NCBI GenBank assembly: GCA_030141605.1
Contig: JAQGDQ010000067.1
Coordinates: 186,001-250,000, forward strand
Direction: 5' to 3'
Origin: Tubiluchus corallicola
Taxonomy: Eukaryota; Priapulida; Priapulimorpha; Priapulimorphida; Tubiluchidae
DNA length: 64,000 bases
Positions 1-64,000 of this stretch are shown piece by piece. A program made the position numbers and the translations under genes. Below the pieces are notes generated by a model that was not told where the DNA came from, ran no database searches, and worked only from the letters and a program-made list of their open reading frames with translations. Each line of letters opens with the position of its first letter. Positions within the stretch are counted from its first letter, which is position 1.

Positions 1-928
1 ATAAGCTCCCTATACATGCTAACAACACTATTCTGCATAGCTCCTACCCCTGGACAACACCCAAATAGGATCAGTTTGAAAGAGATTTTAAATTGAGGTC
101 GAAATTGGTTTGTCGCATTATTGCAAAGACAACAAAAGTTTTTTCTCCATTGTAATATTGCATTGCCTACAATAAATTAAGTGTATCTACTCAATGCACT
201 TCTTGGCCAGTCTTAAGTTAACTTACTTGGACTTATGCCAACTCAGCAGTGTCACTTGTGTCTCTTGCTACATTAATCCTCTTATATAAATCTGTATTTT
301 AATAAAAGCATCCTAAAAGATGCTTTCCAGAGCCCCTCGTCATGCATTCCCAGATGCAGACACTTTGCTTGGAGTATTCGTTTCATTATTGCTTCTCAGG
401 TTTTACCCTCCAATTAAAATGCAGAGCAGCTTCTTATAAATTCAGATATCTCCTATCTCTTGCAAATTCGTTACAGCAATCCTATTTTCATGTATTGCCT
501 TTTCTGCTCTAGCCTTTACCTCGAATGACCACTGACCTTACTTTGGCAATGTCAATTTCTATATAAAAGACTAAACGGTCACCCATACCAGAGAATGAAA
601 TAACTGATAGCGCTTAAATGAGAAGCGACAGTAAACACTAAAACATGTCACATTCTTAATGTGGTGCCAATCGGCAGCCATTTATGCAGAAGATGGATGT
701 GTAGGATGTAGTATTAGAAAAACAGCAACAGAAAAACAGAAACAAACAGTTCAAGTTAGAATTTAAAGATCCTGGTATAAAGATAACATGGATAGCATTA
801 ACCTCTAAAACATTCTGTTGCCATCACATGACTTGCTTGGACATATTTACATCTGCCACAGCACTCTTTGGCTGTCAGCAATATCTAATAAGTTGTTCAC
901 ATGCTTTAGAACTTAATGTCTTAACTCC
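1..928. other. No gene recognised
   Basis: AT-rich sequence downstream (in element sense) of Gypsy relic A. I find no exon of the MCF2L Sec14 region and no clear LTR. Confidence 0.5.
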
Positions 929-3124
929 TTACCCGTATGATCTAGGTGATGTATGACTACTAACAGTTGTTGTTGGAATACCTTCACTGTCCTTACGGGA
1001 AACTGATACTTTCATTCTCACTGGATCTCTTGAATATAAGGTTTGAAAATCGTGACCTACCTTCTTATCATGATAGTATCTCTGTTTCTCCTTATTTTCC
1101 ATGAGAAGTTGTTTGACCTTCTCTAAGTCATATGCTTGTGGTTTAAGGATGTCTGTCGCAACTGGAATTTTGTTCCATGGTCTACGGCATATACTTAGTT
1201 GTGCTGGTGACATATTACAGCTTTCTAATGTTCAAGCAAAGCTAAATTTCTGTCTCAATTCTTGAACCATAGTCTTTTGCCCACTGGTATGGCTTGCTCA
1301 GCCTCACCATTTGACTTTGCAAAATGAGGAGATGAAATCTGATTTTGTATTTTCCAGTCTTCACAAAAACTTTCAAACCTTCTTGACGAAAACTGAGGTC
1401 CATTGTCTGTTCTCGATTTCTCCACTTCACCATGTCAACTTAGTTGTGACTTCAGAACTTCAATAGTAACATACCTACTCAAGTCTGGCACTTTTGTCCA
1501 CCTCGATGAATTTGCTGAAATAATCGGTCGTCACTACAAAATGTTCAGCTTCGAACTCAAGATCACTTGCAGCCTCACCTCATGGCATGTCTGGTATTTT
1601 TGGTGGTCTTAATACCTATTTGAAGTCTCAAACAATGATATCGCCCAACTGGAGTATTAAAAGCCTTCCCCCATTTAAAGATTTCCCCATTTCTTCTAGC
1701 TTAGCGGCTATTCTTTTAAAAGCTACTGGCTGTTTTCTAGGACCATGAACTACTGGCGGCACAGTTGGATCAATTTTAATTGAATACATACCCGGCAATT
1801 CACCAGTAATATTTCTCAGTTCAGGATATGCATCTTTTAATTCCGTAGTTTTACTATGATTGCTGGATGAGACCTAGTTGTTTGCTAACTTCTCCAGATA
1901 GTAATTGACACTGTCCTGATTTCACTATAAAATATTCAACGTTAACACACTTTCCTTTGGTAGACTCACGCTATCTGTGATCTCAATACTCTGGTGAGTA
2001 TACGAATGATGCTGATGTTGTGTTTTCACTAGTTCTTGTTTACGTTTCAGCTGTTCAAAATCACAAAGTGGAAATAGAAACATCGCAGCACCTGCGTCAA
2101 TCTGAACTACACAGTTTTTGTTATAAATCTGCACAGTTTCCCACCAGTCACGTTTATCACGATCAGTGACAATATTTACCAAATGTGCATACTCTTCGTC
2201 GGAAATATTGCTGTTGCTAAATTCCAAATCCACAACATTCGTCTTGTATGATCAGTGCTAAATTTAGCTCTTGTTACACGCTCATTACACATGGACTTAA
2301 AATATCCTTTTTCTTACAAAAGTTGCAGTTATTTCCTTTAGCTGGGCATTGTTTATGCAATGCATCATACTGACATCTGACACATTTCTGAAATGCTGAG
2401 CTAGCTTGAATTTACTGTAAACTGGAGGTTTACAACTGTTAGCTGATGCACTAGCTTTATTCATGCGCTGATTTTTAGCTCCTAGCTTGGCTGGATATTT
2501 TATTGACTTTAGGGTCTTCATCAGCTATATCTATCATTCTAATGCTTTCACAAGACATTTCGTAATTCTGACCTATTTGAATTACTGTTTCAAGGTTCAA
2601 TTCATCACCTTTTTCCAAGCATTTTTCATGCACTTGTGCATGTAAATATCTTAATACAATAGCGTATTTTAGCATTCTATTTTCTTCTAGAAATCTATAG
2701 TCTTTCACTAAAATTTTAAGGTCTGTTACAAAATTGTCAAATTGTTCACTTATTTTCTACTTCCCTCGATTAAAATTTACCGTTGCTCATATCTGATTTC
2801 TCTTTGGCGCAGTATATTCGTTATACTTGGCAACGTGTCATTTTCTGCTGGTCTACCTTGCTGTTCTCCTATTGCTAGTACAGCAGGCGCCCACTCGAAG
2901 GTGTTGTAAATTTCATACCCTTTATCACATATGAAGGTCATTAAGTAATTGACTTTTTCAATCTCAGTCTTAGATGCAAGTGGCCCTTTAAACGTGAATT
3001 CACAAAGTTGCTGAAAACTTTTCCACTCTTTGGACAAATCTGCCTGATGCCAGTTCATTGCTGGTTTGTTTGAAATTGACTCTGCCATTTCAATATCAGT
3101 GGTAACACATAGTTTTCTTTTCAC
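929..3124 (-). mobile_element. Ty3/Gypsy relic A, internally deleted (gag, protease, RT N-terminus, integrase)
   Basis: Read on the - strand from 3124: gag-like frame (MNWHQADLSKEWKSFQQ), more gag, a Lys/Ser-rich nucleocapsid-like frame, protease (VVQIDAGAA, with Ala in place of the usual Thr) ending near 1925, the start of reverse transcriptase (YSIKIDPTVPPVVHGPRKQP, about 1700-1830), then directly integrase: VVTTDYFSKFIEVD, DNGPQFSS, SNGEAEQA and the post-integrase SPAQL...RDPVRMKV segment to 929. The RT catalytic core and RNase H are missing, with the join near 1620-1690. Several frameshifts and stops; inactive. K02A2.6-like Gypsy lineage by motif style. Confidence 0.85.
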
Positions 3125-3353
3125 AACTTAATACAACTACTTAAATCACTGCATAACCAGAATTCATCCTCACGTTGTATAGTCACTTTATTTTTATTCA
3201 GTATCCCACTTCGGTTACACCATGTAACATCTTATACAAGTTTGTGGGCGATGACTTGTTGTTATTCTGTCCAATTACATGTTTATACAGTACTGCCATC
3301 TCTAGGAGGCATTACAAATTAATATGTTACAATATGCATTCTGAGTTATCATG

Positions 3354-6300
3354 CTACAATCTTTTCTTTTCTTCTGGCACAATTATGGAACTTTTTATAT
3401 TAATTACAATACAGACTTTAGGATTATAAATTGTTGTAAACTTATTCACCTTCTGTTTCAGTAGTACTGTATCCTTAACTTGGGAATTGTGATGGCGTGC
3501 ATTCTTATTCAGCATCTCTTGCAATTTCACTTTTCTGTTCATCTCTTTCTCTGTCTATCACGGTGTTATTTTGAGTGATAGTTGAAAATTTGACACTCAT
3601 TTCTCTGCCTCCAAACTTTGCAGAAAATGGACTTTTACCAGTTGTTAATTGCATTGTAGCTCTGTGGTTTTGTAAGAAACAGACTACTGACTCTCTGAAA
3701 TTCTTGCAAACCAATTGAGTAGTATGTACGACTTTCTTGACTGATCGATTAAATCACTCGACTTCGTTAATTCCATGAAAGCATTCAGGGTGATTTTCTG
3801 TCGACAAATCCCATTTCTTCGCCTAATGTTTTGAATTCTTTCAAATTGAACAGAATGGTCTGAATTGTCAAATTGTCTGATTAAACCTCAAAAAAGAAAT
3901 ACCTTTATCAGCAAACATAAACTTCATCATCCTGATTAAAATACTTACTGATACTTACTGTCAGAGGCTTTGAAGAAAAGTATACCTCTGGTCATCTACT
4001 ATCTATCATTACAAAAAAAATATTCTACATTCAGGTACAGTCCACGAATGACCATCTGCACATTCTACCACGGGCCTTTCTGCAAGTCTGTCACACTAAC
4101 AGGTTCCTTTCTGTGTGCAGATTCAGTTGCTTGACATGGTAAACAGTTTGCTATAGTACGTTTAACTTATTTGTCGGTTCCAGGAAACTAACAAAATATC
4201 CTTATCAAAGCTATTGTTTTACAAATGCCTTAATGTGCTTTGCATGCCACATGTATAATTGTATAATTTATCTTGCAAAGATTCAGAAACGATTATTTTT
4301 TGTCCGCGATTCACAATGCCATCGCACTCAGATAATTACGAAAATACATCATCTGTCAAGTATGGCTTTAGTGCAAGATCAGCATTTTCAAAGCTTGACC
4401 TTTGTGAATAATTTATAATAGTTTCTGTAACGCTATGTCATTTGCTGTATCCTTTTGTACTTCTTGCAGTGCGATAGCTTGGTGCAAGCCTTTGTTGGCC
4501 ACAGCTCTCACATCTCTTCATTGGATGTCTAGAGATGTAAGCTGCTGTTTTGTTTACCTGAACGATATTGCTGTTCATATGGCATTCTTGTAAGTCCATC
4601 TATCAGTTCTAGGTGGAAGATCACTGCAGGTTTTATTAAACATTGACACAAGTGGGCAGTGATCTATAATGGCTTTGAATTATGATGCTCCCAGAAGATA
4701 TCTGCGCAGTTTCTTTATCGCCCACGGGACTATTAATCTTTCACATTCTGTCTGAGAATATCATTTTTCAATGTCTTTCAATCCACGTGATTTATAGCCA
4801 TCCCCAGTAAAGAATGTACTTTTTCTTTTGGTTGTGGTGCATTCATATGAATAATAACATCCACTTCTCTCGGGTCTCGTTTCATTCCATCTTCAGTGAA
4901 AAGACGTCCAAAAAATTCAACCTTGTCCTGATCAAATAAGCACTTTTCTGTATTTAGAGTGAATCCTTTCTATTGCAATCGACCAACCGTGGCTTCTAAT
5001 GCACAAAGATGCTTTGCATCTGATTTGCCGTAAATCACCGTATTGTCCGAGAAGTTGTCTTGGTTCTGGATATCACTGGTGTTCATTTACAAGTTGGTCA
5101 AAAATATCTTGCGCAGACTTTGTACCATAATTAACTCTTTTGTATCTGTAAAGTCCATCTATGCCATAAAATGTAGTTATAATTATCTCTACTCTTTGGA
5201 TATTTCGATTTAATGATAACCTTTGCATATATCCAGCTTACTAAATTTTACGGCATCATTGATCTTGCATACAATGTTATCAGCGGTAGGCATCACTGTT
5301 GTCGGCCACAACACCGCTTTATTTGCAACATGCATATCGGTGCAAAATCTGAGCATTTTCTTTTTCAATTATTTTTTGCTCAGGAATGTAAGAAATTTTT
5401 TTCACGTGCTGCTTGTTTCAAAAGTACACAGTATTTTCCTTGGTTTTTGCACAATCGGCTTAACAGTTTCGTCATTGAGTAGTTTGGCTAGCTTATCTTT
5501 TAACTTGCTTACGTCGCAAATTTTTTTCGTGTTCCTTTACTACTTTTTGAACCAGTGACTTCGCTTACGTATGCAGTGTTACACTTGATCAAACCGAACT
5601 TTTAGCTAAGTATCTTCTGAAATTAATGGCAGATTTCCACCAGACTTTTTCGTAACTAAAATTGTAGGTTTAGCCCAAAGTCTTATCAGCTTTATAGCCC
5701 TTTCACTGCAATACTCAAAAAGATGTGATTTGCGTGATCTTACGTTGACACTAACACCCGTACTTTGTTCAAATAGTTTTATTTGTTCACTATCTCAGAT
5801 ATCGCTGCTCAATCCGATACCGGGCTGCCAGTAATTATTATGCCAAACATTTTAACCTTCACTCTATGAGGTTCCACTTTTGGGTTTTGTTGTGATGGTT
5901 GGAAAAATAGCATATTTTCCACGTGTACTTATCACTCTCGTCGGTTTGTCCTGATGAATGCTCGGTTAACTGTAATTTCTTTATATGTTTCTTCATAGGT
6001 ATTTTCCTACATTTATGCTCTTGATATTTGTGGCTGAAGCAACAGTTGGCATGATTTTTCTTCCCACAGAAATTGCATGTCTGTCCAATGTTAGGACACA
6101 ACAACTTTTCGAAATGTTCACCACTACATTGTTTGCACTGATGACTTTTTTGCGTCACAGGTATTTTAGAGTCACTGCAGGGCTTAAAATGCTGTTGGCT
6201 GTATTTGTTTCTTGAAGTGACCTTTCTAGTGATTTTTTTCTATCTGGCTGCCACTAACAAAGTCCGACTTCATTGCTTTATCCATGGCAACAGCGTATTC

Positions 6301-6480
6301 TTTTTTCTGCCCTTTATCTAGCACTTGGTCTAGTGTGTGGGTTGCTTTTGCGCATGACAGGCAAATTTCCTAATCATCCATGTGTTCAGTCAGCTGACAT
6401 ATCATTTCACCAATGGAAGGTATATATCACCATTAAAATTTGCTTAGTGGAAGGTGTTATCAGCATTATTCTCCAGTAAG
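3354..6480 (-). mobile_element. Ty3/Gypsy relic B, fuller but decayed (gag zinc knuckle to integrase)
   Basis: Read from the right on the - strand: nucleocapsid zinc knuckle CNFCGKKNHANCC with a second Cys/His group near 5859-6158; RT pieces near 5300-5700 (KPTILVTKKSGG, SKLDICKGYH); the RT/RNase H connection at 4770-4950 (DQDKVEFFGRLFTEDGMKRD, LLGMA); integrase zinc-binding remnant at 4140-4500; and the post-integrase segment ATMQLTTGKSPFSAKFGG at 3505-3714. Many stops and frameshifts. It lies in the same orientation as, and adjacent to, relic A. Confidence 0.8.
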
Positions 6481-6697
6481 CACAGGGTCCTGTACTTTGA
6501 CTGCTTTCTGAAATGACTTGCCCAATTTAAAAAAATTAACGCAAACCTGTTCTGATTTTTTAATGTGTAGTTTGCTGTTCTGGGAGTCTCTGACCTTGCA
6601 CCTGAGTTTTGTGAAAATTGGTTCTAAAAATAATTTTCAAAGCAGAAAACACAGAAAGTACAAAATTTGGTGAAAAAACCTTTGCAGAAAGGAAAAG

Positions 6698-6775
6698 TGT
6701 GTGCGTGTGCAAGTGCGTGCGCGCGTGCGTTCATATGTGTGTGTGTGCGTGTGTGTGCGCGCGTGCGTGTGTGTT
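6698..6775 (+). repeat. (GT/GC)n microsatellite
   Basis: GTGTGTGCGTGTGCAAGTGCGTGCGCGC-type run of mixed GT and GC dinucleotides upstream of the first visible MCF2L exon. Confidence 0.85.
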
Positions 6776-7077
6776 TATTTCTAGTTATGTTCTGTGCTTT
6801 ATATGCTTTGTGTCACTATATGTAATCATTTTTTGTAGAACTGGTGAAATGTTGAGAGAATTTCTCAGCTGAAAGTTAGGGTTGAGACTGAAAGATTAAC
6901 AGTTAAAAATGGCCACTGAAACTTACAATCCAAGTTCTTCTTAATGAGTTTTATAATTTCATTTAAAGTCAGTTTTGTCTATGTTACTGCTTGATGGAGA
7001 ATTGTCTTTGTGTTAAATTGTCTTCATCGATAATTAAGAAATATTTTGTAAACAGTGATTTTATTCACTAAATTTAG

Positions 7078-7185
7078 GCAATTGAAAAATTCTCAGCGAA
7101 CACTCAGATAATTTCTCAGTCTTTGCAAGCACTAGCAAGCAGACTTACAGAAACTGAACTACCAAATGATGTTATGTCAACTAAG
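7078..7185 (+). CDS. MCF2L: MCF2L exon a: segment following the Sec14 domain
   Basis: Thirty-six codons between a TTTAG acceptor and a GTACAT donor, phase 0 on both sides. The peptide begins AIEKFSANTQ and carries TETELPNDVMS, matching the MCF2L segment just after the CRAL-TRIO/Sec14 domain. No ATG is expected because the N-terminal exons lie further upstream; I could not find them in 1-7077. Confidence 0.88.
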
Positions 7186-10100
7186 GTACATTTTAAATAT
7201 CAGTTTTTAAATTAATTTGCTTGTATATCATTTTGACTGTTGTCATCATCACAATGAACACTGTACTGTAGGATTCTAGGTGTAATTTAGTCAATAGTTG
7301 CCACACCTCATGGATTTCTTTCCTCTCATCTATGTGCACATTATGTGCCAAGCTGTGGAATGGCTGTGTGCTAAGCCAATAATTGTTGTAGCAACACACC
7401 AGCTCAACAAAGAAAATTTTCATTGGTATAAGATTCTAGTTACTTTGAACATTTACACTCCATTTTATTTCGCTCTTATATTTCAATGTCATAACCATCG
7501 TGCTAATTTTAGGAGGTTTTGGCTGCTCAAAGCTTGCAAAGAGATGATATCAAAGATGATTTGGCCAGTGCTATGCAACATGGAGAAACCTTGCTAATGT
7601 GTCTTAAGAAGCCACCAACTGATGGTGCTGGTAGCTATGTTGATGAAAAATGGCACATTAATTTAATTGAAAAGTACGTAGTCATTTAATACTATTTAGA
7701 CTTACATTTTAAAATATAAAGTTTATAATCCTATTGATGTTACCAGTCTTACAGCAAATTCAGTATCCATTAAAGTAGTGAAGGTAATTGCTGGTAAGCC
7801 CCTTATCTAGCTAATATAATATGTGCGGACTATTGGCTTGGCTTGCAAGTAAACGAGATATAAATGCATATAATGAACAAAAACTATTTAGTTTTTATTT
7901 ATTACACAGGTAAAACTTTTTGTGATCGACAGATTAGCTAGAAAGTTAGAAAAAACTATTTTAATAACATATTAAAAATATTAAATGTCTTTAATATGAT
8001 TAACTAAACCAACTGAAGTCACTTCTTTGACTAGGTTGTTGGAGTTAACTTGAAACACTGCAGGGGTAACATTACATAATCACACAAAAATAGAATAAAA
8101 CAAGCAACTTATTAAATGACCAAAATGAGGTGAAATACCAACAACTGGCTAGTATGAATGAAGCATAAAAAATTATATTAAGAATTCGTTTTCCTCATCA
8201 CCAATTTGAAACACTGTATTCAATATGCCTTCATATTTTCACTAAAGTGACTGTTCTGTATGCTTTCTATGTTTTAAATAAACAAAGTTAAACTACCTTT
8301 TTTAAATTTAATTTCACAAAACTACCTAGATTGCTGTTTATGACCATGTCATAAGCATGAGATTCTGTAATACATCCAAAACTACTAGTGCTGACTGTGC
8401 AAAATTTTTACAGACCTGCTCTCATCTGAAAATTGTAGTTTCGCTATTACTGAATTCGTCATACTTTATTACCTAAATAATGGACTTCGTTTCGATAAAA
8501 TTGGAACTTGTTACTTTCAGACCTGCAATCCCATGAGACTGGAGTCTGAAGGTTTTAGTATTGTCTTCAATGAATTCACCATGCTTGATTACCTACGAAT
8601 TGCATTTTGTTTTAATGCAATGAAATGTTTTAATAACTTATGACATTTTGCATCGAGACATTTCATTTGATGTACTACAAGCCACTGTACTTCAAAAATC
8701 ATCTGTGAATGAAAAAACATTCGTGAATCTGTGCAACCCACCTGTTTCAGTTTTTGGCCCACAGCAGAATTTTTTTTCATTATTCAAAGACCCATATTTG
8801 CTCATGCATAAGAACTTGGGCCCATACAGCCACATACACAAATTATGGCCCTAAGTGAAAACAGTAGGAGGAAATGAAGCCTAACGAAAAATCATTCAAT
8901 GTCTACTGTCCTTGACCCTTTCAACCAAGGTCATAATTGGTAATTCGTTATCTGAGCCCCTACAGCTGATACCTGCCCTGCAAGTTCCGCAACTCCAGCT
9001 TCTTTATTTTCCCTGTTTGTTTTAACAATTTTGCCATATCCCTTGATTTGGTCATGCCCACTTTTTGAAAAATATTTAGTGCACGCTGCACATATACCCT
9101 TACTAGGCTACCTGTACATGCAAAAACATAGACTCGTAGTCAACTTGATAGATAGATAGAGGGATAAAAGATTTATTTTCATACAAAAATTGCAGTTAAC
9201 AAACTGAATAAGATTGCATTTATAATAAAAACACAATTAAAAGGCATTAGCTGTAAACAATGAAAGGATGAAAAAATATACTTGAAAAATAGATCTTACA
9301 GAAAGCAATACTAATACAACTACTGGTAAAAAATACAAAAGTGAAGTTGAGTGGCAAAACTATTCACGCTAATTGGCTCCTGCTGTTGTGACCTGTGATT
9401 CAGAGGTATGATTCTCTCGCTGCCTGTGTTAGTTGCCTACTCAGCAATTTTTTTTTATTTTAGCTCTTTTAGTTATGGAGTTATTGACAAGTCCCCATTT
9501 TAACACTTTTGCTCATACCACATAACCTATATTCAAGTGGGCTGTGCAGCTGCTTGTCAGTAACCACCTGTGGTGTGTTATGAAATGTGGCCTTTACATG
9601 AATATAAAAGTATACACATTTTCCGAGAATAAGATTTTTTTCTAAAATGTGATGCCCCTCAAACTTTGGCGCCCTAGGCTATAGCCTAATTAGCCTATTG
9701 GCTAAAATGCACTGGATGTAATGATGTAAACAAAGTGATGGTCCACCAACTAGCGGTCACGCGAGTCTGTGTCTGTAGCATGCATGTCAGATTCTTCGGA
9801 TATCCGTAAAAGTGAGGTACAGCAATCCAAGATATGAGTGTAATCAAATTCAATAAAGAATAAAAATAAACGGTTGATTTCCAATAAAATTTCCATATGC
9901 TGTCGAATCATAGAAAAGATTATTAATTCTTAGAAAAGATAGCCATGTCATCACTTTTCACTTTTTCAAAAAAAAGAAAATATTGCACATTCGCATGACT
10001 AGTAAGTTCACAATAAGAGAAAAACAAAATAGTTTGCTTTTGAAATAATCTTGAATAATTTGAAAGGAACTTAGATGTGTAATTCTCCAATAGTTACTAA

Positions 10101-13100
10101 CCAAACAACAGTATGTGGATGAATTACCTATAAATTAGTATTAATTAGAGAACTTATAATGATTAACAACTCTTGTCATGTCTGATAAGTTTCTTGATTC
10201 ACTCTTTTTTCAGATTGTTAGTCAAACTTTCTAACACAGAAAAGGATTTTGACTTATTTTGGCAGAAACATGAAAAGAAGCTACAACAGTGTTTACAACT
10301 GCGAACATTTGAACAGGAATTTAAAAGTGTGAGTTCAGGTGCAGCTGCTAGCAAGTAGTGCTTCTGTTTCAACCCTTTGTCCATAATTTCTCCCTTTGAT
10401 AAAGACTCAGCTTTCACAAACATTATTGTTATTATTAAAACACTACAAAATGGATAGAAAAGTTTTGTGAGCATCCTTGTCTGTAGGAAATTCCATATCT
10501 ACCAAATTGTTCCTGCTTTACTGAACAATAAAGCACTGCATGAAAGATCTTTACTACAACAAAATTAAACAAATTTACATTTCATTTATGCTTCATTTCA
10601 CTGAGTTATAATTTATTGTGCTTATTACTTATTTCGAAGTGATAAATAATAATTACACTCAATAGTATTTGAATAAATGATTGTGAATTTGCAAGCTGAA
10701 CTCTACCCATGAAAATACAGCATGTCAGAGCCATCAACATGTAAAGCAAAAGATGTCTAAAACACCAATCAAATAAGTTGATCTAATTATATTTATAATT
10801 ATTGTTATTATTATTATTATTTATTATAATTCTTACATATATATTTGGTTTACAGGTTATGCTTGCATTGACCCAACATGTAAAGCTAAAGATGTCTAAA
10901 ACACCAATCAAATCAGTTGATCTAATTATCTTTATTATTATTGTTATTATTATTATTATTTATTATAATTCTTACATATATATTTGGTTTACAGGTTATG
11001 CTTGCATTGACCCAACATCAAGATAAGTTGGACAAATATGTTAAAACCGGTGATTCAGCAAAGCACTGTGAAGAAGTTCTGGAAAAGTGTCAGGCCTTTC
11101 AGGACGAGATTTTTGTTAGTAGTATTGTCATTCACACTTATTTGGCAGTACAAGTCTATTATGGATTTTATATGAAAATCGCACAGGTAGAAACCAGCTA
11201 CTAAATGATTTACTAATAACAGAAGTGGCGTTTGTCCACAGCTAATTGCTCTTGCAGCGGCGGAGAACACCACCACCATGTCACATTGGAAACATTCATC
11301 ATTTATTAAATCCCAGCATGAGTAGCATGATTTTTGGAGTTTTAATGTAAAATCCATATATTTGCATAAGTGTTTTTTTTTTAGTTGACAGTGCCTTGTT
11401 CATTTTGGTGAATTTGTGCCGTTTTAACATTTTCTTTGGTACATGTGTTGGCACTCGATGGTTTTTCTCTCAATATATTAGATATTAGGATATTCGAAGA
11501 GATAATAATAAACTTTATCATTAAAACTAAATGCGTAAGTCTCAAACAGTAATTCCAATTAGCAACGATGTACATTGTATTAGTATTAGTCATTGGAACC
11601 GATTTTCAATTGGAATTTGTTAATTGACAATACACTAGCTCATTCAGTTCTGGTTAAAGTTTATCGTATATATTAACTTTGGTGGTGTGCTATGGATGGT
11701 GCTGTGGGGTGGTAGGGTGTGTGTGAAGTTGGTGGAATGGTGTGGTGGGCGTGGTGTGGTGTGGATAATCTGGTGGGGTGGTAGGGTGTTGGTGTAGTGT
11801 GGTGGGTGTGGTGTGGGTGGTGTGCTGTGAGTGGAGCGGTGAGTTGGTGTGTTGTGTTGTGATGCGGTGTGGGTGGTGTGATGTATTGAGTGGCGTGGCA
11901 GGTTGGTGTGGTGTGGTGTGGGTTGTTGTGAGTGGAGTTGTGAGTTGGTGTGGCACGGGTGCGGGTGCAGGTGTTATGTTGTGAGTAGTGAGTAGGTGGT
12001 GGGTGTGGTGTGGGTTGGGTGGTGGTTGGTGTGTTGTCAGTGGAGTTGTGGGTTGGTTTGGTGCATGTGCAGGTGGTAGGTGGTTGTGTGGGTGTGGTGT
12101 GAGTGGTGGGTGGTTGTGTGTTGTGGTGTGGGTTGTGAGTTTATGTGCAAAATTCTTTTTGTGGGGTTTGGCTAGTTTTTAACTAGTGGCACCTAGCGGC
12201 CAACAAGATAATGTATAATCATAACATCTCACTTTCTATAATGAGAAGCCGAAGTTAAACCGAACACATCACTACCATATATATGCTATCAAAAGTTACA
12301 AAAAAGAATTAATTAAGCTAATTGATAAACTATCAATGCTCAAAGTTTCAACATTCAGTAATAAGTCTCTTTGGCGGATTAATAACTCGGCCAGAACAAC
12401 AAACAGGATGTATCTCAGTGGTACCTCCGCAGTTACCGGGGTTCTTGTCTGCTAACATGCTACTTGATACGAGGTTCTCAATTTCGAAGTCCTTTCTTGG
12501 TTACTCAGGTGTTACATGCAAGAATATACGAATGTGATGGATCCCTTGTTAGAGTCACACTTGTGAGGTTCCATCCGAACACCAACCTCTAGCTCAAGTA
12601 GTTGCTTGGCACTGTTATCATAATACAACTTGGCTCTATGACGTTTGGCTGTGATATTGTCGTAGCTTCCTCTTAACCACTCGTGGTTCAAATAATTTTG
12701 CAGCTGTTGGCAATGGAGTGCTTTCTATGTGAAAACAATCCCTGAACTGGGCTACTCACACTTCCTTCAGATGGAGTATTTCTATAGTTAAAGGACAGCA
12801 AGTCATTCTTTGTCGCCTTCTTTATGATCCTCTTCATGACTTTTCAGTCTTTTACATTCAGCTTTGCTGTTGGATTGGCTATGGTAACGAGATTAAGTAG
12901 TATGCTGAAATTTCCACTGCCTTTCGAGGTTAGTAAAATCTCTACTGTCAAACTGAGGACCTTTATCAGTGATAACAGTTTCTGGAATACCACAACGACT
13001 GAAATGGATCTTTAAGCAGTTGATTACTGTTTCCGACATGGTATCAGGTATGTAACCCAGTTTGCAGTAGTCAGATTAATAGTCAACCAAGACTAAGTAG

Positions 13101-16100
13101 TCATTTCCAGCATATCTGAAAAGATCGGCAGCAAGCTGGGTCCAGGGAAGTTTGGGAATATTATAAGTCAGCAGTAGTTCCTTTGACTGCTTCTTCTGGT
13201 ACTCATTGCAAGTATGACATCTGGACATGAAGTCTAATTTCGTGGTTCATTCCAGACCAGTAAATGACTCTGGCTTTCCTAAGATGTGCTTCAATTCTAT
13301 GGTTACTGGAGTGCACTCTCTTCAAACTTTCGGTCTTAACTGCTTAGGAATTACAATTCGTGTACCTCTGTAAACAATGTCGTCATTTGCAGTGATCATT
13401 TCTCTTTCAGATTAGAAGTCTCTGATATGCTCCAGGACATTATCAGGCCACCCAGTCATGGCAATGTTCTTCAGTAACTGCAACTGTTCGTCATTGCATG
13501 ATACTGTATTGTTTCAGTCTAGAATCTGAAACACGTAGTTCCTCCGTGTACTTTAAATACTCAGTTTTGTTATTCATGGTGTTCATCAAAATTGCATGTA
13601 GCTGCTAGTTCTCTGAGCTGGCTCTCTCATCTACAAACTCATTTGGGCTTTGGTCTGTTGTATTGAATACATATCTCTCGAAAATCACATTTTTTGTGGT
13701 TTGAAATCTGTTTCCAAAGCATCCAATATCTGGCTTACATATGCTGTCTGCTCTGCAGTAATGTCCAAATGCATGAGAATATTATAGCATCTTTTACCCA
13801 TCAAGGATAACAACGTAGCTATACATATACCCGTATAGCGTACACCCGTATACCTACTTCTTTTTGTCAAGGCCTGTAGTGATCTCATACTTTTGGTACA
13901 GGAAAACGTCCAGTTTTCACTTTCGTCACTGCCTTTGATATTCATCGGCGAAAGCACAGGAAAATTTGACACATTTGCCATTGTAATTCCCATTATTATT
14001 TATCATGCACCATACTGTACAGCCTGTGCATGTACATCACTGCGAGATAATGCTGTGCTTGTGACCTATCAGGGCTTTGGGCTCTGAGCTGTTCATTAAC
14101 GTTCTGTTACACATAACACTTCGCTACTCTGCAAGAACAATAGTGGCCCAGTGAAAGCCTTAACTGAAAAATGTTTATTGGCTGGTTGACTTTACACATC
14201 AAATTATCGTACCTGTAGCATAGAATCCATCTGCTGCTGCTTGCTTGTAATGCTAGGATTCTTCACGGGTAACAAAGTAACATTCGATGAAGTCCACCGT
14301 AAAACTTTTGCTTGTAAAATTTGCCGTTAAGTGCAAGTTCGTGTGAATGACATGACATTATTATACATATATATATATATATATTATATATATATAATAA
14401 TTATTAGCAACATGTAACTTTAACTGGTTTCTATAGCAAACTAGAATAACTAGAATTAGAATCTTAATTTCAAGATTACTAATCAATGATAGAATCATCC
14501 TTACATAATAATTTGTGATCAGTGAATATGTAACAATTTATAACTACATACAGCTCACTCAGATTTTAATTATATCGCAAAAGTTAATTAGTAATTAAAC
14601 TAACACTTTGAAATGTTAGACTGTTGGTGAGCTATTAGGATTGATTAAGATCTGCCTTGGTTGCAAAGTGCTGTGCAGTTACAGACTTGTAAACCAAAAT
14701 TTTTTGTATAAATCAATGTTCAATTATGGCCTTTTCAACTTTTTGGTCAAATAGGGTGTAAAAAATTCTATAATTTTAGGTCTTGATTCAGCTTCCTCAG
14801 TCAGTCTTAGTTATGTGTAACACTTTTTATGTTTTTAAGCATGCTTTGGAAGATGCTGAACAGTTAGAAAATGGAGGTGAATATCTCATTCAGAACGATC
14901 ACTATGCCATTGACAGTATTCAACCAAAATGTTCTGAACTTAGCTCAATGAGGACTAATTTGCATGCTACGTATAAAGAAAAACTTGAAATGTTACGAAG
15001 GTCTAAAGATCTGCATGAAAGAATTGAAAAGGTAATTCAATTCTAAAATGGCAATTTTACTATGTAGTTGCTTTTTAACTGGGCCACATTGACTTTTGTA
15101 CATTTAAAAATAACTTCTTGTGGTGTGCTACTAAAACAGAATCTTGTAAAAAAGCAAATAGTTGTTTGTTATTGAGTACTATTATTAAATATTAATTTTA
15201 TTTCTACACATGAACACACATACGAGCAAACATATATGCACTCAAGCGTACACACACACACGTGCACACCCTCGTAAAAAAGCATGTACTTATATTTAGA
15301 AACCTGTTTTCACAAAAGACACAATACTAATCCATAATATCCAATCATTTTATAAGAATGCAGAATAATCAACTAAACATACATTCCATCTACAAGTGAT
15401 TTTGCTTGGGAACAGCACTATAATGACCCAAAAAATTAAGACAGTGGAAAATTTGTATAAATCAGTATAAATAAATTTTCAATCTAAAACTGAATACTAC
15501 AATTATACTCCTCAAACAAGACAAGAAAATAGCAGATAAGGAAAATGGCCAGAATAAATTGTCAAATTGCAAAATCTATGCAAGTGGATCCACTCAGAAT
15601 TGATTCATGGGGCTTTAACAGTTTTAATGTTTGTTTTCTCTTTTTTACTATGATAATGACATAGTAAGCATTGAAAATTTGTTAAAAATAAGTGCTTTTA
15701 AGAGCTGTATAGTTATGTCTGCATCATCTTCCTGCCTTTCAGTTTACTGATTAAATTGTAAATAAGTAGTAAGCACCTGGAACTAACATAAAAAACTTGA
15801 TCATTCAGGCAAACAGTTGGTGTACAAGAGGAATAGATCTGTTAGCAACTCAGCAAGTAGAACGATGCCACACTGTAGATTCTGCAAGAGTTGCCGTGCA
15901 ACAGATTGAGGAGTTCATGGACTCGGCACATGGTATCAAGTTTGACAACCCAACTGAATTTCATAAAATTTTTGAGAAGATTGTCACACCTGAAACCAAG
16001 GCACTAGTGCAACAGGTGAAGTTATTAAACAAACAGAAAATATGTGCACAACAAATTTATTTGAATACTTGCTAAAGGTAAAAGCATTTACTCACTGTTA

Positions 16101-19100
16101 AGTATTGTAGTAAAATAAAAAGAGGTTCCACAAAATTGACGTATGCTATATGTAAAAAAAGCTGCTGAAATTGCACTAGAGAGACTGTACCATAATAAGC
16201 AAAAAGCAAAAAATTGGCCTACAACAGAGTCACAGCATCGATTGGGCTCATTAAATGCATTCAATGCACTATTTTTAAATCAGGTGTTGAAAAGAATGGA
16301 GGATGTACAAGTGATGCTTGAGAAAAGAAAAAAGGTTGTGCAACGAGTAGTCGAAAGACCCACTAGAATTGTGCAGCCTGTGGTGCTTGACAAACAACAA
16401 AAGAAAATATCTAGTGCTGCTAAGGTAAGCTTTAACTCGACATGTGTGACCGTGCATAGCAAAACAGTCCATAGTGCGCTAATTTAGTTATGGAGCTAGT
16501 AGGCTACCCGAGTCCTCATCGGATTAGTTTGTAAACTGCTGTTTTTTTGCAGAAATGCTGTAGAAAATGCATAAACAAAAGCCTTAAATTTTGCAAGCAT
16601 CTCTGTCATTTTTACCCAATAAGAATCGGGAGATCGCGGGTTATGTCATTTTTGGCCAATCAGAGGCATTAACGTCGCGCGACGTAGTCATCACGTGACG
16701 TCGAGTGCAAAGCAATCCCCAGCAATGCCAGTATCAACAAAGTCGAGACAGAAGTGGGAAGAACATTGAACTTGCATTTAAAAATGAACGGATTTACCTC
16801 TTCTTACATTGTTATTATGATTGTTATTAGTTTAGATTTTTTGTAGTAACAGTGATTTGCATTTCATATGTGAATTACAGGTTTTCAGCATTCTTTTCAG
16901 TAACATGTAGGCAAACACATGTACTTGAATACTTTCCTATAGTTTTCTCTAATATGTACGATTCAAGTCTTTGGCTGCTTTAGGCCCCATGTGTTTATCA
17001 ACACAAATACTGTATTATCAAAATTTTTGGTGGGGTCTTTGTGAGCAGAAAGACTTCTCAGAAGTGCTAGAATAAAGCTTGGGGTTATAAGACTCATGAA
17101 AATAAGACTCCTCAAGACAGTTACGTATGCCTTTCAAAATATTAGTAATAATGATAAATAAAAAGTGTTGCAGCAATAATAAAAATTGTTGTACAAAACC
17201 TTCTCTTCAATTTTTATCATTTTGTTGTGTATATTTTTTGTGATAATTTTTTCTATGAGTTAACTACTTAGTTTTCTCCCTTTTCAAAGACACATGTCTT
17301 TTCCGACTTGTAGTAATAATTATCACACCTGTAATTAGCATTTTTGGTGACTGATTTAGCTGAAATGGCACTAACATACAGAAATAGCGGGACTACATGA
17401 CAAACATGTGCAGTTACAGTATAGGTACTATAGCTACATACAAAAACCTGATGTCTGTATATGCGTGAAAAAGAAGTAACACATTTTCTACCTACATGAT
17501 GTTATACCTGGAATTATTTGTGGTGGGTATCTGAAATGACACTGAATTCTGAAAACTGCCTTTATACAGTACTAGTACCATCAAGGGAATGCTAACATTT
17601 TACTTGTCACTTATAATTATAAAGCTAAGCATAACATAGTCATAACAAGTATCTCAGCTGGTAAAAATGATACCTGTAATTACCAATGTTAATAATTTAC
17701 CTGTTTAAAACAAATTTTATAATATCAAAAGTGTTCAAGTCGATTTAATTTCTCATAAGTTTACAACTATCTAAACTGTGTACAAAAATCAAAAATAACT
17801 ACGTAATTGTGACGTTAAAGTTGGAAATGTTGGATTTGTATCACTTGTAATTACCCTGAGTTGTTAGTATACCTGGAAATGATAACCTGGAGCATGTTTA
17901 CAACAATGTACTTAAATAGCAGATTATTTATAAAATGGGCATAGTTATTCTCATATGTTTTTTTTTTCAGTTTTATTAGCAGTATAGACCAACTCTTTTA
18001 ATTGTCTCACCTGTAATTAATTTTCTTTACCTGGCAAACACAAACACTCCAAAGATACTCTGCTGATATATTTGTTTATAAGTTATACAAAAATTTTAAA
18101 AAGACGAAAACAAACATATTATTGGTAACATAAAAAAATTTTAAACTCTCGTGTGATAAAATTAATTACTATAACTTACCTTTAATTAAATTAACAAAGG
18201 TAGCACAGGTAAATAACAAAGGTACTCAAAATTCATCAAAAAGAGGTACAATTGATATACTTGCATACGAGCTGACAGAAAGGAAATTATACTTAATAGT
18301 ACTCTCCCAAACCCCATAGTAACCAATACCTTCCTCAGTTGCTATGTAAATTTACTGAAAACAGTAACACAAACTTTGCAAGCCATTTTCTCCCAATTTT
18401 AATTTTGAATTTTTCGCCATCCACTATAAATGCCAATATCTTTGTTCAGAAACAACCTAGAGAGCTGAAACTGGTACCAAAATGATCAGCATGAACAGTA
18501 GAATATGAACATGCATATAATTAAAAATTAAAAATTGATACCTAGGAAATGATACCTGGATGGTTTTGCTATGACATACATACCCCATTACTCATATATT
18601 ATACATTGCTTACTAAATATGATGATTGTTTAGATTATTATCAAATGATTATATTCTTGAGGCTAACAGATTGGCTGTGCTTGATTGTGCTGGCACCGAA
18701 ATTATTTTCAGTCTAAAAGAAAATAGAAAAGCATGTTTTTACAGAATTGTAGAGGTGCATTTTCTAGTTTCGATTTGACTTTAATGAATCAAGCAAAAGC
18801 TGCAGCCATTTTTAGAAGTGAAAGCAAGCTGTCAGCATACCGAAAAGATAATGGCTGGCAAATTGTTTTACGGCATATACGAACTCTAAAAAGTAGATTT
18901 AAGTAAGTGTCTTAATATAAACATTTTGAGAAATTAATACTTTGATTCTAAAGCATTTACACCCAAGAAATTATTTCTCTCATTTTTATCTTTAAAGTGG
19001 TCCTCTTCATTTCACATGAAAGCACCAAAGAGACATTGCAAGACACCTCGTCTTGATGATGTGCTGATCCTGGCTATTTGTATCATAGAGGAAGGGTGTG

Positions 19101-22100
19101 GTTAATATAGCTGTACCAGTTCAGTAGTTCACCCTAGAGGCATTGCCCTGACATAATTCAGTACCTGGTCTTGCCATTTCAGTAAGGCCTGCTTTGAATG
19201 TTGGATCTCCAGTTATAAGACTCCGATTTATAGCTTTCCTTTCTGTAACTACGCCAATATTCGAGCAAGCCTACATGAGCAACTTCATTTTTTGGCTTTT
19301 TAGTTCACATTTAGTAATGCCCAATGCTAACGCTTGTGTGTTGCAGACTACCTAGTGCTCAACTATGTTAAACTGACAGTACCTGTTTTTCAGTACAAAA
19401 ATTCAGCAGTTTGAGAGTTACCATAAACAGAAGAAGCAATGCTATTATAAACCTGACAGAGCAATTTATTTGGTATTTTTCAGCTAACACCGTTCCATAG
19501 CCAAGTATAGTCTGTAAAAAAGGAAACAGATATATTAAATAGCAAGCCTTACAACAAATTGATCAAATGTTAAACATTCAATACCACTAGTAAATAGGAA
19601 GAAAATAACATGACCAAAGTGACCAAACATAAAGAACCACATCAACAAAAGTGATCATCCAAGAGCAGTGAATGGAGAAAACTCTCACAACATGAAAAGC
19701 CATTTAAAAAGCCATACTGTAGTAGGAATTCCTAAAAAAAGAATGCATTCTTCAAATAATACAGACAAAATTAAGGCCTGCCTCCACCTTGATTTAAATT
19801 TAGTGTGAAATCACTTTCTTCTCTATATTTCTTCTTCTTCGTTATGGTATTATAAAGTGAGATGAAAAAATTGGATAGCACATGGTTTTTGTTGTATATT
19901 GGAATTTTTATTTATGTTGCAGATACCAGTAGATGCCATTCAAAGGACTGATAGCCCTGAACGAATTGGATTTACTAGTGACTGTGATGTTAATTTTGAC
20001 ATCACATTAGTTAATCCTGACCCAGATATGGTGCAAGCAAAAAGAAGGTAAAACACTGCTGTCAAGAAGAGGCACCTTATATAATCTTAAATTTCTCCAT
20101 TAAATGCTATTTTACTGATTTCCTTAGTACAGGAGCTCAATTAATCCCATTGATATTAACCATGACACTTTCAAGTGTTTCAGAATGTCGATATTGTACC
20201 CAAAATCATTGGTTCAATGGAGTCAGTAAAATAAAGTAACAAACAATAGATTTTAATACTGTATACAGGTTAATTTTGTGAACCAAATAGTTTATTTAAA
20301 TAAGATATTGTTTTTAATATCGTGTGATTAGACTTAAATCAGCAAGATCATAACTTTTGTGCATTGAAAATGAAAGCATCTTTTTCCTTAACAATACTTC
20401 TCAAAATGGCCATAAAACTAAAAATGGAAGAGACGGTAACATTTTTTTCTGCCCCAATGCTGACTAGTGCCATTAAAATAAATAAACATACTTTCGAGAA
20501 AGAAAGTTTAGAACGAAATAAATTTAGATGCCATTTATTCCTTTTAACACAGAATGAGAGAGAGAACAGCAGTTGTCTTTTAACATAAAACTGTTATGAA
20601 TAAAATTTAATTCTAATCTAATTTGTTTACTTGGGATTATGTGGAGTGCAATACAATGCTCTCCCCCTTTATGGAGAACTTTCCACACAAATTATACAGT
20701 TAAACAGCACATCAGTCTATGCTAACAAACTAGACTTAAGAAAGCAAGTCAACTAATTAACTTTCAAACAATATGTTGAGTACAATAAGTATGAACCTTT
20801 AAACCCGGTAAACAGGGTAAAGTATGAACACTAACTAATCCAAAGTTTTAAAAAACTCTCTTGCCTTTGTGGCGGCAGGCCATCCAGTGCACTTACAAAT
20901 CTTCTTTTGTTCATAAGAGTTAGTGTAGTGCTTCTCAGCAAAAATTTCTGAATCTACATCATCAGATGCAATGGCAGCTTCAGCAGTAAATAGACTCTGA
21001 GTAGAACTGTTAGGCATAAGAATTTGTGCTGCACGCACTTGCTCATCACGACCAAAAATGAGTTTCACAAGCTTCCCTAGCTTCTACTGACCTCTAGGAA
21101 GGTTTTCTTTCACTAACACAATTTTACGAACTTTAATATAATCAGTATACATGTTTCTAAGTTTCTTAACACATTGAAATTCATGCAAATGAATCAAATA
21201 TTCAGTCTTCCAGACAGACCAAAAGGTTTGTAATACATGATGTCTATGTTTCAAACGTGAAAGTAAGTGCTCAACATTACTTTGCTTTAAAACATTAAAA
21301 TCATCCTCGAATTTTGGCAAACAAGATAGTTGCAAGTCCTTGCACATAATAAAAAGTACTCCTCACTACCTAATAAAAAGTTATTAGGAGTAAAAGAAAA
21401 CCCGTCCCCAACATCTGAATACACAAACGTCAGGGGCCTATTATTCCACACTGCCTCAATTTCAGTAATGAAAGTTTTCGCAACAGATTTATACAGTGCC
21501 CACTTGACTAAACCTACCAAGCGGCATGTTCTACATTAAATATCCAACGTATGCCTTTGGAGGATACAAAATTCTGTACAAGCACATTATCAAAGGATTG
21601 ACACCACAATATGTGAAGAAAAACCTTTGAAATCTTGAAGTACTTAGGATTGTTCAGGTGTCAAGTCCTTTACCAACTCAAGGTGCAATGCTTATGTGAC
21701 AGCACATGTAAAAAGGCAAATATATTATTTTTGTTCATTACCAAAACCTATATCTTTGCAAAACAGACGCTTAAGATAGTCCACAGGAGTAATAAGAACT
21801 AGGAGCAATTGTAATATGCAAAAAAGGCAACGGAGGAATAGACGGACATTGGTAAAAATTAAACACCTATCCAAGACCTTTTTCACCTGACGTCTGCCCT
21901 CTGGAATCCAATAATTTTGGTGAGAAGAACCCAGAGTGTGCCTAACTCTTTGACGGAAGCTCTTTTCATGAAAGTCGTCAACAACTAAATTTGTGAAATA
22001 ATTCATTGTATCAGCTAAAACACCAGAGTTTTGCAAACGACACTACATATAATAAGATTCCCTCATCTTTGTAAGCATTTAACTGGGCAAAACGACCACT

Positions 22101-25100
22101 CTTTCTGTTTTTTATAGGTCAATAATATCCTCTTCAAATCCTATGGACTGTCTGTATGTACAATATGTACAAATCCATATGTACAAATGAAAGCCATAGC
22201 TTTAACGCACCTACCAACTCATCAGGTGACAGAATATCACTACAACATATAGACTTTTTATGAATACGCTGCAAAAAATGAGAAATCCAAGCCGTAACTC
22301 TAATAAGCTTAAACAAAGAATTGAATCTCTGAACACTAATCGAGTACTGTGTACTGCTCAACACAAGTATGCTAGATAAACCAGCTGTAGTCTTCTTTTC
22401 AGCCTGTACTGCTTCAAACATAGCCTTGACTAACCTTGATTCTGGAAAGCTGTCTCTTTCATCTTGAAGACATGGTGGACCATGTACTCAAATAGTTGAA
22501 GAAATCAGTTCTTCAGCCCGTACCCCCTGTGGTAAGAACAGCAGGGTTTCATTACCTGGACAGAAAGACCAGGTAGATGGATCATTTAACTCATGGATCT
22601 CAGAAACTCTATTACAAACAAATAGCTTCCACCGATGAGGGTCTCCTTTAATCCAAGACAATGCTACTTGAGAATAAGTCTAACAGTATATTTTGACCTG
22701 ATTAGAAAGATGAAGGATGATGTTGTGAACAAACTTAACTAAGAGTGCAGCAATTAAACTGCCAAGCAACTCTAATCTGGGTAATGCAACTTTCTTAAGA
22801 GATGCCACCCTAGCTTTTGCTATAACAAGTGATGATTCACTCCCTTATACCTAACGAGAGAACTCTTATATATTTTTGTTATATTTTATTGCTTACATTC
22901 CTTGGTTTTCCCATACATGATCGAAACCTATTAAGCTCAATACACCTCTCACATTACAGCACCATATATATATATATATATATATATAGTATACATACTA
23001 CAGCACCATAACCCTTTAGCGATGCATCACGAAATGCATGTAATTGAATATCTGCATCTACAAGATCTGACCGCTGATTTCCACTAAAGAAACGCCTCGG
23101 AATGTGCCAACTACTGAGTGTGCAAAGAAAGTTAATCAATTTTTCCAAGCGCACAAACTGTTCACCTGGTATGTTGACTTTCGATTCAATCCCCAACTGC
23201 CATAACTCTTGAAACAGACATTTTGCAAACTTTGTGTAAGGTCTAATAAGACAACTGGGATCGAATATCCGAGCAAAGCCACTAAGATCAACTTGCTTTG
23301 TAACATTATCCTGTGGCACACTCAAAGAACAGGCAAAGCAAAAACAGTCATCATCTACAGACAGTAAACCTAAAATTTTTGAAGTGTGTGTTTGCAACAC
23401 CAAACCTTCAGTTTTATTGACAAGATCTTTGAGCAAGACAGAATTAGATGTCCATTTACCAAGTACCATTTACCAGCCTTTAACGTGATACTGTGTACTT
23501 CATCCAACAGGTAACAAGCCTGAGATTCACTATCAGCTCCGGACAACCAATCATCAACATATAAATTTTATTGCAACTCCCGTACAACAACTGCAGATTG
23601 ATCAAACTTAGAAGAATGATGTTTGATGGTCGTATTAAGTAAAAATGGACTATAGCATACACCAAATGTTACAGTATTGGACCTAATTACAGCAGCTTTT
23701 ATCACCTATGTACCAAAGAAACTGGTGAATATCCTTATCAGCCATTAGTTGTCTAATTTGAAAAGTTGATATATAACTATCCCATTACTGTCATGGGGTA
23801 GCAAATGTAGCGATATTTCTAGAATTGACTATTAAATTAATGTCTTTTTGACGTGTGTAATTTTAGAGGCAGAAAATATAGGAAGATGGGTGAGCTATTA
23901 GGAAGGACTGAAGAAAGAAAAAGAGAAAAACTCAATCTTATTTAAACTATTTTATAAAGTGTGCATAATGCTTAGCAGAATGTATTACTTCACTGTGTAT
24001 ATTTAACTTGCATAATATGTTATTTTAATCTTTCAACAAAATTTAAACTCTGCAATGAATAAAAACAAAATCAAACTGACATGTGTCAAATAGTCCGTGT
24101 ATACAGAAACGCACGGCTCATATCAACTTTACGAAGAGGCTAATTAAAGGCCAATGCATATGAAGTCAGGTGATAAAGCCAGCATAAAACTATATAATGC
24201 AACCATGTAGGTAACCTACAGATAGACGTGACTGGATTATTTATGAGCAACAGAGAATATAAAAAATAAACTAAATGTATTTAGAGCAAAAGAAAAAGAT
24301 TTTGCAGGAGAAAACTGCAACGTTAATCAAAATATAAAAATGAAAAATAATTTCAAAAATCAAGAATTAAACTCACGGCCCATGCATCGTGACATCGAGG
24401 CCAATTAAAGGCCAATGCATATGAAGTCAGGTGATCAAGCCAGCATAAAACTATATAATGAAACCATGTAGGTAACCTACAGATAGACGTGCCTGGATTA
24501 TTTATGAGCAACAGAAAATATAAAATAAACTAAATGTGTTTAGAGCAAAAGGCAAAGATTTTGAAGGAGAAAACTGCAATGTGAATCGAAATATAAAAAT
24601 GAAAAATAATTACAAAAATCAAGAATTATACTTGACCGCCCATGCATCGTGGCATCATGGGTATAGGTGGCGCTTTTGAATTGTGTGCTGCAAGAATGAA
24701 ATCTTGTGCCTGCTCTATCATGTTGAACTGATAAGTGGGGTGGCAGAGCATTAAAGGTCTAATCACTGGTCTCTGGTTCAAGTTCCAGTTATTATTACTA
24801 TGAATCTTTTATTCAAAATACAATATACAAATAATAACACGTTTATACAAACACAGAAATATACAAAGCTTAAAATTCTACCTAGCCCTCTATTTGCAGG
24901 GCAATATTGACAATAGTTAGAGAGACGAATTTCATCATTGCTAAACAATAGCAGAAAATATGTGCTAAAGTTCCCAACTGGTTAACAATTTCTCAACATC
25001 TCGTTTCTTTAACTCATTAACTGCGATGGGTAATAATTGTCGTCAAATAAACAGCAACGGCTTATGAGCATTCTGGCATTCACAATCATAATCTAATTAA

Positions 25101-28100
25101 TGATATCGTTAATTGCCAGCTAATTTGAAAAAGTTGATACCATGAGTATCCTCTTTCTGTCATGGATACAGGTGGTGCTGTTGGACTGTGTGTTACAAAG
25201 ATGAAATCTTAGGTGCGCTCTGTCATGTTGAACTGGTAGTTCAGGTGGTAGAGCATGGAAGGTCTAATCCTAGGTCTCGGGTTCAAGTATCGACTAGTTC
25301 ACAGCTCATTATCCGCGACTAGCTTACAGCTCATTATCCGCAATGGGTAGTAATTGTTGTGACATAAATAGTAATGGCTTATGAACATTCACATTCCACT
25401 GTCATAATTTAATTAAAGATTTAGGCTGTGTTCAATAATTTTCTGTAACTAAGCATATAAACCTGCCCATAATGTTTATGTGCCCAGTAACAAAAGCAAA
25501 TGTCGCTGTTAGTGCTAGGACATTCGTCTACACTGATCACGTTCGTAATTTCTTTCATGGGCGCCGGCAGGCGGACGCACTGATGCACGTGCGTCCACAT
25601 AATTTCTTAAGAAATTTTTTATGGCTATATAATTTTTTAACGGTAAACCAAAAAGCACATCACCCTTGTTTGTTTGTGCAATCGCAGAGCAGTCAGCTGA
25701 TTTCCAGAGTGAAGTTATGTTTATGTGTATCACGTAGAGTCGATTCTCTTATCGATTTCCGTTGTCTAGACAGTTTTTAGCTAACTGTAACTGCACTTCT
25801 GAATTTAGGGGTTGGGCCCAAGGGGCCTGCCTACCCCCCCCCCCCCTTCACGTTTGTAGTGAAATTATGAGTCACGAGTTTGAGGTGACACTATGAGTTT
25901 TAAACTAGTAAACTTGCCTGAGGAAATAGCTTCTAGCAACCGCAAAATGGACTAAAACGCAGTAAAATTGCATTTAGCTGTATCCAGAGGGAAAAATTAG
26001 CACGCACGCAAACATATTAAATTTTGTATGAACAGTTGGTGGGCTGTAAACTTAACAGTCTCAAATCAGTTTTATATTTAACTATCCACATTTTGCTGGA
26101 TAGATAACCTTGACACTAAATAAATTAAGCTTATATAGGTAATGGGTCATCCGCATTTCAGTGTATTACGAACTTGTTTTTAAGATATATGACTACTACA
26201 ATAAAATACAATGACTATTGCCTAGGTAAACGTAGGTAAAATATATTTATTAAAGCAGAATTTTTCCCGTTTGAGGAAGTCTGTGTACCATAATTTACAT
26301 CTCATTTGACGCCTCCAAATTATGCTTAAATACAGGAAAATGTGTTGGTGGCATTTTCACCCGGACCCCCTAGCTGCTTGTGCGTCAAAATTTCTAACCT
26401 CTGACGGCGCCCATGATTTCGTTTGTGCTACATAACCTACGCAGAAACCAGCACAGTAAATTTAGAAAGACTGTATGTATTTAGATTTGATATGCGTTAA
26501 GGAGTGTGCTCTTGCACAGGAAGCCTTCAAGGCAGACTATTGATTGACGGAGCCATGTACACAGAAATTCAAACGAAAGCATGTCTACTGTGTGAGTCCG
26601 TGTAATGTTCAGTTTTAGCTTCATATGCGTTATTTCCTACGTTGTGCAGATTTTGCAGATGCATATCTGAATTTCCTGTTAGAGACATTTGACGCTTTGA
26701 TAAACATTGACTTTCCCTGGTCATTTGATTATAGTGCTGACTATTAACGATGTCTCAATTGATTTTAGCTTTCCGGGACGTGTGTAAGAACAATGCATTG
26801 AGTGTAATGCGTACTCAAGCATCCGTCAACTAATTGGCTTGAAACATATTGTACAGCTAGTATATTATCTTTGGAGCGATTTCTGTAAAGAACATACTAG
26901 CTCGAATTAATGCTGCAACCAACCTAAGTGTATACTAAAATTGTAACCACCTTACCGTTACGACTAGACTGCATTTAGCATAATCTGTCATTTTTATGGT
27001 AACCTTTACAATATTTGCGCTTCATTGGAGCACCATTGAGCGCTTGTTTGCTTGCACGCGATAACTGCGATAACCTACAGCCTCGTGCATACCATGTTGA
27101 TATATTTTCCTTCTGTTTGATATCGTGTCTCTCTCTTCCGCAAAACATGGTAGTTGCGGAAACTCGCAGAGTGTATTACTGCGATTGTTTATCATAGCTA
27201 CATGTTTAAACTGTTTTAATCATTATGGAATCGTCGCGTTTTATGATATTTACGGTGCACTTTAACGCGAGTCTGGCTCTCTGTGGCAGTTAGTGTGTTG
27301 TCACTAATGATAAAAAATATAAGTGTGGCGTTATTATTGCAATCAGACAGTCCTGGTTGTTACTGAATCGCGCTGACGAGGCTAAGGTCATCATGACGCA
27401 GGAATCGAAGTCTTCCACTCATCCCTTGACTGTTTTGTGCTTAATTTTCTGGGCATTGTTCAGGCTTATGTACAACTGTGTGTCAATAATAATGCATGCT
27501 TTACCACCATTATTAACGTCTGTGAAAGGAGGCCTTCCACAGTTGACGCAGCAACCTAAAGTTGCCGAAGCGTCACTCCGACCAGAAGTCAGGTTTGTAT
27601 GACATGTAGCCTATTCTTGATTTTGTGTGTGTGTGTGTGTGCGTGCGTGCGCGGGTGTGTGTGCATGCATGTGTTCATGCATATTCGTGTGTGTGTGCGT
27701 GTGCACTTGCGTGCGCATGCATGTGTGCATATTTGTGTGTGTGTGTGCGTGCGTGCGTGTGTGTGTGTTCTCTATTGTCTTTTGATTTCATTATTAATTC
27801 GATTATTTTTAGTTTGTTTTTATCCTTATTGCCGGATCTTAAATTTCTGGATGGCATGTATGTTTTAATCAGTTCTACAAGAAAGTATCTTTACCCATTT
27901 ACATTTAAATGGACTTGACCATGCAGAGTTTTGAGTTTGATTCTAGGTTGTACCAGAAGCCAGTGCAGCTCCGTAATGTTTGAGTTATGTGACCCCCTTT
28001 GCGCAAATGCACGATCACTATTTACACAGTTTTTATTTTTTTTGTAGTTTGTTTACAGTTTTGTAAAACGTTTAACAGCAATACACTGCAGTAGTCTAGC

Positions 28101-31100
28101 GTCGAAGTTACAATAATGTCTCAGTGCTGTGATGTTTTTTATATGCTGAATTCAGTGTCGAATACAGGCCATTGCATTCAAGATGCTCTACATACTGGTT
28201 TAAAGCTGCTATACCTATTGTTTTGTTTTTTTCAAAAATATCTTGATTACATGGCACTTCCAAGTGTCTGGAAATTAACTTGTTAGCAATGTTTCACAGT
28301 TTCATAATTGGTGCGATTAAATCATCAATGCAGCCTTTCAGCAGTGTCGTTGGTGTTAGATCTAATACGCAAGATTTCGTTCCAGACTACATTATGATGG
28401 CTTTATTCTGTTCTTGAGATACTTTTGAAACTGACAAAAATTTGATTTGTTGATTCCACTGTTCATCAACGATAAACCAAGCTCTTCAGGCTAATTACTA
28501 TGCTGGGTATGCTAAGTTAGAATGTCACAATGCCCCACTTAGCAGTTTTAACTGTTTATTGTTTATAAGCACTCACCCAATAAGAAAATAGTATCAGTGG
28601 TGTTGTACAAAATAAATGAATGACACATAAATTAATGTGAGAAAAATCACATTAAATCACCTAAAATCTAAAAAAAATTATTTTGATCTATCATAAACAT
28701 TACAAAATCACAAGACAAAATCACCAATAAAAAATCAAATTATCTTTATAGTAAAAAGTATTACTCTTTAAAAGTTGAATTAATAAATTCATATTTTTAG
28801 AGAACATCAGTTACCACATAGACTTATAGTATTAAATTATAAAAATAGCCTGTACCAGGATGTGAGTGCCACCTGGTGATGAAACTAATCAGTTTTTTGC
28901 ATTCTAATCAGTTTATCTGATTGTCTATTGAGCATACTTTTTCTGGGAAATGCTCTACCTCCTTGTGTGCCAGTTTGGGCACTAGTATAGGCAATTTCTA
29001 CTATGTGCAAATTCGTCCAAGCTTCTTTTGAAGATGCTGATTGTAGTGCTGTTGATAACATCTCCAGGTAGTGAGTTTCACAGGTTTATCTCTGCGTTTC
29101 AGAAACTAAACTTATATCCAGTCTGAACTGCTTTTTATATATTCTGTACTTGTGGCCTCTTGTTATTGATGGATGGCAATCAAAGAACATTGCAGGACCC
29201 AAATCCGAAACCCCTGTGAACATTTTGTACATCTCGATTAGGCATCCGCTAGTACGTCTGTATAACTTGAGTTCCTGTAGTTTGTCCTCATATGTACTGC
29301 TGTTTATCCCAGAGACCATATTCATTGATCTCTCTTGGACTTTTTCTAGAGCTAAAATATCATTTTACGTAATGTGGGCTCCAAATTTTGCTTGCATATT
29401 CGATATGTGGTCTCACTAGGACTTTATATATTGGTATGATGATATCTCTATCCCTACTAACAATTGTTCGACAGATAGCTCCAAGTATCTGATTTGTCTT
29501 GGCAACTTTATCATTGATATGCATGCAGAATTTGAGTTGGTCGTCCACAGCAACATACAAAGTCTTGCTCAGAAGTATGCAACTTTAGAGACTACATTTC
29601 TCAAAGAGATTGGTCTATAGTTGCTGGTTACAGTTCTGGTGCCTTTCTGGTGTATAGGTGTAATGATTGGGCTCCCAATCTTCTGTATGTTTGCATCTAT
29701 CAATGATCTATGGTAGTTAGTGGCTCATTAACATACGGTGCAGCTTTAACTAGTATAGCCGGATGTAATACACATCAATTCCTATCGCAGAGTTGATATT
29801 TTATGTTTTGATGATGTGATGAATGTGTTCCTGCATATTATCAATGTCTTGTAGTGGCATGTCAGTTATTGGATCGATTGACGGTAACATTGACGCATCT
29901 TTTCTAGTAAATGAGGTGTCGAACTCCTCATTCAGGATTTCAGCCATGTATTACGGTCCATCACTAGTTCCCCATTTTGAGCTTTTATTGGTCCTGCTTG
30001 TGGTTTGCTATTGATATCGAAATTTGCATACTTCCAGAAGGATTTCACATCTGGTCTTAGCTAGCTTTAATTCATAGTTTCTTTTTGTTAATCGTATTGT
30101 TTTTGCATGTAATTAGAACGTGCATTATACGAAGGTGCTCCTCTGTGTCTAAAGTAAGCTTGTAGTTGTTATACGCCTTCTTTTTGATGAGAAGTGAATC
30201 AAGCATTTGTAGTTAAACTAAACAGGTTTTTTCTGGTTTGTGCTTTTAATCAATGGAACATTTGTTTTAAGTAGCTCATTATAACAATTGATTAGGATCT
30301 GCCAGCAGGATATTGCTGATTTATCTGAAAATTTATACTCCCATGGTACAACAGCTAATGTAGAATTGATTGCTGGATAGTTTGCATGATGAAACGGATA
30401 CTTTTTCTCAGCCACATCAGTTTACCTCGCACTTGTGTCATTCGATGACACAGTGATCAAATGTTGCAAAACTTTCTTGGACTTCAAGATTCTCTGCTAT
30501 GCAATTGTCATTAGCTAGCACAAGATCAAGTCCAGCATTTATAAAATTAGGTGTTGTAACAAATTGCTGTAAGAGAGCATTGTTTAAGACATGGAAAAAT
30601 TGGTTCAATTTAACTTCGTCAGTTAATAATGTCCAAACAGCATTTAAAGTCTCCACACAGTATAGTATTACATAAACTTCACGAATTTGTTTTAATTAGT
30701 TCAAACATTGAAAGATCATTGTTAGTAGTACTTCCTCAACTTGTAGACAGCCCTTGACCAAAATTAAAACTCCACCTCCACATCCTTAGTGCGATCACGT
30801 CTTAATGATTTATTTCCTTTAAATTCAAAAAGAGTTTGAATGGCTATAGCTGAGCCCCAAGTTTCCGTGAACAACGATTACAATTTCGATCATGTGTTAT
30901 CTTCACTAACCTATTTTTTGTGTTTGGTAGATTGTGTAACAAAACTTCTGTTCTGATGGCTGAAGGAGTAAGCTTGAAAGTTGATCATAGTGTTTTTTCC
31001 AAAGCCTCTTAAAATAGTGTCAACCTCAAACTCTGTAAAGTAATTTTACAAAAATATAACATGTCATTTTTTCAAATCATGTTTTTCAGGCACGTGATGA

Positions 31101-34100
31101 GAGAATTGATTGAGACTGAGCGTTTATACGTCACTGAATTGCAGGCAGTTGTAGAGGTAATTAGAAGTTGTTTATGTAATACTGGTTGTAAAATTCATTA
31201 GTTGTCTATAGCCCTGTTTGCACTAGGCAAAAAATACTCTACCCATCGTAGATTTTTGAGATCTAATATAAACGGACACATAGCCAAAAAGACCACTATG
31301 GGTACTGGACTTTCCATGACTACCTCCCATATGTGGTCTCAGAAGACCTGCATTACTGAGGTTTTTATAGATTCAGATGTTTAATGAAACCATCGTCTTG
31401 CGGTAAAACATACCGGACTCTGTGGCAAAAGTGTACTGCTATATCTAGCCAATTCATGCTTAGGAGAAGAGGAATGGCCCTGACATAAATAGACCAAAAG
31501 TGGCGTTTGTACATAAAGAAGGCAAAATGATTATAGCAGCCTTTCTAAACGCAGGCCCGTTGCCATTGCCTCGTACGACAGCAAGGTCGTTGAAAACCTT
31601 ACTGAAAATCATTTAAGAAATTGACGTAATGATACAACAAAATTGATAGAGTACAAGGATTTAAACCAGGCCATACTACTAACTGAAACATTGTAAGTCT
31701 TGTACCAGTTATTTAAAGAAATGGATTTAGGGACATCTAGACATTTGTATAGTTTGTGATTTCCAAAAAGCGTTTGATACTGAGTAGATAAATGGACTAA
31801 AGGGAATGACTAAGTTGAAACTATCTGATATCAAAGGCAACTTGCTAAGTGTAATTTGTAGTTTTCTAAAAATAGAAGTGTGATGACATGTCTGAAAAAT
31901 ATCGTTGCAGCATGTATAACCCCCAAGACTCAGTGCTGTCCCTTTGTTATTTATATTTAATACAGCTAACATGTTAGATGAAAAAGTTTTGATGAAAAAA
32001 ACTTAACCAAGTTTAAATACTCAGATGATGGTATATATACAGTAAGTTTATACTAAAGGCATTAGCACAGCCAAGAATAACCTAGTTAAAAGAGAATTAG
32101 CATTACATGAAGCAATGCCAAATGTGCGGGTTAATTGTTTACACCCTATGAAAGTCCACTTAGCAACTATCAGGTCTTTCTTAATTAATAAAAAATAGTG
32201 CGATGAAATATGAGAAGCGAGTTTTTGACAAATCTTTCATCTGAGACATTCATTTTTAATGAGCTGGATGTAGCAAAATATCTTAAGTACACAGTGGGGG
32301 AGATTTTATCAGTGTAGCAATATCACAAATTTGCCACATTGATAGGCCTATACCACAGCTAAAACACCTATATATACTGCTGTCACAAAATGAAGGCCAG
32401 ATCCATTTCAGTACAAAACTGAGGAAACTATACCCTGACTTCAATCATTGTAGCAATGCTACATTGCAAGCATCAGGGCATATTATATGTCATTGTAATC
32501 TGGCAAATGCTCAATTTACAGCTAATTTAAGGCAGGTTCTGCCTACAAATAACTTACATAAAATTTATCTCAAAAGGGATGAAGCTGTATGTAAGGCATA
32601 TGTAGGTATTAAAGGAATTGTACGTAAGAAGTTACTGGAAGCTATCTTACTTAGAGTGCAAAGCACCGGCGTTCCACGATAAGATTATCATGATAATAAT
32701 TAGCATAAAGCCAATTTATTCATGAAAATATATTTTAGTACATGTTTATTTTTATAGTGTGTTGTGAATATAGTAAGAGACAAGTATATTCTGATTTAAC
32801 TTCTGTTTATGTAGGTATTGTGCATGAATTAGGTATTGTGACATCATTGTAAACAGTTATTTAGTTGTAATGGAACTGCAAATATATGAGAAACAATGCA
32901 TTTATTATTTCAATAAACAGATTTAAAACAAAAAATCTTGCTCTCTCTCCTCTCTCTCTCCCTCTCTTTCTCTCTCTCCCTCCCTCCCTCTCTCTTTCTC
33001 TCTCTCTCCCCCTCCTCCCTCCCTCTCACCTCCCTCCCTCCCTTTCCTTTCCCTTTCCTTCTCGCTTTCCCTTTCCCTCCCCTCTCCCCCTCCTTCCCTC
33101 CCTTCATCCATCCACCCATCTGCCAGCCTACATTCGTCACTGTTGATAGGAACTGCAGGTTTATTTTATTTCATACATTCATACAAAAGCAAAAGCAAAA
33201 TTTACTATTTTCGCTTATTTACAGGGTTATATAAAGCAACTTTGTGATCCAGAAATGCGCACTTATGTTCCAGAACTTTTGGTGGACAAAGCAAATACGT
33301 TATTTGGAAACTTAGAGGATTTATATGAATTCCATGGCAAGTAAGGCTCACATGTTTTAATTATATAACAATCAGACAGAGATAGGGTTTAATAGTACTC
33401 ATATTAATAAAATGCCACTATGTATAGTGTCGTGAGGTTGTCGTTAAACGAAAACAAGAAGAGGACTGTTGGCAATAGCTAGTTGCATAATTGTAGATGA
33501 CATTTTTTCCACCAAGTATGAAGCTCTTCCAGAAAATTTTTTGAATTTATGCAAGTTGATTCAGAGATGGGCTGCGAAATTCATATTCAGACATATTTTT
33601 ATCTATTCATAGAAAAACTGAGAAACTATCTCTGTCCTGTCACAAATATAAAAGATTTCCATATAAAGGAATGCTACTTGGCTTGAATTTAATTAATAAA
33701 ATATCGTGCAACGATGAAAATATTTGTGATAAAAATTTGTGATGAAGAACCTGTAATGTTGTCTGTTTTGAAATTCTTCTCAGTTTCTCAGTGGGGAGTG
33801 GTCACAAATTGCTAAAAATTGGCGTTGGTTAAGAAACATTAAGTGCTCAAGCACTACCTTTCCCTACTCAAATGTTCAGAATTCAAAAACTAATTAATGA
33901 AAAATGTTCTAGCGGTTTTCTAAAAATACAAATATTTACCTACGCACACACACACACACACAACTGTTATTGAAGTAAGAGTGTAAATATACATAGCAAT
34001 AGTTAAGCTTATGTAAGCAAGGCCTGCACCCTAATGGTGAAAGCTCCGTAACATATTTTTTGGTTTATATGTTTGCGCATGTGCTTTATTGATAACAATA

Positions 34101-37100
34101 TTCGCAGATTAGGTGTTTAAAGTTTTACTATTCTTGCTAAATAAATTTTACTGATTAGAACATCGTTTTTGTTATAATGAAAATGCCTTTGCATCCACCA
34201 ATTAAGCAGAAGAGTTCTTGGGACAGCTTGTATTTAACTTCTTTATCATTTCATTCCCTGCAAACTCTTGTTAGATATGGTTGGCTGTATATCACTTTAT
34301 TGTTGTTGTTATTGATACAATTTATGACACTACAAGCTGGTATGCAGGGCCAAACAGCAAAGTTTGCCTGTTGTGTTATAGATGGGCTGAAAATATTATC
34401 ATTTAAGATGCAGAGGTGCTGTAGCCATTCAATAAAATATATGTGGCTACTATATGCAGGTGTATATACATCCTCCTCGTATCAGGTAATTATCAGTTTT
34501 CCCAGCAGTAACCCTGTTTTATTAACCAGGCTCAACATTGCTTAACTTGAGCTGCAAAGTCTACAGTGCTTCTCTAGCTGCTTCGGCAAAATGGAAGATG
34601 CACACAGCAGCCCGAAACACTTGTTTCAACAAAAAGACTTTGTTTTTCGAACGTTTGTTTTGCAAAATGCTGTTTCTTTTTTATTTTCTTCTGCTGCACA
34701 TTGATGGCAAATCAGACTCTGTTTTTGTTACATATGTTCTGTTACCATGTCCCATTTGGCTTTTGCTATTAACAAAAACATTGAATGAAACTTTACACCA
34801 GGGTTTAAGCTTCTGAAAGTTTTTTAATTCATTGTAATGTTTAACTTTGTTTTTCAGCATCTTTTTGAAGGACTTAGAAGAATGTATAAATACACCTGCT
34901 TTAGTGGGAAAATGTTTTGTTGAAAGGGTAAGTTTTATCGTAGCATATGTTTTCATTCCTGCAAGTACAGATACTTTCTAAACAAACTTCGAAACTTTAA
35001 TGTTGGCTTTTTTTAAATTTAGTGAAGACCATCTCTGAGAAACTTGAAGTTATGTGCATTGTGAACAACAAAATGTTAATTTATTTGAGTGCTAACTTTG
35101 AATTTTTAAAGAGTCACTAACATTTGTAAACATATAACATAACATGAATTTATTTGTTGTCTCTTTTTCTTTTTGTGAAATTTGACATGCTTGCACTTTT
35201 TTCTTGCACTAAAAGATTATTATTGCCATAGAAATACATCTGTAACTGTAAACACGTGTGTTCATAAATAAAACTTGAAAATGTTTTTGTACAAAAATTT
35301 AATTCACTGTAATATAAATTATTATTGTATTTTTAATTGCAGAAAGAAGATTTTTATGCAAAATATAGTCTCTATTGCCAGAATAAACCACATTCTGAAT
35401 CACTGAGAAGACAGTGTGGGGATAGTAATCCTTTCTTTAAGGTGAGCAACATTATAATAAAAAACATAACTGTGATTCTTTTCCTCTCAGGAATGTTTTT
35501 ATTGAAAGATAAATGTCAGTATGTTGTTAAAGATTTATAGTTTAACTGGACACCTGGATAGAGACATATTACTGGTTTGTGGGTGGCCCACTTGTATTTT
35601 TCTAATTTCGACGTCTCAAACATTTCAGAGGTGCCAAAACAGGCTAGGACATAAATTACCTCTTGGTGCATATCTTCTCAAGCCTGTGCAGCGAATTACT
35701 AAGTATCAGCTCTTACTAAAGGTAATAGTGCTTGCGAACATACATCATATGTATACATATATATATATATATATTAGACCATGGAATGTCTCCCTAAGGT
35801 ATGATAAAGTTATATAATTTATTATAATTGTACATAAGCTATTAAATTTTAAAACTTATACCTGTAGACTGCAAATACAACATCAGTAAATGCATCAAGA
35901 AATATTTGTTTTATACCAAAAGGACAATCCTCAGCTCACAGCAAGGCCATAGATGGACAATCTCCAGGTCTGTAGCAGGCCTAAGTGTTGTTTAAAAGAA
36001 GTGTTCTGCTACGTGCTTGGTTATGATGCCATTGATTAATTATGCTTACAGTTCAATAAGCTCAACTTTTTGTTGTTGGTTCTATCAATTCATGTAGAAT
36101 GTTTTAAAATTTGACTGATAACTAAAATCTGGTGACAATTTCTTCTAATAAAAACATTGGGTTCATTAATATTCAGTTTAACCATTAAGGTTACCAATTC
36201 AAATAAATAAATATCTGATTTGAAGAAGACTGTTTTAAATTGACTTAACTGCATTTGTAATTTGTGATTTCTGCATTGATCATTGAATTTTGATGAAGTA
36301 AGTGATTAAGTATGATAGATTTTTTTAGTTATTAATGTCTTAATTTCTTCACTGCCATGTATGTGTGCAAGCTGTATACTACAGATTTTATTACTTTTGG
36401 GTACTGTTGTTTATTGTGAATTTAAACACTCTCATGCCCCAAAAAGATTTACATACATTCACTAAAAGAAAAACACATACATTTTGGCACATGATGAATT
36501 CGTTTAGAATTTATAATGCAGAACATAATATTACTATATAAACAACAAAATAAAGTTTCTGCTGCTATGAAAAAATAAAGAAATAAATGTGGTTACTTTT
36601 AGTACACTGAAAATGGCTGCCAAGCAAGATGGCTGCAAAAATATATTACTAGCTACGTTAGTACCTTCTATTTTATAGCAGTTACAATGTATACACAGTT
36701 GAAAAGCTAACTCTTGGATACACAAAACTCATTCATTCATTCATTGTCCATTCGTTCATTAGGCTTATACACTGTATACATATATATATATGTGTGTGTG
36801 TATGTGTATGTAGAAAATCAGAATCCACATGATCTATAAGAAACTGCCCGGGTGGGATTTAGATAAGAAAATCATGTACACATACCGAAATAGGCTACTA
36901 AGAAATTTGACTTATCTAAGCCTAAAATAAAAATATATTGGTCCTGATAACATTTTTAAATATAAATATGTGTAATTATAAATATTAAATATAATATTTA
37001 ATATTATATTATTATTATTATTATTATTATTAAATATTAAATATAAATATATACAAATATAAATATAAATATATAAACACATCTTATAAATGTGTGCAAA

Positions 37101-40100
37101 AGCTCAAAAAATGCATAGACCTTTATTCAAGAACAATAATTTCTTTACAAATTATTTTATTTGTAAGATTTATTTGTGTGGGTATGCAACAAAACCCCGA
37201 GATTATCAAATTTTTAACTTTTATTGTTCCTAAAATCTCTAAAATATATAAAATGGCAATATTTCACCTGACACAGAACTTATAGTCGAAGCCGCACACA
37301 AGTGTGGTGTTTTTACTATATCGCCCAGGAAACAAGATCACACTTCATTTATTAATGTTCTGCGAATTCTTCTCGGCCCTGCTGCAGCTGTTCTAGTGAC
37401 AAAATACAGAGCACCAGAATTTGTGCAGAGCATAAGACAGTAATGTACATCAAGTAGACTCGGGTAGTACAAATGTAGGATGCAATAGCAAGTCATTGAG
37501 GCAGTGAAGGGGTTAATACGAAATCAGTATTTCACCTGTATGTTTACACGTTTGAAAGGTATGAAGTATGAAGAATGTTGAAGAAGAACATTTACAAGTA
37601 ACAAATAGCTTGTTTTGTACATAAAAAATACTTAACTGTGTGCTTGCAAACCAAAAGCATCCATAAGTCAACATAGTTAAAACTGCGTTATGATGCTTCA
37701 AAGTAGACTGCACCAAAATTTTGGTCTAATGTTAATTTTTCATTTTATATAAAAACAAGCGCTAATATATGTCCAAAAAATAATAAAAATTTAATTTTAT
37801 AACCCGTGCCCATTTCTCTGCCTAGAAACTAGTACTGCAATTGCAAAAAACTTGTATTTTCAAACTCCGGCAGTAGCTCGTGGAAGCATTCATTTTGCTT
37901 CAGATTTTTTCTGTTGTCAAACCCAAAGCTTCGTCAAGAAGAACTGGATTTAAACATAACTTCAATGTGCTCTTACAAAGTCCATAGCAACCACACTTTT
38001 GTACGGTTCCTAAGTGTTTTGTGGAGACGCTACAAAAAAAAACACTGGCTGACGTTAACAGCAATTTCCTCAAGATTTATGTTTTTCACTGCATAAACTA
38101 CACCTCAACTTCAACGTGGATTATCTGAGCTTAGAAATAACATAGAGCAATGAGCTTGGTATCAAAATGATCCTCGTGAAATGGAGATTCGGGGTATGTG
38201 AATAACTAGAAAACATTAATCACTGACTATGGACCATTTTGCTATGCAGTCACACATTGTAAGTTCATTCATATTTACTTACAGGAGATGCTAAAATATA
38301 CTGATAATGAAGTAGGTCATGCAGAAATAGAAGAGGCATTGGATACGATGTTAGAAGTTTTAAGATATCTTAATGATGTTATGCACCAAGCAGCTATAAC
38401 AGGATTTTTGGTACGTAATTTATAGTTAGCTGTTATATTAATGAAAAAATCCCACAATTAAGAAATATTATGTTTCATACTACCACTCTTAAGAATCTTC
38501 GGCTGAAAGGAAAAAAGAAAAAAGACCACTTGAAATTACTAATATTACTTTTAGATAGTTTTTTAATATTATTTACTCATTAAGATATCTCACTAAAAAT
38601 GATCACATGGGAAAAACACAGTAGCACAGCAAGTAAAAAACGCAGAACTATAAAATCATTGGCCACAATCATGTAATATGTTTCTTTTGTATCTCACTCT
38701 ACATTCTGTGACTATAGTCAGTGATTTTGTTTTTATGGTGCATTTTTAATTTGCTGTACTTCTGTGTTTTCCTATGTCCTTTTTAGTGTGTTCTATTGTG
38801 CATTAAAAATGCCTTTTTTTCAACCTCCCTCTACATTGTGATGGTTCTATCCGTTACAAAGCCATTGCATATCAGCACTCCATAGTAGCTATAAGTAGCT
38901 GGTGTGGAATGGCCTGGTGTGGTCATTTGGCAGACAGATGGGCATATTTACCACTTATGCACCTGTTCAGCAATAATCAGCATGAGGAATGCAGAAAGAG
39001 ATTCTGGCTAGTTCTCACTTTAATTTTACATTTTTGAGTCAATTTCTCCACAACAACATCTGCAATATGGTTTGACTGATCCACATTTGATCCCTGCACC
39101 TCTTTGCCGCCTCCAGAACATTATGCTAACATTATAAAAAACTTTCACAAAAAAATTAGTACTAGTTATTTTGTGATCATTTTTTCACCTCAAGATAAAC
39201 TATAGCCATAGTTATTAGTGTCTCTTGTTTGTTTAATAGTTAAATGCTTTCCTCAACTGTGAGATTCTTTTCATTAACTCATTCATGACTTTGAATATTT
39301 GGGTGGTAGATCATCAAATAAAACAGCCCATAGTGGCCTAACTGTATGAGATACAAACCTATATATTTTCTCAAAGAGAATTAAATTTTCTTTCTAGCAC
39401 TCTAATCTTAATGTTTAGATTTTCTCTGCTCCCCAGTAATCAACAGTATAATTCAAAAAATTTGCAAAAATTTCACAGAATTTTCATTTCAAAGTCTTCT
39501 AGATTCCAAGTTATAGCCTGTGTCTAAAACTGTTCAATGTAAAAACTTTTGTGCATTCATTTCTGCATGAACTTTTGCAAAGAAGTTTAGTTTAGTTTAT
39601 TCCATTTGCCATGATAAAATAATACATAAATATGGTGAAAATACAAAATGCCAAATTAAAAGAAAACAAGCATGTGAATAATAAAGTTAATTAATAGATT
39701 ATTAGGACTTCCAAAAAGAAAAGTTGTAACGGTCAGGCCGAATATGGCGAACAGAAAGGAAAGTGTAGGTGCAAGAATAAAAGGTGGTTAATGGGAGGAA
39801 AAGGAGTATGAAAAGTGAAAGGATATGAAGATGTAATATGAAAGTGAAAAAAAAAATAAAAATAAAAAATATATTTACAGGAGGATGACATAAGAATGTA
39901 ATAAATGTAAATAAATCAGCTAGGCAAACACAATCACAAATGGTGAGAGGAATCAGATTATGTCCACCCACCTACAATTTTTCTTTTATTTCTTCCTGTT
40001 GTGGAGTATAGTCCATTCTTGTTCTTCTTTAAGTGTGATATGAAACATTACAGATTATAAATGTTCGGATTATGGTCCATGATAAAGAGTTTAAGGCTTT

Positions 40101-43100
40101 TTATATTTATAAATACTATGTTCTGATTTTATATGATTAGGGAGCTAGTTCCAAATTGATGGCCCAGCAATGGAAATGAAATGCTTAGCAACATTCATGC
40201 AGATGCATGGAAGAAAGTATTGATTAAATCATGTATTATGAAATCTTGCATCCAGTTTGATAGGATTTTTGAAGAATTTGAGTAATAATTCGCTATTTGT
40301 TTTATACATAAAAGTCGCAATATTATGAAACGCTATGTTATCAGACAAGATATTACATTATTTAAAGAAAGAGTGAATTTATTTAATCCAAAATATAAAC
40401 AAAGAAATTTTCTTTGAAGACGACTTAAAGGGGTAAGATATGTCATGTATGTAGCTCCCCAAAGGGAACTAACATAATTTAAATAAGGATAGATTAAAGA
40501 ATAACAAAGAGTAAGTAAATGTGATTTGGACAATTTGTATTTAATATGGAACATAATATTTTTCGCTATTTTTAGACTAATTATTTTTCTATGAAAGTTC
40601 CAGTCAAGATGTTCATGCAGAACTACACTTAAAAATCTGGCAAACTGAACATATTCTATAGGAAGTCCATCAATATAAAGACTAGAATTCAAAGGAATCG
40701 GTTTATTTTTAGAGCAAAATAGAATGTACTTTGTTTTAGTGGGATTAAGAGATAATTTGTTCGCTCTAAACCAGTTAGAAATGTCTTTTAAAATGTTATT
40801 TATGTTAGTAATGCTGAAGTGATTGAAATTGAAAGAGTGTGGTGTCATCAGCGAACTGAATAATATTTGGACAAGTGAAAATGTTTTTTATATGATAAAA
40901 AATAAATAATCAAAAATAAAAGTGGTCCTAAAGCAGAACTCTGAGGAACACCACAATTTACACAGAGCTCGGTTCAAGTATATTTATTACATCTGACACA
41001 CTGCTTATGATTGTCAAGATTGTAGGAAAGCATTTGTTATTTTCTCTTTCATGGCATCCTGGCTTCCTACTGTCTTGCTTGATTTGTAGATGATTGTTTT
41101 AGTTCACAAAAATTGGTAGTACTCAAAATATAACGATAAAAGAAAGTTTAATCATTTATAAAACACAAAATTATAAAAATAAAGATGAAAGCAATGACAC
41201 AATCATGTTCTCCACTTGTTTTCTACTTAACAGATTGCCTACTACTATGTTTCTACGCGTCATAAAATAGTTCCTCGCAAGTCACTTGCGACAAAGATAG
41301 CTACTTACCCAGTCAAGTATTCAAATCACTCTAAATCTAAGTTTGTACATTTGACAGCTGTTCAAACGCGCTAAGATATTACGAAATATGTACAGCAGAG
41401 GAATGCAAACTGTGGCCCACGGGCCCGCGAGGAGGTTTGTCAACCTAATGAAAATGCGGCCCGTGCGATAAATTGAGTGTATTAAGCTGAAGTCCACGCC
41501 ACGATCGCAACAATAGTGCGGGTAGTTTTTTTCACTAGCTCGGGTGGCATTAACCCTTTACAAAACGATTGTCACTGAATGTCACTGTCGGACATGACGA
41601 AATTCCACGTTGCTCACTTGGACCACAAAAAAGCTGTAATCACAGAACACAACAAACTATCACTGAACCTGCCACTGAAAATCCAAAAATTAAAATCTGG
41701 CAAAAGCACTGGCATTTATTATATCCCAAATGAAATGATTAAGTAGCAATAGATATACTTGCCAGGCCCTTAACTAAGCTGATGAATTTAATACTGGAAA
41801 AAGGCAAATATCCAGAGAACTAAGGGCATTTTAAGTCCCATATTTAAACGCGGAACACTAGATGATCCTAAGATTACCATGGAATCTCAGTAGCCTCATG
41901 TCTTGGCAAAGTTTTTGATTCAACCATTAATGAACGACTAGCAAAATTTCTTGAAAAATCTGGTATTGTAAAATAGTTTTCTTGCATGTAATAGTGTAGT
42001 AGCAATGATGTGCGCAGATCGGGTGCAAAAAGATCGTTATTAGGTCCTACTGTACTTGGGTTCTTGACCAAACTGCATGTGGCCCGCAGGAATTGCGGGA
42101 AAGTTTAATGTGGCCCGGCTAGTCAGGTAATTTGCACACCCCTGGTGTACAGGAATGCAACACTTTCTGCTGATGAGTCTGCTGTGCGCTGGCTATTGAA
42201 TCTGTGAAGATGTAAAATAGCTCAATCTTTTAGGCATTCTCTGTAAAGGTGATCACTTTTAATATTTGATTCGTGTGCTTTTGCAGGGGTCATTGAAGGA
42301 ACTGGGTCGCCTTCTCACACAAGGACCAGTGAACATGTGGAGAGAAAACAAAAAAGACAGAATCAAGGACCTTCGGTTTAAGCCGATGATGCGCCATCTT
42401 TTCTTGTATGAACGTGCAATTTTGTTCTGCAAGAAGAGGGATGATACACGGGGAGCAGAGAAAATTTCATACAGCTATAAATTTCAGAAAGAGGTATAGA
42501 TGAGTAGCAACAATAAGTATTTTAAGTCACAAACTCAAAACAAAGTAGAAATTCTGCTTTTATGGGAATGTAAATATTTAATAATTTTCTTTAGCATTAA
42601 CTTGATGCATGACTTTTTCTGACAATTTATTATCAAGTAGACTTCAAATTTTTGGTTTTAGAAAGTAGTCGCTTCTCTCGGCTACTTGTTAAAGTTTGAC
42701 CATCTTAGAATATCTTGTACAACCTAAGCATCACCACAGTAATTACTGACTAATTACATTATTTATGTACAGTGTGCTCTTGCCTATAAATTCGTCTCTG
42801 TATTAAGTGGAAATTCTCCTCTTACGTAACTTTAAACATATTGTATGACTTCCATATAAAAGCAAAACAAGTAAATTTTGATGCAGCAGTTTCCGTCTTT
42901 GAAGTAATGTAAGTGTAATCAAAACATGCCGGCTGCAAGAAAAATTTGACATTACTCAGCAGGTTTATTCCCTGAATTTAACAGTTTAACTGGTGCCTGA
43001 GAAGCTAATGAAAAAATTATAGCCAGACTACAAGCAGAAGATCCAGTTATGTGCATGCCACATTGTATTTGAGCTTGTTTCTGCCACAAATTTAGTTTAC

Positions 43101-46100
43101 CTCTCTGTGTTTCTGTGAGTGATTACATTTGCTGCAGTGGCAAGCTAGTAGCTGTTAAGTATTTTTATGCTTAGCAAATGTAAGCAAAATATGCTACAAA
43201 GTAAAAGTCTCATTAGAAACAGGTGAACAGCTTTGTAAAGGAACTTTAGCTACTTCAAGTGATTCAGATGAAAATGATTCACAATGTTTTTTGTGAGACA
43301 AAACCTTTTTCTCCTAACCATATACTTACTTTATCATGGAGAAATTTACCCCTAAGAATAAGTTAGTCTCAAGAACACACAATGTAGATTAGCGCTTAAA
43401 CATACTACAACTAAATATTTCAATTAACCATACTTCTCAGTTATCTGTACAGGCTCAGCTGGAGATTAGTGCAGATAATCAAGAGTTTGCTGTAATTAAT
43501 ATTCATCTGTTCGATAGTGTCGCGAATACCGTAGTTCCTGAAATTACTACGTTGGGTTAATTACAATTGTATTTTTATTCTTAACTATATTACTTTTGAA
43601 ATTGATTTATTCATTTTCGCGAAATCTCAGTCAGATCAAAAATTGGAAACCAAAACAGCCACGTATAACATGCCATTATATGTGGACGTTTTGGCTTTGC
43701 AATTGTCGTTCTTACATTTGTCTGTAAAACCTGAACTCAAAACTTACATCGGTTGGTTTTGCAGATATCTAAAATTGGACTAACTGAGAACTTTCGGGGT
43801 GATAAAAAGAAGTTTGAAATATGGACAAATGCCAGGGAGGAAGTGTACATTATCCAAGCTCCAACAATAGAGATGAAAGAAATGTTGGTTAAACACATCA
43901 AATGCTTGTTACTCAGCCAGTTTGATGCAATACGAGGTATATAATTTAAGTACTAAAGTTGCTTGCATTTGTGTCAGTATGCATTTTTGTGTGCATTCTG
44001 CTATGCTGTTCCTACAGGTTGCAAGAAATTATTGACTAACTTGTGTTCAGAAAAAAACTCAAAAAAATGAATGAAAACTGACAAAGCAATAAAAAGGACA
44101 CTTATTTTAATTTCTGATGTAGCTGCTATTTGTGCCCCTGTCAGCTGTTAATTGACAGTATAAGAACAAAAGCTTCTCATTGAGACTGGTATCATGACTC
44201 ACTTTCAAAACCTCATTAATTTTTGATTTAAATAGCAAGTAAAGTATTAGAATTAGAGAAATTGGTTATAATATTAAAAGAATTAGAAAGTATATTTGTA
44301 TGTTCTTTTGATAACTTTTTAGTCTGTCATTTCTCGACACATTGAAATGAAGTTACATTATCCTTTCCAAGACTTACTAGCCTGTTTTTAGCTTTTGCAA
44401 ATTTGCTTTATTTTTAACAGTTGTCAAGTTAGGCTACGCAGTGATTAAAAATGTTTATGTTTTATTGTTTAACTGATACACTTCCTTGGGGTTGCAAATC
44501 AGTGGAATCATAATTCTGAGTTGAAAATTATAATTAGTTATTGATCTAATATATCACTTTGCCAAGAAACTTGATCTTATATATACATATAACACACCAA
44601 TTGATGGTCAATTATGATTATATGTTAGAGCTGCATGTTGTTTGATATTTTAGGAGAAGCTCGAATGCATTACATTCAAAAGCAAACAATTGCTGAATCA
44701 GCTGCTGCTGTGTCAAATCCTAGTCTCAACCTATTGGAAGTGAAGGAGCCATTGCTCACTGCACATCATAATAAGTGAGTTTCATTCCATTATTTCGTTA
44801 AATAATTTTAAAAAGCTAAACTTAGTTCATCTGTTTCATGTACTGTACTTATGGTTAGTAACATTTTGTGCCTGTAAATTCACAAACAGGTGCCCAGGGT
44901 GATAAAAACTAAAATTTTAGCAACAGTGATGAAAATATTGAGTGTCAAGAATCATTTCCAGAATACTTTTTTGCTACCAAATAGATTTTGAACAACTGAA
45001 GCTGTCATGTATTATAGCTTAGTGTATTTATTGGGGCTTTCAAGCATTTTGTATACATCTCAGTGGTGAAGAATACCAAAATAGCCATCTAACACTAGCT
45101 AGTTAAACAAATCTGAAATGATTCATTAGTGCTATTATTTTTGTAAATTCAACATTAACGTCAAAGATGTATTTCATATTTTTAGAAATTTTCTTTAATT
45201 GTACCAACTGCAATGCAGTAGTACAAACACTAGACTATATTGTTTTACGAACCTGTTGATGAGCTAAGATGTATAACGTTAGTATAAAGTTCAAGTTAAA
45301 ATGTATTGGTGTGTTTTTAAGGCTACTGAAAGCTCAAAGTTGTGGGCAGCTTCAAAGACCACTCAATCTCCTTGGTTACGAGTCACCCACAACACCTTCC
45401 TATCTTAATGAAGATGAGAGTGATGAAGAATGGAGTACAGATGATTATTCTACAAACTCAAACTCTGATGAACACTCAAACCGTAGTTCCATGGGAGAGG
45501 CCAGTTATGATTTTGTATTTGCCATATAGCTATTTCATTATACAAGTGCAGTTTGAGCACTTAATAAAACTAGTTTTTAGTGGAAGTTAGGTGCTTAGTG
45601 AAGATGACTGCCAAAGTAAAAAAAACTGATGTTGTGATAGTCTTACCAAAATTAAATGAAATAATGTAACATTTTATTCCCTGGCAAATTTTATGTTTTT
45701 CATTTAGTCAAAGCACAAAGCACACACATATTTCTTGTATGGTCTTGAACTTTGGTGTGTTTACCATCTATAAAGCAAAATATATGCATTTGTCATACTA
45801 GAACACCCTTATACCTAACTTCACTAGTCATTTTTCAACCTTTAAGAAATTCCACGAATTTCTCAATAAATTGAGCTTGCGTCTATGATTATACTGAAAA
45901 TACCACTATTATTCGGAATAAGAATTCAGAAAGCTAGCTGAAAAAACTGAAGTGCTTAATAAATTTTGCTACTGTGCACCCACTTTTTTGGGGTCATGGA
46001 ATGCAATTTCAGACTATGACCAAACCAGTAAACATACTAATCATTTTCTTGGCCTATGATTTGCATCTTCATCCAAAAACTAATGGGCTTCCAACATTTC

Positions 46101-49100
46101 AGCTCTTGCCCAGACCTATCCCTGTGCCAAGTTTGGTGATTTTTGGTTACAATACCTAGCTCATGCTTTTAAGAAAAGTCGGTAGCGAAATATTAATACC
46201 CATAGAGGCTTGCAACGGCTAACTAAAATAACTAGTTTTGTTGTATACATTGCAATAAGTAATTTCTGGGATGAAAAGATCTTAGTAAAAGATAACAGAG
46301 TTGTAACAGTCTTGCAAAAAGTAATAGCCATAGTGGCTATTACTTTTTGCAAGACTGTTACAACTCTGTTATCTTTTACTAAGATCTTTTCATCCCAGAA
46401 ATTACTTATTGCAATGTATACAACAAAACTAGTTATGAATGAATTAAAATTGCTGTCCTATCCATCCCAATTGAAATGTGATGTGACCTCATCCGTCTTG
46501 ATTTTACTGTGTGAACAGGCAAGCATATACACATGCACACACATGCATACCCTCACGCACACACATGCATGCACACACACACACACACACACACAAAGAT
46601 AGACAGATAGACACGACTAAATGCGTTCGTTACTCAACCACCAACTACTGTTGGCGTAGGTGTATTGGTTTATATTATTATCGCTTTGTACACATCACGT
46701 ATTTTACTGTTTTTGAGCTTGATAACTTTTCTAAAAATTCTAGCTTGTATTGCCAAATATTTGTGCTCTTGAAAAGTAGACTGCAAATAAAACACAATAC
46801 TATAAAGATTAACCAGCTTGCATAAAAGCCCACATTTTTTCTGATGCATGTGATGTGTCTGATAGCTCACTAGCTTGTTTTTTATGGAAAACCTAGCCCA
46901 GGGTTCCCGTGGTTAGGGAAAGTCCTTGAAAATAAAGGGCTAACCATTAAAGTCATGGAAAAGTCAGGGAAAAGATAAATTGACAAAAAGTCAGAAAAAT
47001 TGGAAAGAGTTGCAAAAGTAATCACTGTGAAAATTCTGTGGGAACCCTGCTAGCCATGAAAACACAGTAAGTATTGGCACATTCGGAAAGCTTGAGCCTC
47101 GCATAGTTCAGTATGCTGCCGGAACTTAATTTGTTTAGAAACTATTCTTGCATAGTGTACTGTGTGCTGTGTGACTTACTAAAATTCTCCTCTCATTGTC
47201 CAAGTGTTGCAAAAGCTGCATGCTCTATAAACAGATACAGTAAACTCCCCATGACTCAAATCAACCGAACCAAAAAAACTTGAGTTAGGTGGTGTTGACC
47301 ATTTTCCAGCACAGAAACTCTAAAACCCTTCCTCCAGACAGTGAGCTAAGTAGAAGGCAGAAAGTCGACCTTTCTATACATGAACGAGATTTGATAGCTA
47401 TTACTAAAGAATAACAAATTATGTAGTGAAACACGATTTTTTTATGTTACGAAAGGACACGTACACAACACTGTTAAACAATATTACAGTGGGGCTGCCA
47501 ATGTCTTACGCACTGCAATTCGGTTTGTGTATAGTTCAATTATTTACATGCTCTCCGTCAAGTGATCAGTTATCTTCATCTGCACCAAGTCCTGTGCCTG
47601 TTTCATCAGCACTGATTCTATTTTATCATTCATGTTTTCCATTTCCATACAATAACAATAGAGCGATTGTTTTCATGTCACCAACTGGGACTTTCCCAGA
47701 AAGATCAATCCTGGAGAAAATAATTGGGGTGCGACTTGTAAAACATCAGAAGTTTCGTGCAAAAACGATACTGTTTTACTAAACTTTTTATTTTTCTAGA
47801 GTATAAATTGCATTTTTGAGTTAGGCGAAGTAACTTACATCTGTTTTGATTAAATGGACCATAATTTTTTATTTGAGTTATGCAAAATTTTGAGTTATAT
47901 ATTTTGAGTAAGCAATGTTTTTGTGGGAAAAGGATTTTATCCATTCTGCTGAAATTCCTTGAGTTATGTGATTTTGAGTTTACTGTACCACTAACTTACA
48001 TTATTTGCATTACTTACATGGCACAAAGATGGGAAGTTATGGGCTCATTTTTATTTATCATTGAATCAATGACATTAGAAACATAGTTATTTTTGTTTAG
48101 TTAGATAAATATAGCACATTCTTTTTTTCATGTGAAATAAATGTTCTCATAAATTTACAGATGCCAGTATATATATCATTAGCTGATTATATGGCCGTGG
48201 ACACCTCTGAAATAACAATATGTGAAGGTGAGATGCTAGAAGTACTGAACATGGGGCAAGATGGGTGGTGGTTTGTGCGATCAGCTGCCACATCCAAAAC
48301 AGGTTGGGCACCTGGAAGCTATTTGGAGCCAATTGATAAACGCAGTTCAAGAGCTAGTATCGGAAGTAGTATAAATATCGGTAAGTAATAAGCTTTAATA
48401 GTTCTTAATACAAGGTCGAATAGATTACAACTTACTGTATCGAAGTTACAGTTAAAAAGTTTGCGAATGTAGCTTAACCTATCTTAAAACTTTTTAAATG
48501 CAAGACCTACAGATGTCACATTCAACAGCGTTATCATATATTGATTTGGAGCAGGTTTCACAGTCAGCATTTGGCATTGATTGTTTATACTTCCTAACCA
48601 CAATAATCAAAGTTAGTAAGACTTGAATAATGCCAGAACATTAGTTTTAATCACTTAAAATTGGCTACAACTTGGTTAACTTTTCATTTGCACCACTGGT
48701 AATTCTTTGCCTTTTCTCATTTTAAAAGAAAAGTTACATTTTTTTCTTTTTCACCATCATTTGGCTTAGCAGTTCACCATCATTTGCAATTCCCCATGCC
48801 TTTCTTGTGTGTGAATTTCTTGCTTCCTGTCTGACCAGGAAACTTCCTTCTATAGAAATACAAAGAGCAGTTTGTCACTTCTTTGCAAAATGTGAAGAAC
48901 GAACGCATCCCATTTACCAATCGCGACCCTTGGGTTGCTATATACTGCAATATTTCATTACTAATAAATTTGCCTTTTATCATACCATATGTGGTACTGT
49001 TGATACTAGCACCACAATGATGTGTAATTTCTAGCAATATTAATAGCGAAGCCATTTACAGATGCTTCATCTCGACTGACATTAATTGATTTTTAGCTTG

Positions 49101-49326
49101 ATTGTTCATTCTGCTGGTGTAATTTTAAATTGTTTTTCAATAGCTAAACTGCTAGTATAATTGAAACCTTTTAATCTAATTGAACATTTTCTAGCAGACT
49201 TTAGTGGAGATGATGTCATAAGTGTCTACATCTGGTTCATGTTACTGTATATCTCTTAAACAAAGCATTTTTTCAGACTTTAGTGGAGATGATGTCATAA
49301 AAGTGTCTACATCTGGTGCACTGTGA
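7078..49326 (+). CDS. MCF2L: MCF2L/Dbs-like Rho guanine nucleotide exchange factor (gene span, 20 coding exons, 5' end outside or unrecognised)
   Basis: Dbl-family exchange factors load GTP onto Rho GTPases at membranes. Coding exons: 7078-7185, 7513-7673, 10214-10328, 10995-11114, 14840-15031, 15809-16015, 16284-16424, 19923-20047, 31090-31156, 33225-33340, 34858-34927, 35343-35441, 35629-35721, 38285-38410, 42287-42493, 43765-43936, 44654-44774, 45322-45514, 48161-48380, 49277-49326. All junctions are GT-AG and phase-compatible, giving 900 residues. Order: post-Sec14 segment (1-60), spectrin-like region (about 90-300), basic/proline linker, DH (about 391-585), PH (about 590-705), acidic linker, SH3 (about 813-870), short tail. 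Motifs TELPND, HYAIDSIQPKC, LKPVQRITKYQLLLKEML and NAREEVYIIQAP are characteristic of MCF2L rather than Trio or kalirin. The vertebrate Sec14 domain at the N-terminus is missing from view. Introns up to 11 kb are full of retroelements. Oddity: the near-invariant Trp of the PH C-terminal helix is Leu (L690). Confidence 0.93.
7513..7673 (+). CDS. MCF2L: MCF2L exon b: helical segment before the spectrin-like repeats
   Basis: Acceptor TTTTAG and donor GTACGT flank 53 codons plus 2 nt. The peptide starts EVLAAQSLQRDD and includes GETLLMCLKK, aligning to the helical segment of vertebrate MCF2L after the ELPND motif. The split codon (aa/a) is completed by the exon at 10214. Confidence 0.88.
7674..10213. 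other. MCF2L intron, nothing coding recognised
   Basis: AT-rich intron. A GATAGATAGA run lies at about 9148. Short frames near 8.6-8.9 kb show no similarity and no splice support. Confidence 0.6.
10214..10328 (+). CDS. MCF2L: MCF2L exon c: spectrin-like repeat, QCLQLRTFEQ motif
   Basis: TTTTTTCAG acceptor and consensus GTGAGT donor. The peptide contains FDLFWQKHEKKLQQCLQLRT and FEQEFKS, the FW..H..KLEQCLQLRHFEQ signature of the spectrin-like region shared by MCF2L, Trio and kalirin. The exon ends in phase 0. Confidence 0.92.
10735..11018 (+). repeat. 139-bp tandem duplication spanning an MCF2L splice acceptor
   Basis: Units 10735-10873 and 10874-11012 (plus a short remnant) are almost identical. 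Each holds an ATT-rich tract, ATATATTTGGTTTACAG acceptor and the first 24 nt of the exon (GTTATGCTTGCATTGACCCA...). The first acceptor leads to a stop within the duplicated DNA. Confidence 0.9.
10995..11114 (+). CDS. MCF2L: MCF2L exon d: spectrin-like repeat
   Basis: Forty codons, VMLALTQHQDK to CQAFQDEIF, phase 0 in and out, donor GTTAGT. The acceptor and the first 24 nt of this exon are the second copy of a 139-bp tandem duplication, so an identical competing acceptor lies 139 bp upstream. Only the downstream acceptor gives an open reading frame into the rest of the exon. Confidence 0.9.
11690..12165 (+). repeat. G/T-rich minisatellite (GGTGTGGTGGGTGTGGTG-like)
   Basis: About 475 bp in which the + strand is almost only G and T, made of irregular GGTGTGG, GTGGGTG and GAGTGG words. 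The + strand is the RNA-like strand of MCF2L, so the intron transcript is G-rich and could form G-quadruplexes. Long open frames here on both strands are composition artefacts. Confidence 0.88.
12325..13993 (-). mobile_element. Ty3/Gypsy relic C: gag joined to integrase
   Basis: On the - strand from 13993: gag (FKGSDESENWTF-like start, VATLLSLMGKRCYN-type stretch, QILDALETDFKPQ), then after 13,400 integrase: HTCNEYQKKQSKELL, GNDYLVLVDY, SETVINCLKIHFSRCGIPET, TDKGPQFDS, followed by the ARHRAKLYYD-type tail down to about 12325. Protease, RT and RNase H are absent, an internal deletion. Inactive. Confidence 0.85.
14366..14400 (+). repeat. (TA)n microsatellite
   Basis: ATATATATATATATATTATATATATATAATAAT in an MCF2L intron. 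Comparable short TA runs lie at 35752-35775 and 36778-36791. Confidence 0.85.
14840..15031 (+). CDS. MCF2L: MCF2L exon e: spectrin-like repeat, HYAIDSIQPKC motif
   Basis: Sixty-four codons beginning HALEDAEQLENGG, with the family motif HYAIDSIQPKCSEL (HYAVDSIRPKC in vertebrates). Pyrimidine-rich acceptor ending TTTTTAAG, donor GTAATT, phase 0. The frame is also open upstream to 14783, but the homologous sequence starts at the acceptor. Confidence 0.92.
15809..16015 (+). CDS. MCF2L: MCF2L exon f: end of spectrin-like region
   Basis: Sixty-nine codons from ANSWCTRGIDLLATQQVERC to ETKALVQQ. The WC.EGI.LLASQPVDKC pattern is specific to the MCF2/MCF2L family. Acceptor ATTCAG, donor GTGAAG, phase 0. 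Reading on through the donor meets a stop after about 20 codons. Confidence 0.93.
16284..16424 (+). CDS. MCF2L: MCF2L exon g: coiled basic linker before the DH domain
   Basis: Forty-seven codons, VLKRMEDVQVMLEKRKK to KKISSAAK, with RPTRIVQPV matching vertebrate RQTRPVQPV. Phase 0 in and out, donor GTAAGC. The preceding intron stays open in this frame from 16143 to the exon, but that stretch has no family similarity. Confidence 0.88.
16620..16725. promoter_or_regulatory. Compact CpG-rich island with CCAAT, E-box and CRE-like sites
   Basis: In otherwise AT-rich intron DNA, about 100 bp holds more than ten CpGs, two CCAAT sites (TTACCCAATAAG, TTGGCCAATCAGAG), GTCGCGCGACG and ATCACGTGACGTCGAG, which overlaps CACGTG with a TGACGTC CRE-like site. 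It could be an internal promoter for the exons at 18.7 or 19.9 kb, or the promoter of an old mobile element. Confidence 0.4.
17320..18560 (+). promoter_or_regulatory. Cluster of ACCTGTAATTA-like motifs in an intron
   Basis: CACCTGTAATTA (17326), TACCTGGAATTA (about 17506), TACCTGTAATTA (17671), CACTTGTAATTA (17842), TACCTGGAAATGATAACCTGG (about 17870), CACCTGTAATTA (18008) and similar words at 18177 and 18541. CACCTG is an E-box and TAATTA a homeodomain core. Could be an enhancer or a decayed repeat. Confidence 0.25.
18745..18902 (+). CDS. Candidate alternative exon (mutually exclusive with 19923-20047) or alternative first exon
   Basis: A 158-nt open segment between acceptor TTTTTACAG and a strong GTAAGT donor encodes 52 codons starting NCRGAFSSFDLTLMNQAK and ending RHIRTLKSRF. 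It enters in phase 0 and leaves in phase 2, exactly like the exon at 19923-20047, so either fits between 16424 and 31090. Including both would create a stop three codons into the second. An in-frame ATG at 18733, 12 nt before the acceptor and preceded by a stop, would also let it act as a first coding exon. I recognise no domain. It could instead be a chance open frame or a transposon fragment. Confidence 0.4.
18903..20834. other. Intron sequence around exon 19923; no other gene seen
   Basis: Apart from the exon at 19923-20047 I see only AT-rich sequence up to the BEL/Pao relic. The + frame at 20364-20588 is Lys/Ser-rich with no splice support. Confidence 0.5.
19923..20047 (+). CDS. MCF2L: MCF2L exon h: disordered acidic linker before the DH domain
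   Basis: Forty-one codons plus AG, from IPVDAIQRTDSPERIG to DPDMVQAKRR, acceptor TTGCAG, donor GTAAAA. The final split codon is completed to Arg by the exon at 31090, giving the KRRHVMRELIE junction that matches vertebrate MCF2L (RRHVMSELL). The linker itself is poorly conserved, as expected. Confidence 0.82.
20835..23760 (-). mobile_element. BEL/Pao retrotransposon relic (RT, RNase H, integrase)
   Basis: Order on the - strand: RT active-site box YVDDWLSGADSES near 23510-23560, one stop just before it; the RT/RNase H segment FARIFDPSCLIRP, FQELWQLGIES, HAFRDASLKGYGAVV at 22954-23469; integrase at 21287-22421 including EIEAVWNNRPLTFVYSD and TPNNFLLGS; and the C-terminus with WSVWKTEYL, ENLPRG and RDEQVRAAQI at 20835-21347. 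These motifs are diagnostic of BEL/Pao. A (TA)n array interrupts RNase H at 22963-22987. LTRs not identified. Confidence 0.88.
22951..23007 (+). repeat. (TA)n array between two ACAGCACCATA copies, inside BEL/Pao RNase H
   Basis: ACAGCACCATA at 22957 and again at 22999, with (TA) repeats between, interrupts the RNase H frame just after DASLKGYGAVV. The duplication of the flank suggests a local repeat expansion rather than a transposon. Confidence 0.7.
23735..23812 (+). repeat. Partial copy of the 24.7/25.1-kb repeat family
   Basis: CTAATTTGAAAAGTTGATA and CTGTCATGG here recur at 25118-25170, at the head of the SINE-containing repeat. A short 5' fragment only. Confidence 0.5.
24134..24652 (+). 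repeat. Tandem duplication, unit about 261 bp, two copies
   Basis: AAAGGCCAATGCATATGAAG begins at about 24146 and again at about 24407. The two units agree nearly throughout, with scattered substitutions and one or two small indels. No coding content. A CACGGCCCATGCATCGTG-like motif borders each unit. Confidence 0.85.
24655..25106 (+). mobile_element. tRNA-derived SINE, copy 1 (interrupted)
   Basis: Shares body and tail with copy 2. The pol III promoter-like boxes are GGGGTGGCAGAGCAT (A box) and GGTTCAAGTTCC (B box) at 24737-24791. The tail (25021-25106, GCGATGGGTAATAATTGTCG...) matches copy 2, but about 230 bp of unrelated sequence lies between head and tail. Confidence 0.6.
25118..25422 (+). 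mobile_element. tRNA-derived SINE, copy 2
   Basis: Contains TAGTTCAGGTGGTAGAGCAT (tRNA D-arm / A box) and GGGTTCAAGT (T-arm / B box) with tRNA-like spacing at about 25236-25288, flanked by a conserved head (CTGTCATGGATACAGGTGG) and a tail shared with copy 1. The arrangement is that of a tRNA-related SINE rather than a functional tRNA, since no full cloverleaf is apparent. Confidence 0.68.
25288..25342 (+). repeat. Short tandem duplication, about 27-bp unit
   Basis: CGACTAGTTCACAGCTCATT is followed immediately by CGACTAGCTTACAGCTCATT, each ending ATCCGC, within the SINE copy. Confidence 0.75.
25423..27179. other. Intron, no gene seen; poly-C tract at 25836-25849
   Basis: Includes a 14-base C run at about 25836, preceded by GGGCCCAAGGGGCCTGCC. 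The opposing frames at 25472-25780 are unsupported. Confidence 0.5.
27180..27392 (+). promoter_or_regulatory. Candidate internal promoter of MCF2L
   Basis: Immediately upstream of the candidate first exon. CpGs are locally frequent (GAATCGTCGCG, TTAACGCGAG, GAATCGCGCTGACGAG), and an AT run GATAAAAAATATAA lies about 80 bp before the ATG. No TE signature is visible here. Inferred only from the exon and base composition. Confidence 0.35.
27393..27592 (+). CDS. Candidate alternative first coding exon for a truncated MCF2L isoform
   Basis: ATG at 27393 opens 66 codons plus AG, then an AG/GTTTGT donor at 27593. The phase (2) and the AG ending are the same as those of exon 19923-20047, so splicing to 31090 is in frame and rebuilds an Arg before HVMRELIE. 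The product would be about 577 residues: 67 new residues, then DH, PH and SH3, without Sec14 or spectrin-like regions. Residues 12-41 are strongly hydrophobic, with one Arg at 24 (TVLCLIFWALF then LMYNCVSIIMHALPPLL), suggesting membrane association. Upstream sequence is CpG-richer than its surroundings and has a TATA-like AT run near 27310. In vertebrate Dbl-family genes, N-terminal loss activates the exchange factor. No homologue of the 67 residues is recognised. Confidence 0.5.
27621..27770 (+). repeat. (GT)n microsatellite just after the alternative first exon
   Basis: Interrupted GTGTGTGT/GCGTGC arrays over about 150 bp, starting about 30 bp downstream of the GTTTGT donor of exon 27393-27592. 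Confidence 0.88.
28960..30960 (-). mobile_element. CR1-like LINE relic lacking the RT core
   Basis: On the - strand: the end of the endonuclease (NFINAGLDLVLAND, FATFDHCVIE; 30438-30656), the pre-RT linker (30218-30415), the RT start (SNYRPISLRNVVSKV near 29600), then an abrupt jump to the C-terminal region: DDQLKFCMHINDKVAKTN, YKVLVRPHIEYASKIWSPH (29360-29560) and the final LIEMYKMFTGV frame (29086-29325). The YADD-containing RT core is missing; the join is near 29570. Lies in the 11-kb MCF2L intron, antisense to the gene. Confidence 0.82.
31090..31156 (+). CDS. MCF2L: MCF2L exon i: start of the DH (RhoGEF) domain
   Basis: Acceptor TTTTTCAG, donor GTAATT. After the split Arg codon the peptide is HVMRELIETERLYVTELQAV then VE: conserved region 1 of the DH domain, including the Glu (ETE) that contacts the GTPase switch regions. 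Confidence 0.95.
31400..32690 (+). mobile_element. LINE relic, RT to C-terminus, sense to MCF2L
   Basis: Forward-strand reading shows VCDFQKAFDT near 31755, a SFLKNRSV-type segment, an RT core remnant FKYSDDGIY near 32010-32040 (ADDG-like) and a C-terminal frame (32464-32682) with GHIICHCNLANAQ, resembling LINE tail CCHC regions. Many stops. In the intron between MCF2L exons 31090 and 33225. Confidence 0.6.
32938..33125 (+). repeat. Polypyrimidine (CT/CCCT)n tract
   Basis: About 190 bp almost purely C and T on the + strand, ending 100 bp before the acceptor of MCF2L exon 33225. Frames on both strands here are composition artefacts. Mirror-like CT stretches could form triplex DNA and bind pyrimidine-tract proteins in the pre-mRNA. 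Confidence 0.9.
33225..33340 (+). CDS. MCF2L: MCF2L exon j: DH domain
   Basis: Thirty-eight codons plus AA, GYIKQLCDPEMRTY to LYEFHG, including LFGNLEDLYEFH (vertebrate LFGNMEEIYHFH). Acceptor TTTACAG, consensus GTAAGG donor. A 190-bp polypyrimidine tract ends about 100 bp upstream of the acceptor. Confidence 0.95.
33341..34857. other. MCF2L intron with an unsupported 122-codon frame
   Basis: A + frame at 34177-34545 has a Leu-rich stretch (YITLLLLLLIQF), but no family similarity or consistent splice phase. A short (CA)n lies at 33944-33962. Confidence 0.5.
34858..34927 (+). CDS. MCF2L: MCF2L exon k: DH domain
   Basis: Seventy nt completing a split Asn codon, then IFLKDLEECINTPALVGKCF and VER, matching vertebrate IFLRELE...PELVGRCFLER. 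Acceptor TTTTTCAG, donor GTAAGT, phase 0 end. Confidence 0.95.
35343..35441 (+). CDS. MCF2L: MCF2L exon l: DH domain
   Basis: Thirty-three codons: KEDFYAKYSLYCQNKPHSES, LRRQCGDSNPFFK. YCQNKPRSESLWRQC is the vertebrate counterpart. Acceptor TTGCAG, donor GTGAGC, phase 0. Confidence 0.96.
35629..35721 (+). CDS. MCF2L: MCF2L exon m: DH domain, LKPVQRITKYQLLLK
   Basis: Thirty-one codons ending in LLKPVQRITKYQLLLK, conserved region 3 of the DH domain and its most diagnostic stretch. It lies only 187 bp after the previous exon. Donor GTAATA, phase 0. Confidence 0.96.
35722..38284. other. MCF2L intron, AT-rich with simple repeats
   Basis: No coding or transposon signal seen outside the simple repeats at 36.7-37.1 kb. 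Confidence 0.5.
36732..37090 (+). repeat. Simple-sequence cluster (ATTC, TA/GT, ATT, AAATAT)
   Basis: ATTCATTCATTCATT, TATATATATGTGTGTGTG, (ATT)n at 37007-37033 and AAATATAAATAT-type repeats. No coding signal. Confidence 0.75.
38285..38410 (+). CDS. MCF2L: MCF2L exon n: end of the DH domain
   Basis: Forty-two codons, EMLKYTDNEVGHAEIEEALD to DVMHQAAITGFL: the last long DH helix leading into the PH domain. Acceptor TTACAG, donor GTACGT, phase 0. Confidence 0.94.
39590..40985 (-). mobile_element. LINE relic, RT C-terminal half
   Basis: A 171-codon frame (40333-40848) contains ISNWFRANKLSLNPTKTKY, IDGLPIEYVQFARFLSVVLH, LIYPYLNYVSSLWG: the thumb/C-terminal half of a Jockey/CR1-type RT. In the next frame upstream (40860-40985) VNCGVPQSSALGPLLFL is visible, and the two are joined by a frameshift. 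Truncated 5' as usual for LINEs; the 3' end is near 39590. Confidence 0.85.
41396..42144. mobile_element. Non-autonomous hAT-like element with a LINE fragment inside
   Basis: Ends are inverted repeats: CAGAGGAATGCAAACTGTGG at the left, and the right end reads CAGGGGTGTGCAAATT on the - strand, the usual hAT terminus with GC-rich GGCCC steps. Flanking 8-bp target duplications ATGTACAG (41388-41395) and GTGTACAG (42145-42152) match at 7 of 8 positions. No transposase. A LINE RT fragment occupies most of the interior. Confidence 0.78.
41640..42065 (+). mobile_element. LINE RT N-terminal fragment inside the hAT-like element
   Basis: Forward frames show KIQKLKSGKSTGIYYIPNEM, PIFKRGTLDDPK and a PHVLAKFL segment, matching the LINE RT start (KLKNGKA.G.DGIPNEM, SPIFKKGD, SVASCLGKVF). 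Stops and frameshifts throughout. It starts and stops within the hAT boundaries, so it inserted or was captured there. Confidence 0.75.
42287..42493 (+). CDS. MCF2L: MCF2L exon o: PH domain, N-terminal half
   Basis: Sixty-nine codons from GSLKELGRLLTQGPVNMW to KISYSYKFQKE, including RFKPMMRHLFLYERAILFCK (vertebrate RFKPMQRHLFLHEKAVLFCKK). This PH domain packs against DH and binds phosphoinositides in Dbs. The exon starts 142 bp after a hAT-like element. Donor GTATAG, phase 0. Confidence 0.95.
43765..43936 (+). CDS. MCF2L: MCF2L exon p: PH domain, C-terminal half
   Basis: Fifty-seven codons plus G: ISKIGLTENFRGDKKKFEIW, NAREEVYIIQAP, then a helix EMKEMLVKHIKCLLLSQ. The near-invariant Trp of the C-terminal PH helix (AAWVNEI in vertebrate MCF2L) is Leu here, a real difference in an otherwise well-conserved exon. 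Acceptor TTTGCAG, donor GTATAT. Confidence 0.95.
44654..44774 (+). CDS. MCF2L: MCF2L exon q: linker after the PH domain
   Basis: Completes a split Gly codon, then 39 codons plus AA: EARMHYIQKQTIAESAAAV to LTAHHN. Acceptor ATTTTAG, consensus donor GTGAGT. Low-complexity, probably disordered linker; placed by phase and by the conserved start of the segment. Confidence 0.85.
45322..45529 (+). CDS. MCF2L: MCF2L exon r: acidic Ser-rich linker with a skippable stop
   Basis: From LLKAQSCGQLQRPLN through SDEEWSTDDYSTNSNSDE to GEASYDF. The DEEWST.DD pattern corresponds to the acidic GGWSSAEE linker before SH3 in vertebrate MCF2L. A weak donor GTATTT at 45515 keeps phase 0 into the SH3 exon. If it is not used, the frame runs five codons more to TAG at 45527-45529, giving a protein without SH3. 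The spliced form would end this exon at 45514. Confidence 0.8.
46228..46436. repeat. Near-perfect palindrome, 103-bp arms, 3-bp spacer
   Basis: Left arm 46228-46330 and right arm 46334-46436 appear to be exact reverse complements around TAG. Its left flank (AATATTAATACCCATAGAGG, 46187-46227) recurs at 50233, so it belongs to a dispersed foldback family. Sits in the intron before the SH3 exon. Confidence 0.9.
46518..46600 (+). repeat. (CA)n microsatellite
   Basis: ACACATGCATGCACACACACAC-type repeat followed by AGATAGACAGATAGACA. Confidence 0.88.
46899..47049. mobile_element. Short inverted-repeat element (hAT-like MITE)
   Basis: About 151 bp with terminal inverted repeats CAGGGTTCCC / GGGAACCCTG and flanking direct repeats CTAGCC on both sides. 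The interior has repeated AAGTCATGGAAAA / AAGTCAGGGAAAA words, typical of CAGGGTTCCC-ended non-autonomous elements in animals. No coding capacity. Confidence 0.65.
47238..47985. mobile_element. Non-autonomous pogo/Tigger-like element
   Basis: Ends CAGTAAACTC...GAGTTTACTG, flanked by TA on both sides (47236-47237 and 47986-47987), with GAGTTA-type words just inside, as in pogo/Tigger elements. 748 bp, no recognisable transposase. Sits in the intron before the SH3 exon. Confidence 0.72.
48161..48380 (+). CDS. MCF2L: MCF2L exon s: SH3 domain
   Basis: Seventy-three codons plus G. SH3 landmarks are visible: SLADYMAVD (ALYDY-like), EGEMLEVL, the DGWWFVR tryptophan pair and GWAPGSYLEP. Vertebrate MCF2L long isoforms carry an SH3 here. 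Acceptor TTTACAG, donor GTAAGT. A Ser-rich tail (RSSRASIGSS) follows the domain. It starts just after a pogo-like element (47238-47985). Confidence 0.92.
49198..49259 (+). CDS. MCF2L: Alternative MCF2L last exon (copy 1 of the duplication)
   Basis: Same phase and same first residues DFSGDDVI as the exon at 49277, from acceptor TTCTAGCAG. Two bases are missing relative to copy 2 (ATAAGTG against ATAAAAGTG), so the frame shifts to a hydrophobic tail, SVYIWFMLLYISL, ending at TAA 49257-49259. Either a true alternative end or a decayed duplicate. Confidence 0.5.
49277..49326 (+). CDS. MCF2L: MCF2L last exon (copy 2 of a duplicated terminal exon)
   Basis: Acceptor TTTTTTCAG; the split Gly/Asp codon from the SH3 exon is completed in phase 1, giving DFSGDDVIKVSTSGAL then TGA at 49324-49326. 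An AATAAA lies 39 bp after the stop, which supports this copy as the normal end. A near-identical copy with its own acceptor lies 79 bp upstream. Confidence 0.72.
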
Positions 49327-49364
49327 TCGGTTAGCCGTGCCTGTAACCTGCGATCACCCTGCCA

Positions 49365-49370
49365 AATAAA
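49365..49370 (+). terminator. Polyadenylation signal AATAAA
   Basis: Canonical AATAAA 39 bp downstream of the MCF2L stop codon at 49324-49326. It is the first such signal after the stop. Confidence 0.6.
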
Positions 49371-50204
49371 TGAGCAACAACAGAATATTTAAAATGTTAT
49401 AAGCAAAGCGCTTATTATGCTCACTGAACAACTTTTAATCAATATGAGCTACAAGGTTCTAAAGACTTTATATTTTTCTAACAAGACAGTGAGCTTATTA
49501 AATATTGTAAACAAGGTAGATCTTAAAGTGAATGACTGCTTACGTGCACTAGCATGCACTTCTAGGCCTGCTTTTTTTAATCCCAAGCCACTTTTAAAGA
49601 TGCAGTGTGCATTTATGTAACTTTTTTGTTGCTTACCGATCATATCCCATTTATTATGTTGCCAAGAGATACCTCTTGAAAGCTTTCTTGTTTATCTTTA
49701 ACCGGTGCTGTATAGGTCTGTGACATTTTGGTGTGAGTGTGCATGTTGTGCATAGTTCATTATATACAGAGTCTTGATTATTAGCATAATGTGTTGAGAA
49801 AGCCATTGTGTAGACTGACATTCAAACTAAAGACTGCATTTAATTATCCAGTGAATTTGACTATGCAAAATAATAGCTATTAGACTAAGCTGCATTCATA
49901 CTGTATTTATAAGACTTGTGTAAATGGTTGTATATTTTCATGAATACTATAGTAGCTGACAGTACACCCTTTCACTCTTATAAGCTTGAGGCTAAAAAGA
50001 ATTTTAGCAGCGTTTAATTATGTTAGCTGAACAGAAATCGTGAATAAAATATTTTCAGTAAGATAGCTAGTAATAGAGAATGCCAGATTAAACATTAGAA
50101 CTTTATTTAACAAATTGTATTCCTGAGACTCCATAAACTAACTGACAACTCGCTTATTGGGATGTTACCTTTTTAGGTTATAACTAACCTAGCAATAACT
50201 AGCT

Positions 50205-50350
50205 CACGATTTTAGGAAAGAAAGTAGCAAAATATTAATACCCATAGAGACTTGCAACAACTAACTAAAATATACTATGACTGTTATTTTTTGCAAGCCG
50301 AGACTGTTGCAGCTCTGTTATCTTTTACTAAAATCTTTTCTCACTGCAAT
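50205..50350 (+). repeat. Decayed partial copy of the 46.2-kb foldback element
   Basis: AATATTAATACCCATAGAGA, CTTGCAAC.ACTAACTAAAATA, GACTGTT and CTCTGTTATCTTTTACTAA match the left flank and right arm of 46170-46436. The left arm is mostly missing, so only a weak hairpin remains. Confidence 0.75.
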
Positions 50351-51952
50351 ACACGTGCTCTGAGGTAACACCACACTCGCGTTAGTGATTACAACAACGC
50401 AGTGCCTTTGTCTGCTTTGATGTCGATTGAAAAAGTGTACACATGGAAGAATTGAAGAAAAAAATTTCTTTTTTTCTAGATTTGGCCTCTTTCCAACAAA
50501 AACCGTAACAAAATTGCAGAGCCTGCTATCGTAGTTTTGAAGTACATATCGAGTTTCTTATGTTGTTCTTATTTGTAACGTATGCACATTGACCAGTGGA
50601 GAAATCATGCCGTGATATTTATTATTCACATTATTTATTTACGTTACACATTGTAACATTTACAAATTTTAGCTTTGTTACAAGTATTATTAGTAATAAT
50701 AATGTTATTATTTTTTTTTATGCACTTATGTAATTTTGGAAAATAAGTTAGAATAATTATTAATTAATGCACATAATACCATTTGTATAATTTAGTATGT
50801 AAATAATAGATTCTTGGAAACTTGTTCCCAGTTTTAATGCAGCATTAGCTTATTATAAGATTATAGCATTAGCTTATAGCTGATTATAAGGTTACATTTA
50901 ATTTATATATTTCTTTTGTATAAGAACTACTGTTATGATTTAACTGTGATAAGATATTTGATTAAATGTGCTGTTATTAGTGAGATATATGTGTTGTAGG
51001 TTGAATCTAGTTTACTTGACCAAATAAGATTGACCATTTTTTATTAATTGCTTGTAGTCGATCTATATCCAGTATTAATAATTTATTAAAAACAAAACAA
51101 AAAAATAACTGAAATAATGCAACTTTGAAATATCATATGTTTGCCAATTCTGCACACGTTCTTGATGGTGACAGTGTGTAGTCGTGATGTGACCTCTTGA
51201 CTGTTAAACCAGTTCTAATCCGAATGGTGGCTCCTAAACCACTAACAAATCGGAGTTATTATTACTAACTAAAATTAAAAAGACCACAATTCGTTTTTCT
51301 GCCAGTTTTTGAACAGATTCCCAAAGGTTCTCTGGTTATTATCCTTTTATCTGTCTTGCAACTTTGTCAATGTTCTGGCAGTTACCATAAAATGTCAAAA
51401 GTTAAAGTTTTCTGGTTAAAATTTGTGGCAATTTTTAGTAAGCAGACACAACTAGTCGCCATGTACCCATGTAACTTTTGGGCACATCCTTGTTCATTAA
51501 GTGAACGTAATAGTACAACTAACTAATATCGGGCTCGGCTGCAACTTATTTTTCATATACTATCAGTGATAATCAGTGATAAACGACTTGCTCACTGAAC
51601 ATTAATCATTAGTAAGTTTGTAATATCTCAAAATAAATCCCTGTAAACACTTAAACATTTCCATTCCATTTTATTAACTATCTTGAAATTGGCCACCATA
51701 AAAAGACTAACAATTGAATTAATCACCTATGTGTAATATGTAAGCTTGTGCATATAAATTTTTGTAACCATTGACGATGGCTGAAGAATAAGCAAGATGT
51801 TTTTTATTGTTGTACTGTCTTTTTTGGTTTTTTAATTCTGTTGGCTGATAACATAGCAGAATTGTGCATGAATGTATATGTACATATAATCAATCAAAAG
51901 TTTTGCAAAATACAGTTTATTGTGTTTAGGTTACAAAAAGTACAACTTCATG

Positions 51953-52089
51953 ATAATGCTAATGCAATTGATGTGTATAAAATGTTTCAGTCAGGTACTT
52001 ATTTATAATAATCATGTAACAATAATGCTAAATGCGATTGATATATGTAAAATGTTTCTGTTAGGTACTTATTTATAATAATCATGTAA
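51953..52089 (+). repeat. Tandem duplication, 69-bp unit
   Basis: ATAATGCTAATGCAATTGAT...TTATTTATAATAATCATGTAA at 51953-52021 is repeated at 52022-52089 with a few substitutions. Confidence 0.85.
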
Positions 52090-52854
52090 GTAGAAAAGGT
52101 TGCATGCGCTTTTATAGAAACACAAGAGCTTGACTATAAAGACGTTATTTGTTTTGTATAAGAGTTTTCTCACCAATTAATAAACATTTTGCTTGCAAAA
52201 CTAGCCCTGACTGTTCTGTTTAACAATTTCTTCATTTTAATGCAAGGAGACGACTAGCGTCATTGCCATTTTACGAGTGGCTTTATACTTATTTTTTGGT
52301 AAAATTAACCAAGACATATCAAAAGCAAAGTATTTCAAGTTTTGCACAATTATAGTTCAATTTTGTTGCGGTGACTTTTAAGACAAACATTTGAGGTTTA
52401 TGAATTTATAAATTTAGATGTGTTAAAAAAAGCTAAAAACACGCAGCTCAGACCAGCTTTGACCGTACTCCACCAAATATTGTAATCACTACGAACAGTA
52501 GGAATGATATACATGTGCATTAATTTATTTGAAATGAATAATCCTACAATCAAGAAATAAAAAATCACGATATTTCAGTCTACGACCATTTTCAGGCGTA
52601 ATTAATGCATTTGGGCATTTATTAATAAATAACGACATGTGACGAGAAAAACTCGTTTAGAAGTTCCCATAGTTTTTTGCTATTTTATACAAAATTACAT
52701 AGATTTATTTAATGAATTTTATAACCAGCTTGTTCATGAACTACGTATATTCAGACTGACGTTTATTATGTGATCAGTCAAAGAAATTCAATAATGTTTA
52801 TAAATACAAAATTACATAGATTTATTTAGTGAATTTTATAACCAGCTTGTTCAC

Positions 52855-54390
52855 AAATGTTTCAGTACGTCTGTAGATCCTAACAGATTATTGGGATCAG
52901 ATGTAAATGCCGTCAGACATGACGTATTAGTATATTAGTAGATGTTTTAGATTGCGGTCTAGGTCTTGAGTTTAGGTGTACAGGTCTTCTAACAAGCCTA
53001 CTGGGGCTTACTTTGTATTTCCTTATTCAGATGCGTAACTTTGCCTGTAGAAGTCTTCTGCCATGTACTTTTGATTGGCAGTACATTTCTTCCGCCCACA
53101 TTTTTGAGATTACTCTGAGTGCATTCTGCTAGATGTTTCGGGTTGTTTGTAGATGTTTGGGACTGCTCTAAATGAATTCTGGTTAGATGCTGTAGTTTTG
53201 TCTATATATCTCAATAGATGAGTAGAATTGGATGTGCGTGTCAGATGTTTCAGATTGCTCTAGGTGAGTTCTTATTACGTGTTTCAGCATTTTTGAAGAT
53301 CTCAACAGGTTATTGCGATCAGACGTAAATGCCTTCAAACTTGATGTAGATGTTTTAAGGTTACTTATAGATGCCATTTTACCAAACGGTTGAGTCTTTC
53401 TTCCAGATGCTTGTGTTTGGTCATTCATGTCTTCTATGAAGCTAATTGAGGCTACCGGTGTATTTCTCTATCAGATGCTTATCTCATTGCCTAACATTGC
53501 CTGTGCAGGTCTTCTAGTTAGGTATTTAAGATTTGCAAAATATTTCGTCAGTCTAGATGTTTGACATTAGTCTGAGTGAATTCTGATTAGACGTTTCTGC
53601 CTACATGTCTTACATTGCCCTATGTGAGTTCTGACTAGATGTTTCAGGTTGTTTGTAGATGTTTGGCTCAGCTCTAAATGAGTTCTGGTTAGATGCTGTA
53701 GTTTTGTCTATATATCTCAATAGATGAGTAGAATTGGATGTATGTGTCAGATATTTCAGATTGCTCTAAGTGAATTCTTATTAGGAGTTTCAGGATTTCT
53801 GTAGATCTCAACAGATTATTGCGATCAGACATAAATGCCTTCATACTTGACGTAGATGTTTTACGCTGGTTGGGGTTGCTCTAAATGAGTTTTGACTATA
53901 TGCTGCAGTTCATCTATATATCTTAATAAATTAATAGAATTGGAAGTGGATGCCTTCTAACTAGATATGTGAGGTGTTCTCCCTTTGTTTAACATTGCCT
54001 GTACAGGTCGTCTGGTTAGGTATCTGAGATTCAAAATAGATTTCATCAGTCTGGATGTTTGAGATTGCTCTAAATGTGTTCTGATTAGATGTTTCAGTAT
54101 GTCTGTGGATCTTAGATGTACGTGTCTTCTAACAAGCCAAATGAGGCTTTCTGTGTATTCAGATGCGTTACATTGCCTGTAGAAGTCTTCTGCCATGTAC
54201 TTTTGATTGGCAGTACATTTCTTCCGCCCAGATTTTTGAGATTACTCTGAGTGCGTTCTGCTAGATGTTTCGGGTTGTTTGTAGATGTTTGGGACTGCTC
54301 TAAATGAATTCTGGTTAGATGCTGTAGTTTTGTCTATATATGTCAATAGATGAGTAGAATTGGATGTACGTAATTAAGTGGATGCATCAG
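52855..54390 (+). repeat. Complex minisatellite with higher-order structure
   Basis: A motif of about 35 bp (GATTGCTCTAAATGAGTTCT + GATTAGATGTTTCAG) recurs at least nine times, mixed with GTAGATGTTTGGG and ATTGCGATCAGACGTAAATG blocks. A larger segment, starting CCATGTACTTTTGATTGGCA at 53061, recurs at 54193, giving a period near 1.13 kb; a partial copy lies at 53640-53860. Small - strand frames share LKHVIRTHLEQS/LKHLIRTHLEQS, but the frame is not kept across units, so I do not call a gene. Confidence 0.85.
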
Positions 54391-54989
54391 GTATTAGTTA
54401 AGTTAAAGAAAAAGCATACTCAAAATTTTGTAAAACTGAGCATCCATACACGGAAGTGTGCACACAAATGACTGTGAAAATAAAAATCTTTTATTTTACG
54501 CGTTGAGGTTCAATGCAAGCGGTGGCGTCAACTGCCACCATTGTTTCTGAAATAATCAGTATCTTCTAAAAGCGAAGACGCCTTTTATTTCAGAATGGTG
54601 GGGGTAGTGTGGCGGGTCGCGGGATTAAACCGTCTTGGAAACCACAGGCTTCATGAAAATGTAGTATTGAATGTAAAATTGCATTGGCCAATCAGAGTTC
54701 AGTTTTTCTAGCCCGATTTTTCGAGCGTGTGACCTGCCCTCGTAGACTCGAGGGCAGTGCGTTCTCAGCATTGTTCGGCTGCGGATTTCATTTTTTTCTT
54801 GGTTTCTGTTATTAAGTTTTTAAATCAGGCGTGATACAGCAAGTTCTGGTTTAAGCTCTTGGTTGGGTAGGTATTGCCCCATAGTAAATTATAATTTTGG
54901 ACGTAGGGAGGAAATAGAGAATTATACAAAGTAGTAAGTGCTGATTGGGGTAATGTGTCTGACTTGGTAAATAATTCCTAAAGCTTTGG
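54391..54989. other. Unexplained GC-richer patch with an imperfect inverted repeat
   Basis: CCACCATTGTTTCTGAAATA (about 54536) pairs with TATTTCAGAATGGTGG (about 54587). Then GGCGGGTCGCGGG, a TTGGCCAATCAGAG CCAAT site and CCCTCGTAGACTCGAGGGC. This may be a mobile-element terminus or a promoter; not assigned. Confidence 0.35.
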
Positions 54990-55400
54990 ATGTTTAATTT
55001 TTAAGTGTTCCCTGTTCATGCCATGTTAAATGTTCATCAATGATTGTCCCTAACAACTTTATAGATTTTACTCTGTTGATTTGAACACGGTCAACTTTAA
55101 CTATTGAATCACTGGGACATTTCTTATTTTGCTTGAAAAAAGTAAATATTTTGTTTTATCAATGTTTAAGTCAAAGTTTGTTGGCTTTAACCCAAGCAGA
55201 TAGTTGAATAAGTTCATGGTGTACAACGTTTAACATAGTTCAATATTTTGAGTTGCTGTAAAAGATATGTATAATCTGCAAATAGAATAAAGTTTAAAAA
55301 TCTGAGACATTACACAGGTCATTGATATAAACAATAAAAAGTAAGGGGCCAAGAACAGATCCCTGCAGTACGTCATAATTTTCTTTCAAAGAAATCTATG
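54990..55400 (-). mobile_element. LINE relic, RT C-terminal fragment
   Basis: Reading the - strand gives LQGSVLGPLLFIVYINDL near 55310-55380, then after frame changes DRVQINRVKSIKLLGTIIDE and HLTWHEQ near 55000-55090. These are standard LINE RT motifs. Intergenic, 5'-truncated. Confidence 0.8.
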
Positions 55401-56754
55401 ATTAATTTGTACTGATTGTTGTCTATTTGTGAACATATACATATATTCTAATACATATTGTGAACTCGTTGTCTATTGCTTTAGATAACAAATCATATCT
55501 GTGGAATGATTATGTTTGAATGCTAGTTGCTTTTTACATACTATACTATTTTTTAAGGTAATCTAGAAGCCTATTACTTTCCTAAAAACTAAAAACAGTA
55601 ATAAACTAAAATATTAGTTTTTTTACTGTAGAACGAAATCAAGCAATACGCATGTTCTCTGCAACACTGCCTTTTATTAATAATTCCAAAATTTGTTCGA
55701 AAGTAATTAAAAAAAAATCGAGTCGACACCTTGAAATTCGGTTTGATTCGAGTTCGAAAGTCAAAAATTGGATTCGATTCAAATCTGCTTTCTAACAGAG
55801 AATGATCACCCCTACTTGAAATCCCAAGATAAACAGTAAACAGATAGGGCCTAATTGCTGGTGTGGCATCTCAACTCAGGACATTTTTAAATGGGTATTA
55901 ATGAAGTATTGAATAAAAAAACAAGTATTTCAGAAAGCTGACATTTTTGACAAAAGGTTATTATTGTAAGAAACAGGATTGAATCATAGTGAGTGTATTG
56001 GTAAAACTTGAATCAGCTATATGCAGGATACTATACCTGGGTTTATTTGTGCAATTGTGCATCTATTAGAAGAACACAATACAGCTTTCTTACTGAGATG
56101 TCTACAGGTACAGTGTAAGTCCATTCTATCACAAGGGAATTACATAAAATCAAAACCTTGAATATATTATATTCACAAAACTGTAAAAGTATTTAAAAAT
56201 AAATTACACTACAATGACAAATCTATATACAAATATTTACATACTGGACCTGAATGATATAATGAAACAATGGTAGTTTCATGTATAAATGAACAGAAAA
56301 AAAATTATTAACCTCTGCATATAACTGGTGTATTTTCATATGAACAACATTTGACATTAATAGCAAGTTTAAGTACCTTTTTCCATTTTAACTGCAGGGT
56401 AACGTATTGCATAATGTATATAAAAGCACTAGAACATATTTAGCTACCTTAACAAATACAATAAATATGTATTGAGCTGCCTTAATAATTGCAAAACATG
56501 TACCATTTAGCTATTTTAATAATGTGCTTAGCGAATGTACATTCATTCATAGCTAAGCTGCATGTCTGCTACACACTATCCTTCAATTTCTTACAATTTT
56601 GCAGATGAACATCTTTGAAATAAGTCATACTCTATCAAGCATTAACATGTCTACCATTTTCACTTGCTTGATAAAAACTGTCACACAAACTCATAACATC
56701 AATATTGCAATTTCCTCAGGTATAGTAATCCTTACAGTATTTTGTGTAAAATCA

Positions 56755-56859
56755 TCAAAAATATATAGTAAGCTCAGGTCGCTGCTGATCCACATTACTG
56801 TCACTTGATCGTATACTCGTGTTCAATGGCTCTACACTCACATTTGGATCCAACATCGT
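56755..56859 (-). CDS. Last coding exon of an unrecognised - strand gene
   Basis: On the - strand a GTGTTTTTAG acceptor precedes 34 codons, TMLDPNVSVEPLNTSIRSSD to QQRPELTIYF, then TGA. Phase 0, matching the donor phase of the exon at 58682-58852. The Ser-rich C-terminus ends in a hydrophobic IYF. No family recognised. The gene converges tail-to-tail with MCF2L. Confidence 0.62.
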   Translation of the reverse strand, partial: TMLDPNVSVEPLNTSIRSSDSNVDQQRPELTIYF

Positions 56860-57114
56860 CTAAAAACACAAACAAGAGATCAGTGCAAGGTCGGTAGAAT
56901 ATACAGTGTTTATAACCTAGGACCTATAATTATATACCTTAATTATTCTTGATTATTTTTTTACAAATTGTAGACTATAGCTAATTTGATTACATTGAAC
57001 AGTTAGCTTCACCCTGCTGCAGAAAGGTAGTTCTGTTATTGTGATGTTCTTAAATAAACATGTAAAACGCAATGATTATAGTTCCGACTGTTTTATTTTC
57101 TTACACTTAAAAAA

Positions 57115-57735
57115 GTATAAATAAATAGAATTTTAAATTCCAAGTTTCATGAGCTGGTTGCTCTTGTTGACATATATAACCCACTTATTTTAGGTATAAC
57201 AGAAACTTGGTTCAATGAAAAGATAGATTTATCTGAATTTTGTTTATCAGGTTTTCATAAACCGTTTCGTCAAGATCGTCTTGATACTTTGGATGGTAGG
57301 GGTGGTAGCGTTGTGTTATATGTAAGTACAGAACTTGTAGCACGGCAGATTTTTACTATTGAAGCTGAGAATTTTACTAATTTTGTATGGGTTGAAATTC
57401 AGCAAAGCAATAAAAGAAATGTTGTTATTGGATTAGTATACCGATCTCCTAATTCTAATGAAATAAATGATTCTATGCTCTTTAATATGTTGAGCAATCT
57501 TCATTCTAAGGAATATATTATATCTGGAGATTTCAATTATCCTGATATTAATTGGGAATGTTTGACAGCCTATCCTAAATCATCTACTGATTTTCTGAAT
57601 GTTACATTAGATGGTTTCTTTACTCAACATGTAAATTTTCCTACACGTGAGAAAAACATCCTTGATTCCATATTCTCAACAGATGAGAATATTATTAGTA
57701 ACCTTCATTTCAGCAGCACAGAATTTTGCACGTGA
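57115..57735 (+). mobile_element. LINE fragment: apurinic-like endonuclease domain
   Basis: An uninterrupted forward frame of about 200 codons contains LILGITETWFNEKI, FRQDRLDTLDGRGGSVVLYV, VVIGLVYRSPNSN, YIISGDFNYPDINWE and NILDSIFSTDE: the endonuclease domain of CR1/Jockey-type LINEs with its catalytic ETW, GG and GDFN motifs. It ends at a stop before RT. Its open frame suggests a younger insertion than the others here. Lies opposite the - strand gene, between exons 56859 and 58682. Confidence 0.88.
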
Positions 57736-57739
57736 TTCC

Positions 57740-58681
57740 GAGCTTTAATTTTAATCTACCTGAGCCACAGTCACAGACTAACTTAATTGCATAGACTTCA
57801 CTTGTTTGATCTTAAGTTGAAAAAACTACTTTAGAACAAAGGATCAATCAATACGATTGTTATATTGATTGTACAATGCAGCAGTAGTTCAAACAACACA
57901 CCACACTAAAAAATGCAGCACAAAAGTCAGTCTTATAACAGATTGCAGCATGCAGTGAACTTTACATCTTAACATTAACATAGCATGACAGCAGCTAGTT
58001 AAACATCACAGAATCAACAAGACTTGTAAAATCATATAATTAAAAACACAAAACATGCTCTTTTATCACTCACCAACCATGTTATGTAAATGCGTCATGG
58101 TGATCAGTTCCATTTTTAACACACTGTTTTTAAAAAAGATAGTGGTTACTGTGGATTTGATAACAAACATCCTAACGGTATAAGAGAAATATGAATTCTG
58201 CCATGTTCCCATTATTCATTTAGGCAAAGAAATAAGCTAAGTTCGAAATTGAAATTTATTTTTTCTGCAATTTACAAATGTACAGTAGCCACTGCCAGTC
58301 TATAAGGGAACAATAGATGAATAGTATACAGGTAAATAAAGCCTAATTGCTGGCAATAAGTGAAAAGGGAGAGAGGATAGCAAGCTGACCAAAAAGACAT
58401 CAAGTCAGCCATCCTTTTAATATGTTAAAATTATATGATCACAGGCGGCACTACTGAGAAATGAGGTACAGACAATAAAACCAGCTTGATTTCATAAATT
58501 AGTTGTTTATAAACAAAAACTGAGGTAATTAACACATAAGTGTATGTATATTTGCAGTTAAGTTGATAAATGAATGTTTGATTTAACAATATTATAATTT
58601 ATACTATGACAAAAAAAGCACTAAGTATATCTTAGGCAATGATATGCGATCCTTTATGTTTAAATGTTTTATTTTACTAAC
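57740..58681. other. Intron of the - strand gene, nothing else seen
   Basis: AT-rich, no coding similarity after the LINE endonuclease fragment ends. Confidence 0.5.
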
Positions 58682-58852
58682 CTCGATTTGAGTGTCAGAC
58701 TGTGGATGTTCTCCTCCCCAATCATCCACTTCCTCTGTCATACCAATGGTCACATGCTTGCCATGTTTCTTTTTTCCTGCTTGTTCATTCACCATGCTGT
58801 TAGGATGATGTACTTGAAGTGCTGGTGCTACTTCAATTTTTTGGTCATTTAA
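58682..58852 (-). CDS. Internal exon of an unrecognised - strand gene
   Basis: Fifty-seven open codons on the - strand between acceptor GATTTCAG and donor GTTAGT, phase 0 in and out. The peptide is hydrophilic: LNDQKIEVAPALQVHHPNSM, then a basic patch KKKHGKHVTIG and an acidic stretch EEVDDWGGEHP. It looks like a cytoplasmic, partly disordered tail, but I cannot name the family. The three - strand exons are mutually in phase. Confidence 0.62.
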
Positions 58853-59947
58853 CTGAAATCATCAGAGTGTTACTTAAAAATATATCGTCAACATCATCAA
58901 CATGATAATTATAATCTTTGTTTTCGTCGTCGTGTTTTTTAAACTGTAAGTTCTTTAAACTGCCCTTAACTTGCAGATGGTGAGATCAACAAAATAATAA
59001 CTAAATGCCTGTGCATTATTAATGGCTTAACAAATTCATTGTGCCTAAATTTCCAGTAGAGGGAATATTCAGTGCGAGTCATCTGGTTACTCTTGCCAAA
59101 TCCAAAACAAGTACAATTTTCCATGAACAGTCGTGATATAAAAAAGAAACAGACCACAAATCCATAAAAATGCAACACTGTTTCAGATCAAAAACTTGAA
59201 TATTTTAGCACTATTTTATCACACCATTGTAACTATACTGCCTACATCACATTCCCCTTTTCTTTGAATTTTACTATGAGATTCAAGATTACAAGAAAAA
59301 TTTAACTTTAAATCATCAGCAGTATATAAGCTAGTGCTTTAACAGCAATTCCAGCAGGTCTATATTAGTGAATCGCAAAGCAATAATTGTATTAATTTTT
59401 AGTTACAAAACTGTAACATGTCAACCAGGCTTAACTGAACAAACAGAATGTAGCAAGAGAATGGCAGTTCAAATTGTATAAAATCTCAAATGGCACCAAT
59501 ATTTATTTCGACTGCTTAAACTAATGTCCTTTGTTTGGCATTTAATGGATCAGTTAAATAATCCATAGAACATTAGTATTTAAACATAATAGCAATTATC
59601 TCTAAAATGATACTTCTGCACAATAAAATTATCAAGTTTAGCTTTCCTTGGGAAATACACATCTTTAACCAAACATTCAGCAACTATATTTGTAACTGCT
59701 ATGTGTTTAAACAGCAAACACAAATAATATAAACATAAATATAAATCATGTATGTAATGTAATAATTAGCCAGTACATGTGTAATAAATTTACATCTTAT
59801 TTACCACATCTACCTGCATCTAACCACATTTACCTACATCTTTCATCTTATTTACCAATAAAAACATACAAAAAAAGAGAAATATTTGCTTAACAAAATT
59901 TGCATAATTCTGTAATCTTTAAGCTATGTCATTACAAAAGTAGTTAC

Positions 59948-60013
59948 CCAAATTTGTTTGTGCCTCTCTCTTATTGGTTTAGGAGATTTCTGAATAACTA
60001 ATTTGTTACCAGA
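59948..60013 (-). CDS. Short upstream exon of the unrecognised - strand gene
   Basis: Sixty-six nt on the - strand with a pyrimidine-rich acceptor (CTTCTCTTCTGTTACTAG) and donor GTAACT, encoding SGNKLVIQKSPKPIRERHKQ then IW. Phase 0 in and out, so it joins 58682-58852 without a frame change. A further exon between 58853 and 59947 cannot be excluded. Confidence 0.48.
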
Positions 60014-60119
60014 CTAGTAACAGAAGAGAAGTCATTTTGTGACAGACCATCCAAATTTTGTCTGTGGATGAGTCCCCAGACTGTTTATCATCTGCAGCAG
60101 TTATTATTTATTTTTTTAT

Positions 60120-62417
60120 TATTAATTCTTTATTTGTCATTAAAATGGTTCACTCATTATAATACAAATGAGTAAGCCTCAGCGTAATGTTAAGATAACA
60201 ACACTGTTCAAGACAAATGCGTCCAGTGCATACTAAAAAAAACTAAAGTGCAAAACTAAGGTTTAATTATATACAACAAATTGGACATATTTACAAACAC
60301 CATATTAAAATATTTTTACAAAACAGTATTACAAAAGTTCATTAAATTTTACATGACATATTTTACACTATATATACATTTGACATGACACAATTAACAG
60401 AAACATGCTTTACATTACATAAATTTCACTCATTACATTTACACTATTTATACATTTGACATTAAAAAACTAACATAACACGTATTACATTACATAATTT
60501 TTTAAAAATTTTACATTCTTAATCGTTTTATGGAGTCAGGGGTGGGGGTAGATGAAAGTTGATTCTGTGTAATTAGTATCAGATGCATAATCTGGAAGAT
60601 GAAGCCTGTTATATTGATATTCTTTTAATTTCTTTTTAAAGTGCTGGAGAGATTCTATTTGTTTTATTTCACTGGGTAGTAAGTTCCATAAATGTATGGC
60701 TTGTTTTGATGTACAGTTATTTCCAAATTTATTGTTTAGTGTAATTTACTTTAAATTGTGTGTTCTATTGTTTAAAGTAGTATCAGGAATGAATGATAAG
60801 GGATTGTTTATAAACGGAATGCACAGTTTATTGATATATTTATAAAGAAATATCAGTGTTTTGTAATCTCGATAGGCTTCTAATATTGGTATTTTTGTGA
60901 AAGTTCTTAAGCTTGTTGCAGAAGCAGCATGGCATAGTTTTGCATTGTATTTAGTTTTCCAAAGTTTTCATTTTTAACGTTTTGAAGTAACGTGCAACCA
61001 TACAGATAATGTGGTAATATCAGACTTTTGTAGATGAGAATTTTTGTTTTCTTGGTAAAATGGCCTCTGGCTTAGCGTAAGAATGCCGTGCTTAATGCCA
61101 TCTTGTTGTGTATTTGATGAAACTGTTAATCCCAAGTGAGTTTATTATCGACAATAATGCCTAAAAATTTTACATTATTTGCTTGTTCTATGGAACAGTC
61201 ACCTGCATTTAGTGTTGTATTAGAAGATGTAATGTCATTTGCTTTCGGTGATATTACCATAAATTCTGTCTTACCATCATTCATTTTTAAACCAAAATAG
61301 TTAAATGCTGCATTTATATTTATTATGTCTTTTTCTAGATTATTTTTCGATGTTAGAAAGTCTGCGTGTGCTGTATAGATATGCAGATGATAGTTTTATC
61401 ATCGGATATTGTGTTAAGTGTGAATTATGAAAACTAAATGAATTTTATTAACATATAAACAAAACACTAAAGGACCTAATATCATACCTTGCGGGATGCC
61501 TCTCTGTGGTGTGTCCCATGTTGAAAAAGTGTGTTTGTTCAGCTTGACTCTTTGTTTTCTATTGTGTAGGTAATTATTAATCAGTTTGAGAGAAGTATAA
61601 TCGAATCCTAGTTGGTGTAAGCTGTTTAGTAGTAAATTGTGATCGAGGTCAAAAGCTTTACTTAGATCTAAAAATGCTGCTGTTATATATTCATTTTTAT
61701 TTAAGTTGTAACGTCACTTTTCAGTGGCATCAATTATTGCGTCTATTGCAGAATGTAGTTTTCTAAAACCGAATTGATGATTTGACAGTAACTTATTATT
61801 TTCAATGTAATGGTTTATTTGGTTGTAGATAACTCTTTCAAATACTTTGGCTAGTACATGCACTACTGAAATTGGTCTGTAGTTTTTAGCGTGGCCTTTA
61901 GCATCTTTCTTGTGTATTGGAGTTATGTTTGCTTGTTTACACACTGCTGGAAATTCTGAGCGCATTAAGACTTGGTTTGTGATATATGTTAGATGAGAAG
62001 TAATGGTGCTGGCACAGTCTTTTAAGATTTTTATTGGCATGTCTGAGGGTCCACTTCCTTTATTTATATTTAAACTGTTTAATATTTTAAACATGTCGTA
62101 TTCGGTGACGCTAGTAAATGAGAAAGTGGATTGTGTTTGTGTTACTGATTGGTTTTTGTATATATTGTGTATATTTGCATTGTATTGGCGTGGCAAGTTG
62201 TCAAATTTTCCGAGATTGATAAATGTGGAATTTAATATATTAGCAATGTCAACTGGATCAGATATCATACTGTCATTTTCTCGTAAACTGTTTATTTGTA
62301 ATTGATCGTTTCTATATCTGTTAATATGTCATTAATTAAATGCCATTTTTGTTTAGGTGTAGTTGCATCATTGCATTTATTAGTATAATATTTATTTTTG
62401 AGTTTCCTATTGTAGTT
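60120..62417 (-). mobile_element. LINE (CR1/Jockey-like) relic, pre-RT through 3' end
   Basis: A 184-codon frame (61714-62268) holds INKGSGPSDMPIKILKDCAS, ANITPIHKKDA, KNYRPISVVHVLAKVFERVI and LLSNHQFGFRKLHS. Further frames down to about 60540 show HFDLDHNLLLNSL, QRGIPQGMILGPLVFCLYVN and a C-terminal LHLPDYASD tail, with stops and frameshifts near the catalytic site. Pre-RT sequence extends to 62417, where an inverted copy of its 5' end begins. Confidence 0.87.
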
Positions 62418-62519
62418 ATTAAATTTATTTCATGCCTTTTTGTAATTACAATAGGAAACTTAAAAATAAATATTATACTAATAAATGCAATGATGCAACT
62501 ACACCTAAACAAAAATGGC
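62342..62519. repeat. Inverted repeat, 76-bp arms: inverted 5' end of the LINE
   Basis: Left arm 62342-62417 and right arm 62444-62519 are reverse complements with very few mismatches, separated by 26 bp. The left arm is LINE coding sequence on the - strand; the right arm encodes the same peptide (YTNKCNDATTPKQKW) on the + strand. A 5' inversion with duplication at the joint is the known product of twin priming during LINE insertion. Confidence 0.85.
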
Positions 62520-62656
62520 TACAACTTGACTCATTCACAGGACTAGACTTGTCGGGCAAATATTTCTTAAAGAAACTTACATCTCTAGTTATGTGCTGCC
62601 CATCCCGGGCTGCGCTAATCTCAGTCTCCAGTCTAAAAGTTGTTTTGATTCTAGGA

Positions 62657-64000
62657 TTACTGTAAGTAGGGAACATTCATTGTATCATCTTTACACGTCT
62701 GCAAAAGAATGGCTGATACTCCAACTGGATTTGCATCAGTGAAAATTTCAGTATCTTTCGTTGGATCAAAATAATTCAATGTTGTTTTTTTCACCAAATA
62801 TCTTTCAGCTCTTGGAATGCCGCTTGTTGCTCTGTTTCCTATTTCCACTCAGCACTACCCTATGTTAACAACCTAAGCGGAGTTGTAGTATCCGAATATT
62901 TGGGTATGAATCTAGCACAATAGTTAGTCATACCTAAAATACTGCACATCTGATTCAGTTGGTGGAGCAAGCTTCTCATTAGTTGCTATCTTCACTAGAT
63001 CAGGAGAAACATACCAGCTAAAACCGCAGAATGTTACACTTTTCCTGTTGAAATAGCATTCTCAAGATTCAATGTTAGTCTGTTATCAACCTAACGTTCT
63101 AACAAAAGCTTGTCTTTTATCATGAGCAACTTGGTTAATACCAAAAATAATAATGCATCAGCTGTATTACACACACCAGGTATATCTTAGGACTTAGATT
63201 AACCGTTCAATTATTTTTTGAAACAGTTCTGGCACTGAATGAATTCCACAGATTAATCTTTTAAAACGAAACATGCCCATTCCAAAGTTGCAATGCTGTG
63301 AGATTCAGGGCTCAACTCAATTTGATGAAACCTTTCTTTCATGTCAATGGTCGAGAAAACTTTTGCACCATTTAGAATTTTTAGATCATGAACAAAATCA
63401 TGGATGGTAGTACCAGGATAACATTTTCTAATGACTGCTTTATTCGTTTGGCACCAGACTTGTGATGAGCAAAAACAGCTGGTGAAACAATTAATTTATA
63501 TCTAATGTGAAAAGCACTTGTTGTGGACGCCGCACTACAAGGAAGCACATTAGGATCAATGTGGATCTTGGCTTTGTAATTATTTAATGTAACAACACCG
63601 GCAAATAATTGTGGTTACCGTGTTATTAATTTAACAGATGTGTTCAACCTGTTCATCAGACTTAGACAGAAGACTAATAGCAGTAGCACTAACACTTGCC
63701 ACAGTGTTAGTTACTACCAGCCCCAATGCACGTGCTGTATCATAACATAAATGATTACTAGCACTCTCTGTATCCACTACTATTAACTGTGCTTCTTTCC
63801 GACAATTGTTTCTAAATGGCACCCAAAATTTCCCACAGTTTTCAAGGCAGAACCTTATTGTGCAAAAAATACAAGTTTTACTCTTGCACAACTTAAGCTT
63901 TTCGATGTGTTGGTTAGGCGTCTGTACAATTAAATCAACACCGGTATAGTGTCAACTGGAAATGTAGCAAATTTTCATTTTGCCTTATACCAAACTCATA
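62657..64000 (-). mobile_element. Ty3/Gypsy relic D (protease, RT, RNase H), cut by the right edge
   Basis: On the - strand: a protease-like frame with VVDTESASNHLCYD at 63631-63891, RT pieces at 62880-63600 (TIDMKERFHQIELSPES near 63330-63370) and RNase H with FDPTKDTEIFTDANPVGVSA at 62657-62848. Stops and frameshifts throughout. Gag would lie beyond 64000. Confidence 0.8.

Follow-up and report, generated by a model that had tools for sequence, protein, structure and literature searches.

A candidate internal first exon in a DBS/MCF2L-type RhoGEF gene of Tubiluchus corallicola

Results

Does the RhoGEF gene on the plus strand of this 64-kb window (the whole stretch of Tubiluchus corallicola DNA that we analyzed) have a second start, inside the intron that precedes its catalytic domain? 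A preliminary description proposed an internal ATG exon that would give a short, membrane-linked MCF2L isoform, and we put the probability that 27393–27592 is an alternative first exon at roughly 0.5. Judged by its profile and structure matches, the gene is a member of the DBS/MCF2L RhoGEF family, with spectrin-like, DH, PH and SH3 domains (Table 1). The DBS-type spectrin-like domain (Pfam PF23289, E = 2.9e-12) scores above the cut-off, genome-wide, in the MCF2L-like gene only, and the DH-PH region is closest to DBS, its top PDB matches being 1lb1, 1rj2 and 1kz7 (E = 3.6e-19). The Pfam RhoGEF profile by itself stays below its cut-off because the DH domain is divided among several exons. Upstream of the window, four stretches match the Sec14 part of a human MCF2L query (E of 1e-6 to 4e-6, or better). 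The Sec14, spectrin-like, DH-PH and SH3 matches bear out the gene identity and domain content given in the preliminary description.

Table 1. Features in and around the intron that holds the candidate exon (positions in the window)
Feature	Position	Strand	Basis
Spectrin-like domain exon, DBS-type (Pfam Spectrin_5)	15809–16015	+	profile match, splice scores
Last spectrin-like domain exon, donor phase 0	16284–16424	+	profile match, splice scores
Probable usual exon upstream of the DH-starting exon; linker past the spectrin-like domain; phase-0 acceptor, phase-2 donor	19923–20047	+	splice score and frame
BEL/Pao-type retrotransposon remnant in the same 11-kb intron	21000–23469	-	DUF5641 and Peptidase_A17 matches
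Dispersed repeat; underlies some of the CpG-rich shoulder to the left of the CpG maximum	25554–26420		genome search
Once-only CpG-rich stretch; putative internal promoter region, predicted to be unmethylated	26430–27630		CpG count and genome search
TATA-box-like TATAAG	27318–27323	+	motif scan
Initiator-like TCAGAC, with A 27345 as the predicted start of transcription; distance to the TATA T, 27 bp	27343–27348	+	motif scan
Proposed alternative first exon, coding (66 codons + AG); phase 2	27393–27592	+	ORF, splice phase, donor score
Rival cassette exon, 129 nt, phase 2-2, acceptor score 3.4; shares donor with the candidate first exon	27464–27592	+	splice scores
DH-starting exon, phase 2 in (HVMRELIETERLYVTELQAVVE)	31090–31156	+	splice phase, domain match
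Other DH exons, about 33225–33340, 34858–34927, 35343–35441, 35.6–35.72 kb, 38285–38410	33225–38410	+	best-scoring splice sites as boundaries
PH exons, about 42287–42493 and 43765–43936	42287–43936	+	best-scoring splice sites as boundaries
SH3 exon	48161–48380	+	domain matches, splice scores

The DH-starting exon opens with G+CAC, so only phase-2 exons can join it, as had been claimed. Exon 19923–20047, which ends in DMVQAKR/AG, was the sole candidate to pass our splice-score thresholds with a phase-0 acceptor and a phase-2 donor, and the intron between it and the DH exon measures about 11 kb. In this intron the ATG at 27393, with an A at −3, is followed by an open frame of 66 codons up to GAAGTCAG|GTTTGT, 27592 being the last exon base; the letters confirm both this phase-2 ATG exon and the rebuilding of the same Arg codon (AG|G) at the DH junction by the normal and the candidate exon. 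As far as the letters go, the candidate can join the DH-starting exon in frame, phase 2 to phase 2. Its donor scores 5.9 (best donors beside 16 exons, 4.8–11.4) and has a T at +3, which occurs in none of the best-scoring donors beside those 16 exons, a comparison in which the scoring itself disfavors T. The hydrophobic stretch attributed to the 66 codons is present as well: the maximum 19-residue Kyte-Doolittle mean is 1.91, matched or exceeded by 11% of 82 chance ORFs, and the octanol-scale sum reaches 12.1 over 19 residues. This segment covers approximately residues 12–41, with two Cys and an Arg in its middle, and its hydrophobicity is partly an outcome of T-rich DNA.

How often would such a frame arise by accident? 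When the intron was copied 1000 times by a second-order Markov model, 8.0% of the copies contained an equally good ORF with a phase-2 donor, and a further 200 copies had a mean of 0.04 such ORFs. Real background DNA (200 kb of the same genome, in 20 stretches at hand-picked round coordinates) contained eight phase-2 cases on both strands, some of them probably real exons, or 0.22 per intron-length. The chance expectation is roughly 8–22% per intron, so the ORF by itself is only mildly unusual and counts as weak evidence. Its codon score, −0.02, lies between the means of the gene exons (0.07) and of background ORFs (−0.13), with a likelihood ratio near 1, the reference being 848 codons of the MCF2L-like gene in 20 segments with approximate ends. 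The 66 residues had no usable relative in the Pfam, PDB, viral-contig and prokaryote collections; a miss in the latter two is uninformative, and related animals were not among the sequences searched. An MFS_2 match (E = 0.021) was below its cut-off and was read as a hydrophobicity match. The own-genome search gives one match for exon 27393–27592, and no paralogue of the peptide was found there, one other match (E = 2.03, 36% identity) being taken as noise.

What raises the candidate above chance is that the ORF coincides with a CpG peak in once-only DNA and with a TATA/initiator-like pair. The upstream DNA had been described as CpG-richer, and the CpG maximum of the window indeed lies at 26.8–27.6 kb, with 28 CpG per 600 bp at observed/expected (o/e) ratios of 1.04–1.19 (windows 26801–27400 and 27001–27600), the highest CpG count in the 64 kb. 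Searched against the genome, with simple repeats and very common words skipped, 26430–27630 returned the window itself only and gave no sign of being a transposon; the adjacent stretch at 25554–26420 does recur elsewhere, and this dispersed repeat covers part, and only part, of the broad CpG shoulder. All three of the other CpG-rich stretches tested were wholly or partly dispersed repeats; the repeat at 41422–41680 holds the entire CpG peak there (14 CpG in 259 bp), and the one at 16499–17143 covers most of its stretch. CpG-rich DNA also lies at 5.0–6.0 and 54.2–54.9 kb. Over a flank that begins 500 bp upstream of the candidate and reaches 100 bp into it, we counted 26 CpG (o/e 1.07), and none of the 16 internal exons examined has a similar flank (2–14 CpG, o/e 0.13–0.76). 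Of 23 comparable background ORFs with a measurable flank, 2 have at least 23 CpG with an o/e of at least 1, which speaks for the candidate. Against it, this genome is not short of CpG-dense stretches: 73 of 1900 overlapping background windows reach at least 23 CpG with an o/e of at least 1, and 14 of the 1900 have at least 28 CpG. At Ras-type starts, the o/e was below that of the top internal exon in two of six.

The motifs were picked after the site was seen. The strict pair, TATAAR plus TCAGNY, occurs once on the plus strand of the window, three times on the minus strand and nine times in 400 kb-strands of background; two looser versions each have four plus-strand occurrences in the window, and 16 or 37 in the background. 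None of the six Ras-type starts has a TATA/initiator pair. From 27345, the leader up to the ATG would be 48 nt long and contains no ATG. The CpG peak, the contrast with internal exons and the motif pair favor a real start here; the idea of an internal promoter gains support from the once-only CpG peak and the TATA/initiator-like pair, the promoter itself being a prediction from sequence.

The strongest competitor, which we consider possible if somewhat doubtful, is that the intronic CpG-rich stretch is an enhancer or other DNA, beside which an open frame and a mediocre donor fell together by accident. The ORF frequencies given above, the intermediate codon score, the T at +3, the lack of a homologue in the collections searched and the CpG-dense windows elsewhere all agree with an accident, which would nevertheless have to coincide with the top CpG peak of the window in once-only DNA and with its only strict plus-strand motif pair, followed by an ATG-free leader. 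Improbable in our judgment is an optional internal exon, 27464–27592, adding 43 residues between the linker and the DH domain of the full-length protein: it is open and symmetric, its acceptor score is mid-range for the gene, and it is the sole cassette candidate in the intron at the thresholds used, but at least one such exon appears in 14.7% of shuffled introns (n = 150), the hydrophobic stretch would fall in the linker, and the CpG peak and motif pair are left unexplained. A CpG peak and motifs would point to a promoter but not to what it transcribes, and the stretch might instead drive a gene nested in the intron, an RNA that is antisense or noncoding, or an MCF2L transcript whose first exon is a different, noncoding one, which we regard as very improbable. 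There are ORFs on the minus strand with a donor at 27093, but they are just 18 and 34 codons long. A search of the intron for a nested known gene or noncoding RNA gave no Rfam match at the gathering score and no tRNA, and in a six-frame Pfam scan of 20–35 kb only BEL/Pao families exceeded the cut-off, CHS4 and RhoGEF being weak and below it.

Discussion

If 27393–27592 is indeed an alternative first exon, a second promoter would lie in the intron that separates the linker exon from the first DH exon. Transcription would begin near 27345, in a CpG-rich stretch that is presumably unmethylated, with translation starting at 27393, and splicing would link this first exon to the DH exon at 31090. 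The resulting protein would carry about 66 new residues ahead of DH-PH-SH3, and, having neither Sec14 nor spectrin repeats, it would be freed from Sec14/PH autoinhibition, as in mammalian MCF2L, whose activity is described as released on losing these regions (PMC9823006). The hydrophobic segment may hold it at the membrane, where Rho GTPases lie. In the short-isoform reading of the preliminary description, the gene, the splice phases and the domain content were upheld, and the loss of the brake has its mammalian counterpart; constitutive activity and membrane anchoring are predictions for T. corallicola. The more far-reaching idea, that a lineage-specific promoter, lying in an intron that transposons and a dispersed repeat have enlarged, yields an N-terminally membrane-anchored, constitutively active DBS isoform through a new hydrophobic exon, reaching the logic of TGAT and Kalirin Duet independently, seems to us rather unlikely. 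Were the short isoform real, a DBS-type GEF from beyond the well-studied models would, like Kalirin, use an internal start to shed its Sec14/spectrin brake, and the list of first exons within intronic DNA without detected relatives would grow by one.

Internal starts are already known to give short RhoGEF isoforms. An intronic promoter of Kalrn gives Kalirin Duet isoforms with the second GEF domain only and without the spectrin region, and C. elegans UNC-73 has similar variants; the cited account does not mention a hydrophobic new N-terminus such as the candidate has (PMC3541206). Kalirin is, however, a related but different gene, the domain retained is its second GEF domain, and the start proposed here is predicted. 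Closer by gene family, human MCF2L uses alternative promoters whose choice alters the protein, as would be the case here, but the front peptides described there precede Sec14, and a start directly before DH does not figure in that description (PMC10885033). Among the papers listed on MCF2L alternative promoters, and on MCF2L in sponges or in Dbl-family evolution, we found no internal start of an invertebrate MCF2L, which is not proof of absence.

As for membrane-bound forms, TGAT, a short Trio isoform, is described as a constitutively active RhoGEF that requires its last 15 residues both to associate with membranes and to be active (PMC5992656). Unlike the candidate's segment, the membrane tail of TGAT is C-terminal and comes from alternative splicing. 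In p63RhoGEF (ARHGEF25), anchoring occurs via palmitoylation and belongs to the main product, whereas in our candidate an extra exon would supply it through a predicted transmembrane-like segment. For this plasma-membrane RhoGEF, bringing the catalytic domain to the plasma membrane, and not to the Golgi, is reported to suffice for RhoA activation (PMC4592971).

Exon Phases and Identity of the MCF2L-Type Gene

By sequence, the plus strand of the window holds a RhoGEF gene of the DBS (MCF2L) type. DBS structures were the best matches for its DH and PH domains, the DBS-like spectrin-like domain Spectrin_5 of Pfam was matched with an E-value of 2.9e-12 together with a continuation of that domain, and in a genome-wide search of the 343.5-Mb source assembly this gene was the only one above the Spectrin_5 cut-off. 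A human MCF2L query matched four stretches with its Sec14 part in two sequence pieces upstream of the window (L008 and L007), and gave more matches inside it from 7.1 kb onward. The low CpG content of the whole window (observed/expected ratio, o/e, 0.48) suggests that the gene body is methylated.

At simple thresholds, a single candidate exon leads from the phase-0 donor of the preceding exon to phase 2 before the DH exon. It terminates in ...MVQAKR/AG, and this AG with the G of 31090 encodes Arg, followed by HVMRELIETERLY, as in DBS (RRHVM...). The candidate first exon shares both the phase and the terminal AG, so the preliminary description was right that it would rebuild the same Arg codon as the likely normal exon.

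Features of the MCF2L-type gene and of its intron before the DH exon
Feature	Position	Strand	Remarks
Exon	16284–16424		Donor in phase 0
Low-copy repeat	16499–17143		17 first-look candidates; soon after spectrin exon
Likely exon before DH exon	19923–20047		Phase 0 to phase 2
BEL/Pao-type retrotransposon remnant	21000–23469	−	DUF5641, Peptidase_A17; same MCF2L intron; matches in differing frames
Local direct duplication	24239–24396, 24500–24656		90% identity
Dispersed repeat, ~865 bp	25554–26420		40 of 1691 first-look candidates scored (window included), mostly 78–88% identity
CpG peak	26801–27600		28 CpG per 600 bp, o/e 1.04–1.19
TATAAG	27318	+	Motif match
TCAGAC	A at 27345	+	27 bp from TATAAG
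Candidate first exon	27393–27592	+	Donor GTTTGT
Cassette acceptor	27464		Score 3.4
Extra donors past candidate donor	27599–27857		Scores 9.0 and 6.0; via second ATG (27599) across TG repeat
Long (TG)n with CG and CA interruptions	27620–27770		Directly 3′ of candidate donor
Decayed non-LTR reverse transcriptase remnant	28900–30900	−	Judged by eye; no Pfam match
DH exon	31090–31156	+	Entered in phase 2
Short CpG-rich dispersed repeat, ~260 bp	41422–41680		40 of 1504 candidates scored, 79–87% identity
SH3	48.2 kb	+	Sequence match

Strength of the Candidate Exon

The real intron contains one ORF with an ATG, at least 66 codons and a phase-2 donor scoring at least 5.9. Second-order Markov copies of the intron held on average 0.081 such ORFs (1000 copies, 8.0% with at least one) or 0.04 (an additional 200). 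Twenty 10-kb stretches of the same genome, at round coordinates picked by hand on contigs met in an earlier search, yielded 25 start/phase cases on both strands, part of them probably real exons; 8 were in phase 2, or 0.22 per intron-length. The codon score of the candidate is −0.02, against 0.07 ± 0.13 for gene segments (n = 20, leave-one-out) and −0.13 ± 0.13 for background ORFs (n = 121), 16.5% of which reach its value. Its donor scores 5.9; for 16 exons of the gene, the top-scoring adjacent donors lie at 4.8–11.4. The candidate donor carries a T at +3 that occurs in none of these 16, a position where the scoring itself penalises T. Taken alone, the ORF leaves the choice between a real exon and chance undecided. 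Repeats of the (TG)n type can influence splicing.

CpG Content and Core-Promoter-Like Motifs

The DNA upstream of the candidate had been described as CpG-richer, and indeed the highest CpG count of the 64 kb lies at 26801–27600. A genome search with 26430–27630 found only itself, using a tool that passes over simple repeats and highly frequent words. The candidate flank (−500 to +100 bp) has 26 CpG (o/e 1.07), and the 16 internal exons have 2–14 (o/e 0.13–0.76); six Ras-family coding starts, selected among 150 Ras matches in the same genome, have 12–24 (o/e 0.63–1.52), four lying above the top internal exon and two not. Among 1900 overlapping windows of background DNA, 73 reach at least 23 CpG with o/e of at least 1, and 14 reach at least 28 CpG, so the peak is suggestive of a start without being specific. 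Flanks reaching the former values accompany 2 of 23 comparable background ORFs with a measurable flank, both from one stretch.

Elsewhere, the 41-kb peak lies in the short dispersed repeat (14 CpG in 259 bp), and the CpG-rich stretch at 16.5–17.1 kb is the low-copy repeat (17 in 645 bp). The shoulder at 25.0–26.4 kb is dispersed repeat from 25554 rightward (27 in 867 bp), which from its spread appears to be a non-autonomous mobile element, while 25001–25553 is CpG-rich with no repeat match (15 in 553 bp, o/e 0.75); this recount slightly weakens the 25-kb repeat argument and leaves the odds for the candidate unchanged. Additional peaks lie at 5–6 and 54–55 kb.

The putative initiator A is 48 nt 5′ of the candidate ATG, with an ATG-free leader. 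The strict TATA/initiator pair, a motif picked only after inspecting the site, occurs once on the plus and three times on the minus strand of the window, and 9 times in 400 kb-strands of background (~0.7% per 300 bp). Relaxing the pair raises the plus-strand count to 4 for each looser form and the background count to 16 or 37. None of the six Ras-family starts has the pair at 27-bp spacing. The pair lends moderate support to a start before the candidate.

Alternative Readings

We give roughly even odds (about 0.5) to the candidate being an alternative first exon, well placed in once-only DNA. The CpG-rich stretch could instead be an enhancer beside an accidental ORF, a serious though less probable reading. 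It is unlikely that the candidate donor closes a 129-nt cassette exon (phase 2-2): the acceptor gives the sole cassette candidate of the intron at the thresholds used, but at least one such cassette arises in 14.7% of 150 shuffled introns. That the stretch serves a different transcript is more improbable still, as searches of the intron yielded no Rfam or tRNA feature, its Pfam matches above cut-off are BEL/Pao families only (weak matches to CHS4 near 24.2 kb and to RhoGEF at 31.1 kb stay below it), and first-exon-like ORFs on the minus strand beside the peak have just 18 and 34 codons.

Under the alternative first exon reading, the short product would lack Sec14 and the spectrin repeats. The hydrophobic run of the candidate, LTVLCLIFWALFRLMYNCVSIIMHALPPLL, is membrane-like by the octanol scale, but an Arg lies within it, and among 82 chance ORFs of the intron's composition 11% are as hydrophobic. 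That the isoform would also be active and tethered to membranes requires more, and we regard it as rather doubtful. By analogy the mechanism would be reasonable, because membrane placement of the short RhoGEF modules of TGAT and p63RhoGEF matters or suffices for RhoA activation (PMC5992656; PMC4592971). RhoGEF isoforms from internal starts or alternative promoters are an already known kind, with precedents in the Kalrn Duet promoter (PMC3541206) and the alternative promoters of human MCF2L (PMC10885033).

Among the Ras matches, contigs C1796, C2016, C2136, C2140 and C2209 bear equal-scoring Ras-domain fragments in two pieces at a common 359-bp spacing, which suggests that this sequence has recently multiplied or is mobile.
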